A stretch of DNA of 64,000 nt, taken from positions 248,001 to 312,000 of the forward strand of contig JAMLGM010000004.1 in the NCBI GenBank assembly GCA_023957975.1, written 5' to 3'. The stretch is from Microthrixaceae bacterium (GTDB taxonomy: Bacteria; Actinomycetota; Acidimicrobiia; Acidimicrobiales; Microtrichaceae). The notes under the pieces are model-generated. The model saw nothing but the letters and a program-made list of their open reading frames with translations. It was not told the origin of the DNA and ran no database searches. Both the position numbers and the translations under genes were made by a program. Shown here in pieces: positions 1-64,000 of the stretch (position 1 is the stretch's first letter; the number at the start of each line of letters is the position of its first letter).

Positions 1-689
1 TCTTCCTCGGAGGCGACACCACGATCGGGTGTGGCATCGGTCGCGGCGGCTACGAACGCTCCTTTGGGGTGGTTCCTCGTCGTGCCGAGTGCGACAACTG
101 GCCGCAGCGCTGGTATCCGATCACCGACGTCGACGGTCTCGACATCGCCATGGTGCACACGGGACAGTGGGAACTGGTCGACCGCCGTATCCCACTCGGG
201 ATGAATCACACCGTCGTCGGCGAAGACGCCGCGCTGCTGAGCACCCCCGTGCCAACGCAGATCGATGAGGTGTGGCGCAACGTCGGAGATCAGATCTACG
301 ACGACTACCTGCTCGCAGAGCTGTCGGCAGCTCAAGAGTTGCTGTCGCGTCGCGGCGCGCTGGTGTTGTGGGTGAACCTTCCCTACTACAGCAACCTCGA
401 CAGCGAGTCGTTCAACGCCAACCTGCGCCTGAGCCACGACCCGGCGCGGGTCGACGCGTTCAACGCTGTGCTCGAACGGCTCACCGCGAAGTTCCCGGAC
501 ACTTCGCGGCTGTTGGATCTGCATACCTACATGGCCGACAAGACCGATGACACGAGCCTTCGGGCCGACGGATCCCACTTCAACAAGGAGGGTGCGGAAT
601 CGGTCGCCTTGGAATTTCTCGGCCCCGAACTGCTTCGTCTCTGGCGCGACTGGCGGGCGCCGCAACTCGGCCTCGACGGTGACCGATAG
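1..689 (+). CDS. SGNH-domain C-terminus of a cell-surface acyltransferase (5' truncated by window)
   Basis: The frame is open from the first codon in the window (position 3), so the gene begins upstream and only its C-terminal domain of about 229 residues is present. The visible part matches the C-terminal SGNH esterase-like domain of OafA-type acyltransferases. It has a GCGIGRGG stretch like the substrate-loop region of the neighbouring paralogue, a DNWPQRW segment, and near the end ADGSHFNKEGA, the Asp-x-x-His catalytic block. The next gene, 36 bases downstream on the same strand, is a full-length paralogue, and a third lies at 3498-5642, so this is a small family cluster. Predicted role is O-acylation of a cell-wall or exported glycan. 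The substrate is unknown and the N-terminal membrane domain is assumed, not seen. Confidence 0.85.
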   Translation, partial: FLGGDTTIGCGIGRGGYERSFGVVPRRAECDNWPQRWYPITDVDGLDIAMVHTGQWELVDRRIPLGMNHTVVGEDAALLSTPVPTQIDEVWRNVGDQIYDDYLLAELSAAQELLSRRGALVLWVNLPYYSNLDSESFNANLRLSHDPARVDAFNAVLERLTAKFPDTSRLLDLHTYMADKTDDTSLRADGSHFNKEGAESVALEFLGPELLRLWRDWRAPQLGLDGDR

Positions 690-724
690 CGGGCCGTTCA
701 GCTTCGGCGATTGAGCGATACACG

Positions 725-3460
725 ATGCCAGCGGTTCCAGATCAACCCATACCCACCCATCCCGGCGCCCCGACAACGGCGCGCACCCCCGCCCCGTTCG
801 GGCACGTGGCGGGCCTCGACGGCCTTCGAGGTATCGCGATCATCCTGGCGCTCTGTTACCACGCTCACATGTCGTTCGCGACCGGCGGGTTCGTCGGCGT
901 CACCATGTTTTTCACCCTGTCGGGATTCCTCATCACCTCGCTGCTGCTGCGCGAGTTCGACCGCAACGGCAAAGTCGACCTCGGGCGATTCTGGTCGCGC
1001 CGATTCCGCCGTCTCCTGCCCGCCGGGTACGCCACGATCGCACTCGTGGTCGTCATGGGAGCCGTCGGAATCTGGGACGGCGACCAACTCCGTTCCCTTC
1101 GCAGCGACGTTCCGGGCGCCCTGGGTCAGGTACTCAACTGGGTGTTCATCGCCAAGGGCACCTCCTATGCCGGAGCCACCACCGCACCCTCGCCGCTCAA
1201 CCATTTCTGGAGCCTGGCGATCGAGGAGCAGTTCTACGTGGTGTTCCCGCTGCTCGCGGCGGGCCTGCTGGCCGTTGCGCGCCGACGGCGGGCGCCGCTG
1301 GTCGCGGTGTTGATGGTGTTGGCTGCCGGTTCCGCCTGGTGGAACGCACACCTGGCCGGCACCGACCTCAACCGGGCCTATTTCGGTCTGGATACGCGCA
1401 TGTCCGAACTGCTGCTGGGAGCGCTGCTGGCATGCGCCACGCTCTACCGGACCCAGATCACCAACTGGTGGCTGCGTCAGGTGACGACGCTGGTCGGCGT
1501 CGCAGCGTTGGCGACGTTGGGGTTCATCACCGCCAACGCGACGTTTTCCACCCAATGGATGTACCCCTGGGGATTCCTCCTGGTGGCGGTCTGTACCGCG
1601 GCGTTGATCGTGTCGGCGATGCAGGCCTCGGCGTTCGCCCGGGCGCTCGGCTGGAAGCCGCTCGCGTGGGTGGGCACGATCAGCTACGGGCTCTACCTGT
1701 ACCACTGGCCGATCTTTCAGTGGTTGACCCCGCGGCGAACCGGACTCACGTTGTGGCCGCTGTTCGGCGTTCGCATGGCGATCACGATCGTGATCGCCGT
1801 CGTGAGCTACCGCTTCCTCGAACACCCGATCCGGACGGGTACCGCGCTGCGCGGACGAACGCTGGCCGCGGTGCTCGGCGGCGCGGCGGTGTTGCTGTTG
1901 GTGTCGTCGACCCTGGTGGCCGCGACGGCTGCACCGGCGCAGGAAAGCCTCGCCGGTCTCGAACGCAGCACCACGACCGCGCCGCCCCCACCACAACGGG
2001 TGTTGATCGTCGGCGACGAGACCGCCGCGTCGCTGATCGCGGATCCGACCACCACCGACGGGGTGATCGCCGCGGCGAACGTCGTCGTCGAGTCCTCGAC
2101 CGCACCCGGATGCGGCGTGTCGTTCGGGGGGACCCGGGTGGTGAGCGGGCAATCGACCGAAGCCGTCAACCCGCCGAACTGTGCCGGGGCGGCCGAGGTC
2201 TGGTCGCAGGCGGTCGCGAGTTTTCAGCCGGACGTGGTGGTGGTGATGGCCGGTTTCTGGGACGTCACCGACCGGCAGTTCTGGTCCGAGGACCCGATTC
2301 GCCATCCGGGGGAGCAGACCTTCGACGATTTCCTGGGCACCGAGATGTTCGGCCGCACCGAGGAGTTGGCTTCGGGCGGAGCGACCGTCGCCTGGGCGAC
2401 GATGGCCCCTCAGCGTCGACAGTTGCCGGGGGTTGCATTACCCCCGGAACTCGTGCCCGAGAACGACCCGGCCCGTGCGGGTGCCTATAACGCTCGCCTC
2501 AACGAGGTCGTCGAGTCGAGCGAGCGGGCACGGGTGCTCGATGTCGCCACCAAAATCGCCTCGCTCAGTAGCGATCCGTTCGACCCGACCATTCGCCCAG
2601 ATGGCGCCGCACTGTCGCCGCCGGCCGCCGCCCAGGTCCTCGCATGGGCGCTCGAGGAGGTTGCCGGCATCAGCCGGGTCATCGATGCCGGCGCACTCGG
2701 CGGCACCGGCATGGTCGATCCCTTCACCCCGGGCGATCTTCCGCCCGCCCCCGCGTGGACTCCGTTGACGCTGGCGCCGAACGAGCGGCCCCGGATCATG
2801 GTGGCGGGCGATTCGGTGGCCTTCGGGTTGGGGTACGCACTGCAGAACTGGGCCGCGGCCTCGGGCACAGCGGAGTTCCTGCAGCGCGGGCAGTTCAATT
2901 GTCCGATCGCCCGCGGCGGCAGCTATCGCTTCCAGACCGAGGTGGCCGAGTTCCCCGACCGCTGCGACTGGGGGGAACAGTTCCTGACCTGGGTCGCTGA
3001 ATCACGGCCCCACGAGGTGACGATCTTCAACGGGGTCTGGGACATCGTCGATCGCATCCTGCCGGGTGACCGCAAATGGCGCCACATGGGCGATCCGGTA
3101 CTCGATGCATATTTCCTGCGCGAGTTGCTCACCGCGATCGACGTCTTCAGTTCCCAGGGGGCACGGGTCACCCTGCTGACCCATCACTACATCGAAAGCG
3201 GCGCCCAGAAGGGCTTCCAGGGCCTGCCGGAGTCGGAACACGCCCGCGTCGACCGGTACAACGAACTGCTGCACGAGGCCGCGGCACTTCGCCCCGGGGT
3301 CGTGAGCGTGGTCGACTTCGCCGCCGGGGTGCAGACCGGTCCGAACGGGATGGTCGACCCGGCCAATCTCACCGACGGACTGCACTTCACCGACGAGGCG
3401 CTCGTGGGCGTGTCCGAGTGGTTGGGACCGCAGTTGGTCGAACTCGCCTCACGGCCCTGA
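725..3460 (+). CDS. OafA-type membrane acyltransferase with two tandem SGNH domains
   Basis: A 911-residue protein. The N-terminal part (to about residue 395) is an acyltransferase-3 membrane domain with HVAGLDGLRG, a Tyr-His pair in the first helix (LCYHAHM), FFTLSGFLITS and the diagnostic LNHFWSLAIEEQFY, followed by several hydrophobic helices. After a Thr/Pro-rich linker come two SGNH-like domains. The first (about 417-640) has GDET at 430-433 where catalytic GDS is expected and ends in PDGAALS without the His. The second (about 680-911) has intact GDS at 695-697 and DGLH at 884-887. Such enzymes transfer acyl groups across the membrane onto exported glycans. The usual architecture has one SGNH domain, so the extra degenerate copy is unusual. 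Substrate unknown. Confidence 0.93.
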   Translation: MPAVPDQPIPTHPGAPTTARTPAPFGHVAGLDGLRGIAIILALCYHAHMSFATGGFVGVTMFFTLSGFLITSLLLREFDRNGKVDLGRFWSRRFRRLLPAGYATIALVVVMGAVGIWDGDQLRSLRSDVPGALGQVLNWVFIAKGTSYAGATTAPSPLNHFWSLAIEEQFYVVFPLLAAGLLAVARRRRAPLVAVLMVLAAGSAWWNAHLAGTDLNRAYFGLDTRMSELLLGALLACATLYRTQITNWWLRQVTTLVGVAALATLGFITANATFSTQWMYPWGFLLVAVCTAALIVSAMQASAFARALGWKPLAWVGTISYGLYLYHWPIFQWLTPRRTGLTLWPLFGVRMAITIVIAVVSYRFLEHPIRTGTALRGRTLAAVLGGAAVLLLVSSTLVAATAAPAQESLAGLERSTTTAPPPPQRVLIVGDETAASLIADPTTTDGVIAAANVVVESSTAPGCGVSFGGTRVVSGQSTEAVNPPNCAGAAEVWSQAVASFQPDVVVVMAGFWDVTDRQFWSEDPIRHPGEQTFDDFLGTEMFGRTEELASGGATVAWATMAPQRRQLPGVALPPELVPENDPARAGAYNARLNEVVESSERARVLDVATKIASLSSDPFDPTIRPDGAALSPPAAAQVLAWALEEVAGISRVIDAGALGGTGMVDPFTPGDLPPAPAWTPLTLAPNERPRIMVAGDSVAFGLGYALQNWAAASGTAEFLQRGQFNCPIARGGSYRFQTEVAEFPDRCDWGEQFLTWVAESRPHEVTIFNGVWDIVDRILPGDRKWRHMGDPVLDAYFLRELLTAIDVFSSQGARVTLLTHHYIESGAQKGFQGLPESEHARVDRYNELLHEAAALRPGVVSVVDFAAGVQTGPNGMVDPANLTDGLHFTDEALVGVSEWLGPQLVELASRP

Positions 3461-3497
3461 CCCTTCCTCCATCACCACTTGGGATAGCCGGCAGCCG

Positions 3498-5642
3498 TCA
3501 ATCGCCGGAGGACTCGACGGTGGGCAGCCCCTCAGGGTGTTTGGCCTTCCATGCGGTTTCGATCTCGCCGAGCAACCAACGCGCCGCGGTCACCGAGGAG
3601 GCGCGGGTGAAGTGCACACCGTCGATGCGCAGGTCGGGGGAGAACTCACCACCGGGGGAGTTCTTCATCCACGTGGCGAGGTCGACCACCACGACGTTGG
3701 TGCGCAGCGCGGCGGCCTCGTTCACCAACTCGTTGAAGCGCTCCGAGCGACCCGGCTCGGCCTCGGAGTAGGGAGGCTTCGCCATGTACATCTCGGGGTT
3801 GTAGATCGGCGAGAACGTCGGCGCCGTCAGCCAGACCACCATCGCACCGTGCGCCGACCACTCGTCCATTCGTGCACCGAGTTCCTGGCGGAGAAAGTCG
3901 TCGTAGGCGGGATCGCCGACATGGGTCCAGTCCGCGAACCCATCGGGACGACGATCTGCGATGTCCCACATGCCGCCGGCGGCCAGCACCACGTCGGGTT
4001 CGAAAAGCTGGGTCGACTCCTCGAAGTTTCCGGGTCGGCCCAGACACTCCTGGTCGGCTTGTCGTTCGAGGCCGATCCCGCGGTTCCAACCGGTGGTGCC
4101 GAACGGACAGCCGACGAGGCCACGGTTGTACACCGACACCGTCGCATCGAGCGCTGCGAGTTGCTCGAACCCGATGCCGATCGACTTGGCGAAGGAATCG
4201 CCCATGACGAGTAGGCGAAGCGGACGGGTCGCCGCGGCGGCCTCGGCGGAGTCGCGTTGTTGTGGGGCCGCATCGACGACCCCGCCGACCGACTCGAGCG
4301 CCACGAGGTCGTTGTCGTCGGGGTCGGGCAACACGGCTGCGCCTGCGGCGAGCACGGCCAGCGCCACCAGCGGCACGACCGCGCGCTGATTGCCGGTGAT
4401 GAGGCGGCTGAAACGCACCGGCCGTTCGAAGACGTGGTACGACACGATGGCCAACGAGATGGTCAACGCCACCTGCATCACAGCGATGACGACCGCTGCG
4501 AGCGGCACGACGTCGGGGGTGAGCCACAACATGATCGGCCAGTGGAACAGGTAGACCCCATAGGAGATCTTGCCGAGTTCGACCAGCGCCGAGGATTCGA
4601 GGATTCGCGCCAGGGGGTAGGTGCCCGAGGTGATCGCCGCGATGATCACGCAGATCGCCGCGCCGTGAATGGAGAACCCGCCTCGATACAGCCAGGGATT
4701 CTCGATCGGCACCAGCGACCAGGACAGCACCAATCCGACCGTCGCGATGATCGACGCTACGGGCAGCAACGACCGGAAACGGTCGATGAGTCTGCCGGTG
4801 CCACCGAGGCTCAGCGCCGCGAGCACCCCGCCGATCGCCAGCTCGCCGACGCGGGTGTCGGTGCCGAGATACACCCGGTTCGAGTATTCGCCGCCCCCGA
4901 GCACCACCATGGCGAGAAAGGACAGCGCGGTGATCACCGAGAACACTCCGGCCACCGCGCTGCGCCGGTGCGCGAGCTTCATGGTGATCGCCACAACGAA
5001 CGGCACCACGAGGTACGCCTGCTCCTCGACCGCAAGACTCCAGAAGTGGTTCAGCGGCGACGGAGCGTTGAACGAGGCGGCGTATTCGTTACCCGAGAGG
5101 ATCTGATGCCAGTTGAACACGTAGCCGATCGCCGACCAGATCTGCCCGGGCAGGACCTGCAGTTGGCTGGCGGTGCCGATCAACGGGGTCAACACCAGAA
5201 CCACGGCGAGCGTCAGCAGCGATGCCGGCATCAGCCGCCGCAAACGCCGAGGCCAGAACCCGCCGAGGTTGACGAAACCGACGCTTTCGAACTCCAGGAT
5301 CAGCAGCGAGGTGATCAGGTACCCCGACAGCGTGAAGAAGGCTGACACACCGAGGAATCCGCCCTGGGTGAATCGGTGAAACCAACCGAGGTCGTTGGTC
5401 TGGCCCAGGTGGTACAACACCACCACCGCCACCGCGACGCCGCGCAACCCGTCGAGGCCGGCGATGTGGCGTAACGACGCGCGCCGAGGTGTGTGGGCGC
5501 GACGAGCAGCGCTCGGCGATGGGCCGCTGGGATCGCCACGACGTCGATCCGCGCTCGATGGGCCGGAGCGCGGGTGATCCGCACGGGTGCGGTCGGAGGT
5601 CGAACCCCTCGGTGGTGATCCGGTCGAGGAGTGGCTCGCCAC
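3498..5642 (-). CDS. OafA-type acyltransferase with C-terminal SGNH domain
   Basis: A 714-residue protein on the opposite strand, convergent with the 911-residue paralogue (38-base gap). A Ser/Pro/Arg-rich N-terminal tail of about 55 residues precedes RHIAGLDGLRGVAV, LYHLG, FFTLSGYLITS and LNHFWSLAVEEQAY, all hallmarks of acyltransferase-3 membrane domains. The C-terminal third holds one SGNH domain with GDSFAKSIGIGF and terminal IDGVHFT, so Ser and the Asp/His pair are both present. The long basic tail and GTG start make the exact start uncertain; a start nearer RRASLRH would also work. It lies 23 bases downstream of the UGM-like flavoprotein gene and is probably cotranscribed with it, which fits a role in modifying a surface glycan. 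Confidence 0.92.
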   Translation of the reverse strand: MASHSSTGSPPRGSTSDRTRADHPRSGPSSADRRRGDPSGPSPSAARRAHTPRRASLRHIAGLDGLRGVAVAVVVLYHLGQTNDLGWFHRFTQGGFLGVSAFFTLSGYLITSLLILEFESVGFVNLGGFWPRRLRRLMPASLLTLAVVLVLTPLIGTASQLQVLPGQIWSAIGYVFNWHQILSGNEYAASFNAPSPLNHFWSLAVEEQAYLVVPFVVAITMKLAHRRSAVAGVFSVITALSFLAMVVLGGGEYSNRVYLGTDTRVGELAIGGVLAALSLGGTGRLIDRFRSLLPVASIIATVGLVLSWSLVPIENPWLYRGGFSIHGAAICVIIAAITSGTYPLARILESSALVELGKISYGVYLFHWPIMLWLTPDVVPLAAVVIAVMQVALTISLAIVSYHVFERPVRFSRLITGNQRAVVPLVALAVLAAGAAVLPDPDDNDLVALESVGGVVDAAPQQRDSAEAAAATRPLRLLVMGDSFAKSIGIGFEQLAALDATVSVYNRGLVGCPFGTTGWNRGIGLERQADQECLGRPGNFEESTQLFEPDVVLAAGGMWDIADRRPDGFADWTHVGDPAYDDFLRQELGARMDEWSAHGAMVVWLTAPTFSPIYNPEMYMAKPPYSEAEPGRSERFNELVNEAAALRTNVVVVDLATWMKNSPGGEFSPDLRIDGVHFTRASSVTAARWLLGEIETAWKAKHPEGLPTVESSGD

Positions 5643-5665
5643 GGTGTCAGCGGCCCCTGGTCGGC

Positions 5666-7201
5666 TCAGCGCTGGTGAAGGGAGGGCGCGGTCGAGGGGA
5701 TCACCGGAGCGTCACGCCCGGTTCCCTGAGGCGACGACGCCGCCTTTTCTTCGTGGTACTCCTCTTCGACGTTGACCGCCCAGATGTCATGGTGGGCACC
5801 CTGGGCGATGTTTTCGACGGTCAACATGGCGGTGAGCATCGAATGATCGGCGTTGTTGTACTTGTGCATGCCGTTTCGTCCGACGGGATGGACGTTGGTG
5901 GCGTTGGCGGCGAGCCATGCCTTCATCACCTCGACGTTGGCGGCATAGTGCTCGTCGTAGGTCGGATACGCCTTGGGCATCCGAACGACGTAGCCCTCCG
6001 TGATCAGAGCGGGGTCGGCGAGTCCGAGGATGGCGAGCTCGCGCTTGGCGAGTTCGATGAGGTCCTCATCGGTCGAGGTCCACATTCCGTCGCCCTCGAA
6101 AACGAAGTACTCGAGGCCGAGGCAGGTGTAGCCGTCTTTGACCATGTAGGGAGACCACGAGCGGAAGTTCTGGATTCGACCGACTTTCACGTTCGGGTCA
6201 TGGATGTAGATCCAGTTGTCGTCGAAGGTCTCCTCACCCTTGACCACCAGAGCCACGGTCAGGAAGTCGCGGAACTGCAGGTCATCCGCGGCACGCCGGG
6301 TGACCTCGTCGACCGGCGGGTCCATCGAGCGCAGCAGCGCCGGCATGGGCATCGAGCTGATGACGTGTTCGGCGGGGTACTCGGTGCGGGCGCCGTCGGT
6401 CGATTCCGCGACCACGGTGTGGGCGACACCGTCGCTATGGCGAATTTCCACCACTCGGGTCTGCATGATCACGTCGCCACCCTGTTCGGTGACCAGATCG
6501 GTGCAACGCTCCCACATCATGCCCGGGCCGAACTTCGGGTACTCGAACTCTTCGATGAGCGAGGCGATGTCTTTTTGGTTCCGGTTCGGCAACAGCGCGT
6601 TCACGATGGCATTGAACAGCGACAGGTTCTTGATGCGTTGCGCAGCCCAGTCGGCGGGCATGGAACTGACCGGAACCCCCCACACCTTTTCGGTATAGGT
6701 CTTGAAGAACGTGCGGTAGAGGCGCCAACCGAACCGTGCGACGAGCCACCCCTCGTAGTTGTCCTGATCCTTCGGTGGGCGGACCTGAGCGACGGCATAG
6801 GAGGCGACGCACTTGATCGCCTCGATCGGCCCGAGGTTCGTCAACGCGTTCATCGCCTTGAGCGGATAATCGAAGTACTTGCCGTTGTAGAAAATCCGAC
6901 TCTTGCGCGGCCGCAACAGGAAGTCGCCCTGGGGAAGGATCTCGTGCCACAGGGCCGACACCTCAGGAACCTTGGTGAAGAAACGGTGACCACCGATGTC
7001 GAAACGCCATCCGTTGCGTTCGACCGTGCGGGAGATGCCACCGACGATGTCGTCGCTTTCCAGCACGGTGGCGTGACGTTGAACCTTGCCGAGCTGATAG
7101 GCAGCGGTGAGGCCGGCTGGCCCGGCGCCGATGATCACGACATCTCCCGATGGCGCGGCGGGTTCGGCGGTGGGGGCGACGGGGTCGGACTCAGAATTCA
7201 C
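5666..7201 (-). CDS. FAD-dependent oxidoreductase related to UDP-galactopyranose mutase
   Basis: A 511-residue flavoprotein with N-terminal dinucleotide fold VVIIGAGPAGLTAAY after about 20 low-complexity residues, then GGISRTVERNGWRFDIGGHRFF, which resembles the FAD-binding GG motif of amine-oxidase/UGM/protoporphyrinogen-oxidase-like enzymes. The motif KTYTEKVWG and the C-terminal MHKYNNADHSMLTAM also occur in the UGM-like group. Several such proteins are annotated as UDP-galactopyranose mutase, but that activity cannot be shown from sequence. The neighbouring acyltransferase downstream in the same direction suggests polysaccharide or cell-wall glycan synthesis. Start is GTG at 7201. An N-terminal extension before the Rossmann fold is unstructured, so a later start is possible. 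Confidence 0.85.
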   Translation of the reverse strand: MNSESDPVAPTAEPAAPSGDVVIIGAGPAGLTAAYQLGKVQRHATVLESDDIVGGISRTVERNGWRFDIGGHRFFTKVPEVSALWHEILPQGDFLLRPRKSRIFYNGKYFDYPLKAMNALTNLGPIEAIKCVASYAVAQVRPPKDQDNYEGWLVARFGWRLYRTFFKTYTEKVWGVPVSSMPADWAAQRIKNLSLFNAIVNALLPNRNQKDIASLIEEFEYPKFGPGMMWERCTDLVTEQGGDVIMQTRVVEIRHSDGVAHTVVAESTDGARTEYPAEHVISSMPMPALLRSMDPPVDEVTRRAADDLQFRDFLTVALVVKGEETFDDNWIYIHDPNVKVGRIQNFRSWSPYMVKDGYTCLGLEYFVFEGDGMWTSTDEDLIELAKRELAILGLADPALITEGYVVRMPKAYPTYDEHYAANVEVMKAWLAANATNVHPVGRNGMHKYNNADHSMLTAMLTVENIAQGAHHDIWAVNVEEEYHEEKAASSPQGTGRDAPVIPSTAPSLHQR

Positions 7202-7219
7202 GAGAGCCGATGCTAGTTC

Positions 7220-7507
7220 TCACGCCGTGGCGAGATGGTGAACGCTCGCTATCGGTTCACAGGCGACATCGGCCCCGGCAACCATGCGAACCATCAAGAT
7301 GTTGTCGGTGCGGATACTCGCGACGGGAACCGACCAGCAGTCGATCGTCTGGCGAGCGTTACCGGTGCGGTAAAAGGTGGTCATGGTCTTGTCGTGGGCG
7401 AAGGTGTCGGCGTCGGCGACGACCTCGGTGTGATGGTCGGTGAGGGTGATTTCGAAAGCCATGTAGGCATCGTGCACCCGCAGGCCTGTGGGGAACCAGG
7501 GCAGCAT
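7220..7507 (-). CDS. Conserved small hypothetical protein, 95 aa
   Basis: A short gene between the flavoprotein and the acyl-CoA synthetase genes, all reading leftward. ATG at 7507 is preceded by AGGAAAG at 8-base spacing, a good ribosome site. The product is mildly acidic with no signal peptide or membrane helix. It has a plausible globular composition (FEITLTDHHTEVVADADTF, later TIDCWSVPVASIRTDN). Amino-acid usage is balanced and lacks the Arg/Pro/Ala excess of shadow frames, which is why it is accepted. Family not recognised and no function is proposed. The start could also be the internal ATG 15 codons later. Confidence 0.6.
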   Translation of the reverse strand: MLPWFPTGLRVHDAYMAFEITLTDHHTEVVADADTFAHDKTMTTFYRTGNARQTIDCWSVPVASIRTDNILMVRMVAGADVACEPIASVHHLATA

Positions 7508-7553
7508 CGTTGGGTCTTTCCTGGGTGCGGACTGTGGACACGGCCCCTTGGCG

Positions 7554-7586
7554 GTGGATGCCCGGTGGATGCCCGGTGGATGCCCG
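7554..7586. repeat. 11-bp tandem repeat, three copies
   Basis: Three perfect head-to-tail copies of gtggatgcccg lie in the 102-base gap between the 95-aa gene and the acyl-CoA synthetase gene, followed by a partial fourth copy (gtgga). The position is downstream of the synthetase stop. No regulatory role can be read from it. Confidence 0.85.
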
Positions 7587-7609
7587 GTGGAGGTGGCGGA
7601 GGCGGCGTC

Positions 7610-9355
7610 TCAGCCCTCGGCCAGCGAACGCGCCCAGGCGTAGTCGGGCTTGCCCGAAGGGCTTCGTCGAACGCCGGCGACCCGGACGATCGACTTCGGG
7701 GCCTTGTAGGAGGCGAGGCGCGCCTTGACGTGAGCGATGAGCTCGTCGTCGCTCACCGTCGCGTCGGGTCGCAACGACACCACCGCCACCACCTCCGAAC
7801 CCCATCGCTCGCTCGCACGCCCGCACACGATGGCGTCGGTGACCGCCCGGTGAGCGGTGAGGGCCACCTCGACCTCCTCGGCGAAGACCTTCTCGCCGCC
7901 GGTGTTGATGCACACCGAGTCGCGTCCCAACAACTCAATCGTGCCGTCGGTGCGCAGCGCGGCACGGTCCCCGGCGACGCCATGGCGGACCCCGCCGATC
8001 ACCGGAAAGGTCGCCGCGGTCTTCGCCTCGTCGCCGAGGTAGCCCAGCGGCATGCGGCCGGTCTGAGCGAGCCACCCGGCCACCCCCACATCCGCGGGGT
8101 CGTCGGCGTTGAGCGGACGGTCCAATCCATCGGCGAGCACGACGGCTGTCGATTCCGAGCGAAAGCCTGTCGTCGACGGTCCTGTCGCAGATGGCCCTGC
8201 TGGAGGTGGGCCTGCTGGAGATGGGCCTGCTGGAGATGGGCCTGGCGCCGCAGCCGAGCTCGCCACCGCCGAGGTCGCCACGGCCTGGCGTCCACTTTCG
8301 GAGGAGCCGAGCACGTCGACGATGGTGACCCCGTCGAGAGCACCCAACAGTTCGGCCTTCACGTGAGGGCTGAGCACGGCCCCTCCCGACAGCAGGTGGC
8401 GAAGGCTCGACATGTCGCGCGGCCGTCCGGCGCGCCGGCTCGCCTCGAGTTGGTCCAGCAGCGGCCGAGCAAAGGAGTCGCCGACGATGAGCAGGCTGGT
8501 GACGCGGTGTCGCTCGACACAGTCCAACACGTCCGCGGCGTCGAAGTGCTCGGGGTGATCCTGGATGATCACCGTCCCACCGCCCAACCAGCAGCTCAGG
8601 GCGTTCCAATGGGCGGCCCCGTGCATCAACGGTGGGGCCGGGAGCGCCCGCAACCGGCTGTGTTCGGCGGCGGCGACGATCTCGTCGATCGAATCGAAGT
8701 CGGTTCGGTCCTTGCGCCGAAGTCCGAGCGCGGAGACCACGAAGTCGGCCTGACGCCACAACACCCCTTTGGGCAGTCCCGTCGTGCCGCCGGTGTAACA
8801 CACGTACAGATCGTCGCCCGAGCGCTCATCCGCGAGGCGGGCTCTCAACGCCTCCGAGGCGGGTTGGGTCACCACGTCTTCGTACCACCGGGCCCCGTCG
8901 ACCAGATCGTTGCTGGATTCGTCCGCCACCTGAATGAGCGCTTCGAGATGTTCCAGCCCGGCGCGCACCTCCTGCACGAGTGGGGCGAAGGCAGAGTGGA
9001 ACACCAGGACGCGGGCACGACTGTCGGCAAGGACGTAGGTGAGCTCTGCGGCGAGGTACCGATAGTTGATGTTGACGGGTGCCCACGATGCCTGCCAGGC
9101 GCCGAGCATCGCTTCGAGGTACTCGTTTCCGTTGTGCAGGTACAGCGCGACGTGTTCCTGGGTGCTTTCCCATCCGTTGGCACCCTCGAACACCCGGCGG
9201 CGGCCGGGGCGCACCCCGTGGAGCGTCTCGGCGAAGGCCGCTGCTCGGGCATCGACCTGTGCCCAACACAACCGCCGGTCGCGAAACAGCAGTGCGTCAC
9301 GATCCGGGTAGGCCTGCGCGATCGCTGCGCACATGTCGGCGATGTTCAACTCCAC
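7610..9355 (-). CDS. Acyl-CoA synthetase (AMP-forming ligase)
   Basis: A 581-residue member of the adenylate-forming superfamily, which activates a carboxylic acid with ATP and loads it on CoA. P-loop-like YTGGTTGLPKG lies near residue 188 and the hinge-region NTGGEKVFAEE near 483. The C-terminal SPSGKPDY holds the catalytic Lys near 566. It resembles the actinobacterial FadD group that begins with NIADMCAAI. Odd feature: residues about 367-396, just after the A5-like SSESGRQAV, are a proline/glycine-rich run of PAGPS units encoded by a 15-bp tandem repeat. Relatives have a short loop at this place. Divergent from the enoyl-CoA hydratase-like gene 108 bases away, so both may serve lipid or aromatic/steroid degradation. 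Confidence 0.93.
   Translation of the reverse strand: MELNIADMCAAIAQAYPDRDALLFRDRRLCWAQVDARAAAFAETLHGVRPGRRRVFEGANGWESTQEHVALYLHNGNEYLEAMLGAWQASWAPVNINYRYLAAELTYVLADSRARVLVFHSAFAPLVQEVRAGLEHLEALIQVADESSNDLVDGARWYEDVVTQPASEALRARLADERSGDDLYVCYTGGTTGLPKGVLWRQADFVVSALGLRRKDRTDFDSIDEIVAAAEHSRLRALPAPPLMHGAAHWNALSCWLGGGTVIIQDHPEHFDAADVLDCVERHRVTSLLIVGDSFARPLLDQLEASRRAGRPRDMSSLRHLLSGGAVLSPHVKAELLGALDGVTIVDVLGSSESGRQAVATSAVASSAAAPGPSPAGPSPAGPPPAGPSATGPSTTGFRSESTAVVLADGLDRPLNADDPADVGVAGWLAQTGRMPLGYLGDEAKTAATFPVIGGVRHGVAGDRAALRTDGTIELLGRDSVCINTGGEKVFAEEVEVALTAHRAVTDAIVCGRASERWGSEVVAVVSLRPDATVSDDELIAHVKARLASYKAPKSIVRVAGVRRSPSGKPDYAWARSLAEG
8191..8244. repeat. In-frame 15-bp tandem repeat inside acyl-CoA synthetase gene
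   Basis: About three and a half copies of a 15-bp unit (tgggcctgctggaga, first copy with substitutions) within the synthetase gene. The unit length is a multiple of three, so each copy adds one Pro-Ala-Gly-Pro-Ser block. Copy-number change would alter the length of this loop without breaking the frame. Confidence 0.85.
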
Positions 9356-9463
9356 GTCAGCTCCACGTCAGCTCCAGGTCTGTTCCACGGTGATGGCCGG
9401 TCGGATCGAAAGGCGGCAGGGCCGCTTCAACCTGCCGGGCTCGGAACCTAGCGGCCTGCGAAC

Positions 9464-10345
9464 ATGGTGGCCATGACGACGCCAGAGACCTCATCGTCCG
9501 TCACTCGATTCGAACAGATCGACGACGGCATCTTCCAGCTCACCCTCGATCGACCCGATGCGCTCAACGCCCTCGACCTGGCGCTCATCGCCGACCTCGA
9601 GCGCCGATTCGCGGCGTTTGGCCGGATGCGAGGGCTCCGTGCGGTGATCCTGACCGGGGCCGGGCGAGCATTCTGCGCTGGTTTGGACCTGGCGGCGATC
9701 GATCCCTCTGCTGCGTTCGAGTCGGAAGTCCGGCCTGAGGATTCCCACCTCGACCCGGCCGCTGCAGAACCGCCGGGACGCGCTCAGCTCGGCATGGCGC
9801 TGCAAAAGCGCATCGCCGGGTTGATGCTGGCGTTGCGCGAACAACCGGTGCCGGTCATCGCCGCCGTGAACGGCGCTGCGGTCGGCGGCGGACTCGCCCT
9901 CGCGTTGGCCTCCGACATCCGGATCGGATCGCAATCCGCACGATTCGGTGATGCCTTCGTGAGGATCGGCATCAGTGGCTGCGACGTCGGAGTGAGCTGG
10001 ATGCTGCCCAGAATCGTCGGCGCCGGCCGCGCGCACGAGCTCATGTTGACGGGGCGCATCATCGACGCGGCTGAAGCGCAGTCCATCGGATTGCTCACCG
10101 ACGTCGTGGCGGCCGATCAACTCGTCGAGCGGGCAGTGGAGGTCGCCAGGATGATTCGGCGCAACTCGCCCTTCGGCGTGTGGATGACCAAGGAGGTCAG
10201 CTATGCGAATCAGGCGATCTCGTCGATGCGCGCCGCGATCGACCTGGAAAACCGCACCCAGATCCTGGCCTCGTTCACCGAGGACACCGGCGAGGCGGTC
10301 GGGGCGTTTTTCGAAAAACGCGAACCGCGCTTTTCGAACCGCTAG
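9464..10345 (+). CDS. Enoyl-CoA hydratase/isomerase family protein
   Basis: A 293-residue crotonase-fold protein. The first oxyanion strand is TGAGRAFCAGLDL, and the second is AVNGAAVGGGLALALASDIRIGS. The following block FVRIGISGCDVGVSWMLPR is the variant common in actinobacterial EchA-like proteins. In this alignment the first catalytic Glu of classical hydratases (in QPE) is replaced by a non-acidic residue, while the second (in AMEMVLTG) is retained as AHELMLTG. The protein may therefore not be a standard hydratase; isomerase or other crotonase chemistry is possible. Two Met codons at the start (9464 and 9473) are both possible. Divergent from the acyl-CoA synthetase. Confidence 0.9.
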   Translation: MVAMTTPETSSSVTRFEQIDDGIFQLTLDRPDALNALDLALIADLERRFAAFGRMRGLRAVILTGAGRAFCAGLDLAAIDPSAAFESEVRPEDSHLDPAAAEPPGRAQLGMALQKRIAGLMLALREQPVPVIAAVNGAAVGGGLALALASDIRIGSQSARFGDAFVRIGISGCDVGVSWMLPRIVGAGRAHELMLTGRIIDAAEAQSIGLLTDVVAADQLVERAVEVARMIRRNSPFGVWMTKEVSYANQAISSMRAAIDLENRTQILASFTEDTGEAVGAFFEKREPRFSNR

Positions 10346-10357
10346 TGCCGTGGGCGG

Positions 10358-11389
10358 TCAGCGCCCAATGGTCACCGGGGTGGTGACGGGCTGCAACGGG
10401 AAATGGCAGGCCACGTAATGCGGTGAGTCGGCGTTGGCCACGGCGGTCATCTGCGGCTCCACCGACGAACACACGTCCTGCGCGTTCGGGCAGCGGGTTC
10501 GGAACCGGCACCCCGACGGGGGATTGAGCGGGGACGGAAGGTCGCCCTCCAGACGCCAGGTCGTGTCGATGGACAGCGACGGGTCCGGGTGGGGGATAGC
10601 ACTGATCAACGCTCGGGTGTAAGGATGCGCCGGTGCGCTGAACAAGGCATCAGGAGCGGCGACCTCGCACATCTTGCCCAGGTACATCACCGCGATCCGA
10701 TCCGAGATGTTCTTCACGACGGCGAGGTCGTGCGCGATGAACACCATCGTCAGGCCATAGCGGGCCTTCATGTCCTCGAGCAGGTTGAGGACCTGAGCCT
10801 GCACCGAGACGTCAAGCGCCGACACCGGTTCGTCACAGATGATGAGCTTCGGGTCGGTCACCACCGCCCGGGCGATGGAGATCCGCTGGCACTGACCGCC
10901 GGAGAACTCGTGGGGACGGCGAACCGCGGCGGCCGCCGGATCGACGCCGACCGCGGAAAGCACCTCGTCAACTTTCGCTGCCCGGTCTGTGTCGGATCCG
11001 CGCTTCCAGATCCGGAGGGGTTCGGACACGATCTGGGTGATCGTGCGTCGAGGGTTCAGCGAGGAGATGGGATCCTGGAAGATCATCTGCATCTTCGGCC
11101 GCGTCGAGCGCAGTTGTTCCCCGCGAAGTGACGTCATGTCGACGCCATCGAAGCTCACACGTCCGGAGGTCGGCTTCGGAAGCTGCATGATGGCCTTGCC
11201 GGTGGTCGACTTTCCGCACCCGGATTCGCCCACGAGCCCGAGGGTTTCTCCGTCGGCCACATCGAAGCTGATGTTGGAAACGGCCTGGACCTTGTCGCGG
11301 GTCCCTTTGACGGCGAACTCCATGACGAGGTTCTCGACACGCAACAGCACATCGTCGCGAAGGTGGGCGGTTCCACTGCCAGCCATCAC
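10358..11389 (-). CDS. Oligo/dipeptide ABC transporter ATP-binding protein (DppF/OppF type)
   Basis: A 343-residue ATPase, last gene of the transporter operon. Walker A is GESGCGKST, the signature is EFSGGQCQRISIARA, and Walker B is LIICDEPVSALDV. The C-terminal oligo_HPY extension with cysteines (CRFRTRCPNAQDVC) is typical for Dpp/Opp ATPases, where it can bind an Fe-S cluster. The start ATG overlaps the stop of the DppD-like gene by 4 bases (ATGA), showing translational coupling. It pairs with that ATPase to energise uptake of peptides or similar solutes. Confidence 0.96.
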   Translation of the reverse strand: MMAGSGTAHLRDDVLLRVENLVMEFAVKGTRDKVQAVSNISFDVADGETLGLVGESGCGKSTTGKAIMQLPKPTSGRVSFDGVDMTSLRGEQLRSTRPKMQMIFQDPISSLNPRRTITQIVSEPLRIWKRGSDTDRAAKVDEVLSAVGVDPAAAAVRRPHEFSGGQCQRISIARAVVTDPKLIICDEPVSALDVSVQAQVLNLLEDMKARYGLTMVFIAHDLAVVKNISDRIAVMYLGKMCEVAAPDALFSAPAHPYTRALISAIPHPDPSLSIDTTWRLEGDLPSPLNPPSGCRFRTRCPNAQDVCSSVEPQMTAVANADSPHYVACHFPLQPVTTPVTIGR

Positions 11390-12582
11390 TGACCTCCGGT
11401 CGTCGGGTTCGGGGCGAATGCGGCCTCTGCGGTGGTCACGGTCATGGCGGTGCCGCCGTGCGCCTGACCACCCGGTGCCGGACCGGACGATGCCATGTCA
11501 CCCGGTGTTGGACCTGCCGGGGCCCCGACCGTGTGGGGAGCCGACGTCGGCTTCGGTGTGAATGCGACGGGGAAGTGACACGCAAACAGGTGGTCGGGAT
11601 CCGCAGGATCTGCAACCAGCGGGGGCCGATCGGTATGGCAACGATCCTGCGCGTAGGAGCAGCGCGGAGCGAAGGCGCAGCCTGCCGGCGGGTTGATCAG
11701 CACCGGCGGCGCCCCACCGATGGCGGCGAGTCGGGTGTGGCTCGGCGCATCGAGGGTCGGGATCGACTTGAGCAGCGCCTCGGTGTAGGGGTGGCGCATG
11801 CGTCCGAACAGCGACCGGGTCGGCGCATGTTCGACGATACGGCCGGCATACATGACCGCGATCTCGTCGGCACGTCCCGCGACCACCCCGAGGTCGTGGG
11901 TGACCAACACGACCGCCATGAAACGCTCGCGTTGCTGATCGTCGAGCAGATCGAGGATCTGGGCCTGAACCGTCACGTCGAGGGCGGTGGTCGGCTCGTC
12001 GGCGAACAGCAGCTTCGGTCCGCAGGCGAGCGCTACGGCGATCACGATGCGTTGGCGCATGCCGCCGGAGAGCTGCCCGGGATACTCGTTGAAGCGCTTC
12101 TCGGGGGCCGGAATCTTGACCGCCTTCAACAGGGCGATCGCCGTGTCCTTGGCGGTCTGACGGTCCATCCCGAGGTTCAGGCGCAGCGACTCGGTGATCT
12201 GGCGACCGATCTTCATGACCGGATTCAGCGAGGTCATCGGATCCTGGAACACCATCGACATCTCGGTGCCCCACAGCTTGCGGTAGTCGGCCTCGGAGCG
12301 CCCGACGAGCTCCGATCCTTCGTAAAGGATGCTGCCCGACATCTCGAGCGTGCGTCGGGGCAGCAGCCCCATGACCGCCTTGGAGGTCACCGATTTGCCC
12401 GATCCCGACTCGCCGACGATGCCAAGGGTCTTGCCTCGTCCGAGGGTGAAGCTGATGTCGTCGACGGAACGGACCTTGCCGCGCGGGGTGTTGAAGAACA
12501 CCGACAGGTTCTTGACCTCGAGCAGGTGATCGCCCTTGATGCGCGCCTGAGCGGGTTCCGGCACGGAAATGACGTCGTTCAC
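11386..12582 (-). CDS. Oligo/dipeptide ABC transporter ATP-binding protein (DppD/OppD type)
   Basis: A 398-residue ATPase. The frame stays open far upstream into the permease gene, but the start is set at GTG 12582 because it makes a 4-base GTGA overlap with the permease stop and begins just before the conserved LLEVKNLSVFF. Walker A is GESGSGKSV, the signature LSGGMRQRIVIA, Walker B LLFADEPTTALDV, and the C-terminal cysteine region CAFAPRCSYAQDRC is present. After it comes a Pro/Gly/Thr-rich tail of about 60 residues (for example PTPGDMASSGPAPGGQAHGG) that most relatives lack and that is probably disordered. Confidence 0.95.
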   Translation of the reverse strand: MNDVISVPEPAQARIKGDHLLEVKNLSVFFNTPRGKVRSVDDISFTLGRGKTLGIVGESGSGKSVTSKAVMGLLPRRTLEMSGSILYEGSELVGRSEADYRKLWGTEMSMVFQDPMTSLNPVMKIGRQITESLRLNLGMDRQTAKDTAIALLKAVKIPAPEKRFNEYPGQLSGGMRQRIVIAVALACGPKLLFADEPTTALDVTVQAQILDLLDDQQRERFMAVVLVTHDLGVVAGRADEIAVMYAGRIVEHAPTRSLFGRMRHPYTEALLKSIPTLDAPSHTRLAAIGGAPPVLINPPAGCAFAPRCSYAQDRCHTDRPPLVADPADPDHLFACHFPVAFTPKPTSAPHTVGAPAGPTPGDMASSGPAPGGQAHGGTAMTVTTAEAAFAPNPTTGGQ

Positions 12583-13553
12583 AGCGCACTCTCCCGGACG
12601 TTGAACTTGCGGCGCAGCGCGTCTCCGAGCAGGTTCAGCGCGCACACGGTCACCACGATCGGCACGGTCGGCACGAAGACCAGGTGCGGCATCTTCCGGA
12701 AACTGTCGGCTCCAGCGGCGATGACGGCACCCCAACTCACATCGTCGCCGCCCACGCCCATGCCGATGATCGAAAGCCCTGCCTCGGTCACGATTGCGAT
12801 GCCGACCGCGAGCAGCGCGATCGACATCATCGCCGGAACGACATTCGGAAGCACCTCGCGAAGGATGATCCGATGTGGTCGGGCTCCGAGCGCCTTCGCC
12901 GCCATGACGAATTCGCGCTGGGACCACGACATCGCCGACACTCGAGCGATCCGGCCGAGGATCGGTGTGGCGACCACGGTGACGGCGATCATGATGGCGC
13001 GTACCCGACGTTCAGGGGCGCCCGCCGAATAACTGAAGACCAGCAGCATCGCCAGCACCAACGGAGGGAACGCGATCATGACGTCGAGCAGGATCGACAC
13101 GACGGTGTCGACACGACCGCGGAAATACCCCGACAGCATCCCGAGCAGCCCGCCGAGCAGCGTGGCGCCGGCGATCGACACCACGGCGATGGTGATGGTC
13201 GTGCGGGTGCCGAGAAAGACCATGCTGAACACGTCGCGTCCGGCGTCGTCGACCCCGGCGAGGTGGCGCACCTTTCCCTCGGCGCGGCCCGAGTCGCGCT
13301 GTTCGCGTGCCGCCTTGGTGTCGCGACACCCGAGTGGATCGTAGATCGGCAGCCCGCTGCCATCGCCGCACGCCCGCAGCGCTCGTGATCCCTCCTCGAT
13401 CGGTGTGGCCTTGAGGAGCCCGCCGAAGAGGGACACCAGGACGAGCAGGATGAGCCAGGCGGCACACACCCAGCCGACCGCACCGAGTTTCTGTTTCGAG
13501 GCCTTGACCGCGACGGCGGTCTCGGCTGCAGGGTCAGTCATCGTGTCAGGCAT
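12579..13553 (-). CDS. Oligo/dipeptide ABC transporter permease (DppC type)
   Basis: A 324-residue inner-membrane permease with one N-terminal helix (WVCAAWLILLVLVSLFGG), a periplasmic loop, and the conserved HLAGVDDAGRDVFSMVFLGTRTT entry to the BPD_transp_1 domain. The EAA-type loop near AAKALGARPHRIILREVLPN contacts the ATPases. The loop after the first helix carries two cysteines (RACGDGS and PLGCRD) that could form a disulfide outside. The start overlaps the DppB-like stop by 8 bases and the end overlaps the DppD-like start by 4. Confidence 0.95.
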   Translation of the reverse strand: MPDTMTDPAAETAVAVKASKQKLGAVGWVCAAWLILLVLVSLFGGLLKATPIEEGSRALRACGDGSGLPIYDPLGCRDTKAAREQRDSGRAEGKVRHLAGVDDAGRDVFSMVFLGTRTTITIAVVSIAGATLLGGLLGMLSGYFRGRVDTVVSILLDVMIAFPPLVLAMLLVFSYSAGAPERRVRAIMIAVTVVATPILGRIARVSAMSWSQREFVMAAKALGARPHRIILREVLPNVVPAMMSIALLAVGIAIVTEAGLSIIGMGVGGDDVSWGAVIAAGADSFRKMPHLVFVPTVPIVVTVCALNLLGDALRRKFNVRESAL

Positions 13554-14484
13554 GTCGGATCCGGGGATCGAGGACGGTGTAGAGCAGGTCGACCAGGAAA
13601 TTGATGAGCACGAACAAGATGCCGATCACGGCGATGAAGCTCTGCGCCGCGATGTATTCGCGGCTGAACACCGCCGTCACGAGCTTGAGCCCCATTCCGT
13701 CGATGCCGAAGATCTTCTCCACGATGACCGCCGTGGAGATCATGGACCCGACGTTGAGGCCTGCCACGGTGAGCAGGGTGAGCGAGCTCGGCCGTAGTGC
13801 ATGGCGAAACAGGATGCGTTGCGATCCGAGGCCCTTCGCCCGAGCCATGGTGATGTAGTCCTCCTGGAGCGTGGAGATCATGTCGCTACGCAACAGGCGG
13901 TAGTAGACCGCGATTTGGGCCACCGACATGACGGCGACCGGCAACACCGCATGGCGGAAATGATCGCCGACCCCCTCGCTGAGGGGTGGCCATCCGCGTT
14001 CGGGCAGCAGGTTCCATTTGAAGACGAAGTACTGCTTGGCGAGGTAGGCCAGGACGAAGGCCGGGATGGAAATGGCGAAGAACGCTCCGATGTTCGACAT
14101 CCGATCGAAGAGGCGGTCGGCGCGGTATGCGGCGAAAACCCCCAGCGGGATGGCGAAGGCCAACGCGACGATCTGCGTGTACACCATGAGTTGCAGCGAG
14201 ATCGGCAACGTGCGCCGGACATCGGCGGCCGGGTCGCCGGCTGCGTGGTAATACTTGCCGAGGTCGCCTCGAACGAAGTTGCCCGCCCAGCGCGTGTACT
14301 GGGTGACCACCGACTCGTTCAGTCCGATGTCGTCGCGGATCTGTTCGATCGTCGCGGGGTCGGCGCCGAGGCCGATGATCTCCGCGGGATCGCCGGGGAT
14401 CAAACGCAACGAGAAGAACGCGACGAGTGACAACAAGAAGATGACGACGATGAGTTGCAGGAAGCGACGTCCCAGAAGTCTCAT
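13546..14484 (-). CDS. Oligo/dipeptide ABC transporter permease (DppB type)
   Basis: A 312-residue permease. The start is placed at ATG 14484 (MRLLGRRFLQLIVV) because GAGGAA stands 7 bases upstream; the open frame continues 15 codons farther without a better site. The sequence has the N-terminal helix, the SLRLIPGDPAE motif typical of DppB/OppB, and the EAA-like loop (ARAKGLGSQRILFRHALR). It forms the transmembrane channel with the DppC-like protein. Downstream of the binding-protein gene and its terminator. Confidence 0.95.
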   Translation of the reverse strand: MRLLGRRFLQLIVVIFLLSLVAFFSLRLIPGDPAEIIGLGADPATIEQIRDDIGLNESVVTQYTRWAGNFVRGDLGKYYHAAGDPAADVRRTLPISLQLMVYTQIVALAFAIPLGVFAAYRADRLFDRMSNIGAFFAISIPAFVLAYLAKQYFVFKWNLLPERGWPPLSEGVGDHFRHAVLPVAVMSVAQIAVYYRLLRSDMISTLQEDYITMARAKGLGSQRILFRHALRPSSLTLLTVAGLNVGSMISTAVIVEKIFGIDGMGLKLVTAVFSREYIAAQSFIAVIGILFVLINFLVDLLYTVLDPRIRHA

Positions 14485-14540
14485 GTGGGGTTCCTCACGC
14501 TCGAACCGTGGGCGGCGAAGAATCGCCACCGATGGAGAAA

Positions 14541-14573
14541 CGGGGTCTCCGAGGAGTGGCCTCGGAGACCCCG
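14541..14573 (-). terminator. Hairpin between binding-protein and permease genes
   Basis: A 14-base perfect stem (cggggtctccgagg with its complement) and a 5-base loop. On the minus strand it follows the solute-binding-protein stop by 13 bases and is followed by TTTCTCC, so it looks like a weak intrinsic terminator or an mRNA 3'-end stabiliser. Because the permease and ATPase genes continue beyond it, it probably lets more binding protein than membrane component be made. Confidence 0.75.
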
Positions 14574-14586
14574 TTGCTCGCCTTAC

Positions 14587-16254
14587 CTACTGATCGACCC
14601 AGGTCTCGGCGAGGGAATGCCAGCCCCACGTCACCCCTGGGGTGGCCGATCCGTCCGGAAGCGTCGACCCGGTGATGTTGTGCACCTTCGTCGAGGCTCC
14701 GACGGCCCACTCGGTATACCAGTTCCACTGGTTGTAGCGGCCCTTGGCGAACGCCCGGTTCAGGTCTTCGTAGATCGTCTTGCGCTCAGCCGGATCGGTC
14801 GAGACCCGGCCCCGATCGAGGGCATCGTCGATCGCAGGATCGTTGATCTTGCCGAAGTTCACCGGGGAATCGGAATGCCACCAGTTGTACTCGGTGTCGG
14901 GGTCGAGGCCCGGGTGGTTACGCCACAAGATGATGTTGAAGTTGCCGCCGAGGGCCTGGTCGATGAGCGCCGCCTGGTCCATGACCTCGACGACGGAGTC
15001 GACGCCGACGTCCTTGAGCTGGGCCGCAACCGATTCGGCGAGCAGCTTCACCGTCGGGTCGGTCGCATACTTGATGCTCACGCTGAGGTTCTTGCCGGCG
15101 AAGAACTCCTCGGCGGCATCCGGGTCGTACTCGAGCGTCTCGATGTCCTCGAGGTAGCCGAGGACATCGGTGTCGAATGGCTGATCGGCGGTTCGGAACT
15201 TGCCACCCGAGTTGATTTCGTTGAGTTCCTCGCGGTCGATCGCCATGCCCAGATGTTCACGGATCTCGATGTCATCGGTGGGGGCCTTGGCGTTGTTGAC
15301 CAAGCCGTAGCCGATCTCCATGTGCCCCGGAGCTTCCTTCAACAGCTGGAGAGCATCGTTGTCGGTGATCGAGTCGAACTGGTCCTGGCCACTGAAGTGC
15401 CCGGCGTCGATCGACCCGGCTTCGAGCGCATCGACACGATCGGTTCCACCGACGATCGGCTTGAACGTCAGCGAGTCGAGGTAGGGAAGCTGGCGGCCTT
15501 CGGCGTCGGTACGCCAGTAGTTCGGATTCTTGGACAGCTTCATTTCCGAGTTCGGTGTCCAATTGTCGACCTTGAACGGTCCGGTTCCGATGAGGTTCTC
15601 CTTGCAGTGCTCCTCGCCACCGACCATCTGCGACTCGGCCATGATGCCGTTGCGGCCGCCGGCGAGGAACTGAGGCAGCGCCATCCACGGGGTCTTCGTG
15701 TGGATCGTCACCGTCAGCGGATCATCGACCGTGACCTCTGCGATGTTCATGAACACGAACAGGAACAACAGTGAGTTGAGGTTGGTCTTTTCTTTGGCCG
15801 CCGCATCGCCACGCCACGAATCGATGTTGAGTTTCACGACGTCCGCGGTGAGTGGCGATCCGTCGTGGAAGGTGATGCCTTCGCGCAACTTGATGCTGAG
15901 CGCGGTGTACTCGGGGTTCCAGGAATAGGACTCCGCGAGGTAGGGCTGAACCTCGTAGTTCTCGTCGAGCGCGAACAACGAGTCGTAGATCGCGTTCGCA
16001 ACCTGGATGCCTCCGGCGGCGAGCTGCGCCGTGGCGAGGCAGTAACCACCCGAGGCGTCAGCCTCGATGGCGTAGGTCAACGACCCGCCCGGGGTCGGGG
16101 TGCCCTCATCCTGGGTGCCGTTGGCGATCGTCGTCTCGTTGTTGTCGCCGTCGTCGTCGCTTCCGCTGTCGCTGCCGCCGCACGAGCTCATGACGAGCGA
16201 GGAGGCGAGGAGGAGAGCGGCGATTCGGACGCTTCGCCGTGATCGGTTCTGCAC
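14587..16254 (-). CDS. ABC transporter solute-binding lipoprotein, family 5
   Basis: A 555-residue exported lipoprotein. It has a basic N-terminus (RSRRSVR), a hydrophobic stretch and the lipobox SSLVMSSC with Cys25, followed by an acidic Asp/Ser-rich linker. The body is a family-5 extracellular solute-binding domain, with AESYSWNPEYTALSIKLREG and TFHDGSPLTADVV, the conserved motif for peptide, nickel or glycoside binding proteins. It is the first gene of the operon, delivering substrate to the DppBCDF-like components. The substrate cannot be told from the sequence. Confidence 0.95.
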   Translation of the reverse strand: MQNRSRRSVRIAALLLASSLVMSSCGGSDSGSDDDGDNNETTIANGTQDEGTPTPGGSLTYAIEADASGGYCLATAQLAAGGIQVANAIYDSLFALDENYEVQPYLAESYSWNPEYTALSIKLREGITFHDGSPLTADVVKLNIDSWRGDAAAKEKTNLNSLLFLFVFMNIAEVTVDDPLTVTIHTKTPWMALPQFLAGGRNGIMAESQMVGGEEHCKENLIGTGPFKVDNWTPNSEMKLSKNPNYWRTDAEGRQLPYLDSLTFKPIVGGTDRVDALEAGSIDAGHFSGQDQFDSITDNDALQLLKEAPGHMEIGYGLVNNAKAPTDDIEIREHLGMAIDREELNEINSGGKFRTADQPFDTDVLGYLEDIETLEYDPDAAEEFFAGKNLSVSIKYATDPTVKLLAESVAAQLKDVGVDSVVEVMDQAALIDQALGGNFNIILWRNHPGLDPDTEYNWWHSDSPVNFGKINDPAIDDALDRGRVSTDPAERKTIYEDLNRAFAKGRYNQWNWYTEWAVGASTKVHNITGSTLPDGSATPGVTWGWHSLAETWVDQ

Positions 16255-16459
16255 GTTGTATCTCCAGATGGTCGTGCCGCCGGGGCGGCGCCGAGGTCGG
16301 TTCGGGAGGTCACCCTCCGCGACCGTGTGCTTCCCGTCGCGTTTGTGACGGTCGGCACATCAAGTAGGGGAGCACTGTAGCAACTCGGTTGGTGGTGGGG
16401 AGCAGCGCGGATCGCCGCGGCGGGTCGGCGCAACGATACGGAGAACCTTCGGGCCTACG

Positions 16460-16885
16460 ATGTCGACCGTGCCCGAAGCAGCCCTCGTCGCCGTTCTCGT
16501 CAGCGTCGTCGTGGTGGCGGCCGCCCCCCGACGCCGCCAGCGCGGCCTGCGCAACAGCGCCGCCGCGACGACCGACCTGACGGTGGATGACCGGTCGGTG
16601 ACCCGGACCCTCGGCGACGGTCGCGTCGAGTCGGCGCGTTGGTCGGCGCTGGAGTCGGTCGAGTTGGTGCGCACCCCGGTCAAGACCGCAGATGGCGCCT
16701 CGTCGTTTCTGATCCTCGCCGAGACGGCGCAACTCGGCTGCCTGGTGCCGCTCGGGGTCGGCCTCGAACGAGAGGTCCTCGAGCGGCTTGCGACGCTTCG
16801 CGGGTTTCGGGTCGAGAAGTTCAATTCGGCCCTCGAAAAGCGCCCGCCTCACCGCGAGTTTCTCTGGCAGCGACCGGAGCCCTAA
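16460..16885 (+). CDS. Hypothetical membrane-anchored protein, 141 aa
   Basis: A single gene divergent from the transporter operon, with ATG at 16460. An N-terminal helix (ALVAVLVSVVVVAAA) is followed by a basic stop-transfer segment and a soluble domain of about 110 residues that starts LTVDDRSVTRTLGDGRVESARW. That pattern of short beta-strands recalls PH-like small membrane-associated domains, but no family is recognised. The amino-acid composition is normal and the region between it and the transglycosylase gene is only 18 bases, so a real gene is likely. Function unknown. Confidence 0.7.
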   Translation: MSTVPEAALVAVLVSVVVVAAAPRRRQRGLRNSAAATTDLTVDDRSVTRTLGDGRVESARWSALESVELVRTPVKTADGASSFLILAETAQLGCLVPLGVGLEREVLERLATLRGFRVEKFNSALEKRPPHREFLWQRPEP

Positions 16886-16903
16886 CCGCAGGTTCGCCCC
16901 ACC

Positions 16904-18490
16904 TCAGTTGGCGGGGACGACGAACGGCGAAACGGCGGTGGGTTCGACGACCTCGGCGAGCGGCGGAATCGGCGGAGCACCGAAGCCGACCGGAACCGGC
17001 AGTTCGCCATAAGCGATGGATCGGCTCAACACCGTCTCCACATACGAACCCGAGTTGTTGTATCGGCGAAAGGCCCGGCGCAAGCCCTCGGCGTTGTCCA
17101 ACGAGACCCCGACCGAGCACAACAACCGACCGGCGGCGAGCGCAGCGTCATAGAGGTTCTGGGGGTCCGACACGCCGTCGAGCGACCCGTCGGCGCCGTA
17201 ACGCTTCCAGGTCGTGGGGATGATCTGCATCGGTCCGACCGCTCGGTCCCAGGTCGAGTCGCCGTCGAGGGTCCCGCCCTCGGAATCGCCGATCGCACGG
17301 GTATTGTTGGTGCCGTCGAGCGCAATTCCGATGATCTCGATCGACACCGATCCGTCGGGCCGAAGATGCGCTCCGCCGAAGCGGCCATGGTTCGACTCGG
17401 TTCGCCCCACCCCGGCGAGTGCCCACCAGCCGAGGCGACAGGCGCGGGCAGAGGTGGCGAGGGAATTCGCGGCGCGCCAGTACGCATCGAGGGCCAACAG
17501 CGGTAGGTCGCTGCCGTCGACGATCGAGTTCGGCCGCTGCGCCGCGATTCGTTCGTCGAGATCGGCGATGGTCACCGTCAGCCGTTCGGCATCGGATTGC
17601 GCGACACCCAGCGCCGCAGCCTGCGCCTCGCCGACCTCCGCCGACTCGTCGAGGTCGCTCGACAGCCGTTCCAGTTTGTCGTCGAGTGCCGAGCGTCGAG
17701 CGTCCATCGTCTCGACCCCGGCGTTGACGATCGAGGTCGCACGCTCGGTCAAACCCTGTTGGAGGAGCCGCTCGAAGCCTTCCTCGGTCGTCTCGCTCAA
17801 CACGCTGAGCAGCTCACCGAGACGATCGCCGGTGTACGAGCGCACCGCGAGCTCGCGCCGCGCCTCGGCCCAACGCTGTTCGAACTTGTGGTACTTGCCG
17901 CTGCGTCGGCGGTTGCGTTCGAGCAGATCCTCCAACGCGGCGTGGTCGGCTGTGGCTTCGGCGAGGAGTTGTTGTGCGGACGCCGAGCGGTTCCACGCAT
18001 CGGCGAGCCGGGTCGTCTCCTGCTCATGCAGGGAGTCGAGGTCCTCGCTTTCGGTGCTGTGAGCGGGCACCGCACCGAGTGCCGGCGAGATCGCGACGAC
18101 GCGACCGGTGGTGTCGCGTCCCGAGCCGTCGACCGGCCCGATCACCGGCGGTACCGCCGGCCGCGGCGGGCGAACCGGGCGGGCCGGAGCGGGCACGGTC
18201 GTGTCCGGAGACGGGATCTGCGAGCCCGACCCGTTGGCGCCGGACCCCGGTGTGGTGGTCGAGGTCGTAGCGAACGGGTCGACCTCGGCCAGCGTGGGAC
18301 GCGTCGCATCGTCAACCTCCACGCTCTGGGAGCGCACGGTGCTCGACGCGTCGGCTGTCGTCGGGTTGGTGGCGACCGCGAGCGACGCGGCCAACACCAC
18401 CGCGATCGTGCCGCGTCCGGCCAGGTATGCGGGCGAACGACCGGGAGTACGTCGCTGCGGTCGGTGGGCGGGTTTCACGCTCGGTGGCAC
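16904..18490 (-). CDS. Secreted coiled-coil protein with lytic-transglycosylase-like domain
   Basis: A 528-residue protein. The N-terminus has a basic region and hydrophobic stretch (GTIAVVLAASLAVA) consistent with a Sec signal, then a Pro-rich linker. A long alpha-helical, coiled-coil-like part (about 140-320) is rich in Glu, Arg, Leu and Ala. The last 200 residues match soluble lytic transglycosylases (SLT_2-like), with WALAGVGRTESNHGRFG containing the probable catalytic Glu, then GPMQIIPTTWKRYG and NLYDAALAAGRLLC. It would cut peptidoglycan outside the membrane, and the coiled coil may act as a regulatory arm, as in RipA/NlpC partners. Start is GTG at 18490, divergent from the FAD oxidase with 37 bases between. 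Confidence 0.88.
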   Translation of the reverse strand: MPPSVKPAHRPQRRTPGRSPAYLAGRGTIAVVLAASLAVATNPTTADASSTVRSQSVEVDDATRPTLAEVDPFATTSTTTPGSGANGSGSQIPSPDTTVPAPARPVRPPRPAVPPVIGPVDGSGRDTTGRVVAISPALGAVPAHSTESEDLDSLHEQETTRLADAWNRSASAQQLLAEATADHAALEDLLERNRRRSGKYHKFEQRWAEARRELAVRSYTGDRLGELLSVLSETTEEGFERLLQQGLTERATSIVNAGVETMDARRSALDDKLERLSSDLDESAEVGEAQAAALGVAQSDAERLTVTIADLDERIAAQRPNSIVDGSDLPLLALDAYWRAANSLATSARACRLGWWALAGVGRTESNHGRFGGAHLRPDGSVSIEIIGIALDGTNNTRAIGDSEGGTLDGDSTWDRAVGPMQIIPTTWKRYGADGSLDGVSDPQNLYDAALAAGRLLCSVGVSLDNAEGLRRAFRRYNNSGSYVETVLSRSIAYGELPVPVGFGAPPIPPLAEVVEPTAVSPFVVPAN

Positions 18491-18527
18491 CTCGGCAGTC
18501 GCGAACGCATGAGCGCGATAATCGTAC

Positions 18528-19985
18528 GTGGTGCCACGACAAAACCCACCCGCAGACCCGCGCGGTCGCCGTCTCGGAGCCCGGCTCGAATCGCTTGCCG
18601 CCGACCTTGAGTTGGCGATCGGGTCCGCCGGGGTGGTTCGAGATCCTGAGGTCGCGGCGACCTACACCACAGATTGGACCGGACGCTACGGGCCCAAACG
18701 CGCCGTGGTGGCACGCCCCACCAACGCCGAGGAGATTGCGCTGTGCCTCGACGCCGCGGCCTCCCACGGCGTGGCGGTGGTCCCCCAAGGGGGCAACACC
18801 GGCCTGGTGGGCGGCTCGGTTCCGAACCGCCACGACACGTTGGTGTTGTCGACCCGGCGCTGCCGCCAGATCGGCCCAATCGATGAGGTGACCGGCCAGA
18901 TCACGGTCGGAGCCGGGGTCACGCTGGCTGAACTCAACTCGGCCCTGCGCGGTTCAGGCTGGCGTTTCGCCGTCGATTTCGCAGCTCGCGACAGCGCGAC
19001 GATCGGTGGGATGGTCGCCACCAACGCCGGTGGGATCCGGGTGTTTCGGCACGGGTCGACACGCCAACAAGTCGTCGGGCTCGAATACGTCGCGGCGGAC
19101 GGTCGAATCGCCCGACACCTCGACGCCATGGCGAAGGACAACACCGGCTACGACCTGAAGTCGTTGCTGTGCGGGTCCGAAGGAACCCTGGCCGTCATTT
19201 CGGCGGTCCGGTTGCGGCTGATTCCCGAGGTGGGCGAGTCGGTGGTCGCGTTGTGTTCCTTTGCCGACCTCGACGAGGCGATCGGGTTCGCCTGGGAGAT
19301 CCGTCAGCGGGTGCCCGGCAGCGAAGCGATCGAGTACCTCGACGGGGCCTGTGCCGATCTCGTCGCCATGACGCGTCGTGTCGCCCTGCCGGTTCGCGGC
19401 GCCGCGATGATCCTGGTCGAGGCGGCCGCATCCGTGGCGCCGCTCGACGATCTGGCGGCGGGGATCGCCGCGGCCGGGTCGCGGCCCGACGATGTCGCCT
19501 TCGGTATCGAGCCATCGCAGCGACGCGAATTGTGGAGGCTGCGCGACGAGCTCACGATTGCGCTGGCGGCTCTGGGAACCGTCCACAAGTACGACGTGTC
19601 GGTCCCTCACGATCGGATATCCCACGTCCGGGAGCGCACCGAAGCCGGACTTGCCCGCCTCGCTCCGCGCAGCACCGCCTGGTGGTTCGGTCACGTGTGC
19701 GACGACAACGTGCATCTCAACCTCACCGGTCCAGAACTCGGCGTCGCACACGGCGCCGAGCGGGTGGACGAGTCGACGGTGGCTCCGCGATCGCTCGATG
19801 AGCTGGTGTTCGGCGTCGTGGTCGATGCGGGAGGGTCGATCAGTGCCGAACACGGAATCGGAGTCCACAAGGTCCCGTATCTTCATCTCGCCCGTTCCGC
19901 CACCGAGATCGCGCACATGCGGGCGATCAAAGCGGCGTTCGACCCTCAATCGATTCTGAATCCCGGGGTGATTCTCCCGGGCTGA
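18528..19985 (+). CDS. FAD-binding oxidase (GlcD / D-2-hydroxyacid dehydrogenase type)
   Basis: A 485-residue protein of the FAD-linked oxidase family (PCMH-type FAD domain plus C-terminal cap). The FAD domain contains VVPQGGNTGLVGGS and DSATIGGMVATNAGG. The C-terminal domain has WWFGHVCDDNVHLNL and the characteristic AEHGIGVHKVPYL near the end. Family members oxidise glycolate, D-lactate or D-2-hydroxyglutarate and pass electrons on. The precise substrate is not determinable here. The start is one of two adjacent GTG codons; an ATG at 18509 is in another frame. Confidence 0.9.
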   Translation: MVPRQNPPADPRGRRLGARLESLAADLELAIGSAGVVRDPEVAATYTTDWTGRYGPKRAVVARPTNAEEIALCLDAAASHGVAVVPQGGNTGLVGGSVPNRHDTLVLSTRRCRQIGPIDEVTGQITVGAGVTLAELNSALRGSGWRFAVDFAARDSATIGGMVATNAGGIRVFRHGSTRQQVVGLEYVAADGRIARHLDAMAKDNTGYDLKSLLCGSEGTLAVISAVRLRLIPEVGESVVALCSFADLDEAIGFAWEIRQRVPGSEAIEYLDGACADLVAMTRRVALPVRGAAMILVEAAASVAPLDDLAAGIAAAGSRPDDVAFGIEPSQRRELWRLRDELTIALAALGTVHKYDVSVPHDRISHVRERTEAGLARLAPRSTAWWFGHVCDDNVHLNLTGPELGVAHGAERVDESTVAPRSLDELVFGVVVDAGGSISAEHGIGVHKVPYLHLARSATEIAHMRAIKAAFDPQSILNPGVILPG

Positions 19986-20010
19986 TCCCTCCGGACTGTC
20001 GCCGCAAGCG

Positions 20011-20793
20011 TCATCGCGCGGGGTGAACCCACTGCCCGCGAGATGTCAGTACGCGTTTGAGTTCGAGGGGTTGATCGGTCATGATGCCGTCGACCCCGAG
20101 GTCGAGGAGCCGGTGAATCTCGACCGGGTCGTCGATGGTCCACACGTGGACCTGCATCCCCAGGCGGTGGGCGGTGTCCACGAAGGCTGGGGTGACGAGG
20201 GGTACCCCCTTGTGGGAGACCGGCACCTGAGCGGCCCCCTGGACGAACGCCGGCCTCACCAGCGATCGAAACCCCCGTGTCGCAGCAACACGAAGGCGCA
20301 GGATCTGCTTCGGCCCGAGCGAGGTGCACAGCGCGGGCCCACATCGCTCGCGCATCTCGGCCAGGCGGGCGTCGCTGAAGGCACCGATGCACACCCGGTC
20401 GATGGCCTTGGCGTCGCGGAGAACCCTCGCAAGCGGCTCGACCGCGTCATCGGCCTTCGGGTCGATGTTGAACCGCACCGCGGGAAACGCCTCCAGTAAC
20501 TCCTCGAACCGCACGATGGGTTCGCGGCCGCCGACCTTGGCGCGGCGAACCTCATCCCAGGTGAGCTGCGAGATCAGCCCGGCCCGGTCGGTGACACGGT
20601 CGAGGCGGTCGTCATGGAAGGCGACCAGGACACCGTCGGCGGTGCGGTGCACGTCGGTTTCGAGGTAGCGGAAGCCGAGGCTGACCGCACCCTCAAACGC
20701 CGGCATGGTGTTTTCGGGCCATTCGCCTGCACCCCCTCGGTGTGCGAAGGCGAGTGGGCCAGGATGATCGAGTACGGCAAATCGGCTGGCCAT
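20011..20793 (-). CDS. Glycerophosphodiester phosphodiesterase
   Basis: A 260-residue cytoplasmic-looking GDPD enzyme (TIM barrel) that splits glycerophosphodiesters into glycerol-3-phosphate and alcohol. Motifs in order: FAHRGGAGEWPENT, YLETDVHRTADG and FHDDRLDRVT, carrying the metal and catalytic His/Glu/Asp residues, then NIDPK and, near the end, HVWTIDDP. The start at 20793 (MASRFAVLDHPG) is chosen over an upstream in-frame ATG because AGAAAGAA precedes it and the motifs begin soon after. No secretion signal is seen. Convergent with the FAD oxidase and divergent from the SirB1-like gene. Confidence 0.93.
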   Translation of the reverse strand: MASRFAVLDHPGPLAFAHRGGAGEWPENTMPAFEGAVSLGFRYLETDVHRTADGVLVAFHDDRLDRVTDRAGLISQLTWDEVRRAKVGGREPIVRFEELLEAFPAVRFNIDPKADDAVEPLARVLRDAKAIDRVCIGAFSDARLAEMRERCGPALCTSLGPKQILRLRVAATRGFRSLVRPAFVQGAAQVPVSHKGVPLVTPAFVDTAHRLGMQVHVWTIDDPVEIHRLLDLGVDGIMTDQPLELKRVLTSRGQWVHPAR

Positions 20794-20895
20794 CGGGTTC
20801 TTTCTACTCCGCGGCGACAACGCCGGCGAGACATCCCGGCCCATCGCGGCGAGACAGCACGCACGCGAGCCCCCTCACGGGTTACCGTCGTGGCG

Positions 20896-21753
20896 ATGCG
20901 TTGCCTCGAGGCGTTTCGACAAGAGGTGTCCAACGGCAGCCAAGCGCGTCTGGATCGACTGACGATCGCGCTTGCCGGGGTGGCCGACCCGCGTGTCGAC
21001 CTCGACGCCGAACTCGCTCGACTCGACCGCCTCGCCACCCGGTTCGGCGCCGAAGGGGGACGCAACGGCGACGATCTGATTCGGTGGATGGCTCGTCACG
21101 GATTCCGTGGGAACGCCCGCGAGTACTACCACCCGGACAATTCGATGCTTCCTCGGGTGTTGCGCACCGGCCTGGGCATTCCGATCACGCTCAGCATCGT
21201 CGCCATCGAGATCGGGCGACGCCACGGCCTCGGGCTCACCGGAATCGGTGTCCCCGGCGAGTTCATCGTCGGAGAATCGCTCGTGTGCGAACCCCCAGCT
21301 CTCAATCCGCCACCGGTCGGCCGGCGGCGGCCACACGGCGCCGCTGCCGCAAGGTTTCACAATCCGTACCGATCGCGCTCATTCGACCTCGATGGCTTGC
21401 ATCGTTTCTGGCGCGAGACCAACCAGGAGGGCCTCGTGACCGCCCCCGAGGTGTTGTGGCCCGTGGGGCCGGTGGACATCGTCGAACGAATCCTCAACAA
21501 CCTCGAACAGATCTACCTGCGCCGCAGCGCGCCGCGGGGTCTCGAGTTGGTGTATCGCCTCCGTGTCGAACTGCCGAGCGCGACGGTTGCCACCCGACGT
21601 CGATATGCGGAGATCCTCGAGCGCTCCGGCAACTTTGCTGAGGGGATCCGCCAGATTCGCGTTGTGATGGACGAGCGCCATCCTTCGGAGAACGTGTTGA
21701 CGACCCGCCGCGACTGGCTGTTGTTGCGGCGTCTCCAGGCGAATCTCAACTGA
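20896..21753 (+). CDS. SirB1/transglutaminase-like family protein with TPR-like end
   Basis: A 285-residue protein. The central block YYHPDNSMLPRVLRTGLGIPITLSIVAIEIGRR followed by GIGVPGEFIVG is diagnostic for the SirB1 (Transglut_core2) family, and the C-terminal 80 residues look helical, as in SirB1 TPR-like tails. Compared with the usual PGHF and DPFxGG segments, the His is replaced by Glu and the Asp-Pro-Phe block by a long Pro/Arg-rich insertion, so a catalytic role is doubtful. Function of the family is poorly known. ATG 20896 is used because the frame upstream overlaps the glycerophosphodiesterase gene on the other strand. Confidence 0.8.
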   Translation: MRCLEAFRQEVSNGSQARLDRLTIALAGVADPRVDLDAELARLDRLATRFGAEGGRNGDDLIRWMARHGFRGNAREYYHPDNSMLPRVLRTGLGIPITLSIVAIEIGRRHGLGLTGIGVPGEFIVGESLVCEPPALNPPPVGRRRPHGAAAARFHNPYRSRSFDLDGLHRFWRETNQEGLVTAPEVLWPVGPVDIVERILNNLEQIYLRRSAPRGLELVYRLRVELPSATVATRRRYAEILERSGNFAEGIRQIRVVMDERHPSENVLTTRRDWLLLRRLQANLN

Positions 21754-21826
21754 GCTACCTTGACCACAGGAGCGCCGCCGGGGGGCGGTGCGGGTCGTGG
21801 GTTCGCCCATGAGGGGAGTGTGAACG

Positions 21827-23008
21827 ATGACCGTGCCGGATCCGAGTGAGGCGCTGGTCGAGGAGCGTCTCGAGCAGTTGTTGGCCGAACACCCGCCTGC
21901 CGACACCGAACCGCAGCGATTCCTGGAGGCCCAGTACGACCTCGGACTCGCGTGGGTGCATTTTCCCGAGGGCGTCGGCGGCCTCGGGGTCAGCCCGAAG
22001 TTGCAGCGCAACGTCATCCGGCGGGTGTCCGAGGCCGGCGGGCCGATCGGCGGGGTACGAAACCCCATCGGCTACGGCATGTGCGCCCCCGCCATCCTCG
22101 AACACGGCGACGAGGCGCACCGCAGCTTCCTTCGTCCGCTGTTTAGCAATGAGCATATCTGGTGTCAGTTGTTTTCCGAGCCGGGTGCGGGCTCCGACGT
22201 CGCGTCTTTGGCGTGTCGAGCCGAACGGGACGGCGACGAATGGGTCATCAACGGACAGAAGGTGTGGACCACCCTCGCGCACATCTCCTCCTATGGGCTG
22301 TTGATCGCACGAACCGATCCCGAACAGACCAAACACGCCGGCATGACCGCGTTCATTGTCGACATGAATGCGGCGGGGGTCGAGACCCGTCCGATTCGCC
22401 AGATCACCGGCGACGCCGAGTTCAACGAGGTCTATTTCACCGATACACGGATCCCCGATTCGATGCGCGTCGATGAAGTGGGCCGCGGCTGGGCGGTGGC
22501 GCTCACGACCCTGATGAACGAACGGGTGTCGATCGGGGGTGGCACACCGCCGCGCAACAGCGGACCGATCGGGCAACTCCTCGACCTGTACCGCTCCGGC
22601 GAGCGCGGAGTGGTCGACCGCGACCAGTTCATGAGGCTGTGGTCCCAAGCCGAGATCAACCGCCTGACCAATATCCGGGCGTCACAGAATCGAAAGCTCG
22701 GCACCCCCGGCCCGGAGGGGTCGGTCGCCAAGTTGGCGATGGCCGAACTCAACAAGGCGATCTACTCCTTCGCGGTCGACCTGATGGGCGCCGCCGGGAT
22801 GTTGTACGCCACCTATGACTTCCCGCCGGCGAAGCAGGCGATGTTCGGCGACGACCTCAGCGTGAATTTCCTGCGCGCCCGTGCGAACTCCATCGAGGGT
22901 GGCACCACCGAGGTCATGAAGAACATCCTGGGTGAACGGGTACTCGGCCTGCCGGGCGACGTGCGGGTCGACAAAGACGTCCCCTGGAGCCGAGTGGCGC
23001 GGAGCTGA
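21827..23008 (+). CDS. Acyl-CoA dehydrogenase
   Basis: A 393-residue flavoenzyme of the ACAD family that forms a 2,3-double bond in an acyl-CoA. The sequence has FSEPGAGSDVASLACRAE, the FAD/acyl-binding motif, then WVINGQKVWTT, and near the C-terminus FLRARANSIEGGTTEVMKNI, where the Glu is the likely catalytic base. Starts with ATG after GAGTGTGAACG. Nearest neighbours (SirB1-like and pyruvate kinase) give no pathway hint; it may serve fatty-acid or steroid breakdown with the acyl-CoA synthetase and crotonase elsewhere in the window. Confidence 0.94.
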   Translation: MTVPDPSEALVEERLEQLLAEHPPADTEPQRFLEAQYDLGLAWVHFPEGVGGLGVSPKLQRNVIRRVSEAGGPIGGVRNPIGYGMCAPAILEHGDEAHRSFLRPLFSNEHIWCQLFSEPGAGSDVASLACRAERDGDEWVINGQKVWTTLAHISSYGLLIARTDPEQTKHAGMTAFIVDMNAAGVETRPIRQITGDAEFNEVYFTDTRIPDSMRVDEVGRGWAVALTTLMNERVSIGGGTPPRNSGPIGQLLDLYRSGERGVVDRDQFMRLWSQAEINRLTNIRASQNRKLGTPGPEGSVAKLAMAELNKAIYSFAVDLMGAAGMLYATYDFPPAKQAMFGDDLSVNFLRARANSIEGGTTEVMKNILGERVLGLPGDVRVDKDVPWSRVARS

Positions 23009-23034
23009 GTCTCCGGGTCGGTAGATTCGACGTC

Positions 23035-24468
23035 ATGTCGAGACGCACCAAGATCATTGCCACCATCGGACCTGCCTCTGATGATCCGGCGGTGATCCGG
23101 CGCATGATCGCCGCCGGAGCGGACGTCTTTCGCATCGGCCTCGCCCACGGTTCGCTCGGCGACGCCATCGAGCGGTACCGGCGAATCCGTGCCGTGGCGG
23201 CGGACGCCGGCCGGGAGATCGGCGTCCTCGGCGACCTCCCCGGACCCAAAGTCCGGCTCGCTTCGTTCGTCGACGACGGTGCCGTTCTCGCGGTGGGTGG
23301 CGAGGTCGAGTTGTGCCCCGGTGCGGAGTCGTCCACCGCCACCTCGCTGGGGGTCGACTACGGCGATCTGCTCGCCGACCTGCATCCCGGCGACAACCTG
23401 GCCCTCGGCGACGGAACCGTTCGCCTTCAGGTCACCTCGGTCGACGCATCCTCGGCGCGGGCGGTCGTCACCTACGGCGGAACGGTGCAAGGCCGTCCCG
23501 GTTTGCACGTCCCGTCGGACCGTCTCGGTCTCGCCACGCCGACCGCAGAGGACCTGTACAAACTCGACGCCTTCGTGGAGGAGGGCGTCGACATGGTCGC
23601 GGTCAGCTTCGTGCGGTCGGCCCACGACATCCGCCGGGTCGGAACCGAACCGTCGCCACGGGGCCCGCTCATCGTGGCGAAGATCGAAACTCGTGCGGCG
23701 GTCGACAATCTCGAAGGCATCATCGAGGCATCGGGCGCGGTCATGGTGGCCCGAGGCGATCTCGGCATCGAGATGGGTATCGAGGACCTGCCCCACATCC
23801 AAAAGCGCATCATCCGCGACTGCATCGCGTACGGACGGCCGGTGATCACGGCGACCCAGATGCTCGAATCGATGATCACCGCCGGCACCCCGACCCGGGC
23901 CGAGGTCTCCGACGTGGCGAACGCCATCTTCGACGGCTCCTCCGCGGTGATGCTCAGCGCAGAGTCGGCCATCGGCGTCGACCCCGTGAACTCGGTGGCC
24001 ACGATGGCGCGCATCTGTGCCAAGGCCGACACCGAATTCGATTTCGACGGGTGGGCGCATCGCCTGCGGGCGCTTCGGAAGTTCCACAGCAACGACAGCG
24101 ACGGTCGCCTCACCGACGCGATTACCGGAGCGGCGTGGCGCGCGGCGACCGAGGTCGGCGCGTCGGCGATCATCGCGGTCAGCGACACCGGGTTCACCGT
24201 GCGGTCGATCGCCAGGTTCCGCCCGAGCATGCCGATCCTCGGGTTCACGCCGAACGAACGCACCGCCCGGCAGCTGTGTCTGAGTTGGGGCACCACGCCG
24301 CTTCATGACCCCGTGGCCGCGAATCACGAGGATCTCATGACGAGCCTGGTGATCGCGGCCCGAGACCACGGCGATGTCCGCTCGGGAGATATCGTCGCCG
24401 TCATCAGCGGTTCCCAGGTGAACCGGGCCAAGGCGACCGACCAGATGCGTCTGGTCCGGGTGCCCTAG
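23035..24468 (+). CDS. pyk: Pyruvate kinase
   Basis: A 477-residue enzyme making pyruvate and ATP from phosphoenolpyruvate and ADP in glycolysis. It has TKIIATIGPAS at the N-terminus, VAKIETRAAVDN with the catalytic Lys, ARGDLGIEMG and TQMLESM, then the C-terminal allosteric-domain fold. The potassium-binding region is unusual. The standard RxNFSHG is RIGLAHG here (residues 33-39), so the Asn and Ser ligands are Gly and Ala, and the segment normally reading DTKGPEIR is DLPGPKVR, with Lys72 at the position where K+-independent kinases carry Lys instead of Glu. A potassium-independent pyruvate kinase is predicted. Confidence 0.94.
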   Translation: MSRRTKIIATIGPASDDPAVIRRMIAAGADVFRIGLAHGSLGDAIERYRRIRAVAADAGREIGVLGDLPGPKVRLASFVDDGAVLAVGGEVELCPGAESSTATSLGVDYGDLLADLHPGDNLALGDGTVRLQVTSVDASSARAVVTYGGTVQGRPGLHVPSDRLGLATPTAEDLYKLDAFVEEGVDMVAVSFVRSAHDIRRVGTEPSPRGPLIVAKIETRAAVDNLEGIIEASGAVMVARGDLGIEMGIEDLPHIQKRIIRDCIAYGRPVITATQMLESMITAGTPTRAEVSDVANAIFDGSSAVMLSAESAIGVDPVNSVATMARICAKADTEFDFDGWAHRLRALRKFHSNDSDGRLTDAITGAAWRAATEVGASAIIAVSDTGFTVRSIARFRPSMPILGFTPNERTARQLCLSWGTTPLHDPVAANHEDLMTSLVIAARDHGDVRSGDIVAVISGSQVNRAKATDQMRLVRVP

Positions 24469-24512
24469 GCGCTGGCGCGTGGGCCGGGTTCGAACGTGGG
24501 CCGGGGTCGAGC

Positions 24513-25301
24513 GTGAGCCGTAACATCCGTCGCGGGCCGCCCGAGGTCCTCGAACACGATGGGGTGGTGATCGACCGCTACCGACCGGTCGTGGAGGGGC
24601 CCGATCGGCCGCCGATCGTGATCGTGCACGGAACCATGGACCGAGCGGCTGGCTTTCGGCGCACGATCGGGCATCTGCCGGACCGCGAGGTGCTGGCCTA
24701 TGACCGCCGCGGTTATGCACGTTCGGGCGAGCGTCCGGTCGCATCCCGCCTCACCGATCACCTCGAGGACATGGCGGTCGTGCTCTCCCTGGTCGAGGAG
24801 CCGGCGTTGCTCGTCGGCCACAGCCTCGGCGGCGTGATCGCGCTTTGGGCGCTGGCGACCCCACCGCTCGAACACGACGTGTTGGGCGCGGTGATCTGGG
24901 AGGCGCCGATGGCGTGGGAGCCGTGGTATGAGCCCAAGGGAAGCGACCTGATGTCGTTACCCGAATCCGAGGCGGCCGAGTCGTTCATGCGTCGGATGAT
25001 CGGCGACCCACTCTGGGAGCGGCTGCCCGAGTCCATGCGCAACCAACGTCGGGCTGAGGGGGCTGCGCTGCAGGCCGATCTTCGCCACAGCGCCGCTGCG
25101 GAATCGGTGGTTCGGTTCGACCGGATCTCGGCACCGGTGTTGATCGGTTATGGCAGCCGGTCGAGCGATAACCACCGCCGCTCGGCGATCACCATGGCCG
25201 AATCGCTCAACGATGCCCGCGTCGTCGAGATCGACGGTGCCGATCACGGAATCCACCTGTCGAAACCGGCGACCTTCGCCGCGTTCATCGAGAGCTGGTG
25301 A
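24513..25301 (+). CDS. Alpha/beta hydrolase
   Basis: A 262-residue alpha/beta-hydrolase-fold enzyme. Oxyanion-strand VIVHGTMDRAAGF, nucleophile elbow LVGHSLGG, late Asp-containing strand and DHGIHLS with the catalytic His are all visible. No signal peptide. Substrate is unknown; members include esterases, epoxide hydrolases and haloalkane dehalogenases. GTG start 45 bases downstream of pyk. Confidence 0.88.
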   Translation: MSRNIRRGPPEVLEHDGVVIDRYRPVVEGPDRPPIVIVHGTMDRAAGFRRTIGHLPDREVLAYDRRGYARSGERPVASRLTDHLEDMAVVLSLVEEPALLVGHSLGGVIALWALATPPLEHDVLGAVIWEAPMAWEPWYEPKGSDLMSLPESEAAESFMRRMIGDPLWERLPESMRNQRRAEGAALQADLRHSAAAESVVRFDRISAPVLIGYGSRSSDNHRRSAITMAESLNDARVVEIDGADHGIHLSKPATFAAFIESW

Positions 25302-25442
25302 CCCCCGCTCCATCTGGCTCCATCTGGCTCCGCGGCGTCACGTCGCCGAGGTGGGTGCGCAGGGAGGTGGGTGTGCGTGGAGGTGGCACGGGGTTCGCGG
25401 CAACAACGTGTCGTTCTCGTTTGAACATTCCAGTTTTTCGGC

Positions 25443-25471
25443 TTGCGAGACGAACACCTGTTCGCTATTAT
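25443..25471 (+). promoter_or_regulatory. Promoter and LexA-type SOS box of the DUF222 HNH gene
   Basis: TTGCGA (25443-25448) and TATTAT (25466-25471), 17 bases apart, form a sigma70-like promoter. Between them, CGAAC-ACCT-GTTCG at 25451-25464 is a perfect inverted repeat fitting the actinobacterial/Bacillus LexA operator CGAAC-N4-GTTCG. The transcription start would fall at about 25478, the A of the ATG, so the mRNA would be leaderless. Operator position inside the spacer fits direct repression. Confidence 0.75.
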
Positions 25472-25477
25472 GACTAC

Positions 25478-26980
25478 ATGTTTGAGCATGACGGGGCATC
25501 ACACCACGCTGGCACCGACAGCGGCGACGCCGATGGCTGGGCCGTGCTCGCTGGGGCCATCGATGCCGGGGAGTGTGTTGCGGCCGAATTGGCCGGTGTT
25601 GTCGAACAGGTGGCTGCCGGTATCGCAGCGCTCGATACTGCGGTCTCGAACGGTGCTGGTGAACAACAGCGTCAAGCGATCGCCCGTGAACTGTCGTTGA
25701 CTGCAGCGCGGATCAACCATGTCGCTCAACGCCTTCATGTGGCCAGTGTCGATCTGGCGCAACGTCAACACGTCAATGTGCATGACCGTGTCCCCACCAT
25801 GGGCTACTGGCTTGCTCTACATCACGGCATCACCCGCCGCGACGCCAACCGGCTCCTACGCGCCAACACGGCCGCTGAACGTTTCGAACAGGTCGGTGCC
25901 GCGTTTGAAACCGGTGAGATCACCTTGGGACACCTCGATGCCATCGCGACGATCATCCCAAGCGCCTATTCGGGTGAACGTCTCGATGCTGCGATCCACG
26001 CGGTTCGCGACATCGAAGCGGTGCTGCTCGACACCGCTTCACGTTGCTCACTCAACCAGTTCGAAAACTTCTGTAAACGCGTCCGTGACCGTCTCGACCA
26101 AGACGGTCCCGCCGATCCCAACACCGACCCATCACGAGTCACCCTGTCGAAAACGTTTCGAGGACGTTGGCGCCTCCACGGCGATCTCACCGCCGACGAC
26201 GGCGCGCTGCTCGCCACCATCCTCCAAGATCTCATCAACCGCCAACTCCACACCGCCCCCAACGAAACCAACCAAACCAACGAAACCAACGAGCCAGGGC
26301 CCGAACCCGGACCGGGCGAACCCGAACCGGCGGAACCTGCGGAGCCTGAGCGCGGGCCCACCATGGCCCAACGCAGAGCCAACGCCCTACGCGACGCCCT
26401 TCTCGCCGCCGCAGGCACCACAAAACCCGGCCGCGTCGGCATCTACCTCCACCTCGACCTGGACAAACTCAACCGCGCCCATGAAGGCCTCGCCGCACTC
26501 TTTGGCGAGCGCCACGGCGAACCCGACGTCTCCGGCCCAGCCCACACCGAAACCAACCTCGACATCACCGACGACACCCTCTGGGCCCTGCTCGCCAACG
26601 CCGATATCATCCCCACCTTCACCCGCAACGGCACACCCCTGTCCTACGGACGGACACGGCGACTCGCCCCCGAGCCACTACGCCACATCCTCGCCTACCG
26701 CGACCGCGGCTGCCGCTTCCCGGGATGTGAACACGACCCGCTCGGCTGCGACCTGCACCACCTCACCCACTACAGCAACGGCGGAACCACCGACCCCAAC
26801 AACCTCGCCAACTGCTGCCGTCGCCACCACCACGACCACCACAACGGCCACGCCACCGTAGCCGGCAACCCCAACCAACCACTGCAAGCCACGCGACCCG
26901 ACGGCACCTCCATCACCAACATCGCCCGCTACAGACAACCACCCCAACCACACGACCCACCCCAACCGCCACCCGGGTAA
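25478..26980 (+). CDS. DUF222 (13E12-repeat-like) HNH endonuclease
   Basis: A 500-residue protein of the actinobacterial DUF222/HNH family. The helical DUF222 part is N-terminal (GYWLALHHGITRRDANRLL is typical). A repetitive NET/PEP/AEP-rich linker of about 40 residues follows near 265-300. The C-terminal HNH nuclease motif is RDRGCRFPGCEHD, then CDLHHLTHYSNGGTTDP and NLANCCRRHHHDHH, with metal-binding Cys and His residues. In Mycobacterium tuberculosis the 13E12 repeat genes are related, and several are LexA-controlled. The predicted SOS operator here agrees. The role is not established: DNA-damage response and mobile-repeat behaviour have both been proposed. ATG at 25478 coincides with the predicted transcription start. 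Confidence 0.9.
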   Translation: MFEHDGASHHAGTDSGDADGWAVLAGAIDAGECVAAELAGVVEQVAAGIAALDTAVSNGAGEQQRQAIARELSLTAARINHVAQRLHVASVDLAQRQHVNVHDRVPTMGYWLALHHGITRRDANRLLRANTAAERFEQVGAAFETGEITLGHLDAIATIIPSAYSGERLDAAIHAVRDIEAVLLDTASRCSLNQFENFCKRVRDRLDQDGPADPNTDPSRVTLSKTFRGRWRLHGDLTADDGALLATILQDLINRQLHTAPNETNQTNETNEPGPEPGPGEPEPAEPAEPERGPTMAQRRANALRDALLAAAGTTKPGRVGIYLHLDLDKLNRAHEGLAALFGERHGEPDVSGPAHTETNLDITDDTLWALLANADIIPTFTRNGTPLSYGRTRRLAPEPLRHILAYRDRGCRFPGCEHDPLGCDLHHLTHYSNGGTTDPNNLANCCRRHHHDHHNGHATVAGNPNQPLQATRPDGTSITNIARYRQPPQPHDPPQPPPG

Positions 26981-27021
26981 TCGCCAAGCGGCATCCACCA
27001 GCACGGCGGTAGGGTGGCCGG

Positions 27022-28080
27022 GTGGCGAAGGTGTCGAATCCACTTCGAAAGCGCCACCGGGTTGCGTTCGTACTCGCCGGGGGCGGCAACCTGGGAGCGC
27101 TGCAGGTCGGCCAGCTCCGCGCACTGTCCGAACGCGGCATCACGCCGGATCTCATCGTCGGGTGCTCCGCTGGCGCGATGAACGGGGTTGGCTATGCGAT
27201 CGACCCCGGACCCGTCGGCGTCGCTCGACTCGAAGAGGTATGGGACGCCCTCGCCCGACAGCCCGATCTTGTTCTGCCCGGTTCGTGGATTCCGAACCCG
27301 GTCCAACTGCTGCGGAAGGGCCCGGCGATCGTGTCGGCCGACAACATGCGTTCGCGCCTCGAGATGTTTCTGGGGCCAGTGCGCACCTTCGAGGAACTGG
27401 CCGTCCATTTCGAATGCGTCGCCACCGACGTCGACTCCAATTCCGAGGCCTGGTTCCACAGCGGCGAACTGCTCGACGCCATCATGGCCTCGGCGGCGCT
27501 TCCCTCGGTGTTTCCCATGGTGACGATCGAGGGTCGGCGCTACCTCGACGGCGGCGTGTTGAACAACGTCCCGATCAACCGCGCCATCGAACTCGGGGCC
27601 ACGCGAATCTACGTGTTGCACATGGGCCAGCACGGCAAGCCGAGCCACACCGTCAAACGGCCCGTCGACGCCGCGATGATCGCCTACTGGATCGCCCGCA
27701 ACGGCCGCTTCGCCCGCGACCTGGCCACGTTGCCGCCACACGTCGAGGCCTTCGTGCTCCCGCCCGGAGAACGCCCGGACCTGAAGTACGACGACTTCAG
27801 CCAGACCGCGGCGCTCATCGAGCAGGGCTACGTGAACGCCGTCGAGTTCTTCGCCCACCAGGATCGCCACCGCGAGGAGACCACGACGGTGCGCGCCGAA
27901 CGGCTCCGGCGCGAGACCCGCCGGGTCATCGACGAACTCCGCGACAAGGTGCCGTCGCTCCGCTCGGCACGCGGCTCACAGGGGTACGCCGAGCTCGTCG
28001 ACCCGGACGCGGCCCACGACAATGATGTCGCTCACGACGACGGGGACCCCGACCGGGGCGACGTAGCATCGGCGCCATGA
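27022..28080 (+). CDS. Patatin-like phospholipase
   Basis: A 352-residue patatin-domain serine lipase. The glycine-rich oxyanion loop is VLAGGGNLGALQVGQ, the nucleophile elbow GCSAGAMNG (GxSxG) and the Asp of the Ser-Asp dyad is in YLDGGVLNNVP. The C-terminal part is charged and helical. It would hydrolyse acyl esters of membrane lipids, and patatins can also serve in lipid signalling. GTG start shortly after the HNH gene. It overlaps the DUF3151 gene by 4 bases (ATGA), so the two are cotranscribed. Confidence 0.93.
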   Translation: MAKVSNPLRKRHRVAFVLAGGGNLGALQVGQLRALSERGITPDLIVGCSAGAMNGVGYAIDPGPVGVARLEEVWDALARQPDLVLPGSWIPNPVQLLRKGPAIVSADNMRSRLEMFLGPVRTFEELAVHFECVATDVDSNSEAWFHSGELLDAIMASAALPSVFPMVTIEGRRYLDGGVLNNVPINRAIELGATRIYVLHMGQHGKPSHTVKRPVDAAMIAYWIARNGRFARDLATLPPHVEAFVLPPGERPDLKYDDFSQTAALIEQGYVNAVEFFAHQDRHREETTTVRAERLRRETRRVIDELRDKVPSLRSARGSQGYAELVDPDAAHDNDVAHDDGDPDRGDVASAP

Positions 28081-28511
28081 GCGAGGTACGACTGATCCCG
28101 TCGGGGATCCCCGAAACCATCCTGCCCGACGAGCCCGCAGCGCTGACCGAGGCGATCACAGCCGCGCAACAGCGTGCCGATGACGAGCGCCGCGACGCCC
28201 TCGCGTCGGTCGTCGCCCGGGCCCCACGGTCGAGCGCGGCGTGGGCTGCGCTGGGATCGGCGGGACGCGACCCCATCGAGCGCTACGCCGCCTATCGGGT
28301 GGGCTATCACCGCGGCCTCGACTCGCTGCGGGCCAACGGCTGGCGCGGCAGCGGCTATTTGCGCTGGCGTCATCCGTCGAACCGAGGCGTCCTCGCGTGC
28401 TTCGCCGGGCTGATGCGTTCGGCCGACGAGATCGGTGAGACCGACGAGGTCGAGCGGTTGGCGACGTTTCTTCGCCAGCTCGATCCCGAGTGGAGCGACG
28501 ACAACCGCTGA
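28077..28511 (+). CDS. DUF3151 family protein
   Basis: A 144-residue soluble protein matching the actinobacterial DUF3151 family, recognisable by the repeated Arg/Ala-rich helices and the C-terminal SGYLRWRHPSNRGVLACFAGL motif. The family is common in Actinobacteria and has no assigned function. ATGA overlap with the patatin gene shows coupling. The next gene starts 20 bases after its stop. Confidence 0.85.
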   Translation: MSEVRLIPSGIPETILPDEPAALTEAITAAQQRADDERRDALASVVARAPRSSAAWAALGSAGRDPIERYAAYRVGYHRGLDSLRANGWRGSGYLRWRHPSNRGVLACFAGLMRSADEIGETDEVERLATFLRQLDPEWSDDNR

Positions 28512-28531
28512 AGGGCTCCTACAGTCGTGTC

Positions 28532-29773
28532 ATGACCGAATCTCTCGAGTCCCCACCAGCGTTTCCACAGCACGGCCGGTCGGCCGACGACATCTTGTCG
28601 GAGGTGGCGGAGCTTCGACCCCACGACATCGACTGGCGAAGCGGCAAGGCGTTCAGCCTCGTCTACAACTACGACGACCCCGAACTCGAACATCTCCAGG
28701 AGCAGGTCGCGTTGTCGTTCCTCCACGAGAACGCCTTGAACCCGTTTCGCTACCGGTCGCTGCTGCAGATGGAGACCGAGGTCATCGGCTACGCCAAGGC
28801 ACTGGTCGGCGCCCAGGCGGGTTCGTTGTCCTCGGGCGGGACCGAGTCGATCTTCCTCGCCGTCTACACGGCCCGTGAACACGCCAGGGCATCGGGCAAC
28901 ACGGCGCCGACGCTGTTGTGCACCGACACCGCCCACCCGGCATTCACCAAGGCGTGCCATTACCTCGGGGTCACCGAGATCCGACTGGCACACGGGCCCG
29001 ACGGACGAGCGGTGCCGAGCGCATATCGCGAGGCCATCGACGACCGCACGGCGATCGTGGTCGCGTCGACGCCGTGTTACCCCTTCGGGGTCATCGACCC
29101 GGTCACCGAGATTGCGGCGGTCGCCCTCGACGCCGGGGTGTTGTGCCACGTCGACGCCTGCCTGGGCGGCTGGCTCCTGCCGTGGTGGGAACGGTTGGGC
29201 CGGAACGTGGAGCCGTGGGACTTCCGGGTGCCCGGGGTGACCTCGATGTCGGCCGACATCCACAAGTACGGCTACACCTTCAAGGGCGCATCGGTGGTCC
29301 TGTACGCCGACCCGGATCTGTATCAGCGGCAGATCTTCATGTTCGACGACTGGCCCGGCGGCCTCTACGCCAGCGCCTCGTCGGCCGGCACCCGCCCGGG
29401 CCCCCCGATCGCCTCGGCGTGGGCGACGATCAATCACCTCGGAGCCGACGGCTACCTTCGCCTCGCCGCCCGGGTTGCCGACGCCACCGACCGCATGATT
29501 GCCGGAATCTCCGCGATCGACGGGCTCGAGGTGTTCTCGAACCCCGACATGTCGGTGTTCGAGTTCGGATCCACCGTGCACGACATGGACGGAATCTGCG
29601 ACCGGATGGACGACCGCGGCTGGAACCTCGACCGCCAGCAGGGCGGGCTTCACCTGATGCTGGCCCCGGGTCACGACAAGGTCGTCGACGCGTTCTGCGC
29701 CGATCTCGCTGAGGCGGCGAGCGATCACGCGCCGGCGCGGGGTGCCGGGCACACCTATGGCGGGGTCGTGTGA
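28532..29773 (+). CDS. PLP-dependent decarboxylase / sphingosine-1-phosphate-lyase-like enzyme
   Basis: A 413-residue fold-type I PLP enzyme. ATG 28532 (MTESLESPP) is preferred to a GTG 14 codons upstream, which would overlap the DUF3151 stop. Motifs: LSSGGTESIF for phosphate binding, HVDACLGGW with the Asp that contacts the pyridine nitrogen, and SADIHKYGYTFKG with the Schiff-base Lys245. The group includes sphingosine-phosphate lyase and glutamate decarboxylase-like enzymes; the substrate is not clear. The stop overlaps the MobA-like start by 4 bases (GTGA). Confidence 0.88.
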   Translation: MTESLESPPAFPQHGRSADDILSEVAELRPHDIDWRSGKAFSLVYNYDDPELEHLQEQVALSFLHENALNPFRYRSLLQMETEVIGYAKALVGAQAGSLSSGGTESIFLAVYTAREHARASGNTAPTLLCTDTAHPAFTKACHYLGVTEIRLAHGPDGRAVPSAYREAIDDRTAIVVASTPCYPFGVIDPVTEIAAVALDAGVLCHVDACLGGWLLPWWERLGRNVEPWDFRVPGVTSMSADIHKYGYTFKGASVVLYADPDLYQRQIFMFDDWPGGLYASASSAGTRPGPPIASAWATINHLGADGYLRLAARVADATDRMIAGISAIDGLEVFSNPDMSVFEFGSTVHDMDGICDRMDDRGWNLDRQQGGLHLMLAPGHDKVVDAFCADLAEAASDHAPARGAGHTYGGVV

Positions 29774-30339
29774 TGGCGCTCGACGGGTGGATCGGTGCCG
29801 TACTGGTCGGCGGTGACCCCTCGAGCGACGGCACCGAGCGCGCACTCGTCGACGTCGACGGGGTTCCGATCGGCTCGATCGCGCTCGACGCGTTGCACGG
29901 AGCCGGGATCGAACGCGTGATGCTCGTCGGGGCCACCGACGCCCACACCGCGGCGCTCGACGGCGAACCGGTCGATGACGTGTGGCCGGGGGAGGGGTCG
30001 GCCGGAGCGATCCTGACGGCGCTTCACCACGGATTCCTGTCCGGGGCGTCCACCGTCGTGGTGCTCGCATGTGATCTCCCCGCGGTGTCCTCGGCGGCGG
30101 TGGCTCGGCTGATCGATACCGCCCGATCCACCTCGGGATCGACTGAACCGCAGGTCGTGATGGTCAAAGAGGATGGCACTGCGCGCTTTCCGAACGGGGT
30201 ATATGCGATGAGGCTCCTGCCGACGCTCGAGGCACGCTTTGCCGACGGCGCACTTTCGGTTTCGGACCTCATCGCGGAGGTCCCGGTGCTGTGGGTCGAC
30301 GGGCAGGGGGCGTTTCGACAGCACGGCGGTCCCGGGTGA
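29770..30339 (+). CDS. MobA-like nucleotidyltransferase, degenerate
   Basis: A 189-residue protein with a MobA/GT-A-like nucleotidyltransferase pattern: an N-terminal beta-strand/loop VLVGGDPSSDGTERALVDVDG, then VVVLACDLPAVSSAAVARL, which is the DxP region of the MobA family. The N-terminal nucleotide-binding signature (LAGGxSxRMGxDK) is poorly kept, with no RMG and no DKA, so GTP use is doubtful. Function as molybdenum-cofactor guanylyltransferase is therefore only a family-level suggestion. Start may be GTG 29770 or ATG 29773. Confidence 0.7.
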   Translation: MMALDGWIGAVLVGGDPSSDGTERALVDVDGVPIGSIALDALHGAGIERVMLVGATDAHTAALDGEPVDDVWPGEGSAGAILTALHHGFLSGASTVVVLACDLPAVSSAAVARLIDTARSTSGSTEPQVVMVKEDGTARFPNGVYAMRLLPTLEARFADGALSVSDLIAEVPVLWVDGQGAFRQHGGPG

Positions 30340-30367
30340 TCGGCGAAGTTCCGGTAGCGTGGCAGCC

Positions 30368-30691
30368 ATGACCACGCTGCCCGAGATCACCGTGCAAGAG
30401 CTCCAACAGCGCCTCGCCGCCGGCGCCGCCCTCGTCGACGTACGCGAGGTCGACGAATACGAACAGGGCCACGTGCCCGGCGCGCGCCTCATCCCCCTCG
30501 GCGAACTGCCAGGACGCGTCGCCGAGGTTCCGGCGGGCGAACAGGTGCTGATGATCTGTCGATCCGGGGCCCGTTCGGCCAAAGCCGGCGAATTCCTGAT
30601 CGGCGAGGGCCGCGACGTTGTCAACGTGGCCGGCGGCACGCTCGCTTGGATCGAGGCCGGATTCGAGGTCAACACCGGCAACCAGCCGTGA
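30368..30691 (+). CDS. Rhodanese-like sulfurtransferase
   Basis: A 107-residue single-domain rhodanese. LVDVREVDEYEQGHVPGARLIPLGEL is the first conserved block, and CRSGARSAKAGEFL has the catalytic Cys followed by the RSG/R loop. It would carry a persulfide sulfur for other enzymes. Starts with ATG 30368. The open frame upstream of it is only the tail of the MobA-like gene read in another frame. Confidence 0.92.
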   Translation: MTTLPEITVQELQQRLAAGAALVDVREVDEYEQGHVPGARLIPLGELPGRVAEVPAGEQVLMICRSGARSAKAGEFLIGEGRDVVNVAGGTLAWIEAGFEVNTGNQP

Positions 30692-30739
30692 CCGGTTCGA
30701 GGCGAGGTCGCATCGTTCTGGCGGGGGTGCGGCGATTCG

Positions 30740-31906
30740 ATGAGCGCTGACCTCGACGCGGTCCTGATCGGCGAGGCGGACGAAGCCCTGACCGTGGTGG
30801 AACGCGTGATCACCGCGGGTCAGTACGCGATCGACACCGAATTTCACCGCGAGCGGACCTATTTCCCGCAGCTTGCGCTCATCCAGATCCAGGTCGACGA
30901 CTCGATCTTCCTGATCGATCCGCTGGCGTTCGACATTCGCGTGATGCGACCCATGTTCGAATCCGATGCCGTCGCCGTCCTTCACGCGGCCCGCCAGGAT
31001 CTCGAGGTCCTCGAACACGCCGTGGGCGCCGCGCCGCGACGGCTCTGGGACACGCAGCTGGCAGCGGGTTTCCTGGGCTTGTCGACCCCTTCGCTGTCGT
31101 CGTTGCTGGAGAGCGAACTCGGAGTGCGGGTGCCGAAGGCCGACCGGTTGACCGATTGGATGCGCCGGCCGCTGAGCGAGCGCCAACGCAACTACGCCGC
31201 GGCCGACGTCGCGAATCTGCGCGAACTGCATCGCCGCCAAAGCGCCGAGTTGACGGCACGGTCACGGATGGGCTGGCTGACCGAGGCCCTGGATGAGTTG
31301 CAGGCTGAATACCGTGGTCCCCGCGACCCGTTGGAGGCGTGGCGCCGCATCAAAGAGGCCCGCCACCTTCGCGGGGCCGACCTGGCGATCGCCCAGGATC
31401 TGGCCGCGTGGCGTGAGCGGCGCGCGCAGCACCTCGACCTGACCCCGCGTTATGTGCTCGCCGACCTTGCGCTCGTCGGGCTGGCCGTCGCCAAACCGAC
31501 CGGCGCGGACCAACTCAAAGACATACGCGGCGTCGATCAACGTGCGCTGCGCCCGGTGGTCGACGAACTCATCGAGGTGATCGCAACCGCGGCCGACAAA
31601 CGCCCCCGGCGCGATCGCGGACCGGTGAACAACGAGTTGCCCGCCGCCATGCGCCCAGCGGTTCCACTCGTGTCGGCCTGGGTCGCTCAGTTGGCCAAGA
31701 ACCAACAGATCGACCCGGCGTTGTTGGCCACCCGCTCCGATCTCGAGGCGTTTTTGCGCGGAGACGCGGAGAGTCGCCTGCTCAGCGGATGGCGCGGTGA
31801 TCTGGTCGGAACCCCGTTGCGCCGCCTCGTTTCGGGGGAGGTATCCCTGGCCCTCGACCCCGCCGAAGGACTCGTGCTGGAGCGCCGTTCCGGCGACAGG
31901 GCATGA
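30740..31906 (+). CDS. rnd: Ribonuclease D family 3'-5' exonuclease with HRDC domain
   Basis: A 388-residue RNase D-like enzyme of the DEDDy class. DTEFHRERTYFP has the first Asp and Glu, AARQDLEVL the third acidic residue, and QRNYAAADVANL the Tyr and Asp of the last motif. The C-terminal half has helical repeats consistent with an HRDC domain. It trims 3' ends of tRNA or rRNA precursors. Follows the rhodanese gene by 48 bases. Confidence 0.93.
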   Translation: MSADLDAVLIGEADEALTVVERVITAGQYAIDTEFHRERTYFPQLALIQIQVDDSIFLIDPLAFDIRVMRPMFESDAVAVLHAARQDLEVLEHAVGAAPRRLWDTQLAAGFLGLSTPSLSSLLESELGVRVPKADRLTDWMRRPLSERQRNYAAADVANLRELHRRQSAELTARSRMGWLTEALDELQAEYRGPRDPLEAWRRIKEARHLRGADLAIAQDLAAWRERRAQHLDLTPRYVLADLALVGLAVAKPTGADQLKDIRGVDQRALRPVVDELIEVIATAADKRPRRDRGPVNNELPAAMRPAVPLVSAWVAQLAKNQQIDPALLATRSDLEAFLRGDAESRLLSGWRGDLVGTPLRRLVSGEVSLALDPAEGLVLERRSGDRA

Positions 31907-32010
31907 CCTGATCCGAGCGTCCCGATCGGCTATATTTGCGCTTTGGTTCGTGCGGGGTCCGCCGCAGTAGGATGGCATTTCGAGTCATCCGGCAGTGATT
32001 GGGAGACAAC

Positions 32011-32187
32011 GTGAAGAAGGGTCGCCACCGTCGATTCGAAGAAGCTCGGGCCCTGAAACGGGGTCCCGACATCGATATCGAGGCCATTCTCGACGAGCCG
32101 TCCTCGGCCTTGGACGACGCCGACGACGACTATGACGATTACGAGGAATATCAACCCGGCGGTTGGGTGAGTCCTGAAGCTGAATAG
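32011..32187 (+). CDS. Small acidic protein, 58 aa
   Basis: A short gene behind RNase D. GTG at 32011 has GGGAGA 7 bases upstream. The product begins KKGRHRRFEEARALKR, strongly basic, then turns highly acidic (DDADDDYDDYEEY) before ending GGWVSPEAE. The split basic/acidic layout and its own terminator hairpins argue for a real protein. Family not recognised. It may be a nucleic-acid or protein-interacting small protein, which is only an inference. Confidence 0.65.
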   Translation: MKKGRHRRFEEARALKRGPDIDIEAILDEPSSALDDADDDYDDYEEYQPGGWVSPEAE

Positions 32188-32212
32188 CAGCCGCGAGCGC
32201 AGCTGCCGTGCG

Positions 32213-32241
32213 GTTCGCTCGCCACAGGTTGGCGAGCGAAC
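32213..32241 (+). terminator. Hairpin downstream of small acidic protein gene
   Basis: A 12-base perfect stem (gttcgctcgcca and its complement) with a 5-base loop, 25 bases after the 58-aa gene stop. There is no U-tract. Followed 16 bases later by a second hairpin. Confidence 0.6.
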
Positions 32242-32257
32242 ATAACTCAGAGATACG

Positions 32258-32284
32258 AAGGCGGCCCATCAGAGCCGCCTTTGT
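32258..32284 (+). terminator. Rho-independent-like terminator
   Basis: Stem aaggcggc / gccgcctt with an 8-base loop and a short TTTG after it. Together with the hairpin at 32213-32241 it separates the small acidic gene from the convergent cysteine-rich gene. Confidence 0.75.
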
Positions 32285-32307
32285 CGCGCGGCGACGCAGC
32301 GGTACGG

Positions 32308-33132
32308 TCAGGCGCGCCTGCGGCGTACCGGATCGGGCAGCGACACGCCTTCGGCTCGGCCTCGTTCGACCGCCGCGTGAGGCCTGATCGCACCGGCGTC
32401 GGCGGATTCGATGCTCTCGACGAGCCAGGCGTAGGGTTCCTCGCCCACGAGCTCGATGATCTCGTCCCGCATCGTCACGTACACGGGATCGTTGCCCACG
32501 AAGGCGGTGTGCGACTCGGTGCACCACCAGTGAAAGTCGTCGCCGCCCTCGCCCCAGTCGCGCCGCTTCCAATCGCGCAGCGTGTTCGTGACGGCGCCCA
32601 ACTCGTCGGTGGACGAGATGAGCCGGAGGGGCACCTGCCAACACACGTCGGGCTTCCAATCGAGGGGGCGTTCGCCAGCGTCGAGGGCGCCGATGTGAAG
32701 TGCACAGCCCGCGCCGCGGGCGAAATCCGGGCGGTTGAGAAAACAGCAGGCGTCGTCGATCTCCCGGGTCACCCATGCCCCGTCGTCATTCTTGACGATC
32801 GGCCCGCCGGCCGACTTGGTTTCCGCAGCGAACTGCCACTGCGATGCGGTGAGGCGCCGGGCGGCACGGACGACCACGTCGCGATCGGCCTTGTCGGCGA
32901 AATGTGCACCGTAGGAACAACATCCCTGTTCGAGATCGGTGGCGTCGGCGTCGAGCACCCCCTGGCAGCCGGCGCCGAAGATGCAGCTCCAGGAGCTGAG
33001 CAGAAAGGACAGGTCGAACAGCCACGTCGTGTGATCCTCGTCTTCGAAGCTGATCCACTCGCTTCGCACCGGAACGGGAAGGGGGACCGATCCGTCGACA
33101 GCGAGATGGGGGTTCGCACCGGTTGAGGTCAT
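32308..33132 (-). CDS. Cysteine-rich conserved hypothetical protein, 274 aa
   Basis: A 274-residue soluble protein with clustered cysteines in the N-terminal half: CIFGAGC, then QGCCSYG, later DACCFLN and RGAGCALH, and WQVPLRL following a single Cys. The pattern suggests metal (Zn or Fe-S) binding, as seen in YkgJ-like and DUF3109-like proteins, but assignment is uncertain. A conserved-looking TESHTAF segment and a C-terminal basic tail end the protein. Convergent with the small acidic gene. Function unknown. Confidence 0.75.
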   Translation of the reverse strand: MTSTGANPHLAVDGSVPLPVPVRSEWISFEDEDHTTWLFDLSFLLSSWSCIFGAGCQGVLDADATDLEQGCCSYGAHFADKADRDVVVRAARRLTASQWQFAAETKSAGGPIVKNDDGAWVTREIDDACCFLNRPDFARGAGCALHIGALDAGERPLDWKPDVCWQVPLRLISSTDELGAVTNTLRDWKRRDWGEGGDDFHWWCTESHTAFVGNDPVYVTMRDEIIELVGEEPYAWLVESIESADAGAIRPHAAVERGRAEGVSLPDPVRRRRA

Positions 33133-33175
33133 GGGTTGAATCTACGCCACTGCGAGCGGCGCCTAGTGTGGGTTG

Positions 33176-33391
33176 ATGGCTGGAGAATTCGAACAGATCG
33201 CGACACGTCTGCACGAGATCGCCGAGGAGTTGGCCGAGTTGTCGATCGTTCGGTTGCGCGACGCCATCGACGCCGGAGGCGATGAACTACCCGTCGACGA
33301 CAAGCTGCTCGGCCGGGCTCGACGCTCGGTGCTCAAGGCGGCCAATCTGCTCGAGAGCGGGGGCTCAGGGTCTGCCGCCACCGATTGGTGA
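33176..33391 (+). CDS. Small helical protein, 71 aa
   Basis: A short gene reading rightward, divergent from the Cys-rich gene with a 43-base spacer. ATG at 33176 is chosen over TTG 33173. The product (MAGEFEQIATRLHEIAEELAE at the start) is amphipathic and looks all-helical, with a Gly/Ser-rich end. Family not recognised. It lies 46 bases from the LOG-family gene, which points the other way, and the two are convergent. Confidence 0.6.
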   Translation: MAGEFEQIATRLHEIAEELAELSIVRLRDAIDAGGDELPVDDKLLGRARRSVLKAANLLESGGSGSAATDW

Positions 33392-33393
33392 AG

Positions 33394-33427
33394 CCCAGCG
33401 CGCTGCTCGGCCCAGTGCGCTGCTCGG
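33394..33427. repeat. 17-bp direct repeat, two copies
   Basis: Two adjacent 17-base copies of cccagygcgctgctcgg (y is c then t), followed by a diverged third start (cccggtttgtc). They fill the 46-base convergent gap between the 71-aa gene and the LOG-family gene. Confidence 0.8.
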
Positions 33428-33436
33428 CCCGGTTTG

Positions 33437-34483
33437 TCAGCGGCCCAGCGAGCGCACCATCTGATGGAGCCGTCCGAAACTGCGTTGATCGAACTTCATC
33501 ACCAACCGGGGCAGGTGCAGCAGGTCTGCGTCGTCGACCTCGGGTGCCAACGGGTCGCATCGCTCGATCGCCCCGTCGACGACCAGGTCGGCGTACTCGC
33601 GGTTGACCGCCGCGAGTTCCTCGTCGGTCAGCTGACGGCGCAGCCGGATGACGAGTTGGTCGCCCACCCAGCGCATCGAGTGATAGACGCGGTAGAACTC
33701 GTCGAGATATCGCACGGCGTCGGCGACCGACGAGGTGATGAACACGAGGTCGACATCGTCGGGGGAGATCAGCGATGCGTCCTCAAGTTCGTATTCGATG
33801 AAGTCGCGCCAACGCTTCCAGTAGCCGTCGCCATCCGGTTCGAACAACACCACCGGAGCCGGGGTCACCTTGCCGGTCTGGATCAGCGTCAGCAACTCGA
33901 AGGTTTCATCGAGGGTGCCGTAACCACCGGGGAACACGACGTACGCGGCCGACTGACGCATGAAGGTCAGCTTGCGGCTGAAGAAGTGCCGAAACCGAAC
34001 CAGGCGTTCGTCGGGCACGATGCCGCCGCCCTCCATCGGTTCGAACGGAAGGCGGATCGTGACCCCGAAGCTGTTGTCAGCACCGGCACCTTCCACCGCG
34101 GCGGTCATGATGCCGGGGCCACCGCCGGTGATGACCATCCAATCGTCGGCGGCGAGCGCCGCCCCCAATTCGACCGCAGCGGTGTACGCGGGTTCACCCG
34201 GTTTCGTCCTCGCCGAGCCGAACACCGAACACTTCGGCTGACCGATGTACGGCTTGAACTGGGCCGAGGCGCGGCGGAGGTCGCGCAGAGCGAGACTGAT
34301 CAGTTTCAACTCGCCCCGGTCCGCACCGTCTCGGCACAGGCGCACCACATTGCCCAGCATCTCGGTGAGCAGGTCGTTGTCAGACTGCACCCCGCTGACC
34401 GCAACCAGGTCGCGGACGGCGGCATCGGCGGTCGGATCGCCGGTGCGGGGAGGTGGATTGCGGCGATGACGTTGCTCACTCAT
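33437..34483 (-). CDS. TIGR00730/LOG-family Rossmann-fold protein
   Basis: A 348-residue protein of the LOG (lysine-decarboxylase-like) family. GGGPGIMTAAVEGA and PGGYGTLDETFE (PGGYGT at 185-190) are the diagnostic motifs. Some family members release cytokinin-type nucleobases from nucleoside monophosphates (phosphoribohydrolase); others have no known activity. It is longer than the common 180-200-residue LOG enzymes, with extensions at both ends. The start overlaps the end of fbiC by 4 bases (ATGA), so it is the last gene of an HxlR-fbiC-LOG operon. Confidence 0.88.
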   Translation of the reverse strand: MSEQRHRRNPPPRTGDPTADAAVRDLVAVSGVQSDNDLLTEMLGNVVRLCRDGADRGELKLISLALRDLRRASAQFKPYIGQPKCSVFGSARTKPGEPAYTAAVELGAALAADDWMVITGGGPGIMTAAVEGAGADNSFGVTIRLPFEPMEGGGIVPDERLVRFRHFFSRKLTFMRQSAAYVVFPGGYGTLDETFELLTLIQTGKVTPAPVVLFEPDGDGYWKRWRDFIEYELEDASLISPDDVDLVFITSSVADAVRYLDEFYRVYHSMRWVGDQLVIRLRRQLTDEELAAVNREYADLVVDGAIERCDPLAPEVDDADLLHLPRLVMKFDQRSFGRLHQMVRSLGR

Positions 34484-36921
34484 GCGCCGGCCACCAGTGC
34501 GCTGTTCAACCCGGTGTTCCGCGACGCTTCGGTGTCGATGCGGGCATGGCCAGCGTCGTCGACGCGTCCATAAAGGGTCGTGCGCTGGACCAGTCGACGA
34601 CCGAGCGGTTCGACCAGTGCCCGGAAGTCGGCCTCGGTGGCCATCTGCCCGTGTTCAGCACCCGCCGCTCGGCTGATGTTCTCGTTGATCAGCGTTCCTC
34701 CCAGGTCGTTCACTCCGGCGCGCAACAACTGGCGCACCCCGCCAAGGCCGAGCTTCACCCACGAGGCCTGCACGTTGTCGATCGCTCCCCGGTACACGAT
34801 GCGTCCAATGGCGTGCATCAACACCACCTCCCGGAAGGTCGGGCCCCGCCGTGAGGCCCGCTGCAGGTAGATCGGCGAGGCCATGTGGACGAACGGCAGC
34901 GGCACGAACTCGGTGAATCCGCCCGTCTCGGCCTGCAACGCCCGGGTGATCAGCAGGTGCCGGGCCCAGCTTCGGGGGTGTTCGATCGAACCGAACATGA
35001 TCGTCACGTTCGACCGCAGCCCCACCTCGTGGGCCGTGCGGTGGGCATGCAGCCATTCCTCGGTGTTGATCTTGTCGGCGCAGAGCACCTGGCGGACCTC
35101 GTCGTCGAGGATCTCCGCCGCGGTGCCAGGCAGGGTCTTGAGCCCGGCTACTTTCATGCGGCGCAGGTAGTCGGCCAGGGGTTCCTGGTTGCGCTTGGCC
35201 CCCTCGGTGACCTCGAGCGCGGTGAACCCATGAATGTGCATGTCCGGCACGGCCTCGTGCACGATCCTGGTGACCGCCAGGTAATAGTCGCCGTCGAATT
35301 TCGGGTGGATCCCGCCCTGGAGGCACACCTCGGTGGCGCCGAGCGCCTTGGCTTCGACGACGCGTTCGGCGATCTCCTCGAGCGAGAGGTTGTAGGGGTT
35401 GCCGCGCAGGTTGAGCGACAGCGGGCCTTTGGAGAATCCGCAGAAGCGGCACTTGAAGGTGCATACGTTCGTGTAGTTGATGTTGCGGTTCGAGACCCAG
35501 GTGACCTCGTCGCCGACGATCTCGCGGCGCAACTCGTCGGCCAGGGCGGCGACGGCACGTACCTCGGGACCACGCGCGCCGAACAGGGTGACGATCTCGT
35601 CCTCGCCGGGCACCTGACCCATCCGTACCCCGTCGAGCACTTCGGCGACCGCGCCCCGAACCGCCGAGCCAGCGGCGGCGGTGGCTGGTCGCATCAACTC
35701 GGCGAGTGCGCCGGTCGCAGACACATTTGGGGCCTCGACGACGAGTGGCGGTTCGGTGTCGGCCCCCGAATACCAGACCTCGGCGGAGGGATCGCCCGTG
35801 GCGGTGTCGCGGTCGCGGCCGAGGCCCTCGGCGTCGCTGCGGTCGAGGACGCCAAAGCGCATGTCCTCGGCCAACCACCGCTCGGGATCGAGCGCGAATT
35901 CGGGGTAGATCGTGAGCCTCGGAGCGAGGACGTGTCCCGCCACCTCGGTGACGTCGGTGAGACGTTCGAGCGCCGGCCACGGTCGCTCGGGATTGACGTG
36001 GTCCGCCGTCACTGGCGACACGCCGCCCCAGTCGTCGATGCCAGCGTTCAGCAGTTCACCGAAGTCGTCGGTGAGGTTCGGAGGCACCTGCAGGTGGATG
36101 TCCTCGGGCAGGATCAACCGGGCGAGCGCGATGGCTTCGAGGTAGTCGTCGTGAGGGCAGGGCGGCGACTTGTGCATCGCGGTGCCGGCCTTTGGCAGGA
36201 AATTCTGCACGATCACTTCCTGGACATGGCCCCAGCGGCGATGGGCCTCCGCGATCGCCACGAGCGCATCGACGCGGTCCTGACGGGACTCGCCGATGCC
36301 GCACAGGATTCCGGTCGTGAACGGGATCTGCAGTTCGCCCGCCGCCTCGAGGGTGTCGAGACGACGCTGTGGCACCTTGTCCGGCGATCCTCGGTGGCAA
36401 TCGAGGTCGGCGTTGAGCGATTCGAGCATCATGCCCTGGCTTGCGGAAACGGGCCGCAGCAGCGCCAGTTCGTCCCGGCTCAATGCACCCGCGTTCGCAT
36501 GCGGCAGGAGCCCGACCTCGTCTCGCACCAACCGACACATCGCCACCAGGTACTCGACCGTCGACGCGTACCCGTGATCGGCGAGCCACTGTGCGGCCAC
36601 CCGATAGCGCAACTCGGGCCGCTCGCCGAGGGTGAACAGCGCCTCGTGGCATCCGACCGCCGCTCCGGCTCGGGCGATGTCGAGTACCTGTTCGGGGGTG
36701 AGGTAGGGCGCCTCGAGCCGGGCCGGCGGCTGGGCGAAGGTGCAGTACCCGCACTTGTCCTGACACAGCATCGTCAGCGGTATGAACACCTTCGGCGAAT
36801 AGGTCACCCGAGTTCCGTAGCGTCGGTCGCGCACCGCTGCAGCGCGCTTGAGGAGTTCGTCAAGCGGCAGGGAAAGAAGTTCAGTCGTGATCGACTCGGT
36901 GGTCATCGACTCAGTGGTCAT
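34480..36921 (-). CDS. fbiC: FbiC, fused CofG-CofH 7,8-didemethyl-8-hydroxy-5-deazariboflavin synthase
   Basis: An 813-residue double radical-SAM enzyme making the F420 deazaflavin precursor FO from tyrosine and diaminouracil. The first cluster (CofG half) is CQDKCGYC, Cys53, 57 and 60. The second (CofH half) is CTFKCRFC, Cys487, 491 and 494, followed by GFSKGP. A long linker of about 70 residues joins the two halves. ATG 36921 is preferred because GGAGACGCCG precedes it; the open frame goes farther upstream but overlaps the HxlR gene. Overlaps that regulator by 11 bases and the LOG-family gene by 4, so all three form one transcription unit. The fusion marks an F420-producing actinobacterium. 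Confidence 0.96.
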   Translation of the reverse strand: MTTESMTTESITTELLSLPLDELLKRAAAVRDRRYGTRVTYSPKVFIPLTMLCQDKCGYCTFAQPPARLEAPYLTPEQVLDIARAGAAVGCHEALFTLGERPELRYRVAAQWLADHGYASTVEYLVAMCRLVRDEVGLLPHANAGALSRDELALLRPVSASQGMMLESLNADLDCHRGSPDKVPQRRLDTLEAAGELQIPFTTGILCGIGESRQDRVDALVAIAEAHRRWGHVQEVIVQNFLPKAGTAMHKSPPCPHDDYLEAIALARLILPEDIHLQVPPNLTDDFGELLNAGIDDWGGVSPVTADHVNPERPWPALERLTDVTEVAGHVLAPRLTIYPEFALDPERWLAEDMRFGVLDRSDAEGLGRDRDTATGDPSAEVWYSGADTEPPLVVEAPNVSATGALAELMRPATAAAGSAVRGAVAEVLDGVRMGQVPGEDEIVTLFGARGPEVRAVAALADELRREIVGDEVTWVSNRNINYTNVCTFKCRFCGFSKGPLSLNLRGNPYNLSLEEIAERVVEAKALGATEVCLQGGIHPKFDGDYYLAVTRIVHEAVPDMHIHGFTALEVTEGAKRNQEPLADYLRRMKVAGLKTLPGTAAEILDDEVRQVLCADKINTEEWLHAHRTAHEVGLRSNVTIMFGSIEHPRSWARHLLITRALQAETGGFTEFVPLPFVHMASPIYLQRASRRGPTFREVVLMHAIGRIVYRGAIDNVQASWVKLGLGGVRQLLRAGVNDLGGTLINENISRAAGAEHGQMATEADFRALVEPLGRRLVQRTTLYGRVDDAGHARIDTEASRNTGLNSALVAGA

Positions 36922-37498
36922 CGGCGTCTCCGGTGGCGACAGGGGAGCGGTCGGACAGTTCGTGGTTGGACAGGTCGTGGTCGGGGTGGAGCGAAGCAAT
37001 GTCGCGAGGGGTGAAGGTCGTCTTGCAGGTCCGGCACCAGAACCCCTGTTCCAGTTCGCGCCCGCAGGTCTCATGCACGAGCACCGTCGGCGGCGACCCG
37101 TCGTTGAGCCAACGGTCGCCCCAGCGCATGAGCGCGACGAGCGCCGGGCTGAGTTCCATGCCCATCGGGGTGAGGCGGTACTCGAAGCGCTGCGGATGTG
37201 TCTGGTATTGGCGCCGCACCATCACCCCGGCTTCGACGAGCTTCTTGAGCCGATCCGCCAGCACCGGCCGAGCGATGCCCAGGTCGGTGCGGAAGTCATC
37301 GAATCGACGGATGCCGCGAAAGGCATCGCGCATGATCAGGATCGTCCAACGATCGCCGATCACCCCGAGGGCGCGAGCGATCGAACAATCAACCTCGGAT
37401 TCCTCGCCGACGTTCGCGATCTCGGCGACGTCGTCGAGGCCGGTGTTCGGGGCGGTACCCGGCCGAATGGTGGGAGCTGAAGTCACGGGCCGCACCAT
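36911..37498 (-). CDS. HxlR-type transcriptional regulator with Cys-rich tail
   Basis: A 195-residue winged-helix regulator. CSIARALGVIGDRWTILIMRDAFRG is the HxlR-family start, with recognition helix region DDFRTDLGIARPVLADRLKKL. The family Cys near the start may act as a redox or electrophile sensor. Beyond the normal 110-120 residues the protein has a tail containing LVHETCGRELEQGFWCRTC, three cysteines spaced like a zinc ribbon. It is immediately upstream of fbiC with an 11-base overlap, so it may control F420 synthesis. The binding site was not identified. Confidence 0.88.
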   Translation of the reverse strand: MVRPVTSAPTIRPGTAPNTGLDDVAEIANVGEESEVDCSIARALGVIGDRWTILIMRDAFRGIRRFDDFRTDLGIARPVLADRLKKLVEAGVMVRRQYQTHPQRFEYRLTPMGMELSPALVALMRWGDRWLNDGSPPTVLVHETCGRELEQGFWCRTCKTTFTPRDIASLHPDHDLSNHELSDRSPVATGDADDH

Positions 37499-37579
37499 AG
37501 TTCGAAAAGCGAACCGAGTGGGTTCGTTTCACAAACCCACCCCCAACAACCAGCCCAAGCGCCCGCAAACCACCCCAAA

Positions 37580-37639
37580 CGCCCGTTCTCCGATAACCAG
37601 TGGTCGTGATCACGACCACTGGTTATCGGAGAACGGGCG
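37580..37639. repeat. 60-bp perfect palindrome (copy 1)
   Basis: A perfect inverted repeat without a central loop, 30 bases per arm, centred on gtga/tcac (37609/37610). It lies 33 bases downstream of the transaldolase stop (minus strand). The inner 50 bases are identical to the palindrome at 51665-51724, and the flanking arm bases differ but keep pairing. It probably ends transcription of transaldolase, although no U-tract follows. Confidence 0.9.
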
Positions 37640-37671
37640 GCGGGGCAGGCTCTCCCTCGCGGCGGGGCGGG

Positions 37672-38775
37672 CTAGGACGTGAGTTGCTGGGCCTTGGCGG
37701 CGAGGACGGCGAGCAGGTCGTCGTAGGCCGAGATGAACGACGCCACGCCCTCGCGCTCAAGCTGTTCGGCCACCGCGTCGAGATCGACGAGTGCGCCGAC
37801 CGACTTCCACACCTGGTGTGCACCCTCGACATCCCCATCGACCGTGCGCGCCACCGTGCCGTGATCCTCGAACGCGTCGAGGGTCGCGTCCGGCACGGTG
37901 TTGACCGTGTCGGGGCCGATCAGGGTGTCGACATACAGCGTGTCGGCATAGGCCGGGTTCTTGGTCGAGGTCGAGGCCCACAAGGGACGCTGCGGACGCG
38001 CACCCTTCGCCGCGAGCGCCTCCCAGCGATCGCCCGAAAACGTCGAGCGGAACATCTCATAGGCGAGCTGACCCTGCACGAACGCAGCGTGCCCGCGCAA
38101 CGACAGCGCCTCGTCGGTGCCGATCGCATCGAGGCGCTTGTCGACCTCGGTGTCGACCCGGCTGATGAAGAACGACGCCACCGACGAGATGGTGGACAGG
38201 TCGTCGACCCCCGCCGCCACCGCCGCCTCAAGCCCGCTCAGGTAGGCCTCCATCACCTCGGCGTAACGCTCGAGGCTGAAGATGAGCGTGACGTTGATCG
38301 AGTGGCCCTCGGCGATCATCGTCGAGATCGGCGCCAGGCCGGCCCTGGTAGCGGGAATCTTCACCATCAGATTCGGAGCATCGATGCGCTCGGCGAGGTC
38401 GCGCGCCGCCGCCTCGGTCGCCGCAGAATCGTGCGCCAGTGCCGGGGAAACCTCCACGCTGACGAAACCGTCGGCGCCACCCGAGGCGTCATGGGTGGAG
38501 CGCAGCAGGCCGAGCGCATCGTTGATATCGCTGATCACGAGTTCCCAGTAGGCGTCTTCCACCGACGCCCCACCAGCGATCAGCGCCGAGAACTGTTCGT
38601 CGTACTCGGTGGCCGACTCGATCGCCTTCTGAAAGATGGCCGGGTTGGACGTGATGCCGCGCACGCCGCGGTCGATCCAACGCTGGATCTCGCCGGAGTG
38701 CAACCACTCGCGCTTGAGATTGTCGAGCCACGGACTCTGGCCCTGCTCATCGAAAAGTTCGTGTAGGCGACCCAT
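37672..38775 (-). CDS. tal: Transaldolase
   Basis: A 367-residue transaldolase of the actinobacterial long type. N-terminal SPWLDNLKREWLHSGEIQRWIDRGVRGITSNPAIF and NLMVKIPATRAG, containing the Schiff-base Lys, are conserved. The active centre also includes NVTLIFSLERY. It exchanges dihydroxyacetone units in the non-oxidative pentose phosphate pathway and works with the transketolase gene directly upstream (51 bases). ATG 38775 has GGAG 6 bases before it. Confidence 0.95.
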   Translation of the reverse strand: MGRLHELFDEQGQSPWLDNLKREWLHSGEIQRWIDRGVRGITSNPAIFQKAIESATEYDEQFSALIAGGASVEDAYWELVISDINDALGLLRSTHDASGGADGFVSVEVSPALAHDSAATEAAARDLAERIDAPNLMVKIPATRAGLAPISTMIAEGHSINVTLIFSLERYAEVMEAYLSGLEAAVAAGVDDLSTISSVASFFISRVDTEVDKRLDAIGTDEALSLRGHAAFVQGQLAYEMFRSTFSGDRWEALAAKGARPQRPLWASTSTKNPAYADTLYVDTLIGPDTVNTVPDATLDAFEDHGTVARTVDGDVEGAHQVWKSVGALVDLDAVAEQLEREGVASFISAYDDLLAVLAAKAQQLTS

Positions 38776-38826
38776 GTAGTGCTCCGTTCCTGGGCGTTAT
38801 GGCGGCGAGATCTGTGCGGAACAGGA

Positions 38827-40791
38827 TCAGTTGCCGACGAGTTCGGTGGCCCGAGCGACGACGTTGGCGACGTTGATGCCGAGGCGATCCATGACGACAT
38901 CACCGGGGGCTGATGCGCCGAACCGATCGATGCCGATCGCGTCGTCGACCCAACGATGCCAGCCGAAGGTCACGCCCGCCTCGATCGACAACGACGGGAC
39001 CCCCGAGGGGATGACCGATTCCTGATACGCACGCCCGGCGGCCTCGAAACGCTCCCAACTCGGCATCGACACCACGCGGGCAACGATCCCGGCCGAGGCC
39101 AGCTCGGCGGCCGCGTCGATGGCTACCGACACCTCCGACCCGGTGGCCACCAGCGTGATCTGCGCATCCGACGGGTCGAGGAGCGCGTAGGCCCCCTTCG
39201 CCACACCGTCGTAGCTCGTGCCCGAGAGCACCGGCAGGTTCTGACGGCTCATGATCAGCGCCATGGGTGCGTCGCCCTCGATCATCAGGCGCACCGCGTG
39301 GGCCGTCTCGTTCGCATCGGCTGGGCGCATCACGTCGAGGCCGGGGATGGTTCGAAGCGAGGCCACGTGTTCGACCGGCTGATGGGTCGGACCGTCCTCG
39401 CCCACGCCCACCGAGTCGTGAGACCAGGCGAACAGCACCTTGGTTCCCATCAGCGCGGCGAGGCGCACCGACGGACGCATGTAATCGGAGAACACCAGGA
39501 AGGTCCCGCCGACCGGCAAGATACCCCCGTGAAGCGCCATGCCGTTCATGGTGGCGCCCATCGCATGCTCTCGAACGCCGAAGTGAATCTGACGGCCGTC
39601 GGGGGCCTCGGCCGACATCGGCGTCTGCCCCTTGAGTTCGGTGCCGGTGTTGCCGGTGAGATCGGCACCACCACCGGCGATTGCCGGAACCGAATCGACG
39701 AGGGAGTTGAGGACCTTCGCGAGTGCGACACGAGTCGCCACCGACTCACCGACCTCAAAGGTGGGAAGTGCATCTGTCCAGCCGGCGAGACCGGTGAGGG
39801 ATTGGCGCGACTCATAATCGTCGCGGCGGTCGCCGAGCGCTGCCGGAAGTGCCGCCTCCCACGCCGCCCGGGCCTCGCCGCCTCGGACGCCGGCGTTGCG
39901 ATAGGCGGCGAGCACCTCGTCGGGCAGATGGAACGACTCATCGACCGGAAGCCCCATCACGGCCTTGGTGGCCTCGATGTCGGCGGCCTTGAAGGCGAGG
40001 CCGTGTGCCGAGGCCGAGTCGGTGAGGGTGGGCGAGGGGAACCCGATGTGGCTGCGCACCACGATCAGCGTGGGACCGCCACGGTGGGCACGGGCATCGT
40101 TGAGCGCCGATTCGAGGGCGTCGAGGTCCTCGGCCGCTTCGCCGAGATCGACGACGTTCCACCCGTAGGCACGGAACCGGCCCACCGCGTTGTCGTCGAG
40201 CGCGAGTTCGGTCGGACCGTCGATCGAGATGTGGTTGTCGTCGTAGATGACCGTCAGATTGTCGAGACGCTGGTGGCCGGCGAACGATGCGGCCTCGTGG
40301 CTCACGCCTTCGGACAGGTCGCCGTCGCCGGCGATGCACCAGATGTGATGGTTCGACACCGCCTCTCCGAACGATGCCCTGGTCGAACGCTCGGCGATCG
40401 CCATGCCGACCGCGTTGGCGATGCCCTGGCCGAGCGGACCCGTGGTGACCTCGACGCCGGCGGTGTGGTGAACCTCGGGATGGCCAGGGGTGAGCGAGTC
40501 CCACTGACGAAAGTCGCGAAGGTCGTCGAGGGTCAACCCGTATCCGGTCAGGTACAGCAGGGAATACTGCAGGATCGAGGCGTGGCCGGCCGAGAGTACG
40601 AAGCGATCGCGATCGGCCCACTGCGGTGCCGATGCGTCGTATCGCATCACCCGGGTGAACAGCACATGAGCGAGGGGAGCGAGCGCCATGGCCGTGCCCT
40701 GATGGCCCGAGTTGGCCTTCGCCGGGGCGTCCATCGCGAGCCCGCGAATCACGTTGATGCCGAGCGTGTCGAGTTCAGCGGTGAAAGCCAC
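38827..40791 (-). CDS. tkt: Transketolase
   Basis: A 654-residue thiamine-diphosphate enzyme. GTG 40791 is preferred because AGGGG precedes it by 7 bases and the product then has family length; the upstream open frame adds non-conserved residues. Motifs: NSGHQGTAMALAPLAHVLF, then GDGDLSEGVSHEAASFAG, the ThDP-binding motif, and HDSVGVGEDGPTHQPVEH in the pyrimidine domain. It transfers two-carbon units between sugar phosphates. Operon with transaldolase. Confidence 0.95.
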   Translation of the reverse strand: MAFTAELDTLGINVIRGLAMDAPAKANSGHQGTAMALAPLAHVLFTRVMRYDASAPQWADRDRFVLSAGHASILQYSLLYLTGYGLTLDDLRDFRQWDSLTPGHPEVHHTAGVEVTTGPLGQGIANAVGMAIAERSTRASFGEAVSNHHIWCIAGDGDLSEGVSHEAASFAGHQRLDNLTVIYDDNHISIDGPTELALDDNAVGRFRAYGWNVVDLGEAAEDLDALESALNDARAHRGGPTLIVVRSHIGFPSPTLTDSASAHGLAFKAADIEATKAVMGLPVDESFHLPDEVLAAYRNAGVRGGEARAAWEAALPAALGDRRDDYESRQSLTGLAGWTDALPTFEVGESVATRVALAKVLNSLVDSVPAIAGGGADLTGNTGTELKGQTPMSAEAPDGRQIHFGVREHAMGATMNGMALHGGILPVGGTFLVFSDYMRPSVRLAALMGTKVLFAWSHDSVGVGEDGPTHQPVEHVASLRTIPGLDVMRPADANETAHAVRLMIEGDAPMALIMSRQNLPVLSGTSYDGVAKGAYALLDPSDAQITLVATGSEVSVAIDAAAELASAGIVARVVSMPSWERFEAAGRAYQESVIPSGVPSLSIEAGVTFGWHRWVDDAIGIDRFGASAPGDVVMDRLGINVANVVARATELVGN

Positions 40792-41200
40792 CAGGGAGCC
40801 CCTTCGAGATGTGTTGTGTGCCGACGTGCACATGGCGTCGGGCGGTCGTGGGTGAGGTGCCCGTCGGGTTCCGAAAGAAACGGCGTCGAGCGAAACATGT
40901 CGTCGCCCGGTCACCGACACGTCGACGGCCGCCGAAGCAACTCGGCGGGCCCGGGCGCGCGCCATGCTACTCGCCGCGCCGCGACGCCTCGCCACGTCGG
41001 GCGCGCCGCACGGGCGGGGCGAGCCGGCTTCGGCGGAACTCTGCGTTGATGAGGAGCACCCCACCCCGAGCACCACCAGCGCAGCGAGCGACACCGGCGC
41101 AGCGACCGACACCACGAGCGCGGTACGACGCTGAACCGTGCGGCGGCACACCGCGCGAAGGTGCACCGCGCGGCCGCGAACCGCGCGGCGGTCCCCGAGG
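40792..41200. other. 409-bp region without a recognised gene
   Basis: Extremely GC-rich sequence between transketolase and the FIST gene. Frames here read as Arg/Ala/Pro-rich, as expected of GC-rich non-coding or decayed DNA. Several short imperfect direct repeats occur, for example gcgcagcgagcgacacc and gcgcagcgaccgacacc at about 41089-41115. One minus frame joined to transketolase would give a signal-peptide-like stretch, but it has no ribosome site and is not accepted. It may hold the tkt-tal promoter; none was identified with confidence. Confidence 0.6.
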
Positions 41201-42346
41201 TCACCCGTTGCCGAAGATCGCCAACGCTACCGACTGGGTGTGGACCAGGGTGCGCCCACCCACCGGCCCGATCTCACCCGCACACATCATCCCGGCGACC
41301 GCACCGCCGAGCATCTCGACGATCAGCCCCGCATCGTGATCGGGTCCGTCGAACAGCCCGCGTCCCCGTGTCGTGCAGTTGAAGGCCAGCGCACCGGCGA
41401 CGCCGCCCTCGTGGAGCTCGCGAAGCCTGGATACGAGGTCCTCATGGGCGGAGGCGGCATCGCGCACCTGGAACTGCACCGTGGCGCCGACCGGGATCTC
41501 GTCGTCGATCGCCACCGCACCCACCGAACGGTCTGCTCCGAGCACGCTGCGGACCAGGAAGTCGCCGCGGCCGTGTTCGAGCCGGGCCTCGTCGATCACC
41601 CGGCCGATGTGCAACCCCGCGGCCATCAGTCGCTTTTCGGCATCGGTGCTCGATTCGACCAGTTCGTTGATGCGTTCGACTGCGCTTCGGCCGCCGATCT
41701 CGTACAACACGTTGCGTTCGGCGCGGGTGACGACGAATGGCTCGCCGATCGGTCGACAACCCTGTGATACCGCGGCGCGAACATCGACCGTGTCGGGCAG
41801 CCATACCCCGACCGCGCCGGTGGTGAACCGTTCGTCGTCGAGGACCAGGGTGTTGCCCCCAGGGCCGAGCGCCCCCGAGGCCATCCCGCCGACCATGGTC
41901 ACCCCCGGGGCCACGACTCGCAGGTGGTCGATCACCTGGTCCATGGCGAAGGAGAACGGATCGGCGAGCAGCAACAACGTCCCCTCGTCGGCCTGAAGCG
42001 CGGCGCCACCGGCGACCAACAGATGCTCAGCGGTGGGGATCGCCTCGAGGCGGACGGGTTCGACATCGACGCCGAACCGGGCGGCCCACAGCGATATGGC
42101 AGCACCGCCCTCGATCTCCTGGCCGCCCCCGAGGACGCCGGCGGCGGTCGCCCCGACGAGCACCCGCGGGTTGAGGAGCCTTCGGACCACGCGGGCGATG
42201 TCCTCGATGGCCCCGCCATGGGATCGACTGACGAACACCATGGCGATGTCGGGGGCGGCGTCGAGGGATTCGAGCACCTGACCAACGACCTCGCCGACCG
42301 CCTGCGTGGCGAGCGGGTGCTCGCTGAGCGCGGCGGCGAACCTCAT
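41201..42346 (-). CDS. FIST-domain sensory protein
   Basis: A 381-residue protein built of FIST_N and FIST_C domains. The first 190 residues include MVFVSRSHGGAIEDIARVVR and VLVGATAAGVLGGGQEIEGG, the FIST_N signature. The second half, around residue 220 on, has the FIST_C small-molecule-binding pattern and ends with ALAFNCTTRGRGLFDGPDHD. FIST proteins bind small ligands such as amino acids and often work with signal transduction genes; none is adjacent here. No signal peptide. Confidence 0.88.
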   Translation of the reverse strand: MRFAAALSEHPLATQAVGEVVGQVLESLDAAPDIAMVFVSRSHGGAIEDIARVVRRLLNPRVLVGATAAGVLGGGQEIEGGAAISLWAARFGVDVEPVRLEAIPTAEHLLVAGGAALQADEGTLLLLADPFSFAMDQVIDHLRVVAPGVTMVGGMASGALGPGGNTLVLDDERFTTGAVGVWLPDTVDVRAAVSQGCRPIGEPFVVTRAERNVLYEIGGRSAVERINELVESSTDAEKRLMAAGLHIGRVIDEARLEHGRGDFLVRSVLGADRSVGAVAIDDEIPVGATVQFQVRDAASAHEDLVSRLRELHEGGVAGALAFNCTTRGRGLFDGPDHDAGLIVEMLGGAVAGMMCAGEIGPVGGRTLVHTQSVALAIFGNG

Positions 42347-42402
42347 GTGACGCCTCGCAGGCGGTCACCGGCTTCGGGCCGCCGAGCATCGCCCCCGCCT
42401 GG

Positions 42403-42452
42403 GTTCTGTAGGTACTTTCGGTGGCCCTGGCCACCGAAAGTACCTACAGAAC
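42403..42452. repeat. 50-bp palindrome with 24-bp perfect arms
   Basis: Arm 42403-42426 (starting gttctgtaggtactttcg), 2-base loop, and a perfectly complementary arm 42429-42452. It lies downstream of the 127-aa gene stop (42474) and before the FIST start, so it probably terminates transcription on the minus strand. No U-tract. Confidence 0.9.
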
Positions 42453-42473
42453 GGTTGAGCGGCTGGCGAGGGT

Positions 42474-42857
42474 TCACCCGGCGGCGAGCAAGCTGTAGGG
42501 CACGACCGTCGCCGGGCCACCGTCGAGGCGCACGTGGGCCTCCACCGTGCCCGGTTCGTCGTAGCTCAACTCCGCCCGCACGAGGCGATAGCCGAACTTG
42601 CCCTGTTCGATGTCGACGGGCTGAGCGTTGCGGGCAATCTGTTCCCCGTCGCGCAGGAACGTCACCTCGAGCGCCGCGACGGTGTTTTCGCCTGGCGCGC
42701 AGCGGATGATGACCACCAGATGAGGCGACACCGTCACCGGATAGGGGCCCGGGGGCACCGCCGAGAACTGGATGCCGCTCATATCGATGCGAGTCGATGG
42801 ACCGGCCACCTGGCGAAGGTTGATCTCGTCCAGGAAGAGTGCGGAGAGAATCTGCAT
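42474..42857 (-). CDS. Small conserved hypothetical protein, 127 aa
   Basis: A 127-residue soluble protein. ATG 42857 (MQILSALFLDEINLRQV) is the natural start; the open frame upstream runs over the divergent acyl-CoA synthetase subunit gene. The sequence has alternating beta-strands, for example VSPHLVVIIRCAPGE and AALEVTFLRDGEQIA, and resembles the DUF6941 type of small beta-rich proteins (not certain). Divergent from the ADP-forming synthetase pair, with 73 bases between. Function unknown. Confidence 0.65.
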   Translation of the reverse strand: MQILSALFLDEINLRQVAGPSTRIDMSGIQFSAVPPGPYPVTVSPHLVVIIRCAPGENTVAALEVTFLRDGEQIARNAQPVDIEQGKFGYRLVRAELSYDEPGTVEAHVRLDGGPATVVPYSLLAAG

Positions 42858-42930
42858 GGCTGCGACGCTAGTGCCGACGCGAGGACCGAGGGCCACGGTC
42901 ACAACCGCCTCGACGCGTAGGATGGCCGCC

Positions 42931-43626
42931 ATGTCCTCACCAGCTTCGTCGCCCCTCACCCGGCCCGCGACCCACACGCTGTCCGAAGCCGAGTCCAAGG
43001 CGTTCCTCGAGCCGTTCGGCGTGTCGATCGCCCCCGAACGCGTCGTGGCCACCGCCGAGGCGGCAGTCGCCGCCGCCGAGGAGATCGGTTGGCCGGTTGT
43101 CGCAAAGCTCTGCGGGGACACCATCGCCCACAAGACCGAACGTGGCCTGGTGCGCCTTCATCTCACCGGCGCCGACGCTACGCGACAGGCCGCCCAGTCG
43201 CTGCTCGACGCCGCACTGCCCGACGACGGAGAGGTCGGCGTGCTCGTCGCTGCGATGATCAGCGGCACCCGGGAACTCATCGCCGGAGTGGCCCGCGACC
43301 CGCAGTTCGGGTTGACCGTCATGGTAGGGATCGGCGGTGTGCTCGCCGAGGCGATCGGCGATGTCGCCGTCGGGCTCGTGCCCATCACCACAGCCGATGC
43401 CCACGAGATGATCGATGCGCTCGAGTCGGTGGCGTTGCTTGGTGAGTTCCGGGGCGAACCAGCGGTCGACCGGGAGGCACTGGCCGCAGTGCTGGTCGCG
43501 TTGAGCGATGCCGCAGCCTCGAACCCGGCGGTGCACTCGATCGACCTGAACCCGCTCATCATCGCCAATGGCACGCCGATCGCGGTCGACGCGTTGGTCG
43601 AACTCACCACCGAAGGAACCCGCTGA
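42931..43626 (+). CDS. ADP-forming acyl-CoA synthetase, beta (ATP-grasp) subunit
   Basis: A 231-residue ATP-grasp protein matching the beta subunit of NDP-forming acetyl/acyl-CoA synthetases. SEAESKAFLEPFGVSIAPERVV is the typical ATP-grasp start, GWPVVAKLCGDTIAHKTERGLV the nucleotide loop with Lys and His, and SIDLNPLIIANG a metal-binding end. A second start (ATG 42922) is possible. The stop overlaps the alpha-subunit ATG by one base (TGATG). Together they form an acyl-CoA/ADP ligase. Confidence 0.9.
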   Translation: MSSPASSPLTRPATHTLSEAESKAFLEPFGVSIAPERVVATAEAAVAAAEEIGWPVVAKLCGDTIAHKTERGLVRLHLTGADATRQAAQSLLDAALPDDGEVGVLVAAMISGTRELIAGVARDPQFGLTVMVGIGGVLAEAIGDVAVGLVPITTADAHEMIDALESVALLGEFRGEPAVDREALAAVLVALSDAAASNPAVHSIDLNPLIIANGTPIAVDALVELTTEGTR

Positions 43627-45101
43627 TGCCCACCGACGAGCAATTCAAGGCGCTCTTTGAGCCGCGTGGCGTGCTCATCGCCGGAGCCTCGACCCACCCC
43701 GGCAAGTTCGGGTTCGTGTCGCTGCACAACGTGCTGGCGTGCGGTTTCCCCGGCAAGGTGTTCGCGACGAATCGAGACGGGGCCGAGGTGCTCGGCGTGC
43801 AGTCGGTGCCCGACATCGACGAGCTTCCGGCCGGCGAGATCGACCTGGTCTTCGTCTGCACCCCCAAAGACGCCAACCCGGACCTGTTGCGCAAGTGCGC
43901 GGCGAAGGGCGTCAAGGCGGCGTTTTTGACCTCGGCCGGCTACGGCGAGGCGGGGGAACAGGGACGCCGCGACGAAGCCGATCTCGTCGCGTTGTGCGAG
44001 GAACTTGGAATCCTGCTGGCCGGACCGAACGGCCAAGGGGTGGTATCGACCCCGGCACAACTCTGCGCACAGATCGTCGCGCCCTACCCGCCCGCCGGCC
44101 CGATCGGCGTGGCGTCACAGTCGGGGAACTTCATCTCGTCGTTTCTCAACCTGTCGCTGGCCACCGGCGTGGGCATCAGCCGCGCCGTGTCGGCAGGCAA
44201 CGCAGCCGCCACCGGCGTGGCGGACTTCCTGGGGTTCTACGAGTCCGACCCGGCGACCAAGGTCGGGCTCGCCTATGTCGAAGGGCTCGAGGATGGTCGC
44301 GGCTTTTTCGACGCCGTTCGACAGATCACCCCGACAATGCCGGTGGTCGTCGTGAAGGGCGGCGCAACCGCCGGGGGAGCGAAGGCCGCGTCGAGCCACA
44401 CCGGCTCGCTCGCCACCGACGATCGTGTCTTCGATGGCGCATGTCGACAAGGCGGCCTCACCCGGGCGCGCACCGTCGAGGAGGCCTTCGAAGCGGCGGC
44501 CACCCTGGCCACGCAGCCATTGCCAGCGGGCAATCGCGTGGTGGTCATGACCACCGCAGGTGGGTGGGGAGTGGTCACCGCCGATGCCATTTCCGCCAGC
44601 CGCACCCTCGAACTCGTCGAGTTGCCCGACGATCTGCTCGCAGCGATCGATGAGCACCTTCCGCCGCGCTGGAGCCGAAACAACCCGGTCGATCTCGCCG
44701 GCGGCGAAACCCGCGACACGATTCCGACGGTGATGGAACTCATCGCCCGGCACCCCTCGGTGGATTCGATCGTCTATCTCGGACTCGGCATCCAATCGAA
44801 CCAGGCGGCGATGATGGTCGACGGACCGTTCTATCCGGATCACGGCCTCGAGCGCATCGTCGAGTACCACCGCCGCCAAGACGCCCGCTTCGCCCACGCC
44901 GCGGCCGAGATCTCCGAGGCCACCGGTAAGCCGATCCTGTGTTGCACCGAGCTCGCGATCTCCGATCCGACCAACGCCGGTCCCGCGGCGGTGAGGGCAT
45001 CGGGCCGTGTGTGTTACGCAACCGCCAATCGTGCGGTCACCGCACTCGAGCACCTGACCCGCTACGCCGAGTTCCGCCGCCACCACGAACAGAACGCGTG
45101 A
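43626..45101 (+). CDS. ADP-forming acyl-CoA synthetase, alpha (CoA-binding) subunit
   Basis: A 491-residue alpha subunit: CoA-binding Rossmann domain first (VLIAGASTHPGKFGFVSLHN), then succinyl-CoA-ligase-like domains with GPNGQGVVS and AASSHTGSLATDD, the His region that carries phosphate in the catalytic relay. With the beta subunit it converts acyl-CoA, ADP and phosphate to acid and ATP, or the reverse. Most bacterial homologues are single fused chains, so the split pair with beta first is somewhat unusual. Substrate unknown. Confidence 0.9.
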   Translation: MPTDEQFKALFEPRGVLIAGASTHPGKFGFVSLHNVLACGFPGKVFATNRDGAEVLGVQSVPDIDELPAGEIDLVFVCTPKDANPDLLRKCAAKGVKAAFLTSAGYGEAGEQGRRDEADLVALCEELGILLAGPNGQGVVSTPAQLCAQIVAPYPPAGPIGVASQSGNFISSFLNLSLATGVGISRAVSAGNAAATGVADFLGFYESDPATKVGLAYVEGLEDGRGFFDAVRQITPTMPVVVVKGGATAGGAKAASSHTGSLATDDRVFDGACRQGGLTRARTVEEAFEAAATLATQPLPAGNRVVVMTTAGGWGVVTADAISASRTLELVELPDDLLAAIDEHLPPRWSRNNPVDLAGGETRDTIPTVMELIARHPSVDSIVYLGLGIQSNQAAMMVDGPFYPDHGLERIVEYHRRQDARFAHAAAEISEATGKPILCCTELAISDPTNAGPAAVRASGRVCYATANRAVTALEHLTRYAEFRRHHEQNA

Positions 45102-45111
45102 CCCGCCGACC

Positions 45112-46710
45112 ATGACCGACCGCCCGCCGACCGACGACTTCTTGCATCAGGCCCCGCAGCAGCAACCGCCGCAACCAACGCGACGACGGTCGCAGCACGC
45201 CGGGCCCACCGGGCGAGTCGGGCGCGTCGACGCCTCACCCGGTGCCCGGCCGCGCCGAAGCCGGTCGGCAGTGCTGGTGGGCGCCGGGATGGTCGTCGCC
45301 GGACTCCTGGTCGGAGGGTGGGCGTGGAGTGACGAATCGGCACGCTCCGATGCGGCGACTCCCGCGACCTCGTCCGCCGCCAACTCGCCGAGCGCCACCA
45401 CCGCGGCTCTGTCGGCTCGACGGGTCCCCAAGTTCCTCGTCGCTCCCCAAGCGGACCGGCGGCTGAACAACGCCATCGCTCCGAAGCTCGCTGCCCTGAG
45501 CGACACGAGCTGTTTCGAGGTCCGAGACGGCGAGCGCGTCATCGTGTCCCACGGCACCGATCAGGCACTCGCCGTGGCGTCGAACCAGAAGCTGCTCACG
45601 GCGTGGGTCGCGCTCGAGGTGCTCGGAGCCGACCACACCTTCACGACCCGTTTCGCCACGACCGCTCCGATCGACGGTGGCGTCATCAACGGCGACCTCT
45701 GGATCATCGGCGGCGGCGATCCGCTGCTGGAGTCCGACACGTACCGGTCGACGTTCAAGTGGGGCAAGGGGGCACACACGAGTATCGAGGCGATCGCCGA
45801 TGAGCTCGCGGCGCTCGGGATCACCGCCATCACCGGGTCGGTCGTCGGGGACGACTCGTTCTTCGACGCCGAGCGAACCGTGTCGACGTGGCCGAGCCGG
45901 ATGCTGGCCCAGGGACAGGTCGGCCCGCTCAGCGCGCTCAGCGTAAACGATGCCCGAACCTACAGCCCGATTCCGGGTGCTGGCGGGGGCGCGCAACCTG
46001 CCTCAGACCCTGCCGCCTGGGCCGCCGACGCATTCACCCAACTGCTGAGCGCCCGTGGCATCGCTGTCGGCGGCGCGCCGGCGAGCGGCCAGGCTCCCGA
46101 GACGACGAACACCGTGTTGGAGATCGCCTCGCGTCCCGTATGGCAACTCCTGGCGCAGATGCTGACCTTCAGCGACAACAACACCGCGGAATTGCTGGTG
46201 AAGGCCATCGGCCGCGAGGTGTCGGGGGAGGGATCGACCGCTGCGGGGTTGGTCGCCATGGTCGACCGGCTCGGCGGTCTCGGCACCGACATGTCGCAGA
46301 TCTCCCTGTTGGACGGCAGCGGACTCGACGACGGCAGCCGGGTCACCTGCGATCTGATCCTGGCAACCCTCAACGGCGACGACTCCGACCCCGACCCGTC
46401 CCAGGGCGTGCTCGCCGCGGGGTTGCCGACCGCCAATGGAGAGGTGGGCACCTTGCGCGACCGGTTCCACAACAGCCCTGGGGCCGGACGGGTCTTCGCC
46501 AAGACGGGCACGCTGCGATCGGTCACGGCGTTGAGCGGCTGGGCCCAGGCGCGCGAGGAACGAATCAGCTTCGCAACGGTGATCAACACCGTCGGGCGCG
46601 AGGTGACCGGCGCGGACACCAACGCCGAAGATGCGTTGGCGGCCGCGCTGATCGACTATCCCGATTCGATCGACCCGGCGCTCGTCGGCCCGAGCGTGCC
46701 GCGCCCATGA
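45112..46710 (+). CDS. dacB: D-alanyl-D-alanine carboxypeptidase/endopeptidase (PBP4 type)
   Basis: A 532-residue membrane-anchored penicillin-binding protein of S13 type. A Pro/Gln/Arg-rich cytoplasmic tail precedes a helix (SAVLVGAGMVVAGLLVGGWAW). Active-site motifs are in order: SNQK at residues 157-160, SDN at 354-356 and KTG at 464-466. It trims peptidoglycan stem peptides outside the membrane. The stop overlaps the LON-domain gene start (ATGA). Starts 10 bases after the acyl-CoA synthetase alpha gene, so it may be in the same transcript. Confidence 0.93.
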   Translation: MTDRPPTDDFLHQAPQQQPPQPTRRRSQHAGPTGRVGRVDASPGARPRRSRSAVLVGAGMVVAGLLVGGWAWSDESARSDAATPATSSAANSPSATTAALSARRVPKFLVAPQADRRLNNAIAPKLAALSDTSCFEVRDGERVIVSHGTDQALAVASNQKLLTAWVALEVLGADHTFTTRFATTAPIDGGVINGDLWIIGGGDPLLESDTYRSTFKWGKGAHTSIEAIADELAALGITAITGSVVGDDSFFDAERTVSTWPSRMLAQGQVGPLSALSVNDARTYSPIPGAGGGAQPASDPAAWAADAFTQLLSARGIAVGGAPASGQAPETTNTVLEIASRPVWQLLAQMLTFSDNNTAELLVKAIGREVSGEGSTAAGLVAMVDRLGGLGTDMSQISLLDGSGLDDGSRVTCDLILATLNGDDSDPDPSQGVLAAGLPTANGEVGTLRDRFHNSPGAGRVFAKTGTLRSVTALSGWAQAREERISFATVINTVGREVTGADTNAEDALAAALIDYPDSIDPALVGPSVPRP

Positions 46711-47375
46711 CCGATGCCGTCGACGGGGACAGCGACCCGATTGGCACGACCGACCCCGAGTCGCTGCCGATGTTTCCGCTCGGAACCGTCCTCATGCCGA
46801 CCGGATTGCTACCACTTCGCCTGTTCGAACCCCGCTATCTGCGTTTCATCGAGGATGTGCTCGCGGCGGGCAACGGGTTCGGCGTCGTGTTGATCGAGCG
46901 CGGCAGCGAGGTGGGCGGCGGCGACCAACGGTGCATGATCGGCTGTCGCGCCGTCGTGCATCGAGCCGACCAGGCCCTCGATGGCACGTGGCAGGTCCTG
47001 GCGATCGGCACCGAACGCATCGAGGTGGTCGACTGGCTGGCCGACGACCCCTACCCGCGGGCTCTCGTTCGACCGCTGCCGGACCGTTCCTCGCCGGTAG
47101 CGGCCGACGACGACCCCCGGTGGCTGGAGCTGGACACGTCGTTTCGCCATCTGGTGCGACTCGTGTCCGAACGAACCGGTCGCGGCCCGATCGAGGAGAT
47201 CGAACTCGCCGACGACCCGGCGCTGGCGACCTTTCAGATGGCCGCGGTCCTGCCGCTCAACCCGTTCGATCGCCAACGGATCCTGGCATCATGCGACGTG
47301 GATGAGCGTCGCCGCATCCTGCTCGAATGTTTCGAGGACCTCGCCGTGCTTGTGAGCGGCGAGGAGAACCACTAG
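46707..47375 (+). CDS. LON substrate-binding-domain protein
   Basis: A 222-residue protein consisting of a Lon N-terminal-like (LAN/LON) domain: PMFPLGTVLMPTGLLPLRLFEPRY is the diagnostic start, followed by FGVVLIERGSEVGGG. No protease or AAA domain is present, so it is a stand-alone substrate-binding type as seen in many actinobacteria. Overlaps the PBP4 gene (ATGA). Confidence 0.92.
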   Translation: MTDAVDGDSDPIGTTDPESLPMFPLGTVLMPTGLLPLRLFEPRYLRFIEDVLAAGNGFGVVLIERGSEVGGGDQRCMIGCRAVVHRADQALDGTWQVLAIGTERIEVVDWLADDPYPRALVRPLPDRSSPVAADDDPRWLELDTSFRHLVRLVSERTGRGPIEEIELADDPALATFQMAAVLPLNPFDRQRILASCDVDERRRILLECFEDLAVLVSGEENH

Positions 47376-47411
47376 GAAAGGAAGCCGTCGTGACGAATCC
47401 GAGGAGAACCG

Positions 47412-47759
47412 ATGGCTGATGCCAACGCACCACGCACGAAGCCGGCCGATCACGTCAACGAATTGAAGGGACTCGTCGTCGGCTACGCGAAACAAGAGAC
47501 CGTCGATCCGCTCAAATCCCTCGGGCGATACCTGGGCTACGGGCTCGGCGGGGCGTTTCTCGTGGGGGTCGGGATGGTGTTCTTGCTGATGGCGTTGCTT
47601 CGCGGCCTGCAGTCGGCGCCATGGTTCGACCACAACAGCGGTGCGGCGTCGCTCGTGCCGTATGCGGCAACCTTCGTCGCCGCCATCATCGTCATCGCCG
47701 TCGCCGGCTATCTGGGCTTCAAGAACGATCCAAACAAGAAGAAAGACGCAGCGTCGTGA
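47412..47759 (+). CDS. Holin-X-like small membrane protein, 115 aa
   Basis: A two-helix membrane protein: about 45 soluble residues, then GYGLGGAFLVGVGMVFLLMALL, a short loop, and YAATFVAAIIVIAVAGYLGF, then a Lys-rich end. The layout resembles the actinobacterial Holin-X (phage_holin_3_6-like) superfamily, whose chromosomal members have no proven phage role. GAGGAG precedes ATG 47412. The stop overlaps the next gene (GTGA). No phage gene is nearby. Confidence 0.75.
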   Translation: MADANAPRTKPADHVNELKGLVVGYAKQETVDPLKSLGRYLGYGLGGAFLVGVGMVFLLMALLRGLQSAPWFDHNSGAASLVPYAATFVAAIIVIAVAGYLGFKNDPNKKKDAAS

Positions 47760-47962
47760 GCACCGAGAAAATCACCCCCGACGACATCAAGGCCAAGCTG
47801 TCGGCGATTCAGGACGAGGCCACCGGCACGGTCGAAGGCGCGAAAAGCCAATTGATCACCGTCGGCGCCATCGTCGCGTTGGGTGTGTTGGTCATCGCCT
47901 TCATCCTCGGCCGCCGGGTCGGGGTCCGAAAGAACACGATCATCGAGGTGAGGCGCGCGTGA
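47756..47962 (+). CDS. Small single-helix membrane protein, 68 aa
   Basis: Starts at GTG 47756 inside the stop of the preceding gene. Soluble charged N-terminus (STEKITPDDIKAKLSAIQDE), then one membrane helix (LITVGAIVALGVLVIAFIL) and a basic end (RRVGVRKN). Overlaps the next gene (GTGA), so three small genes are translationally coupled. Family not recognised; basic residues after the helix place the C-terminus inside. Confidence 0.75.
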   Translation: MSTEKITPDDIKAKLSAIQDEATGTVEGAKSQLITVGAIVALGVLVIAFILGRRVGVRKNTIIEVRRA

Positions 47963-48492
47963 GCGCCACGACGCGACGGCTCCGTTCCCTCGCGCTCGAC
48001 CGAACCTTCGGCGGAGGATTCGCAGGCTTCGCCGCGTCGGTTGCCATCGGTTGGGGAATCGACCAGCTTCGCAAGGTCGGCGATCCGGTCACTATCGATG
48101 CGACCGACCTGCGCCCCGGCGAGCAGTACGTCGTGACCGCGAGACCCGCGATGAAACGCAAGGAACGAAAGGTCTTCGCCAAACAGCAGGCCGCTCGTCG
48201 CCGCCTCAACACCGCCACGGCGCCGTCGCGGTCGACGGTTCGCGTTGCCCGGAAGCTTTCGCGTGCACAACGCCAGGCGGATCGGCGTCCCACCGGCTCA
48301 CCTCGCCAGCAGCGGGCGGTGCGCCGCTCGGAACGCCTCGGGGCGGCTTATGACCGCCGTGTCGTACCGAGCCGCAAGGTCGCGAGGCTTCAACGCAACG
48401 CCGATGCCCTCGACGCCGAACTCGCCGCACTGCGCGCGGCGAAGGCGGGCCCTCGCAAACGCCGGGTTCCACGCACCCGCATCTACCGCTGA
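47959..48492 (+). CDS. Basic membrane-associated protein, 177 aa
   Basis: GTG 47959 inside the stop of the 68-aa gene. A weak hydrophobic segment (GGGFAGFAASVAIGWGI) is followed by a strongly basic Arg/Ala/Lys-rich tail of about 130 residues, likely a nucleic-acid- or membrane-contacting region. Codon positions are consistent with a real frame, but no family is recognised. It ends the small-membrane-protein set. Confidence 0.65.
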   Translation: MSATTRRLRSLALDRTFGGGFAGFAASVAIGWGIDQLRKVGDPVTIDATDLRPGEQYVVTARPAMKRKERKVFAKQQAARRRLNTATAPSRSTVRVARKLSRAQRQADRRPTGSPRQQRAVRRSERLGAAYDRRVVPSRKVARLQRNADALDAELAALRAAKAGPRKRRVPRTRIYR

Positions 48493-48518
48493 GCCGCGAC
48501 GATGCGCGCTGTGAACTC

Positions 48519-48536
48519 GCCGGTGATTTCACCGGC
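48519..48536. terminator. Short hairpin before the sulfur-carrier gene
   Basis: gccggtga-tt-tcaccggc, an 8-base stem with a 2-base loop in the 68-base gap after the basic membrane-associated gene. No U-tract. It could separate the two transcription units. Confidence 0.4.
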
Positions 48537-48560
48537 CCGGCGATCGGCCAAACTAGGGGT

Positions 48561-48755
48561 GTGAAGGTCACGTTGCGTCACCCAACCCGCGAGATCGAGG
48601 TCTCGGGGCCCATCAGTGTCATCAAGTTGTTGAACCGACTCGAGTTCAACCGTGAGTCGGTGTTGCTCGTACGCAATGGCGAACTCGTCCCCGGCGATTC
48701 GATGCTCGACGACGACGACGTCATCGAGATCCGCCCGGTCATCAGCGGCGGTTAG
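48561..48755 (+). CDS. MoaD/ThiS-like sulfur-carrier protein (TtuB-type)
   Basis: A 64-residue ubiquitin-fold sulfur carrier ending in Ser-Gly-Gly, the C-terminal Gly-Gly that is adenylated and thiocarboxylated. LLVRNGELVPGDSMLDDDDVIEIRPVISGG is the ThiS/MoaD fold end. GTG start. It stands 14 bases before the TtuA-like gene, the arrangement expected of a dedicated TtuB carrier for tRNA 2-thiolation, rather than of ThiS. Alternatives are thiamine or other thiolation carriers. No activating E1-like enzyme is in the window. Confidence 0.85.
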   Translation: MKVTLRHPTREIEVSGPISVIKLLNRLEFNRESVLLVRNGELVPGDSMLDDDDVIEIRPVISGG

Positions 48756-48769
48756 GAGGCGACAGCGCC

Positions 48770-49711
48770 ATGAAGTGCACGGTGTGCCGCGAACCAGCCG
48801 TCATCGATCTACGCCGCCACAACTCCAACTTCTGCGCGCCGCATTTCACGAAGTTTTGCCGCGATCAGGTCGCCAAGGCGGTTCACGAATTCGACATGAT
48901 CGACCCGCAGGACAAGGTGCTGGTCGCAGTGTCGGGCGGCAAGGACTCCCTCGCCGTATGGGACATCTTGTTGGACCTCGGCTACGCGACGACGGGGCTC
49001 TACATCGGCCTGGGAATCGGCGAGTACAGCGACGTCTCCAAGGACTACGCCCGAACGTATGCGAAGCGTCGTGGCGCGGAACTCATCGAGGTCGACATCG
49101 TCGAGAAGTACGGATACGACATCCCCGACGGGTCGAAGGCCGCGCGTCGGGCGCCGTGTTCGGCGTGCGGGCTGTCGAAGCGACACATCTTCGACGACGT
49201 CGCACTCGACGGAGGCTTTGACGTGCTCGTCACCGGTCACAACCTCGACGATGAGGCGGCGGTGCTGTTCGGCAACGTGATGCGCTGGCAAACGGAGTAC
49301 CTCGGTCGGCAACGGCCCGTGCTCGAGGCCCGCGACGGATTTCCGAAGAAGGTCAAGCCGCTCATCCGCCTCGGGGAACGCGAGATGGCGGCCTACTGCG
49401 TCGTCAGCGGCATCGACTACGTCATCGACGAGTGCCCGATGGCGGCCGGCAACAAACACATCGGCTACAAGAACCTGCTCAACGATCTCGAGCGCCAGAG
49501 CCCCGGCACCAAGTCGGACTTCTACCTGAGCTTTCTGCGTCGCGCCTCCGCGCTGTTCACGCCCGAGGCGGACGAGCAACGCGAAGCCCTCGGGACCTGT
49601 GCGACGTGCGGATCGCCGAGCCCCTCGGAAGTCTGCGCCTTTTGCCGCCTCGTCGAACGTGCGGGCGGCGCACAACCCGTCGAACTAACCACGAAGGATC
49701 ACCGCGAGTGA
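48770..49711 (+). CDS. ttuA: TtuA-like tRNA 2-thiouridine/2-thiothymidine synthetase
   Basis: A 313-residue protein of the TtuA/Ncs6 group. N-terminal zinc site Cys3, Cys6, Cys22, His25; PP-loop SGGKDS at 55-60; Cys130, Cys133 (CSACG) and Cys222 (DECP), the three positions that bind the [4Fe-4S] cluster in Thermus TtuA; and a C-terminal zinc site (Cys277, 280, 289, 292). In Thermus it thiolates position 54 of the T-loop using TtuB-thiocarboxylate. Relatives thiolate U34 in archaea and eukaryotes, so the target here is inferred from the neighbours: the sulfur carrier upstream and TrmI overlapping the stop (GTGA). Confidence 0.9.
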   Translation: MKCTVCREPAVIDLRRHNSNFCAPHFTKFCRDQVAKAVHEFDMIDPQDKVLVAVSGGKDSLAVWDILLDLGYATTGLYIGLGIGEYSDVSKDYARTYAKRRGAELIEVDIVEKYGYDIPDGSKAARRAPCSACGLSKRHIFDDVALDGGFDVLVTGHNLDDEAAVLFGNVMRWQTEYLGRQRPVLEARDGFPKKVKPLIRLGEREMAAYCVVSGIDYVIDECPMAAGNKHIGYKNLLNDLERQSPGTKSDFYLSFLRRASALFTPEADEQREALGTCATCGSPSPSEVCAFCRLVERAGGAQPVELTTKDHRE

Positions 49712-50484
49712 GTGCATCGGAACTCCATGAAGGCGACGTGGTGGTGTTGTTGGACAACAAGCACCGCCGCTACCTCCTCACCCTGCAATCCGGCAAGGAG
49801 TTTCATTCTCACGCCGGTTACATCGCCCACGACGAGATCATCGGAGCCGGGGAGGGTGCCGTGCTGACCTCGACGCGAGGCGCCACCTACACGGTGCTGC
49901 GCCCGACGCTGAGCGAGTTCATTCTCAAGATGCCACGCGGAGCGCAGGTCATCTATCCCAAAGACATCGGGCCGATCCTGATGATGGCCGACATCGGACC
50001 GGGCATGCGGGTGCTCGAATCAGGTGTCGGATCGGGTGCGCTGTCGATGGGCATGTTGCGCACCGGCGTGCACATCACCGGTTACGAGCTTCGAGAGGAC
50101 TTCGCCGAACGCGCCCAGGCGAACGTACGCAAGTTCCTCGGCGAGGAGGCCCTCGAACGCTATGACGTGCAGCTTCGCAACTGCTACGAGGGCATCGATG
50201 AACGCGACCTCGACCGCGTGGTGTTGGACCTGCCCGAACCGTGGCAGGTGGTGCCCCACGCACGAACCGCGTTGCGGCCCGGGGGCATCATCGTTGCGTA
50301 CTCGCCGAGCATCGTGCAGGTGATGCAGTTTCGCGACGCCCTCGAACGCGACGGATTCATCCTGGCGGAGACCCTCGAAGTGCTCAACCGCGGGTGGTAC
50401 ATCGAGGGCCAGGCGGTGCGCCCCGATCATCGCATGGTGGCTCACACAGGGTTCCTCACCTCGGCGAGGTGCCCGGGAGGGTGA
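49708..50484 (+). CDS. trmI: tRNA (adenine-58-N1)-methyltransferase TrmI
   Basis: A 258-residue SAM-dependent methyltransferase. Motif ESGVGSGALSMGML is the SAM site; PRGAQVIYPKDIGPILMMADIGPG and DRVVLDLPEPWQ are family markers for TrmI, which makes m1A58 in the T-loop. GTG start in the TtuA-like stop. The downstream MarP-like start overlaps its stop (GTGA). In Mycobacterium, trmI likewise lies close to the proteasome genes. Confidence 0.93.
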   Translation: MSASELHEGDVVVLLDNKHRRYLLTLQSGKEFHSHAGYIAHDEIIGAGEGAVLTSTRGATYTVLRPTLSEFILKMPRGAQVIYPKDIGPILMMADIGPGMRVLESGVGSGALSMGMLRTGVHITGYELREDFAERAQANVRKFLGEEALERYDVQLRNCYEGIDERDLDRVVLDLPEPWQVVPHARTALRPGGIIVAYSPSIVQVMQFRDALERDGFILAETLEVLNRGWYIEGQAVRPDHRMVAHTGFLTSARCPGG

Positions 50485-51653
50485 ACGCCCTCGACGTCGC
50501 GCTGGTCCTGTTCGCCCTTTCGGCGGTGTTCGGTGGTTGGCGCGCCGGGTTCGTGCATCGGGCGTTTTCGTGGCTCGGGCTCTTCGGCGGCATCCTCGTC
50601 GCGTCGATCGTGTTGCGCCGAATCGCCAGCGCGACCGAGGTGGCCACCGATGCCCCGGCACTGTTGCGCTCGCTCGCGGTTCTGGTCGTCGGTGCGGTTC
50701 TCGGCAACGCGGTGGGGACCTGGTTGGGGTCCCGCGCCAGCGCTGCGGTCGACGAGTCGGCTTTCGACCTGCTCGATTCGGCCGGAGGTGCGCTGCTCGG
50801 CCTGGCGTCGACCGCGTTGATGGCGTGGATGGTGCTTCCGACGATGACGATGGTTCCGGGATGGCCCGCAGACATCGCCCGCTCGTCGGTGGTGGCGAGT
50901 CGACTCAATCGCGCACTCGGCCCGGCCCCCGATGTGCTCGACGGTGTGTCTCAATCCCTCGGCCTCGGCGCCTTCGACGGGCTGTGGCACCTCATGGAGC
51001 AGATCGATATCGGGGGACTGCAGCCCGAGGCGCCGCTCGAGACGCCGCTGTCGACCGAGGTCACCGACTCGGCCATCGAGTCCACCGTGCGCGTGCGCGC
51101 CGAGACCTGTGAGGTGTTGTCGCTCGGGTCCGGGGTGGTCGTCTCGCCCGGTGTCGTGGTGACCAACGCTCACGTGATCGCCGGAGCCACGCGCATCGAA
51201 CTCAGCAACGATCAGGGCCTGACGCAGACGGCGACCCTGCATGCGGTGGACACCCACCGAGACGTCGCGGTGTTGTTCGCCAAGGAACTCGACGTGGCGG
51301 CGTTGCCGCTCACCGAGGACCAGACAGCGCCCGACGGTGCGATCTTCGGATTTCCGGGCGGTGGCAGCCTCGCGATCTCGCCGTTCTCCCTCGCGGGGCA
51401 GCGCACGGTCAACTCCACTGATATCTACGGACAGGACAGCTCGGCGCGTGACGTGTTGATTCTCGGTTCGCGCATCAGCCCCGGTGTTTCCGGGGGGCCG
51501 CTCATCTCCCCGGAGGGCCAAGTTGAGGGCCTGGCCTTCGGGGTCGCACCCGACGATCCGCAGACCGCCTACGGAATTCCCGCGCAAAGCGTGCGCGAGG
51601 TGCTCCAGACCGCCAGCCCGGTGCCGGTGCCGTCGGGTTCCTGCCTGCGATAG
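50481..51653 (+). CDS. MarP-like periplasmic serine protease
   Basis: A 390-residue protein with an N-terminal CvpA-like membrane part (four hydrophobic helices) and a C-terminal trypsin-like domain. Catalytic triad by position: His231 (TNAHVIAG), Asp261 (HRDVAVL) and Ser337 (SPGVSGGP), closely matching MarP of M. tuberculosis (His235, Asp264, Ser343), which protects cells at low pH and activates peptidoglycan hydrolase RipA. The window also encodes a lytic transglycosylase-like protein. Overlaps trmI by 4 bases. Confidence 0.92.
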   Translation: MNALDVALVLFALSAVFGGWRAGFVHRAFSWLGLFGGILVASIVLRRIASATEVATDAPALLRSLAVLVVGAVLGNAVGTWLGSRASAAVDESAFDLLDSAGGALLGLASTALMAWMVLPTMTMVPGWPADIARSSVVASRLNRALGPAPDVLDGVSQSLGLGAFDGLWHLMEQIDIGGLQPEAPLETPLSTEVTDSAIESTVRVRAETCEVLSLGSGVVVSPGVVVTNAHVIAGATRIELSNDQGLTQTATLHAVDTHRDVAVLFAKELDVAALPLTEDQTAPDGAIFGFPGGGSLAISPFSLAGQRTVNSTDIYGQDSSARDVLILGSRISPGVSGGPLISPEGQVEGLAFGVAPDDPQTAYGIPAQSVREVLQTASPVPVPSGSCLR

Positions 51654-51664
51654 ACCACCCAAAC

Positions 51665-51724
51665 TGCCTGTTCTCCGATAACCAGTGGTCGTGATCACGA
51701 CCACTGGTTATCGGAGAACAGGCA
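51665..51724. repeat. 60-bp perfect palindrome (copy 2)
   Basis: Perfect loopless inverted repeat, 30 bases per arm, 11 bases after the MarP-like stop. The inner 50 bases equal copy 1 at 37580-37639. The outer arm bases differ from copy 1 in complementary pairs. Flanks are similar as well (about accaccc-aaac before and cggggca after), so the repeated element is wider than the palindrome. Confidence 0.9.
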
Positions 51725-51773
51725 AACGGGGCATGTGGCCGGCAATCGGGGTAGGCAGGCGCGCAGACGCGAC

Positions 51774-51800
51774 GATGCCCCCGCCATCGGCGGGGGCATC
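51774..51800. terminator. Bidirectional hairpin between MarP-like and ferredoxin genes
   Basis: gatgcccccgcc / ggcgggggcatc, a perfect 12-base stem with a 3-base loop, placed between the convergent MarP-like and ferredoxin genes. It can end both transcripts. No clear U-tract. Confidence 0.75.
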
Positions 51801-51837
51801 ATCGCGTCGTATGACGACGACCGAGCTCGGTAGTCGG

Positions 51838-52083
51838 TTAGTCGACCTCGATGAAGATGCACTCGCCGGGGCATTCCTCGGCGGACTCGATCGTGCCTTC
51901 GATCTCGCTGTCCGGAACCTCTGCTAGCCCTTCGGCGCCACCCGGGTCGGAGTGGACCGTGCCGTCGGGGCTCACGACATATGCGAGCCCGTCGTCGAGC
52001 AGTTTGAACACCTTCGGGGCGATTTCCTCACAAAGGCCATCGCCGGTGCACAGATCCTGATCGATCCAGACCTTCATACCCAT
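51838..52083 (-). CDS. Small ferredoxin ([3Fe-4S]/[4Fe-4S] type)
   Basis: An 81-residue acidic ferredoxin. MKVWIDQDLCTGDGLCEEIAP has the first two cluster cysteines (with the usual Gly-Asp-Gly between), and CPGECIFIEVD holds the last ones, the pattern of monocluster actinobacterial ferredoxins. ATG 52083 has GGAG 9 bases before. Divergent from mpa. Such ferredoxins are often found beside the proteasome locus or act with cytochromes P450; no P450 is seen here. Confidence 0.9.
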   Translation of the reverse strand: MGMKVWIDQDLCTGDGLCEEIAPKVFKLLDDGLAYVVSPDGTVHSDPGGAEGLAEVPDSEIEGTIESAEECPGECIFIEVD

Positions 52084-52140
52084 AGTTCCATGCTCCTCGG
52101 ATTGTTCGGTGCGGGTGTTCGGTCCCGACGCCTGCGATCG

Positions 52141-52146
52141 ATTCTA
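52141..52146 (-). promoter_or_regulatory. Probable -10 element of the ferredoxin gene
   Basis: On the minus strand TAGAAT stands about 58 bases before the ferredoxin ATG. A candidate -35 (TTGCCC) is 20 bases upstream, too far for a strong promoter. The region 52084-52324 (241 bases) is the divergent control region for ferredoxin and mpa. Confidence 0.4.
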
Positions 52147-52211
52147 ACCACAAGCAAGACGGTTTCGGGCAACTCCGCCGAGGTGACAATCGACATGTTC
52201 GACGGGGTGAG

Positions 52212-52239
52212 TTGGATTCCGCCGGCACGGTGTTAGCTT
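52212..52239 (+). promoter_or_regulatory. Probable promoter of mpa and the proteasome locus
   Basis: TTGGAT (52212-52217) and TAGCTT (52234-52239) with a 16-base spacer, about 85 bases before the GTG of mpa. It is a moderate sigma70-like match read from the sequence and unproven. Confidence 0.4.
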
Positions 52240-52324
52240 GCCGAGGGACGGTTCTCGTCACGGCGAGGCCTCAGCGAGTCGCAACCGCCAACGCCGACGA
52301 CCACGAGCTCCAGGGAGGTGGACG

Positions 52325-54064
52325 GTGACCGAACCGAACGACAGCCCCGAGGTGGAAACCCTGCGCAACGAGGTTGCGGAGCTTCACGACGAGATCACGC
52401 TGCTGCAACGGCGGATCCAGGACGCACCGAAGCGCGTGCGGACCCTCGAAGAACGGTTGCTGGAGACCAAGGGACAGCTCGCCCAGGCCGTCGCCCAGAA
52501 CGAGAAGCTCACCTTCACCTTGCGTGAGGCGCGCGACCACATCGCCGCGCTGCGCGACGAGGTCGACAAGTTGACCCAGCCGCCATCGGCGTACGCCACG
52601 CTGCTCGAAATGAACGACGATGACACCGCCGACGTGATGAGCTCGGGCCGCAAGATGCGCGTCGAGGTGAGCCCGTCGGTCGATCCCGCCACGCTCATCG
52701 CCGGGGCCGAGGTCGTGCTCAACGAGAGCTACGCGGTGGTGATGGTTCGTCGACCCGACACCGTCGGCGAGATCGTCAATCTGCGCGAGGTGCTCGAGGA
52801 TGGAACCCGGGCGATCGTGTTGGGCCGTGCCGATGAGGAACGCGTGGCGACCATCGGTGAATCGCTCGTCGGCGTGCCGATACGCAGCGGCGACTCGCTC
52901 CTCATGGACACCCGCTCGATGGTGCTGCTCGAAAAGCTTCCACGCGGCGAGGTCGACGACCTGTTGCTCGAGGAGGTGCCCGATATCTCCTACAGCGATA
53001 TCGGCGGCCTCGACGACCAGATCGAACAGATCACCGACGCGGTCGAACTGCCGTTTCTCCACCAGGATCTGTTCAACGTGTACGCCTTGCCGGCGCCGAA
53101 GGGCATTTTGCTGTACGGCCCGCCCGGTTGCGGCAAGACACTCATCGCCAAGGCCGTGGCCAACTCGCTGTCCAAGAAGGTCGCCGCGGCCACGGGTCGG
53201 GAGTCTGCGAGTTACTTCATCAGCGTCAAGGGCCCGGAGCTGTTGAACAAGTACGTCGGCGAGACCGAACGTCACATCCGCGACGTGTTCACCCGCGCCC
53301 GCGAGAAGGCGGCGGACGGGACCCCCGTCATCATCTTTTTCGATGAGATGGAGTCGCTGTTTCGCACGCGGGGCACCGGCATCTCCAGCGATATGGAATC
53401 GACGATCGTGCCGCAGCTCCTCGCTGAGATCGATGGGGTCGAGACGCTCAAGAACGTGATCGTCATCGGCGCATCCAACCGGGAGGATCTCATCGACCCC
53501 GCGATCCTGCGGCCGGGACGCCTCGATGTGAAAATCAAAATCGGTCGGCCCGACCGCGCCGCGGCCGCTGCGGTGTTCGGCCGTTACCTGACCGACGACA
53601 CCCCCGTCGACGGCGTGGAGATCGATTCGCTCGGTGGAGGAGACCGCCACAAGGCACTCCTGGCGATGATCGAAGGAACGGTCGAGGAGATGTACCGGGA
53701 GGACGAATCCAGCCAGTTCCTCGAGGTGACCTACCAGAACGGTGACAAAGAGATCATGTACTTCAAGGACTTCGCGTCCGGGGCGATGATCGAAAACATC
53801 GTGCGCCGGGCGAAGAAGTTGGCGATCAAACGCGAGCTCGTGTCCGGAACTCGAGGGGTTCGCCTCAGCGACCTGGTGACCGCGACGCACCAGGAATTCA
53901 AGGAACACGAAGACCTGCCCAACACCACCAACCCCGACGACTGGGCGAAGATCTCCGGCAAAAAGGGCGAACGGATCGTCTACATTCGCACGCTGATCCA
54001 ACAAGAGGATCACTTCGAAGGTGGCCGGGCGATCGAAGCGGTCGTGACGGGTCAGTACCTGTGA
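52325..54064 (+). CDS. mpa: Mpa/ARC proteasomal AAA+ ATPase
   Basis: A 579-residue hexameric ATPase that unfolds pupylated proteins for the 20S proteasome. Coiled coil at residues 1-90 for Pup recognition, then OB domains. Walker A is GPPGCGKT near 265-272, Walker B IIFFDEME near 335-342. The C-terminus ends Gly-Gln-Tyr-Leu, the motif that docks into the proteasome. The GTG start is preceded by GGGAGGTGGACG; the open frame upstream lacks family similarity. First gene of the locus, divergent from ferredoxin. Confidence 0.96.
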
Positions 54065-54103
54065 CCCGGCCAACCCCCTGACACGACGGCGGCGGAGGCG
54101 AGG

Positions 54104-56212
54104 ATGAACACGAGGCGCTGGGCGGCCACGATCGCCGCGTTCATGGTGGTCACGACGGCGTTGAGCGCGTGTGATCACCCGAGCATCCCCATCGGATCGT
54201 TGGATTCGGTGGGGTTGAGCACAGACGGTCGTGCGATCCGGCTCACCGGTTGGGCGATCGACCGCGACACCGCCTCGCCGATCCTGATCACCGCCGCGGT
54301 GGCAAACGGAAATCGGGTCTCGGCCGCGGCCAGCACGCACCGGCCCGATGTCGGTGCGGCCTACCCTGCGGCCGGAGCGACCCACGGCTTCGACGTCGCC
54401 ATCGCCGCGCCGCCCGGCCGCCACACCGCCTGCGTTGGCGTCCACAACGTGGGCAACGGCGCCGACGTGATGCTGGGATGTCGCACGATCACGGTGCCGT
54501 CGATCGACCCGTTCGGATCGGTCGACGCCTTCGACATCACGCCGACCTCGGTGCGGGTTGCGGGATGGGCGGTCGATCCCGATGCCGGAGGCCCCATCGA
54601 CGTCATGGTGACCTCGAAGGTGGACGGCACCATCGACGATCCACAAGTCGCCGCGGCCCCGGCGGCGCATGCACGGCCCGATGTCGCCGCCGCGACCCGC
54701 GGTCCGATCAACTCCGGCTACGACCTGACGATGTCGTTCGCTGAACCGGGCACCCACACGACCTGTGTGGTGGCGATCAACCGGGCCCTCGGCGCCAACC
54801 GTGAGTTGGGGTGTCGCCGTCACGTCGTGGCCGACCGGCGGCCGATCGGGTTCGTCTCCTCGGTGCGCATTGTCGGATCGGAGGTGACGGTTGCGGGAAC
54901 GGCGACCGATCCCGACGGAGCGCCGGTCCGGGTGGAGGTGGCGGGTCGGCCCGCGGTCGTCGCGACGGACGGCCGCTGGCAGGTGACCGTGAATGGACTT
55001 GCCGATGGCGCACATCAGTTCTGCGCGACGCTGCGCAACGTCGGCACCGGTTCGGGAATCCAACGCGACCGGACCCTGCCCTGTGCCACCGCGGTGATCG
55101 GCGCGCTCAACGTCGCCACGACCGGGGTCGTCGGCGCCACCCACGCCGTGCGCTCATCGTCGAGTTCGCTCGCGGATATCGATCGCGACGCCGGGGTTTC
55201 CACCCGTCTGTCCGACGGCTCGACCCTTTGGCTTTTCGGCGATTCCACGGCCCCGAACCCCGACGGTTCCATGCGGTATTTCGTGAGCGGAACCGCAGCG
55301 TGGGCGCCCGCCACGGCGTCGACCTCTCCGGCGGACGCGTCGGATGCCCAGCGGGTCCCGTACCTGCTCGCTCGTCCGACCGAATCGTTCGGTGCATGCC
55401 CCACCTCCCGGGCACACAAGGCGATGTGGCCCATCTCCGCGGTCACGGTGCCGAACGGTGACGGAACCGATCGAGTGCTGGTGTACCTGGCGAACATGTG
55501 TCTCGGCAGCGCTGAGGATTTTGAGTACAAGGGCGTTTCGATCGGCGAGTACCAGTACAACCCGGCATCGCCGCCGCAACATCTGCCCGTGCAACTACGG
55601 ATCCTCGAACAGAACCTCTTCGGGCGGCGTGCCTATGGGACCGCTTCGGTGTTGGCCCCCGACGGGTACCTGTATGCGTACCAGTGCGATCACCCGTCGA
55701 ACCCTGCCGACTACGCGGGTTACGGCCCGTGCCGCGTCGCCCGAGTTGCGCCCCACCGCGCGCATGTCCGGGCCGACTACACCTACTGGGACGGCGCTGG
55801 GTGGACGGCGACGGACCTCTCGGCCCCGGCCGGCCACCTGCCGATGGACGCCGGCGCCTTTGTGGGCTACAACGCTCCGGCCTCCTCGTTCAACGTGTCT
55901 CGGGACGATTCGCGCGGGCTCTACGTGATGGTGTACTCGCCGTGGCCGGGATTCATCGGACAGGCGACCATCCGTTTCGCCGAGTCGCCGATCGGGCCGT
56001 GGAGCGCCCCGGTTTCGGTTGCGCTGCCCGACTGCGAAAACACCGTCGGTGGTCAGCGCCGGTCGTGTTACGCGGCGACACCGAAACTCGACCACGGCGC
56101 CGAGGGGCGTCTCGGGCTCGGGTTCTATGACCAGGCGACCGCGCTGAGTTTCGGTCGCGGACAGTACTTCGTGACGAGCGCGGCGGTCTCGGTTTCGCGA
56201 CGAAGCGGGTAG
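54104..56212 (+). CDS. Large lipoprotein with Ig-like repeats and a propeller-like domain, inserted in the proteasome locus
   Basis: A 702-residue exported lipoprotein. Lipobox TTALSAC with Cys23. Three beta-rich repeats follow at about residues 30-350, marked by GWAIDRDTASPI, GWAVDPDAGGPI and VAGTATDPDGAP. The larger C-terminal part (about 360-702) resembles DUF4185-like/glycosyl-hydrolase-like propellers, with GSTLWLFGDSTAPN, PDGYLYAYQCDH, and RDDSRGLYVMVYSPWPGF. It lies between mpa and dop, 39 bases after mpa and 10 before dop, in the same direction, so it is likely cotranscribed. Actinobacterial Pup loci usually have mpa close to dop with no such gene. No link of this secreted protein to pupylation is known. 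Confidence 0.85.
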   Translation: MNTRRWAATIAAFMVVTTALSACDHPSIPIGSLDSVGLSTDGRAIRLTGWAIDRDTASPILITAAVANGNRVSAAASTHRPDVGAAYPAAGATHGFDVAIAAPPGRHTACVGVHNVGNGADVMLGCRTITVPSIDPFGSVDAFDITPTSVRVAGWAVDPDAGGPIDVMVTSKVDGTIDDPQVAAAPAAHARPDVAAATRGPINSGYDLTMSFAEPGTHTTCVVAINRALGANRELGCRRHVVADRRPIGFVSSVRIVGSEVTVAGTATDPDGAPVRVEVAGRPAVVATDGRWQVTVNGLADGAHQFCATLRNVGTGSGIQRDRTLPCATAVIGALNVATTGVVGATHAVRSSSSSLADIDRDAGVSTRLSDGSTLWLFGDSTAPNPDGSMRYFVSGTAAWAPATASTSPADASDAQRVPYLLARPTESFGACPTSRAHKAMWPISAVTVPNGDGTDRVLVYLANMCLGSAEDFEYKGVSIGEYQYNPASPPQHLPVQLRILEQNLFGRRAYGTASVLAPDGYLYAYQCDHPSNPADYAGYGPCRVARVAPHRAHVRADYTYWDGAGWTATDLSAPAGHLPMDAGAFVGYNAPASSFNVSRDDSRGLYVMVYSPWPGFIGQATIRFAESPIGPWSAPVSVALPDCENTVGGQRRSCYAATPKLDHGAEGRLGLGFYDQATALSFGRGQYFVTSAAVSVSRRSG

Positions 56213-56222
56213 GGTCGAACCC

Positions 56223-57806
56223 GTGGTGTTGCCGATCGTGTGCGGAATCGAAACCGAGTACGGCATCATCGTGCGATCACCTGACGGAGCCGAGCCGACC
56301 TCGATGAGCCCGATGACGGCGTCGTCGATCCTGGTCTCGGCCTACGTCGACACCGGTCTTCGACAGCGTGGGGCGTCGACCGCCAGCGGCACCTCGTGGG
56401 ATTTCCACGACGAGACGCCGAGCAACGACGCACGGGTCGGAGACGCCGAGCACCCGGGGACGACTCCGAGTGGTGCGCGCCCGGGAGGCGCCGGCGACAT
56501 CAGCGTGTCCACCTTCGCCCCGGAGGTGGAGGCGCATCTGGTCAACACGGTGCTGTCGAACGGAAGCCGTTTCTACGTCGACCACGCTCACCCGGAACTG
56601 TCGACTCCCGAGTGCCGCACCCCGCGCGAAGTCGTGCGCTACGACGCAGCAGGTGACGAAATACTTCGCCGGGCGATGACCGCGGCAAACAGTCAACTTC
56701 CCGGCCGTCGCGAGGTAGTCATCTACAAGAACAACTCCGACGGCAAGGGGCAGAGCTACGGGTGCCACGAGAACTACCTGCTGGCGCGCTCCACCCCGTT
56801 CGCCCACCTGGCCGCCGGCGCCACCCCACACCTGGTCACCCGCCAGATCTTCTGCGGTGCCGGCAAGGTCGGACGCGAGGCCGATGGCGTGCCGGCGAGC
56901 GGAGACGTGTTTCAGATCTCACAACGAGCGGATTTTTTCGAGGAGGCAATCGGGCTCGAAACGACGCTAAAGCGCCCCGTCGTCAACACCCGCGACGAGC
57001 CCCACGCCGACGCGTCGCGATATCGCCGCTTTCACGTCATCATCGGAGACGCCAATATCAGCGAGGTCGCGACGCTCTTGAAGGTCGGCACCACCGCGCT
57101 GTGGTTGGCGACGATCGACGCCGGACTGGTCACCGATCCGATCCGCCTCGCCGCTCCGGTGTCCGCTGTCAGAACCGTGTCCCGGGACCTCACCCTGCGT
57201 GAACCGCTCGAACTTGCCAACGGGTCGACCATGACGGCGTTGGACATCCAATGGGAAATTTTTCGCCAGGTCGACGCCGCCGCCAGCCACGGCATCCTCG
57301 AGTCGATCGGGGCTGAGGCCGGCAATGAGGTGCTACAGCGATGGCACGACGTGTTGGCCACCCTCGAACGCGACCCGATGGAACTCGCCGACACGGTCGA
57401 TTGGGTCGCGAAATACCGCCTCCTCGACGCCTATCGGCAGCGACACGGTCTCGCCTGGTCGAACCCCCGCCTCGCAGCGATGGACCTGCAGTACCACGAC
57501 CTGCGCCCCGAACGTTCGCTGGCCGCCCGTCTCGGGCTGCAACGCATCTGCAGCGACGACGAGGTCGCCCGGGCCGTCATCGAGCCGCCGGAGTCGACCC
57601 GCGCCTGGTTCCGCGGCCGTAGTCTCGCCCAATTCGGAGATGCGGTGGTCAGCGCCAACTGGGATTCGCTGGTGTTCGATGTCGGCGAGTCGGCGCTGCG
57701 GCGGGTCCCGATGATGGACCCCGTCAAAGGCACCCGGGCCCATGTCGAGGCGCTCTTCGACGGCTGTGAGGATGCCGCCGAGTTGGTCCGTCGCCTCGGC
57801 GCCTGA
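56223..57806 (+). CDS. dop: Dop, Pup deamidase/depupylase
   Basis: A 527-residue glutamine-synthetase-fold enzyme that deamidates Pup and removes it from substrates. GIETEYGI at the start, with the ATP-binding residues, [13 protein letters not shown] and NTRDEPHAD are shared with PafA. The segment at about 40-95 (including WDFHDETPSNDA) corresponds to the Dop-specific loop that separates Dop from PafA. GTG start. Pup here ends in Glu, so deamidation may not be needed and depupylation would be its main job. Confidence 0.95.
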   Translation: MVLPIVCGIETEYGIIVRSPDGAEPTSMSPMTASSILVSAYVDTGLRQRGASTASGTSWDFHDETPSNDARVGDAEHPGTTPSGARPGGAGDISVSTFAPEVEAHLVNTVLSNGSRFYVDHAHPELSTPECRTPREVVRYDAAGDEILRRAMTAANSQLPGRREVVIYKNNSDGKGQSYGCHENYLLARSTPFAHLAAGATPHLVTRQIFCGAGKVGREADGVPASGDVFQISQRADFFEEAIGLETTLKRPVVNTRDEPHADASRYRRFHVIIGDANISEVATLLKVGTTALWLATIDAGLVTDPIRLAAPVSAVRTVSRDLTLREPLELANGSTMTALDIQWEIFRQVDAAASHGILESIGAEAGNEVLQRWHDVLATLERDPMELADTVDWVAKYRLLDAYRQRHGLAWSNPRLAAMDLQYHDLRPERSLAARLGLQRICSDDEVARAVIEPPESTRAWFRGRSLAQFGDAVVSANWDSLVFDVGESALRRVPMMDPVKGTRAHVEALFDGCEDAAELVRRLGA

Positions 57807-57925
57807 ACGACCGGCGAACCACCGGCGAGCAGTCGGTGGGCGACCGGCGAGCGGTCGGGGCCGACGACCATGCGTCGGAACCCGGGGCGTATCACGCTAC
57901 GTTGAAGGTTCTGGAGGTAACGACT

Positions 57926-58120
57926 GTGGCCGAACGCGAACAGATCCGAAAGAACGCTCCCACTCGCACCGACGACACCGATGTCGACGATCTCGCTCCC
58001 AGCGAGGCCGGGTCGCGCATCAAAGCCGAACTCGATGACCTGCTCGACGAGATCGACGACGTCCTCGAAACCAACGCGGAGGATTTTGTGAAGTCCTACA
58101 TCCAAAAGGGCGGCGAGTAA
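57926..58120 (+). CDS. pup: Prokaryotic ubiquitin-like protein Pup ending in Glu
   Basis: A 64-residue protein. GTG 57926 is chosen because GGAGG lies 8 bases upstream and gives the usual Pup length. Acidic helical middle (ELDDLLDEIDDVLETNAEDFV) is the ATPase-binding part, and the end is SYIQKGGE. The C-terminal Glu is encoded by gag, so it is the ready-to-ligate form. Many other actinobacteria end in Gln and need Dop first. Lies 5 bases before prcB. Confidence 0.96.
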   Translation: MAEREQIRKNAPTRTDDTDVDDLAPSEAGSRIKAELDDLLDEIDDVLETNAEDFVKSYIQKGGE

Positions 58121-58125
58121 CCGAA

Positions 58126-58926
58126 ATGCTGCCGAGTTTCACACCGGGTGAAGACCCCGGCCCAGATTTCGGTGAGCTGATGAAACGGGTCGGGCTTCGC
58201 TCCGAGCCGATCACCGTTGGCCCGAGCGATGCCGCGGCGATCACCCATGGCACCACCTGCCTCGCCATCCGCTATGCCGATGGGGTCGTCATCGCCGGCG
58301 ATCGACGTGCGACCTCGGGCAACTGGATCAGCCACCGCACGATCGAAAAGGTCTTCCCCGCCGATCGCTATTCGGCGGTGGCCATCGCCGGGGCCGCGGG
58401 GCCGGCGATCGAGATGGTCCGGTTGTTCCAGTTGCAGCTCGAACACTACGAAAAGGTCGAAGGCAACCACCTGAGCCTCGAGGGCAAGGCGAACCAGCTG
58501 AGCCAGATGATCCGCAATCACCTTCCGGCGGCGATGAGCGGGATGGCGGTCGTGCCACTGTTCGCGGGCTACGACACCAAACGCGGCAACGGCCGGTTGT
58601 TCCAATACGACATCACCGGCGGACGCTACGAGGAACACGACTACGCAGCGACCGGATCCGGTTCGATGCACGCCTCGACCGTGGCCAAGCTCGGGTTTCG
58701 CCCCGCGCTCAGCCGCGAGGAGGCCGTCGATCTGGTCATCGAGGCGCTGTGGCAGGCCGCCGATGAGGATTCCGCCACCGGCGGCCCCGACCTGATCCGC
58801 AAGATTTTCCCGGTCGTCGCCACGGTGACCGCGCAGGGCTATCAACGCCTCGACGACGAGGAGCTCGAAACCCGCAGTCGCGACCTCATCGGCCGCATCG
58901 AGTCCCGCCGGGGAGGTGTGTCATGA
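58126..58926 (+). CDS. prcB: 20S proteasome beta subunit
   Basis: A 266-residue precursor with a 42-residue propeptide; cleavage at HG/TTCLAIRY exposes catalytic Thr43. VIAGDRRATSGN carries the conserved Asp/Lys-Arg region of the active centre. The protein is the proteolytic ring of the proteasome fed by Mpa. Overlaps prcA (ATGA). Confidence 0.97.
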   Translation: MLPSFTPGEDPGPDFGELMKRVGLRSEPITVGPSDAAAITHGTTCLAIRYADGVVIAGDRRATSGNWISHRTIEKVFPADRYSAVAIAGAAGPAIEMVRLFQLQLEHYEKVEGNHLSLEGKANQLSQMIRNHLPAAMSGMAVVPLFAGYDTKRGNGRLFQYDITGGRYEEHDYAATGSGSMHASTVAKLGFRPALSREEAVDLVIEALWQAADEDSATGGPDLIRKIFPVVATVTAQGYQRLDDEELETRSRDLIGRIESRRGGVS

Positions 58927-59609
58927 CCGCTCCGTTCTACGTCGCTCCCGAACAGATGATGAAGGACCGCGCCGACTACGCGCGCAAGGGCATCGCCCGA
59001 GGTCGTTCACTCGTGGCCGTCACCTATGCCGACGGCATCTTGTTGTGTGCCGAGAACCCGAGCCGCATGCTGCGCAAGATCTCCGAGATCTATGACCGCA
59101 TCGGGTTCGCCGGGGTCGGCAAGTACAACGAATTCGATCAACTCCGCATCGCCGGCGTGCGCCACGCGGACCTGAAGGGGTTCGCCTTCAGCCGTGAAGA
59201 CGTCGATGCTCGAAGCCTGGCGAATCAGTACGCGCAGATGCTCGGACAGGTGTTCACCCACGAGATGAAGCCCCTCGAGGTCGAGATCCTCGTCGCCGAG
59301 GTCGGCTCCAGCGCGGAACACGACCAGTTGTTTCACATCCACTACGACGGGACGCTCGTCGACGAAGCGAATTTCACCGTGCTCGGAGGCGATGCCGAGG
59401 CCATTCGCGAACGTCTCGCCGACGCGTTCGTCGCAGGGGCACCGCTCGCCGACGCGTTGGCCGGGGCGGTCGGCGCGCTCGAAGGCCCGGACCGGCGTCT
59501 CCCCGAGCCCGAACTCGAGGTCGCGGTGCTCGAACGCCAGGCGCCCCGCCGCAGTTTCCGACGTATCACCGGCGACGAGTTGGCGGCGCTGCTGCCCCCC
59601 GAGGAGTAG
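58923..59609 (+). CDS. prcA: 20S proteasome alpha subunit
   Basis: A 228-residue alpha subunit forming the outer gate rings. N-terminal [25 protein letters not shown] is the gating segment; [20 protein letters not shown] is typical. It docks the C-terminal motif of Mpa. ATGA overlap with prcB and 4 bases before pafA. Confidence 0.96.
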
Positions 59610-59613
59610 GACG

Positions 59614-60972
59614 GTGCAACGGCGCATCGTCGGGTTGGAAAGCGAGTACGGCGTCACGTGCACGCTGCCCGGCCAGCGCCGTCTTTCCCCAGATGAGGTG
59701 GCCCGCTACCTGTTTCGTAAGGTGGTGTCGTGGGGCCGTTCGTCCAACGTGTTCCTCGGCAACGGGGCACGCCTGTACCTCGACGTCGGCTCCCATCCTG
59801 AATACGCCACCCCCGAATGCGATTCGCTGCACGACCTCGTCGCTCACGACAAGGCGGGCGAACGCATTCTGGAGGGCCTCGTCACGTCGGCAGAGGAACG
59901 CCTTCGCCAAGAAGGCACCGACGCCGAGATCTACCTGTTTCGCAACAACACCGACTCGGCCGGCAACTCCTACGGGTGCCATGAGAACTACCTCACGACC
60001 CGCGACGACACCGTCAACCGTTACGACGAGGTGTTGATCCCATTCCTGATCAGCCGTCAGATCTACAGCGGCGCCGGAAAGGTGCTCAACACCGCCCGGG
60101 GACCGCTGTATTGCCTGAGCCAACGCGGCGAACACATCTGGGAGGGCGTGAGTTCGGCCACGACCCGCAGCCGGCCGATCATCAACACCCGCGACGAACC
60201 CCACGCCGATGTCGACAAGTACCGTCGCCTCCACGTCATCGTCGGTGACACGAACATGGGGGAGTACCCGACGTTTCTCAAGGTGGGCACGACCTCGTTG
60301 ATCCTGCGCATGCTCGAGGACCGCAACGTCGTGTTGCGCGACCTCACCCTCGACAACCCGATTCGCGCCATCCGCGAGATCAGCCACGACATGACCTGTT
60401 CGGTTCGGGTCCGACTCGCAAATGGCCGCGAAGCAAGCGCGTTCGAACTGCAGAGCGAGTTCTTATCGAGGGCGCAGCGCTACGCACAATCACACGACAT
60501 GACCCCGCAGGAAAAGCAGTCACTCGCCATGTGGGAACACGTGATGGCCGGCATCGAACGCGATCCGCTCAGCCTCGAACGCGAACTCGACTGGGTCACC
60601 AAGTTCAACCTGATCGACGCCTACCGGCAGCGCCATCAACTCGCGATGGGGGCACCCGAAGTGGCGCTGATCGATCTTCAGTACCACGACATCAGCCGGC
60701 ACCGTTCGGTGTTCTACAAGCTGCAGCGGCGCGACCTGGTCGAACGGATCGTGACCGACCAGGACATCGCCGATGCCGTCGACACCGCACCCCAGACCAC
60801 CCGTGCCCGACTGCGGGGCGAGTTCATCAAACGCGCCAAGGAACGCCGCCGCGACTACACCGTCGACTGGGTTCACCTGAAACTCAACGATGACGCACAG
60901 CGCACCGTGTTGTGCAAGGACCCGTTCAAATCGCACGACGAACGGGTGGATCATTTGATCGCGTCGTTGTGA
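59614..60972 (+). CDS. pafA: PafA, Pup ligase
   Basis: A 452-residue ligase (same length as M. tuberculosis PafA) linking the C-terminal Glu of Pup to lysines. [16 protein letters not shown] with the metal/ATP Glu residues, [14 protein letters not shown] and NTRDEPHAD are the glutamine-synthetase-like motifs. GTG start at 59614; the open frame upstream is not similar to PafA. No Dop loop is present, as expected. Confidence 0.96.
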
Positions 60973-61006
60973 TCGTCGACGCCTGAGAACGAACCACAGG
61001 AGGGTC

Positions 61007-62032
61007 GTGCCTCACTTTCGAACCGGAACCGTCACCTCGGTGGTATCAGAACGCGCCGGGTTGCAACGCGTCGAGGTGCTGATGCCCGACGGGGCCACGG
61101 CGCGGGCCTATGTGCTGAGCGACCTCCTCGGAACGGTTGCGGTCGGCGACGAGGTCGTGTGCAACACCACCGCGGTCGATCTCGGCCTCGGAACCGGGGG
61201 CTCCCATGTCGTGCACTGGAACCTGTCGCGACGCGAACTGCACCTGCCCGGACCCGACCACGTCATGAAACTGCGGTACACCTCGCTGCAGAGCGATGTG
61301 GGCACCTCGGAGCTGTTGCACCCGGATCTGCCGGCCTCCCTGGGCGGGGCGGTCGTCGTGGCGACCCAGGTCCACAGCCAGGTCGGGGTGGTGGCGGCGA
61401 CCATCGCTGCGATACGGCCCGGAACCCGCGTCGTCTACGTGATGACCGATGGCGCCGCGTTGCCGATGGCCTTGAGCGACCTCGTCGTGTCGCTGCGCGA
61501 TCTCGGCGCGATCGACGCCACGGTGAGCGCCGGCCACGCGTTCGGCGGCGACCTCGAAGCGGTGACGGTGGCTTCCGCTCTGAGCCTTGCGGTTCACGTC
61601 GCCGGCGCGGAGGTGGTCATCGCCGGCATGGGTCCGGGGGTGGTGGGCACGGGCACCGAACTCGGCTCCACCGCCATCGAGGCCGCGCACATCGTCGACA
61701 CGGTGGATGCCCTCGGTGGCCGAGCGGTCATGTGCCTGCGGGCATCGTCGGGGGACGAGCGCTCGCGGCATCAGGGGGTCAGCCACCACACCCAGACCGC
61801 GCTGCGTCTGGCGCGCAGCCGTCCGCGCGTGGCGGTCGTCGAGGGTGCGGGCGACATCGACCCCGCTCATGGCGCGGCGGTGCACGTCGAGCCGCCCGAC
61901 ATCGAGGCCATCCTCGACGCGGCAGGGTTGAGGATCACCACGATGGGCCGCGACGTGACCCGCGACCGTTTGTTCTTCGACGCCGCTGCGGCGGCCGGAG
62001 CACTCGCCGTCCGTGAACTCGATGGCGCCTGA
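61007..62032 (+). CDS. DUF3866 family protein
   Basis: A 341-residue protein of the DUF3866 family. The N-terminal beta-rich part (RTGTVTSVVSERAGLQRVEV) is followed by VVYVMTDGAALPMALSDLV and VVIAGMGPGVVGTGTELGST, conserved glycine-rich blocks. It lies between pafA and pafBC, cotranscribed in direction. In Mycobacterium and Thermus relatives the family is uncharacterised. GTG start with AGGAGG close by (short spacing). Confidence 0.88.
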   Translation: MPHFRTGTVTSVVSERAGLQRVEVLMPDGATARAYVLSDLLGTVAVGDEVVCNTTAVDLGLGTGGSHVVHWNLSRRELHLPGPDHVMKLRYTSLQSDVGTSELLHPDLPASLGGAVVVATQVHSQVGVVAATIAAIRPGTRVVYVMTDGAALPMALSDLVVSLRDLGAIDATVSAGHAFGGDLEAVTVASALSLAVHVAGAEVVIAGMGPGVVGTGTELGSTAIEAAHIVDTVDALGGRAVMCLRASSGDERSRHQGVSHHTQTALRLARSRPRVAVVEGAGDIDPAHGAAVHVEPPDIEAILDAAGLRITTMGRDVTRDRLFFDAAAAAGALAVRELDGA

Positions 62033-62063
62033 GGGCGACACGTCGGGCGACACGTCGGCAGAG

Positions 62064-62104
62064 TTTGTGCAGAATGCGACACCAGGTGTCGTGTTCTGCA
62101 CAAA
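62064..62104. repeat. 41-bp hairpin downstream of DUF3866
   Basis: Arms 62064-62083 and 62085-62104, 20 bases each, with a single-base centre. Two internal positions are mismatched in DNA (t/g and g/t) but would pair as G-U in RNA, so the RNA stem is uninterrupted. It lies 31 bases after the DUF3866 stop and likely ends that transcript before pafB. No U-tract. A 12-base tandem pair (gggcgacacgtc twice) precedes it at 62033-62056. Confidence 0.8.
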
Positions 62105-62152
62105 GTTCGCGCCCGGCACCGCGGTCAAGCGTCTCTAAACTCGGCCCCCGAT

Positions 62153-63100
62153 ATGGCAGCGACCGACTCCACCTCCAGCGGCATCTCTAAACTCGAGCGG
62201 CTCCTCAACCTCACGGCGCTGTTGTTGGCGACTCGGCGGCCGCTCACCGTCGAACAGATCGGCGAGCAGATCGCCGGATATCCGGCGGAGCCGATGAGCT
62301 TTCGCCGCCAGTTCGAGCGCGACAAGGACGAACTACGCCAGGCCGGAGTGCCGCTCGAGCTGGTCACGCTGTCCGAATGGGACGAACGCGAGGTCGGCTA
62401 CCGGATTCCTCCCGAGCTCTATTACCTGCCCGACCCCGAACTCGACCCGGACGAGCGCGCCGCGTTGCAGTTCGCCATGGACGCGATCTCGCTTCGCGGG
62501 CTTGAGGGTTCGCAGCGTTCCGACGCCGGTTTGAAACTCGAGTTGCCTCCGAGCGAGGCGATGGCTCCGATGGCCGACGTGTCGGTATCGGCCGAGGTCG
62601 GGGTCCTGCGAGAGGCGATCTCGTCGGGGCAGGTCGTGCGGTTCGCCTACCGCTCGGCGATGCGCACCGTCGAACCCCACCGCCTCGACTACCAGAACGG
62701 GCGGTGGTATCTCACCGGCCGAGACCTCGACAAGGAGGCCATTCGGAGCTTTCGGGTGGACCGCTTCGACGGCTCGGTCGACCCGGGCACCCCGGGTTCG
62801 TTCGAAGCACCGACGTCGACCCGTGCGCTGCGCCTCGAACCGTGGCGATTCGGCGACGACCCACCGACCGCGGTCACGTTGCAGATCGACCGCGACCACG
62901 CCCCCGTGGTGCGCGACAGCTTCGGCCCCGACGCCGAGTGGACCGAGCGCGCCGACGGCGACGTCGAGGTTCGATGCGTGGTCAGCGGGCGACGCGCTTT
63001 TCGCACCCTGGTGCTGTCGATGCTCGACCACGCCGTCATCGTCGAACCGGCCGACGTGCGCGACGAATTCGTGACCTATCTCGAGGGGTTGGCCCGATGA
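62153..63100 (+). CDS. pafB: PafB, WYL-domain DNA-damage regulator
   Basis: A 315-residue transcription factor: N-terminal helix-turn-helix (ISKLERLLNLTALLLATRRPLTVEQIGEQI), then a WYL domain (VRFAYRSAMRTVEPHRLDYQNGRWYLTGRD) and the WCX end. With PafC it forms the LexA-independent DNA-damage response activator of actinobacteria. Stop overlaps pafC (ATGA). Confidence 0.95.
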   Translation: MAATDSTSSGISKLERLLNLTALLLATRRPLTVEQIGEQIAGYPAEPMSFRRQFERDKDELRQAGVPLELVTLSEWDEREVGYRIPPELYYLPDPELDPDERAALQFAMDAISLRGLEGSQRSDAGLKLELPPSEAMAPMADVSVSAEVGVLREAISSGQVVRFAYRSAMRTVEPHRLDYQNGRWYLTGRDLDKEAIRSFRVDRFDGSVDPGTPGSFEAPTSTRALRLEPWRFGDDPPTAVTLQIDRDHAPVVRDSFGPDAEWTERADGDVEVRCVVSGRRAFRTLVLSMLDHAVIVEPADVRDEFVTYLEGLAR

Positions 63101-64000
63101 GCCAGCGCATCACTTCGGCAGACCGCTATCGGCGAATCCTGGCGATGATTCCCTGGATCGTCGAACAGGGCGCCCCATCGATCGGCGACATCGCCGAACG
63201 CTTCTCGATCACTCAGGATCAGGTCCTGGCCGACCTCGACGTGGTGCTGCTGGTGGGCGTTCCGCCGTACTACCCGGACGACTACATCGATGTCGTCTAT
63301 GAGTCCGACGTCGTTTCGGTTCGGCTCGGCGACCATTTCCGCCGGCCGCTCCGATTGACGGCGACCGAAGCGCTCAACGTGCTGATCGCCGGAGCGGGCC
63401 TCGCGGCCGCGGAGCCCGAAAATGGGCCGCTGTCTCGCGCCATGGGAAAGCTGCGGGTTGCCCTCGGCGTGCCCGACGGCGCCATCGAGGTTGCGCTGGG
63501 ACCTGCCGATTCGGAGGTGTTGGCGACGTTGCGGAGCGGTCAACAGGAATCGACCAGCGTGGAGATCGAGTACTACACCGCCGGTACCGACACGTTGTCA
63601 CAACGCCTGATCGACCCCCACCGGATCTACTCCGCAGAGGGGCACTGGTATGTGGCCGGGTATTGTCACCGGGCCGCAGACCAACGCGTGTTTCGCGTCG
63701 ATCGGATCCGCAGCGCCGTCGCGTCCGCGGCCCACTTCGAGGTTCCGGTCCACGTCCCTGAACCCACGGTGTTCGAGGCCGACGAAGCGAAGCGGCGCCT
63801 GGTGTTGGATCTCGCTGCGGATGCGCACTGGATGGGAACGACCGCCCGAGCCGAGGCCGTCGAACGATTCGACGACGGTCGCCGCCGCGTCACCTTGGCG
63901 GTCGGTGGACGGGCCTGGATGGAGCGGGTACTGCTCGAGGCCGGTCCGGACGCCACGATCGTGGATTCCGACTCCGACTCCGGCACCGGTACCGCCGCTG
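63097..64000 (+). CDS. pafC: PafC, WYL-domain regulator (3' truncated by window)
   Basis: The frame from ATG 63097 stays open to the window end, so about 300 residues are visible and the C-terminus is missing. Begins SQRITSADRYRRILAMIPWI, followed by a weak helix-turn-helix and a WYL-type domain (LIDPHRIYSAEGHWYVAGYCHRAADQRVFRVDRI). Coupled to pafB by a 4-base overlap; the pair works as a heterodimer in relatives. Confidence 0.93.
   Translation, partial: MSQRITSADRYRRILAMIPWIVEQGAPSIGDIAERFSITQDQVLADLDVVLLVGVPPYYPDDYIDVVYESDVVSVRLGDHFRRPLRLTATEALNVLIAGAGLAAAEPENGPLSRAMGKLRVALGVPDGAIEVALGPADSEVLATLRSGQQESTSVEIEYYTAGTDTLSQRLIDPHRIYSAEGHWYVAGYCHRAADQRVFRVDRIRSAVASAAHFEVPVHVPEPTVFEADEAKRRLVLDLAADAHWMGTTARAEAVERFDDGRRRVTLAVGGRAWMERVLLEAGPDATIVDSDSDSGTGTAA

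Follow-up and report, generated by a model that had tools for sequence, protein, structure and literature searches.

The two perfect 60-bp palindromes of the window (the whole 64,000-nt stretch of DNA that was analysed; Table 1) are probably members of a REP-like, mobile class of long-stem palindromes that settles behind stop codons and would form stable hairpins in transcripts. Their sequence, family A, is a loopless repeat of about 52 bp, present here in 95 copies, that is likely to multiply as a mobile, hairpin-forming DNA unit. REP-like repeats are described in PMC3733652 mostly as short tagged hairpins, predominantly from Proteobacteria. The units reported here form a long-stem, tagless class in many genera, which we infer to belong to Acidimicrobiales, and separate genomes carry replicate families of it. 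Comparing these families can now test by what route palindromic repeats spread when no transposase is known for them, and whether selection on RNA or a copying process at the DNA level preserves their symmetry. The class was not described in the literature searched, which covered few subscription journals and no bioRxiv preprints.

Table 1. Palindromic units in the window and the genes next to them
Feature	Position	Strand	Description
HxlR-type regulator	36911..37498	-	Downstream of copy 1, tandem arrangement
Family A copy 1	37580..37639	.	Perfect 60-bp palindrome; 50-bp core 37585-37634; 52-bp unit with -1/+1 base 37584-37635
Transaldolase (TAL_FSA)	37672..38775	-	3′ end faces copy 1
Family B member	42403..42452	.	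50-bp palindrome GTTCTGTAGGTA...TACCTACAGAAC, flanked by a FIST gene and by a gene lacking any Pfam match
MarP-like membrane serine protease (Colicin_V/CvpA + Trypsin_2)	50241..51653	+	3′ end faces copy 2
Family A copy 2	51665..51724	.	Perfect 60-bp palindrome; 50-bp core 51670-51719
Ferredoxin (Fer4_15)	51838..52083	-	Convergent partner across copy 2
Family C member	62059..62109	.	Diverged, 51 bp, ...GTTTGTGCAGAATGCGACACC...; loose match, 10/51 bases off the query copy

Family A in the source genome

A first-pass annotation of the window had described two loopless perfect palindromes with 30-bp arms and the same inner 50 bp, lying directly after stop codons and without a U-tract, and this description was confirmed: the transaldolase stop lies 32 nt from the end of copy 1, and copy 2 starts 11 nt past the stop (51653) of the MarP-like CvpA-plus-trypsin gene. 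Its view of a 60-bp palindrome as normally unstable is questionable, as strong palindrome instability in bacteria is usually quoted for lengths far above 60 bp. Two further palindromes in the window, the family B member and a related one assigned to family C, were absent from that annotation.

A search with the 44-bp centre of family A at up to 3 mismatches returned at least 95 copies across the source genome, a draft assembly of 28 contigs, and none with the reversed control. The 50 copies among the matches listed were all exact over the 44-mer, and 53 of the 64 copies in the stretches examined were identical over 50 bp. The copies are spread over many contigs with flanks that differ from copy to copy, and a search of 651,555 bp that allowed up to 5 mismatches found no solo arm, bar one copy cut by a contig end. 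A core occurring only twice in the genome, which would have indicated a local duplication, is excluded by this search; family A itself was not found among 98 related genomes. A local duplication or an assembly artefact, to which a draft genome lends itself, has a practically negligible probability given the 95 copies on many contigs with different flanks and the copies of equivalent families in other genomes. DNA uptake signal pairs serving as terminators would likewise place one sequence many times at gene ends, but such signals are extremely unlikely here because single arms are absent from the stretches examined, the copies number only 95 and several families co-exist. The family A core had no match in viral contigs (exact 26-mer), plasmids or phages, and a phage, plasmid or viral origin was rejected; an exact 25-mer had no match in genome_contigs, from which the source genome was possibly left out.

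Placement relative to genes

In the source genome, family A is enriched between convergent genes: 33 of 72 copies were convergent, 30 tandem, 8 divergent and 1 inside a gene, against a background of 28 convergent, 155 tandem and 69 divergent (Fisher p 4.9e-10). The nearest facing stop was at a median distance of 20 nt, and a facing stop lay within 60 nt for 60 of the 63 elements having one. The upstream stop was the nearer one in 25 of the 30 tandem copies. Divergent placement was also seen in family E (2/29) and family B (3/30), and the divergent copies of A and E count against the preferred reading. The proximity to stops, together with the copy number, the varied flanks and the lack of solo arms, supports the earlier reading of a dispersed palindromic unit at gene ends, which may be the places where insertion is tolerated. 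Gene calls in distant genomes, which are weak, put 11 of 21 units inside ORFs, along with 4 of 6 palindromes of genome G004, a placement that would count against the preferred reading.

Predicted hairpins and selection on RNA

For five of the six units folded, the RNA was predicted to form hairpins with energies of -41 to -57 kcal/mol, stems of 23-28 bp and 3-4-nt loops, while the sixth, a family E copy with a mismatch and a larger loop, gave -36 kcal/mol. Copies 1 and 2 folded at -57.4 kcal/mol (z -13.7) and -55.1 kcal/mol (z -14.0), respectively. With regard to the features of Rho-independent terminators, the predicted hairpin is present and the U-tract is not: at least 4 T in 8 nt were seen in only 7 of 96 family A tails, 4 of 44 in family B and 1 of 31 in family E, and the tails are about half G. 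The earlier suggestion of a classical terminator is therefore not supported. An Rfam covariance-model scan at the gathering score gave no match within the window. In the sense-strand wobble test on tandem copies of families A, B, C and E, G-U mismatches (28) were about as frequent as A-C mismatches (35; p 0.45), so that selection on the RNA strand as the cause of the symmetry was not supported. Given the missing U-tract and the lack of a G-U over A-C bias, selection on RNA is insufficient by itself as an explanation of the symmetry.

These results bear on the possibility that the palindromes are non-mobile, bidirectional 3′-end hairpins, acting as mRNA 3′ stabilisers or as terminators without a U-tract, that are of local origin and owe their likeness to gene conversion and selection. 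The gene-end and convergent placement and the strength of the predicted hairpins agree with such an origin, but it is unlikely in view of the 50-bp identity of most copies despite different flanks, the absence of half copies, the E unit missing at examined sites of same-genus genomes (see below), the lack of both a U-tract and a G-U bias, and the divergent copies of families A and B. Under the preferred reading of a mobile class, the RNA stem of about 23-28 bp at gene ends would still be likely to protect or end transcripts from both sides without a U-tract.

Compensated changes and the maintenance of symmetry

Two-sided changes were almost always compensated, with compensated to uncompensated counts of 8:0 in family A, 39:2 in B, 16:1 in C and 19:0 in E, which supports the earlier claim of a mechanism that keeps the pairing. 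All 25 exact-foot copies of family B in the source genome are 50 bp long, and covariation in this family was 0.162 against 0.093 when shuffled (0/500) and at most 0.045 when slid. Family C comprised 9 members by loose match without a control, or 6 places by BLAST. In family E the feet can themselves change on both sides (L162:8739, L177).

The claim that the outer bases change in pairs held for the two focal copies and not as a general rule among 72 family A copies. The -1/+1 bases were Watson-Crick in 44 of the 72 (32.1 expected from shuffles, P 0.0025), and this was the sole flank position with clear covariation. Positions -2 to -4 were conserved (GCC) and did not covary, pairing at -5 to -8 (80/288) was below that of shuffled flanks (107.9), and pairing at -9 to -24 (424/1152) was slightly above it (397.4, P 0.037). 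A general compensation of the flanks was thus rejected, only the -1 base being clearly compensated.

Both the similar numbers of G-U and A-C mismatches and the symmetric foot changes point to a DNA process that upholds the symmetry. During replication, one arm is likely to fold back and be copied from the other by template switching, which would also explain the symmetric foot changes and the excess of tandem duplications beside units (see below). Template-switch hairpin correction, as presented in PMC8794818, similarly accounts for simultaneous paired changes and the creation of perfect stems; it is, however, a mutational process rather than an element and does not by itself disperse copies.

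Empty sites and the search for a mobiliser

Congeneric genomes lack the family E unit at two of the places it occupies: site 1 is empty in G001 and G024 and site 2 in G001, although the length difference is 105-109 bp in one case and 48 bp in the other and so does not equal a single clean unit. Of 128 A flanks, 23 contained a tandem duplication, as did 10 of 54 E flanks; the corresponding counts were 45 of 653 for control windows and 2-6 of 128 for shuffled flanks. The duplications counted are one-sided with respect to the unit, and no target duplication was noticed. The copies probably move as whole units via some enzyme; as regards MITEs, which have terminal inverted repeats and a target-site duplication, the whole unit is inverted here. 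Neither a transposase between close copies nor a MITE-type parent transposon with matching ends was found among the 10 intervening proteins examined of 41 listed, 5 of which had Pfam matches, all ordinary. This result, together with that for Y1_Tnp (see below), counts against the mobile reading.

Comparison with known palindromic repeats

Among known mobile palindromes, Rickettsia palindromic elements can sit in frame within genes, and they share this with one unit in frame within priA of genome G056; they differ in phylum, length and sequence, and the units here are mostly intergenic in the source genome. The priA unit corresponds to residues 119-136 of a length-variable linker, but it does not prove insertion, because some linkers among the 40 aligned proteins are about as long without it. 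REPINs are related short dispersed extragenic palindromes, grouped with the tagged REPs.

GTAG/CGTC REPs (PMC3733652) resemble these units as short dispersed extragenic palindromes, often in tens to hundreds per genome, that lie mainly in convergent and tandem gaps downstream of ORFs, form sub-families and in some cases occur in genes; the source genome shows the same trait, its many copies lying chiefly past the 3′ ends of ORFs, between convergent or tandem genes. In that paper, however, REP stems are 5-13 bp with a loop (its Table 1) plus an unpaired tag, and frequent G-T stem pairs are cited, whereas the present units measure 50-53 bp, have stems of about 25 bp with a small loop or none, bear symmetric CGWWCT feet, and lack both a tag and a G-U excess. 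They are symmetric to their ends, family A has no GTAG/CGTC tag, and the GTAG in family B sits within the paired stem. The genome-wide transposase scan covered Y1_Tnp (PF01797), the RAYT domain expected with GTAG-type REPs, and gave no match in the source genome, while the control matched in 5 of 14 genomes. That the units are GTAG- or CGTC-tagged REPs mobilised by a RAYT is highly improbable: such a family agrees in copy number, in its position at gene ends and in the occasional unit within a gene, but fails for the source genome on tag, stem length and transposase. A class distinct from GTAG/CGTC REPs is the best reading.

Two surveys overlap in subject. The SLS families of 40 bacterial genomes (PMC2267715) are also repeated hairpins, two thirds intergenic and many previously undescribed, but they form a heterogeneous catalogue, the abstract of which mentions no class sharing feet and length across an order. 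The RepRanger REP survey (PMC12306157) likewise searched prokaryotes for palindromes and included Acidimicrobium ferrooxidans, but its default maximum palindrome is 32 nt, and the accessible text gives counts for this species and no such class.

Distribution in the order

The unit class with CG(AA/TT)CT feet occurs in many genomes of the order, which is probably Acidimicrobiales. Some of the 98 relatives carry families of their own, of 50-53 bp, starting with CG(AA/TT)CT and with complementary arms and a different sequence; families other than A were seen in G016 and G099. Thus length is fixed at 50-53 bp in unrelated families, and the sequence is lineage-specific with similar feet.

The similar feet and length across genera could reflect a binding protein, which counts against the mobile reading, and the units might then be DNA-binding sites of a conserved protein, with a regulatory or chromosome-organising role, that recognises CGWWCT feet set a fixed distance apart. 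We consider this improbable: a protein reading only the feet needs no self-complementary interiors, yet these are kept while differing between lineages, both feet can change in family E, and presence is uneven among 397 genomes. A broader form of the mobile reading, which we put forward tentatively as somewhat less likely than its opposite, is an order-wide mobile DNA in which only the CGWWCT foot, the 50-53-bp length and self-complementarity are conserved; it would move as a single-stranded hairpin, acquire lineage sequences via template-switched changes, and be used by hosts as two-way message ends.

Among 397 genomes of the order, 53, counting the source genome, had at least 8 matches to a relaxed foot pattern (control maximum 3), where many listed matches are chance or non-palindromic and low counts are indistinguishable from chance; in G147, one of the 53, 4 of the 5 listed places were a repeated non-palindromic sequence. 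The stricter foot was found in 4 of 397 genomes, with lengths of 51-53 bp at the 8 of 24 places that were listed. A de novo scan of 80 transaldolase loci found 9 palindromes in 1.23 Mb, one of which (L052) clearly belongs to this class.

Copies and boundaries of the family A unit

The two palindromes of family A were found exactly where the first-pass annotation had placed them, in the window corresponding to C4:248001-312000 of the 3,617,258-base draft genome G000. That annotation had allowed that the core might be limited to this pair; a search of the whole genome revealed that its 44-bp centre occurs at 95 places with ≤3 mismatches (0 for the reversed control), and all 50 among the matches listed were exact copies. 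The transaldolase of the window has its best named relatives mostly in Acidimicrobiales, at ~67% identity, which suggests that the genome belongs to this order.

Family A was sampled from 60 own-genome stretches picked around known copies, and the sample is hence selected. The first 40 stretches and the window contained 64 full copies, 53 identical over 50 bp and 11 variant. Within the inner 18 pairs of the variants, changed pairs were still Watson-Crick except for one G-T, and unpaired changes were confined to the outer 7 bp. The completed set comprised 72 copies, and no solo arms were detected in the sampled stretches, apart from one copy truncated where a contig stops.

As the -1/+1 bases form a Watson-Crick pair in 44 of the 72 copies and are the flank position with clear covariation, the best delimitation of the family A unit is 52 bp, YGTTCTCC...GGAGAACR. 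The unit ends sharply outside -4. Pairing at -5 to -8 (80/288) was below the shuffled expectation of 107.9, with 0/2000 shuffles that low, as if longer palindromes were avoided, and pairing at -9 to -24 was slightly above the shuffled expectation (P 0.037). The ~15 nt before units of families A, B and E are C-rich on either strand; in family A this stretch is 55-58% C and 14-22% G, so that the sequence after the unit is G-rich, compared with a background after stops of 35% C and 33% G; this bias may reflect a preferred target or belong to the element itself.

Coordinates of palindromic units and neighbouring features in the window and in sampled sequence stretches (L-numbers)
Location	Feature	Observation
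window 37580-37639	family A, copy 1	behind transaldolase gene
window 51665-51724	family A, copy 2	behind MarP-like gene
window 42403-42452	family B	
window 62059-62109	family C	
window 37555-37584, 37635-37660	flanks of copy 1	example of the flank composition (C-rich before, G-rich after the unit)
window 51766-51808	further strong hairpin	arms of 20 bp around a 3-nt loop; shares its convergent gap with copy 2
window 14535-14579	hairpin	20-bp arms, GAGAAACGGGGTCTCCGAGG; in the gap separating two minus-strand genes
L136:5009, L136:6291	two family A copies	1.3 kb apart; right flank almost alike (CTAGTCGGTGGCCAGGCCG), left flanks different
L117:4988-5037	family A	in called 3′ end of ABC-3 transporter gene, past Pfam domain; frame reads through palindrome
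L106:4176, L216:2517	family B	examples of copies whose two arms belong to unlike sub-types, as though copies had swapped arms
L124:8059-8101	near-perfect A+T-rich palindrome ATATACCCCTATGGGTATG...	in divergent gap; possible metal-regulator operator, judging by resemblance
L246:1952-2063 (G224)	two units in direct tandem	starts 61 bp apart
L251:1964-2015 (G056)	unit in frame in priA	residues 119-136 of 559, linker of variable length

Families B and C in the same genome

A foot search allowing lengths of 42-64 bp identified 25 family B copies whose 12-bp feet match exactly, all of them 50 bp long (control, 0); looser feet, for which no control was run, gave 30 copies in sampled sequence. The interior of family B is much more varied than that of family A and covaries, with a score of 0.162 against 0.093 for shuffled sequences (0/500 as high) and ≤0.045 with slid partners, though two of five covariation measures were not clearly above shuffles (pairs changed on both sides, 170/500; further types, 64/500). 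Family C generated 6 BLAST places and 9 members of 51 bp by loose match in sampled sequence. Relative to the column consensus, compensated and uncompensated two-sided pair changes numbered 8:0 in A, 39:2 in B, 16:1 in C and 19:0 in family E of genome G016 (see below); they were outnumbered by one-sided changes (15, 76, 24 and 38, respectively).

Palindrome families in other genomes

Family A was found in 0 of 98 other genomes at E ≤0.01. A different palindrome, family E, was found in a random stretch of G016, which belongs to the same family but another genus; it occupies 32 distinct places at E ≤1e-5, with 29 copies in sampled stretches, whereas the top hits in the congeners G001 and G024 (E 0.1 and 6e-4) were not comparable. 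Genome G099, the source of stretch L052, carries yet another family (10 places) that has the foot CGAACTGRTCG in common with family E. Among 397 genomes of the order, 4 had this foot at the right spacing, and the 8 places listed, out of 24, measured 51-53 bp in a search that allowed 46-56.

The same 397 genomes were scanned with a relaxed pattern, CGWWCTG-N37-39-CAGWWCG, alongside a reversed control. At least one match occurred in 296 genomes and at least 8 in 53, our own included (up to 104), while the control never exceeded 3. Among the matches listed, several in G056, G060, G145, G224 and G246 were clearly self-complementary and others were chance matches. Two foot versions, CGTTCTG and CGAACTG, accompany a similar interior in G056, which amounts to a symmetric exchange of the foot. 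In de novo scanning, G005 (105,724 bp scanned) yielded 7 palindromes, G004 (240,000 bp) yielded 6, of which 4 were called inside ORFs, and the 64-kb window yielded 4. By contrast, 80 transaldolase loci (1,228,778 bp in total) gave 9, and other stretches from the same family (254,624 bp) gave 1; therefore, the presence of palindromes across genomes is patchy.

Placement relative to genes

Genes were called with our own hexamer gene finder, and family-free gaps of ≥40 bp in the same stretches served as background. Of the 72 family A copies, 33 lay in convergent gaps, 30 in tandem gaps, 8 in divergent gaps and 1 within a called gene; background gaps numbered 28, 155 and 69, respectively (Fisher p 4.9e-10 for convergent). 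Family B occupied 18 convergent, 8 tandem and 3 divergent gaps and one edge (p 2.8e-9), and family C three of each orientation. Family E was located in 8 convergent, 15 tandem and 2 divergent gaps, with two copies at edges and two inside genes (G016 background 4, 51 and 19). A facing stop lay within 60 nt of the element in 60/63 family A cases (median 20 nt), and 25/30 (A), 7/8 (B) and 10/15 (E) of the units in tandem gaps lay closer to the stop upstream than to the start downstream. The unselected window has 6 convergent gaps, one of them with a family A copy. Of 21 units sampled in distant genomes, 11 were tentatively called inside genes, 5 in tandem, 2 in convergent and 2 in divergent gaps and 1 at an edge, but these calls are uncertain as high G+C leaves several frames open; the one clear case is the in-frame priA unit of G056.

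Class and putative role

Family A has a predicted RNA fold of -55 to -57 kcal/mol, the window produced no match to Rfam families, and the lack of a U-tract behind the palindromes, noted at first pass, was borne out. Their placement suggests a likely, putative role at message ends. The nearest kind is the REP as described in PMC3733652, which the units resemble in placement and copy number and from which they differ in tag, stem length and transposase. They are therefore taken as elements that work like REPs without being tagged REPs. The REP-associated transposase Y1_Tnp is absent from our genome.

Dispersal and symmetry

Sites lacking a unit were compared for family E rather than A, and at two sites, as the alignment of a third ended at the gene. 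The first, in L162, has 134-140 bp between aligned flanks in G016 versus 29 bp in G001 and 31 bp in G024; the second has 148 bp versus 100 bp in G001. The surplus in G016 does not correspond to a single clean unit: further copies of the foot flank the unit at the first site. Copies are identical in different flanks, half copies are absent, families are specific to lineages and E sites stand empty in congeners; together these observations suggest that the elements were dispersed as whole units.

If symmetry arose from selection on an RNA stem, the sense strand of tandem copies would be expected to carry more G-U than A-C mismatches. In this small test the counts were 28 G-U and 35 A-C (p 0.45), which gives such selection no support, and the units differ here from REP stems, for which the Discussion of PMC3733652 cites frequent G-T pairs. 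Perfect hairpins can be created and repaired by template switching, according to PMC8794818; this process would act on DNA irrespective of strand. Tandem duplications lay beside units in 23/128 family A flanks and 10/54 family E flanks, compared with 45/653 control windows and 2-6/128 after shuffling, a surplus that polymerase slippage at a folded arm would fit.
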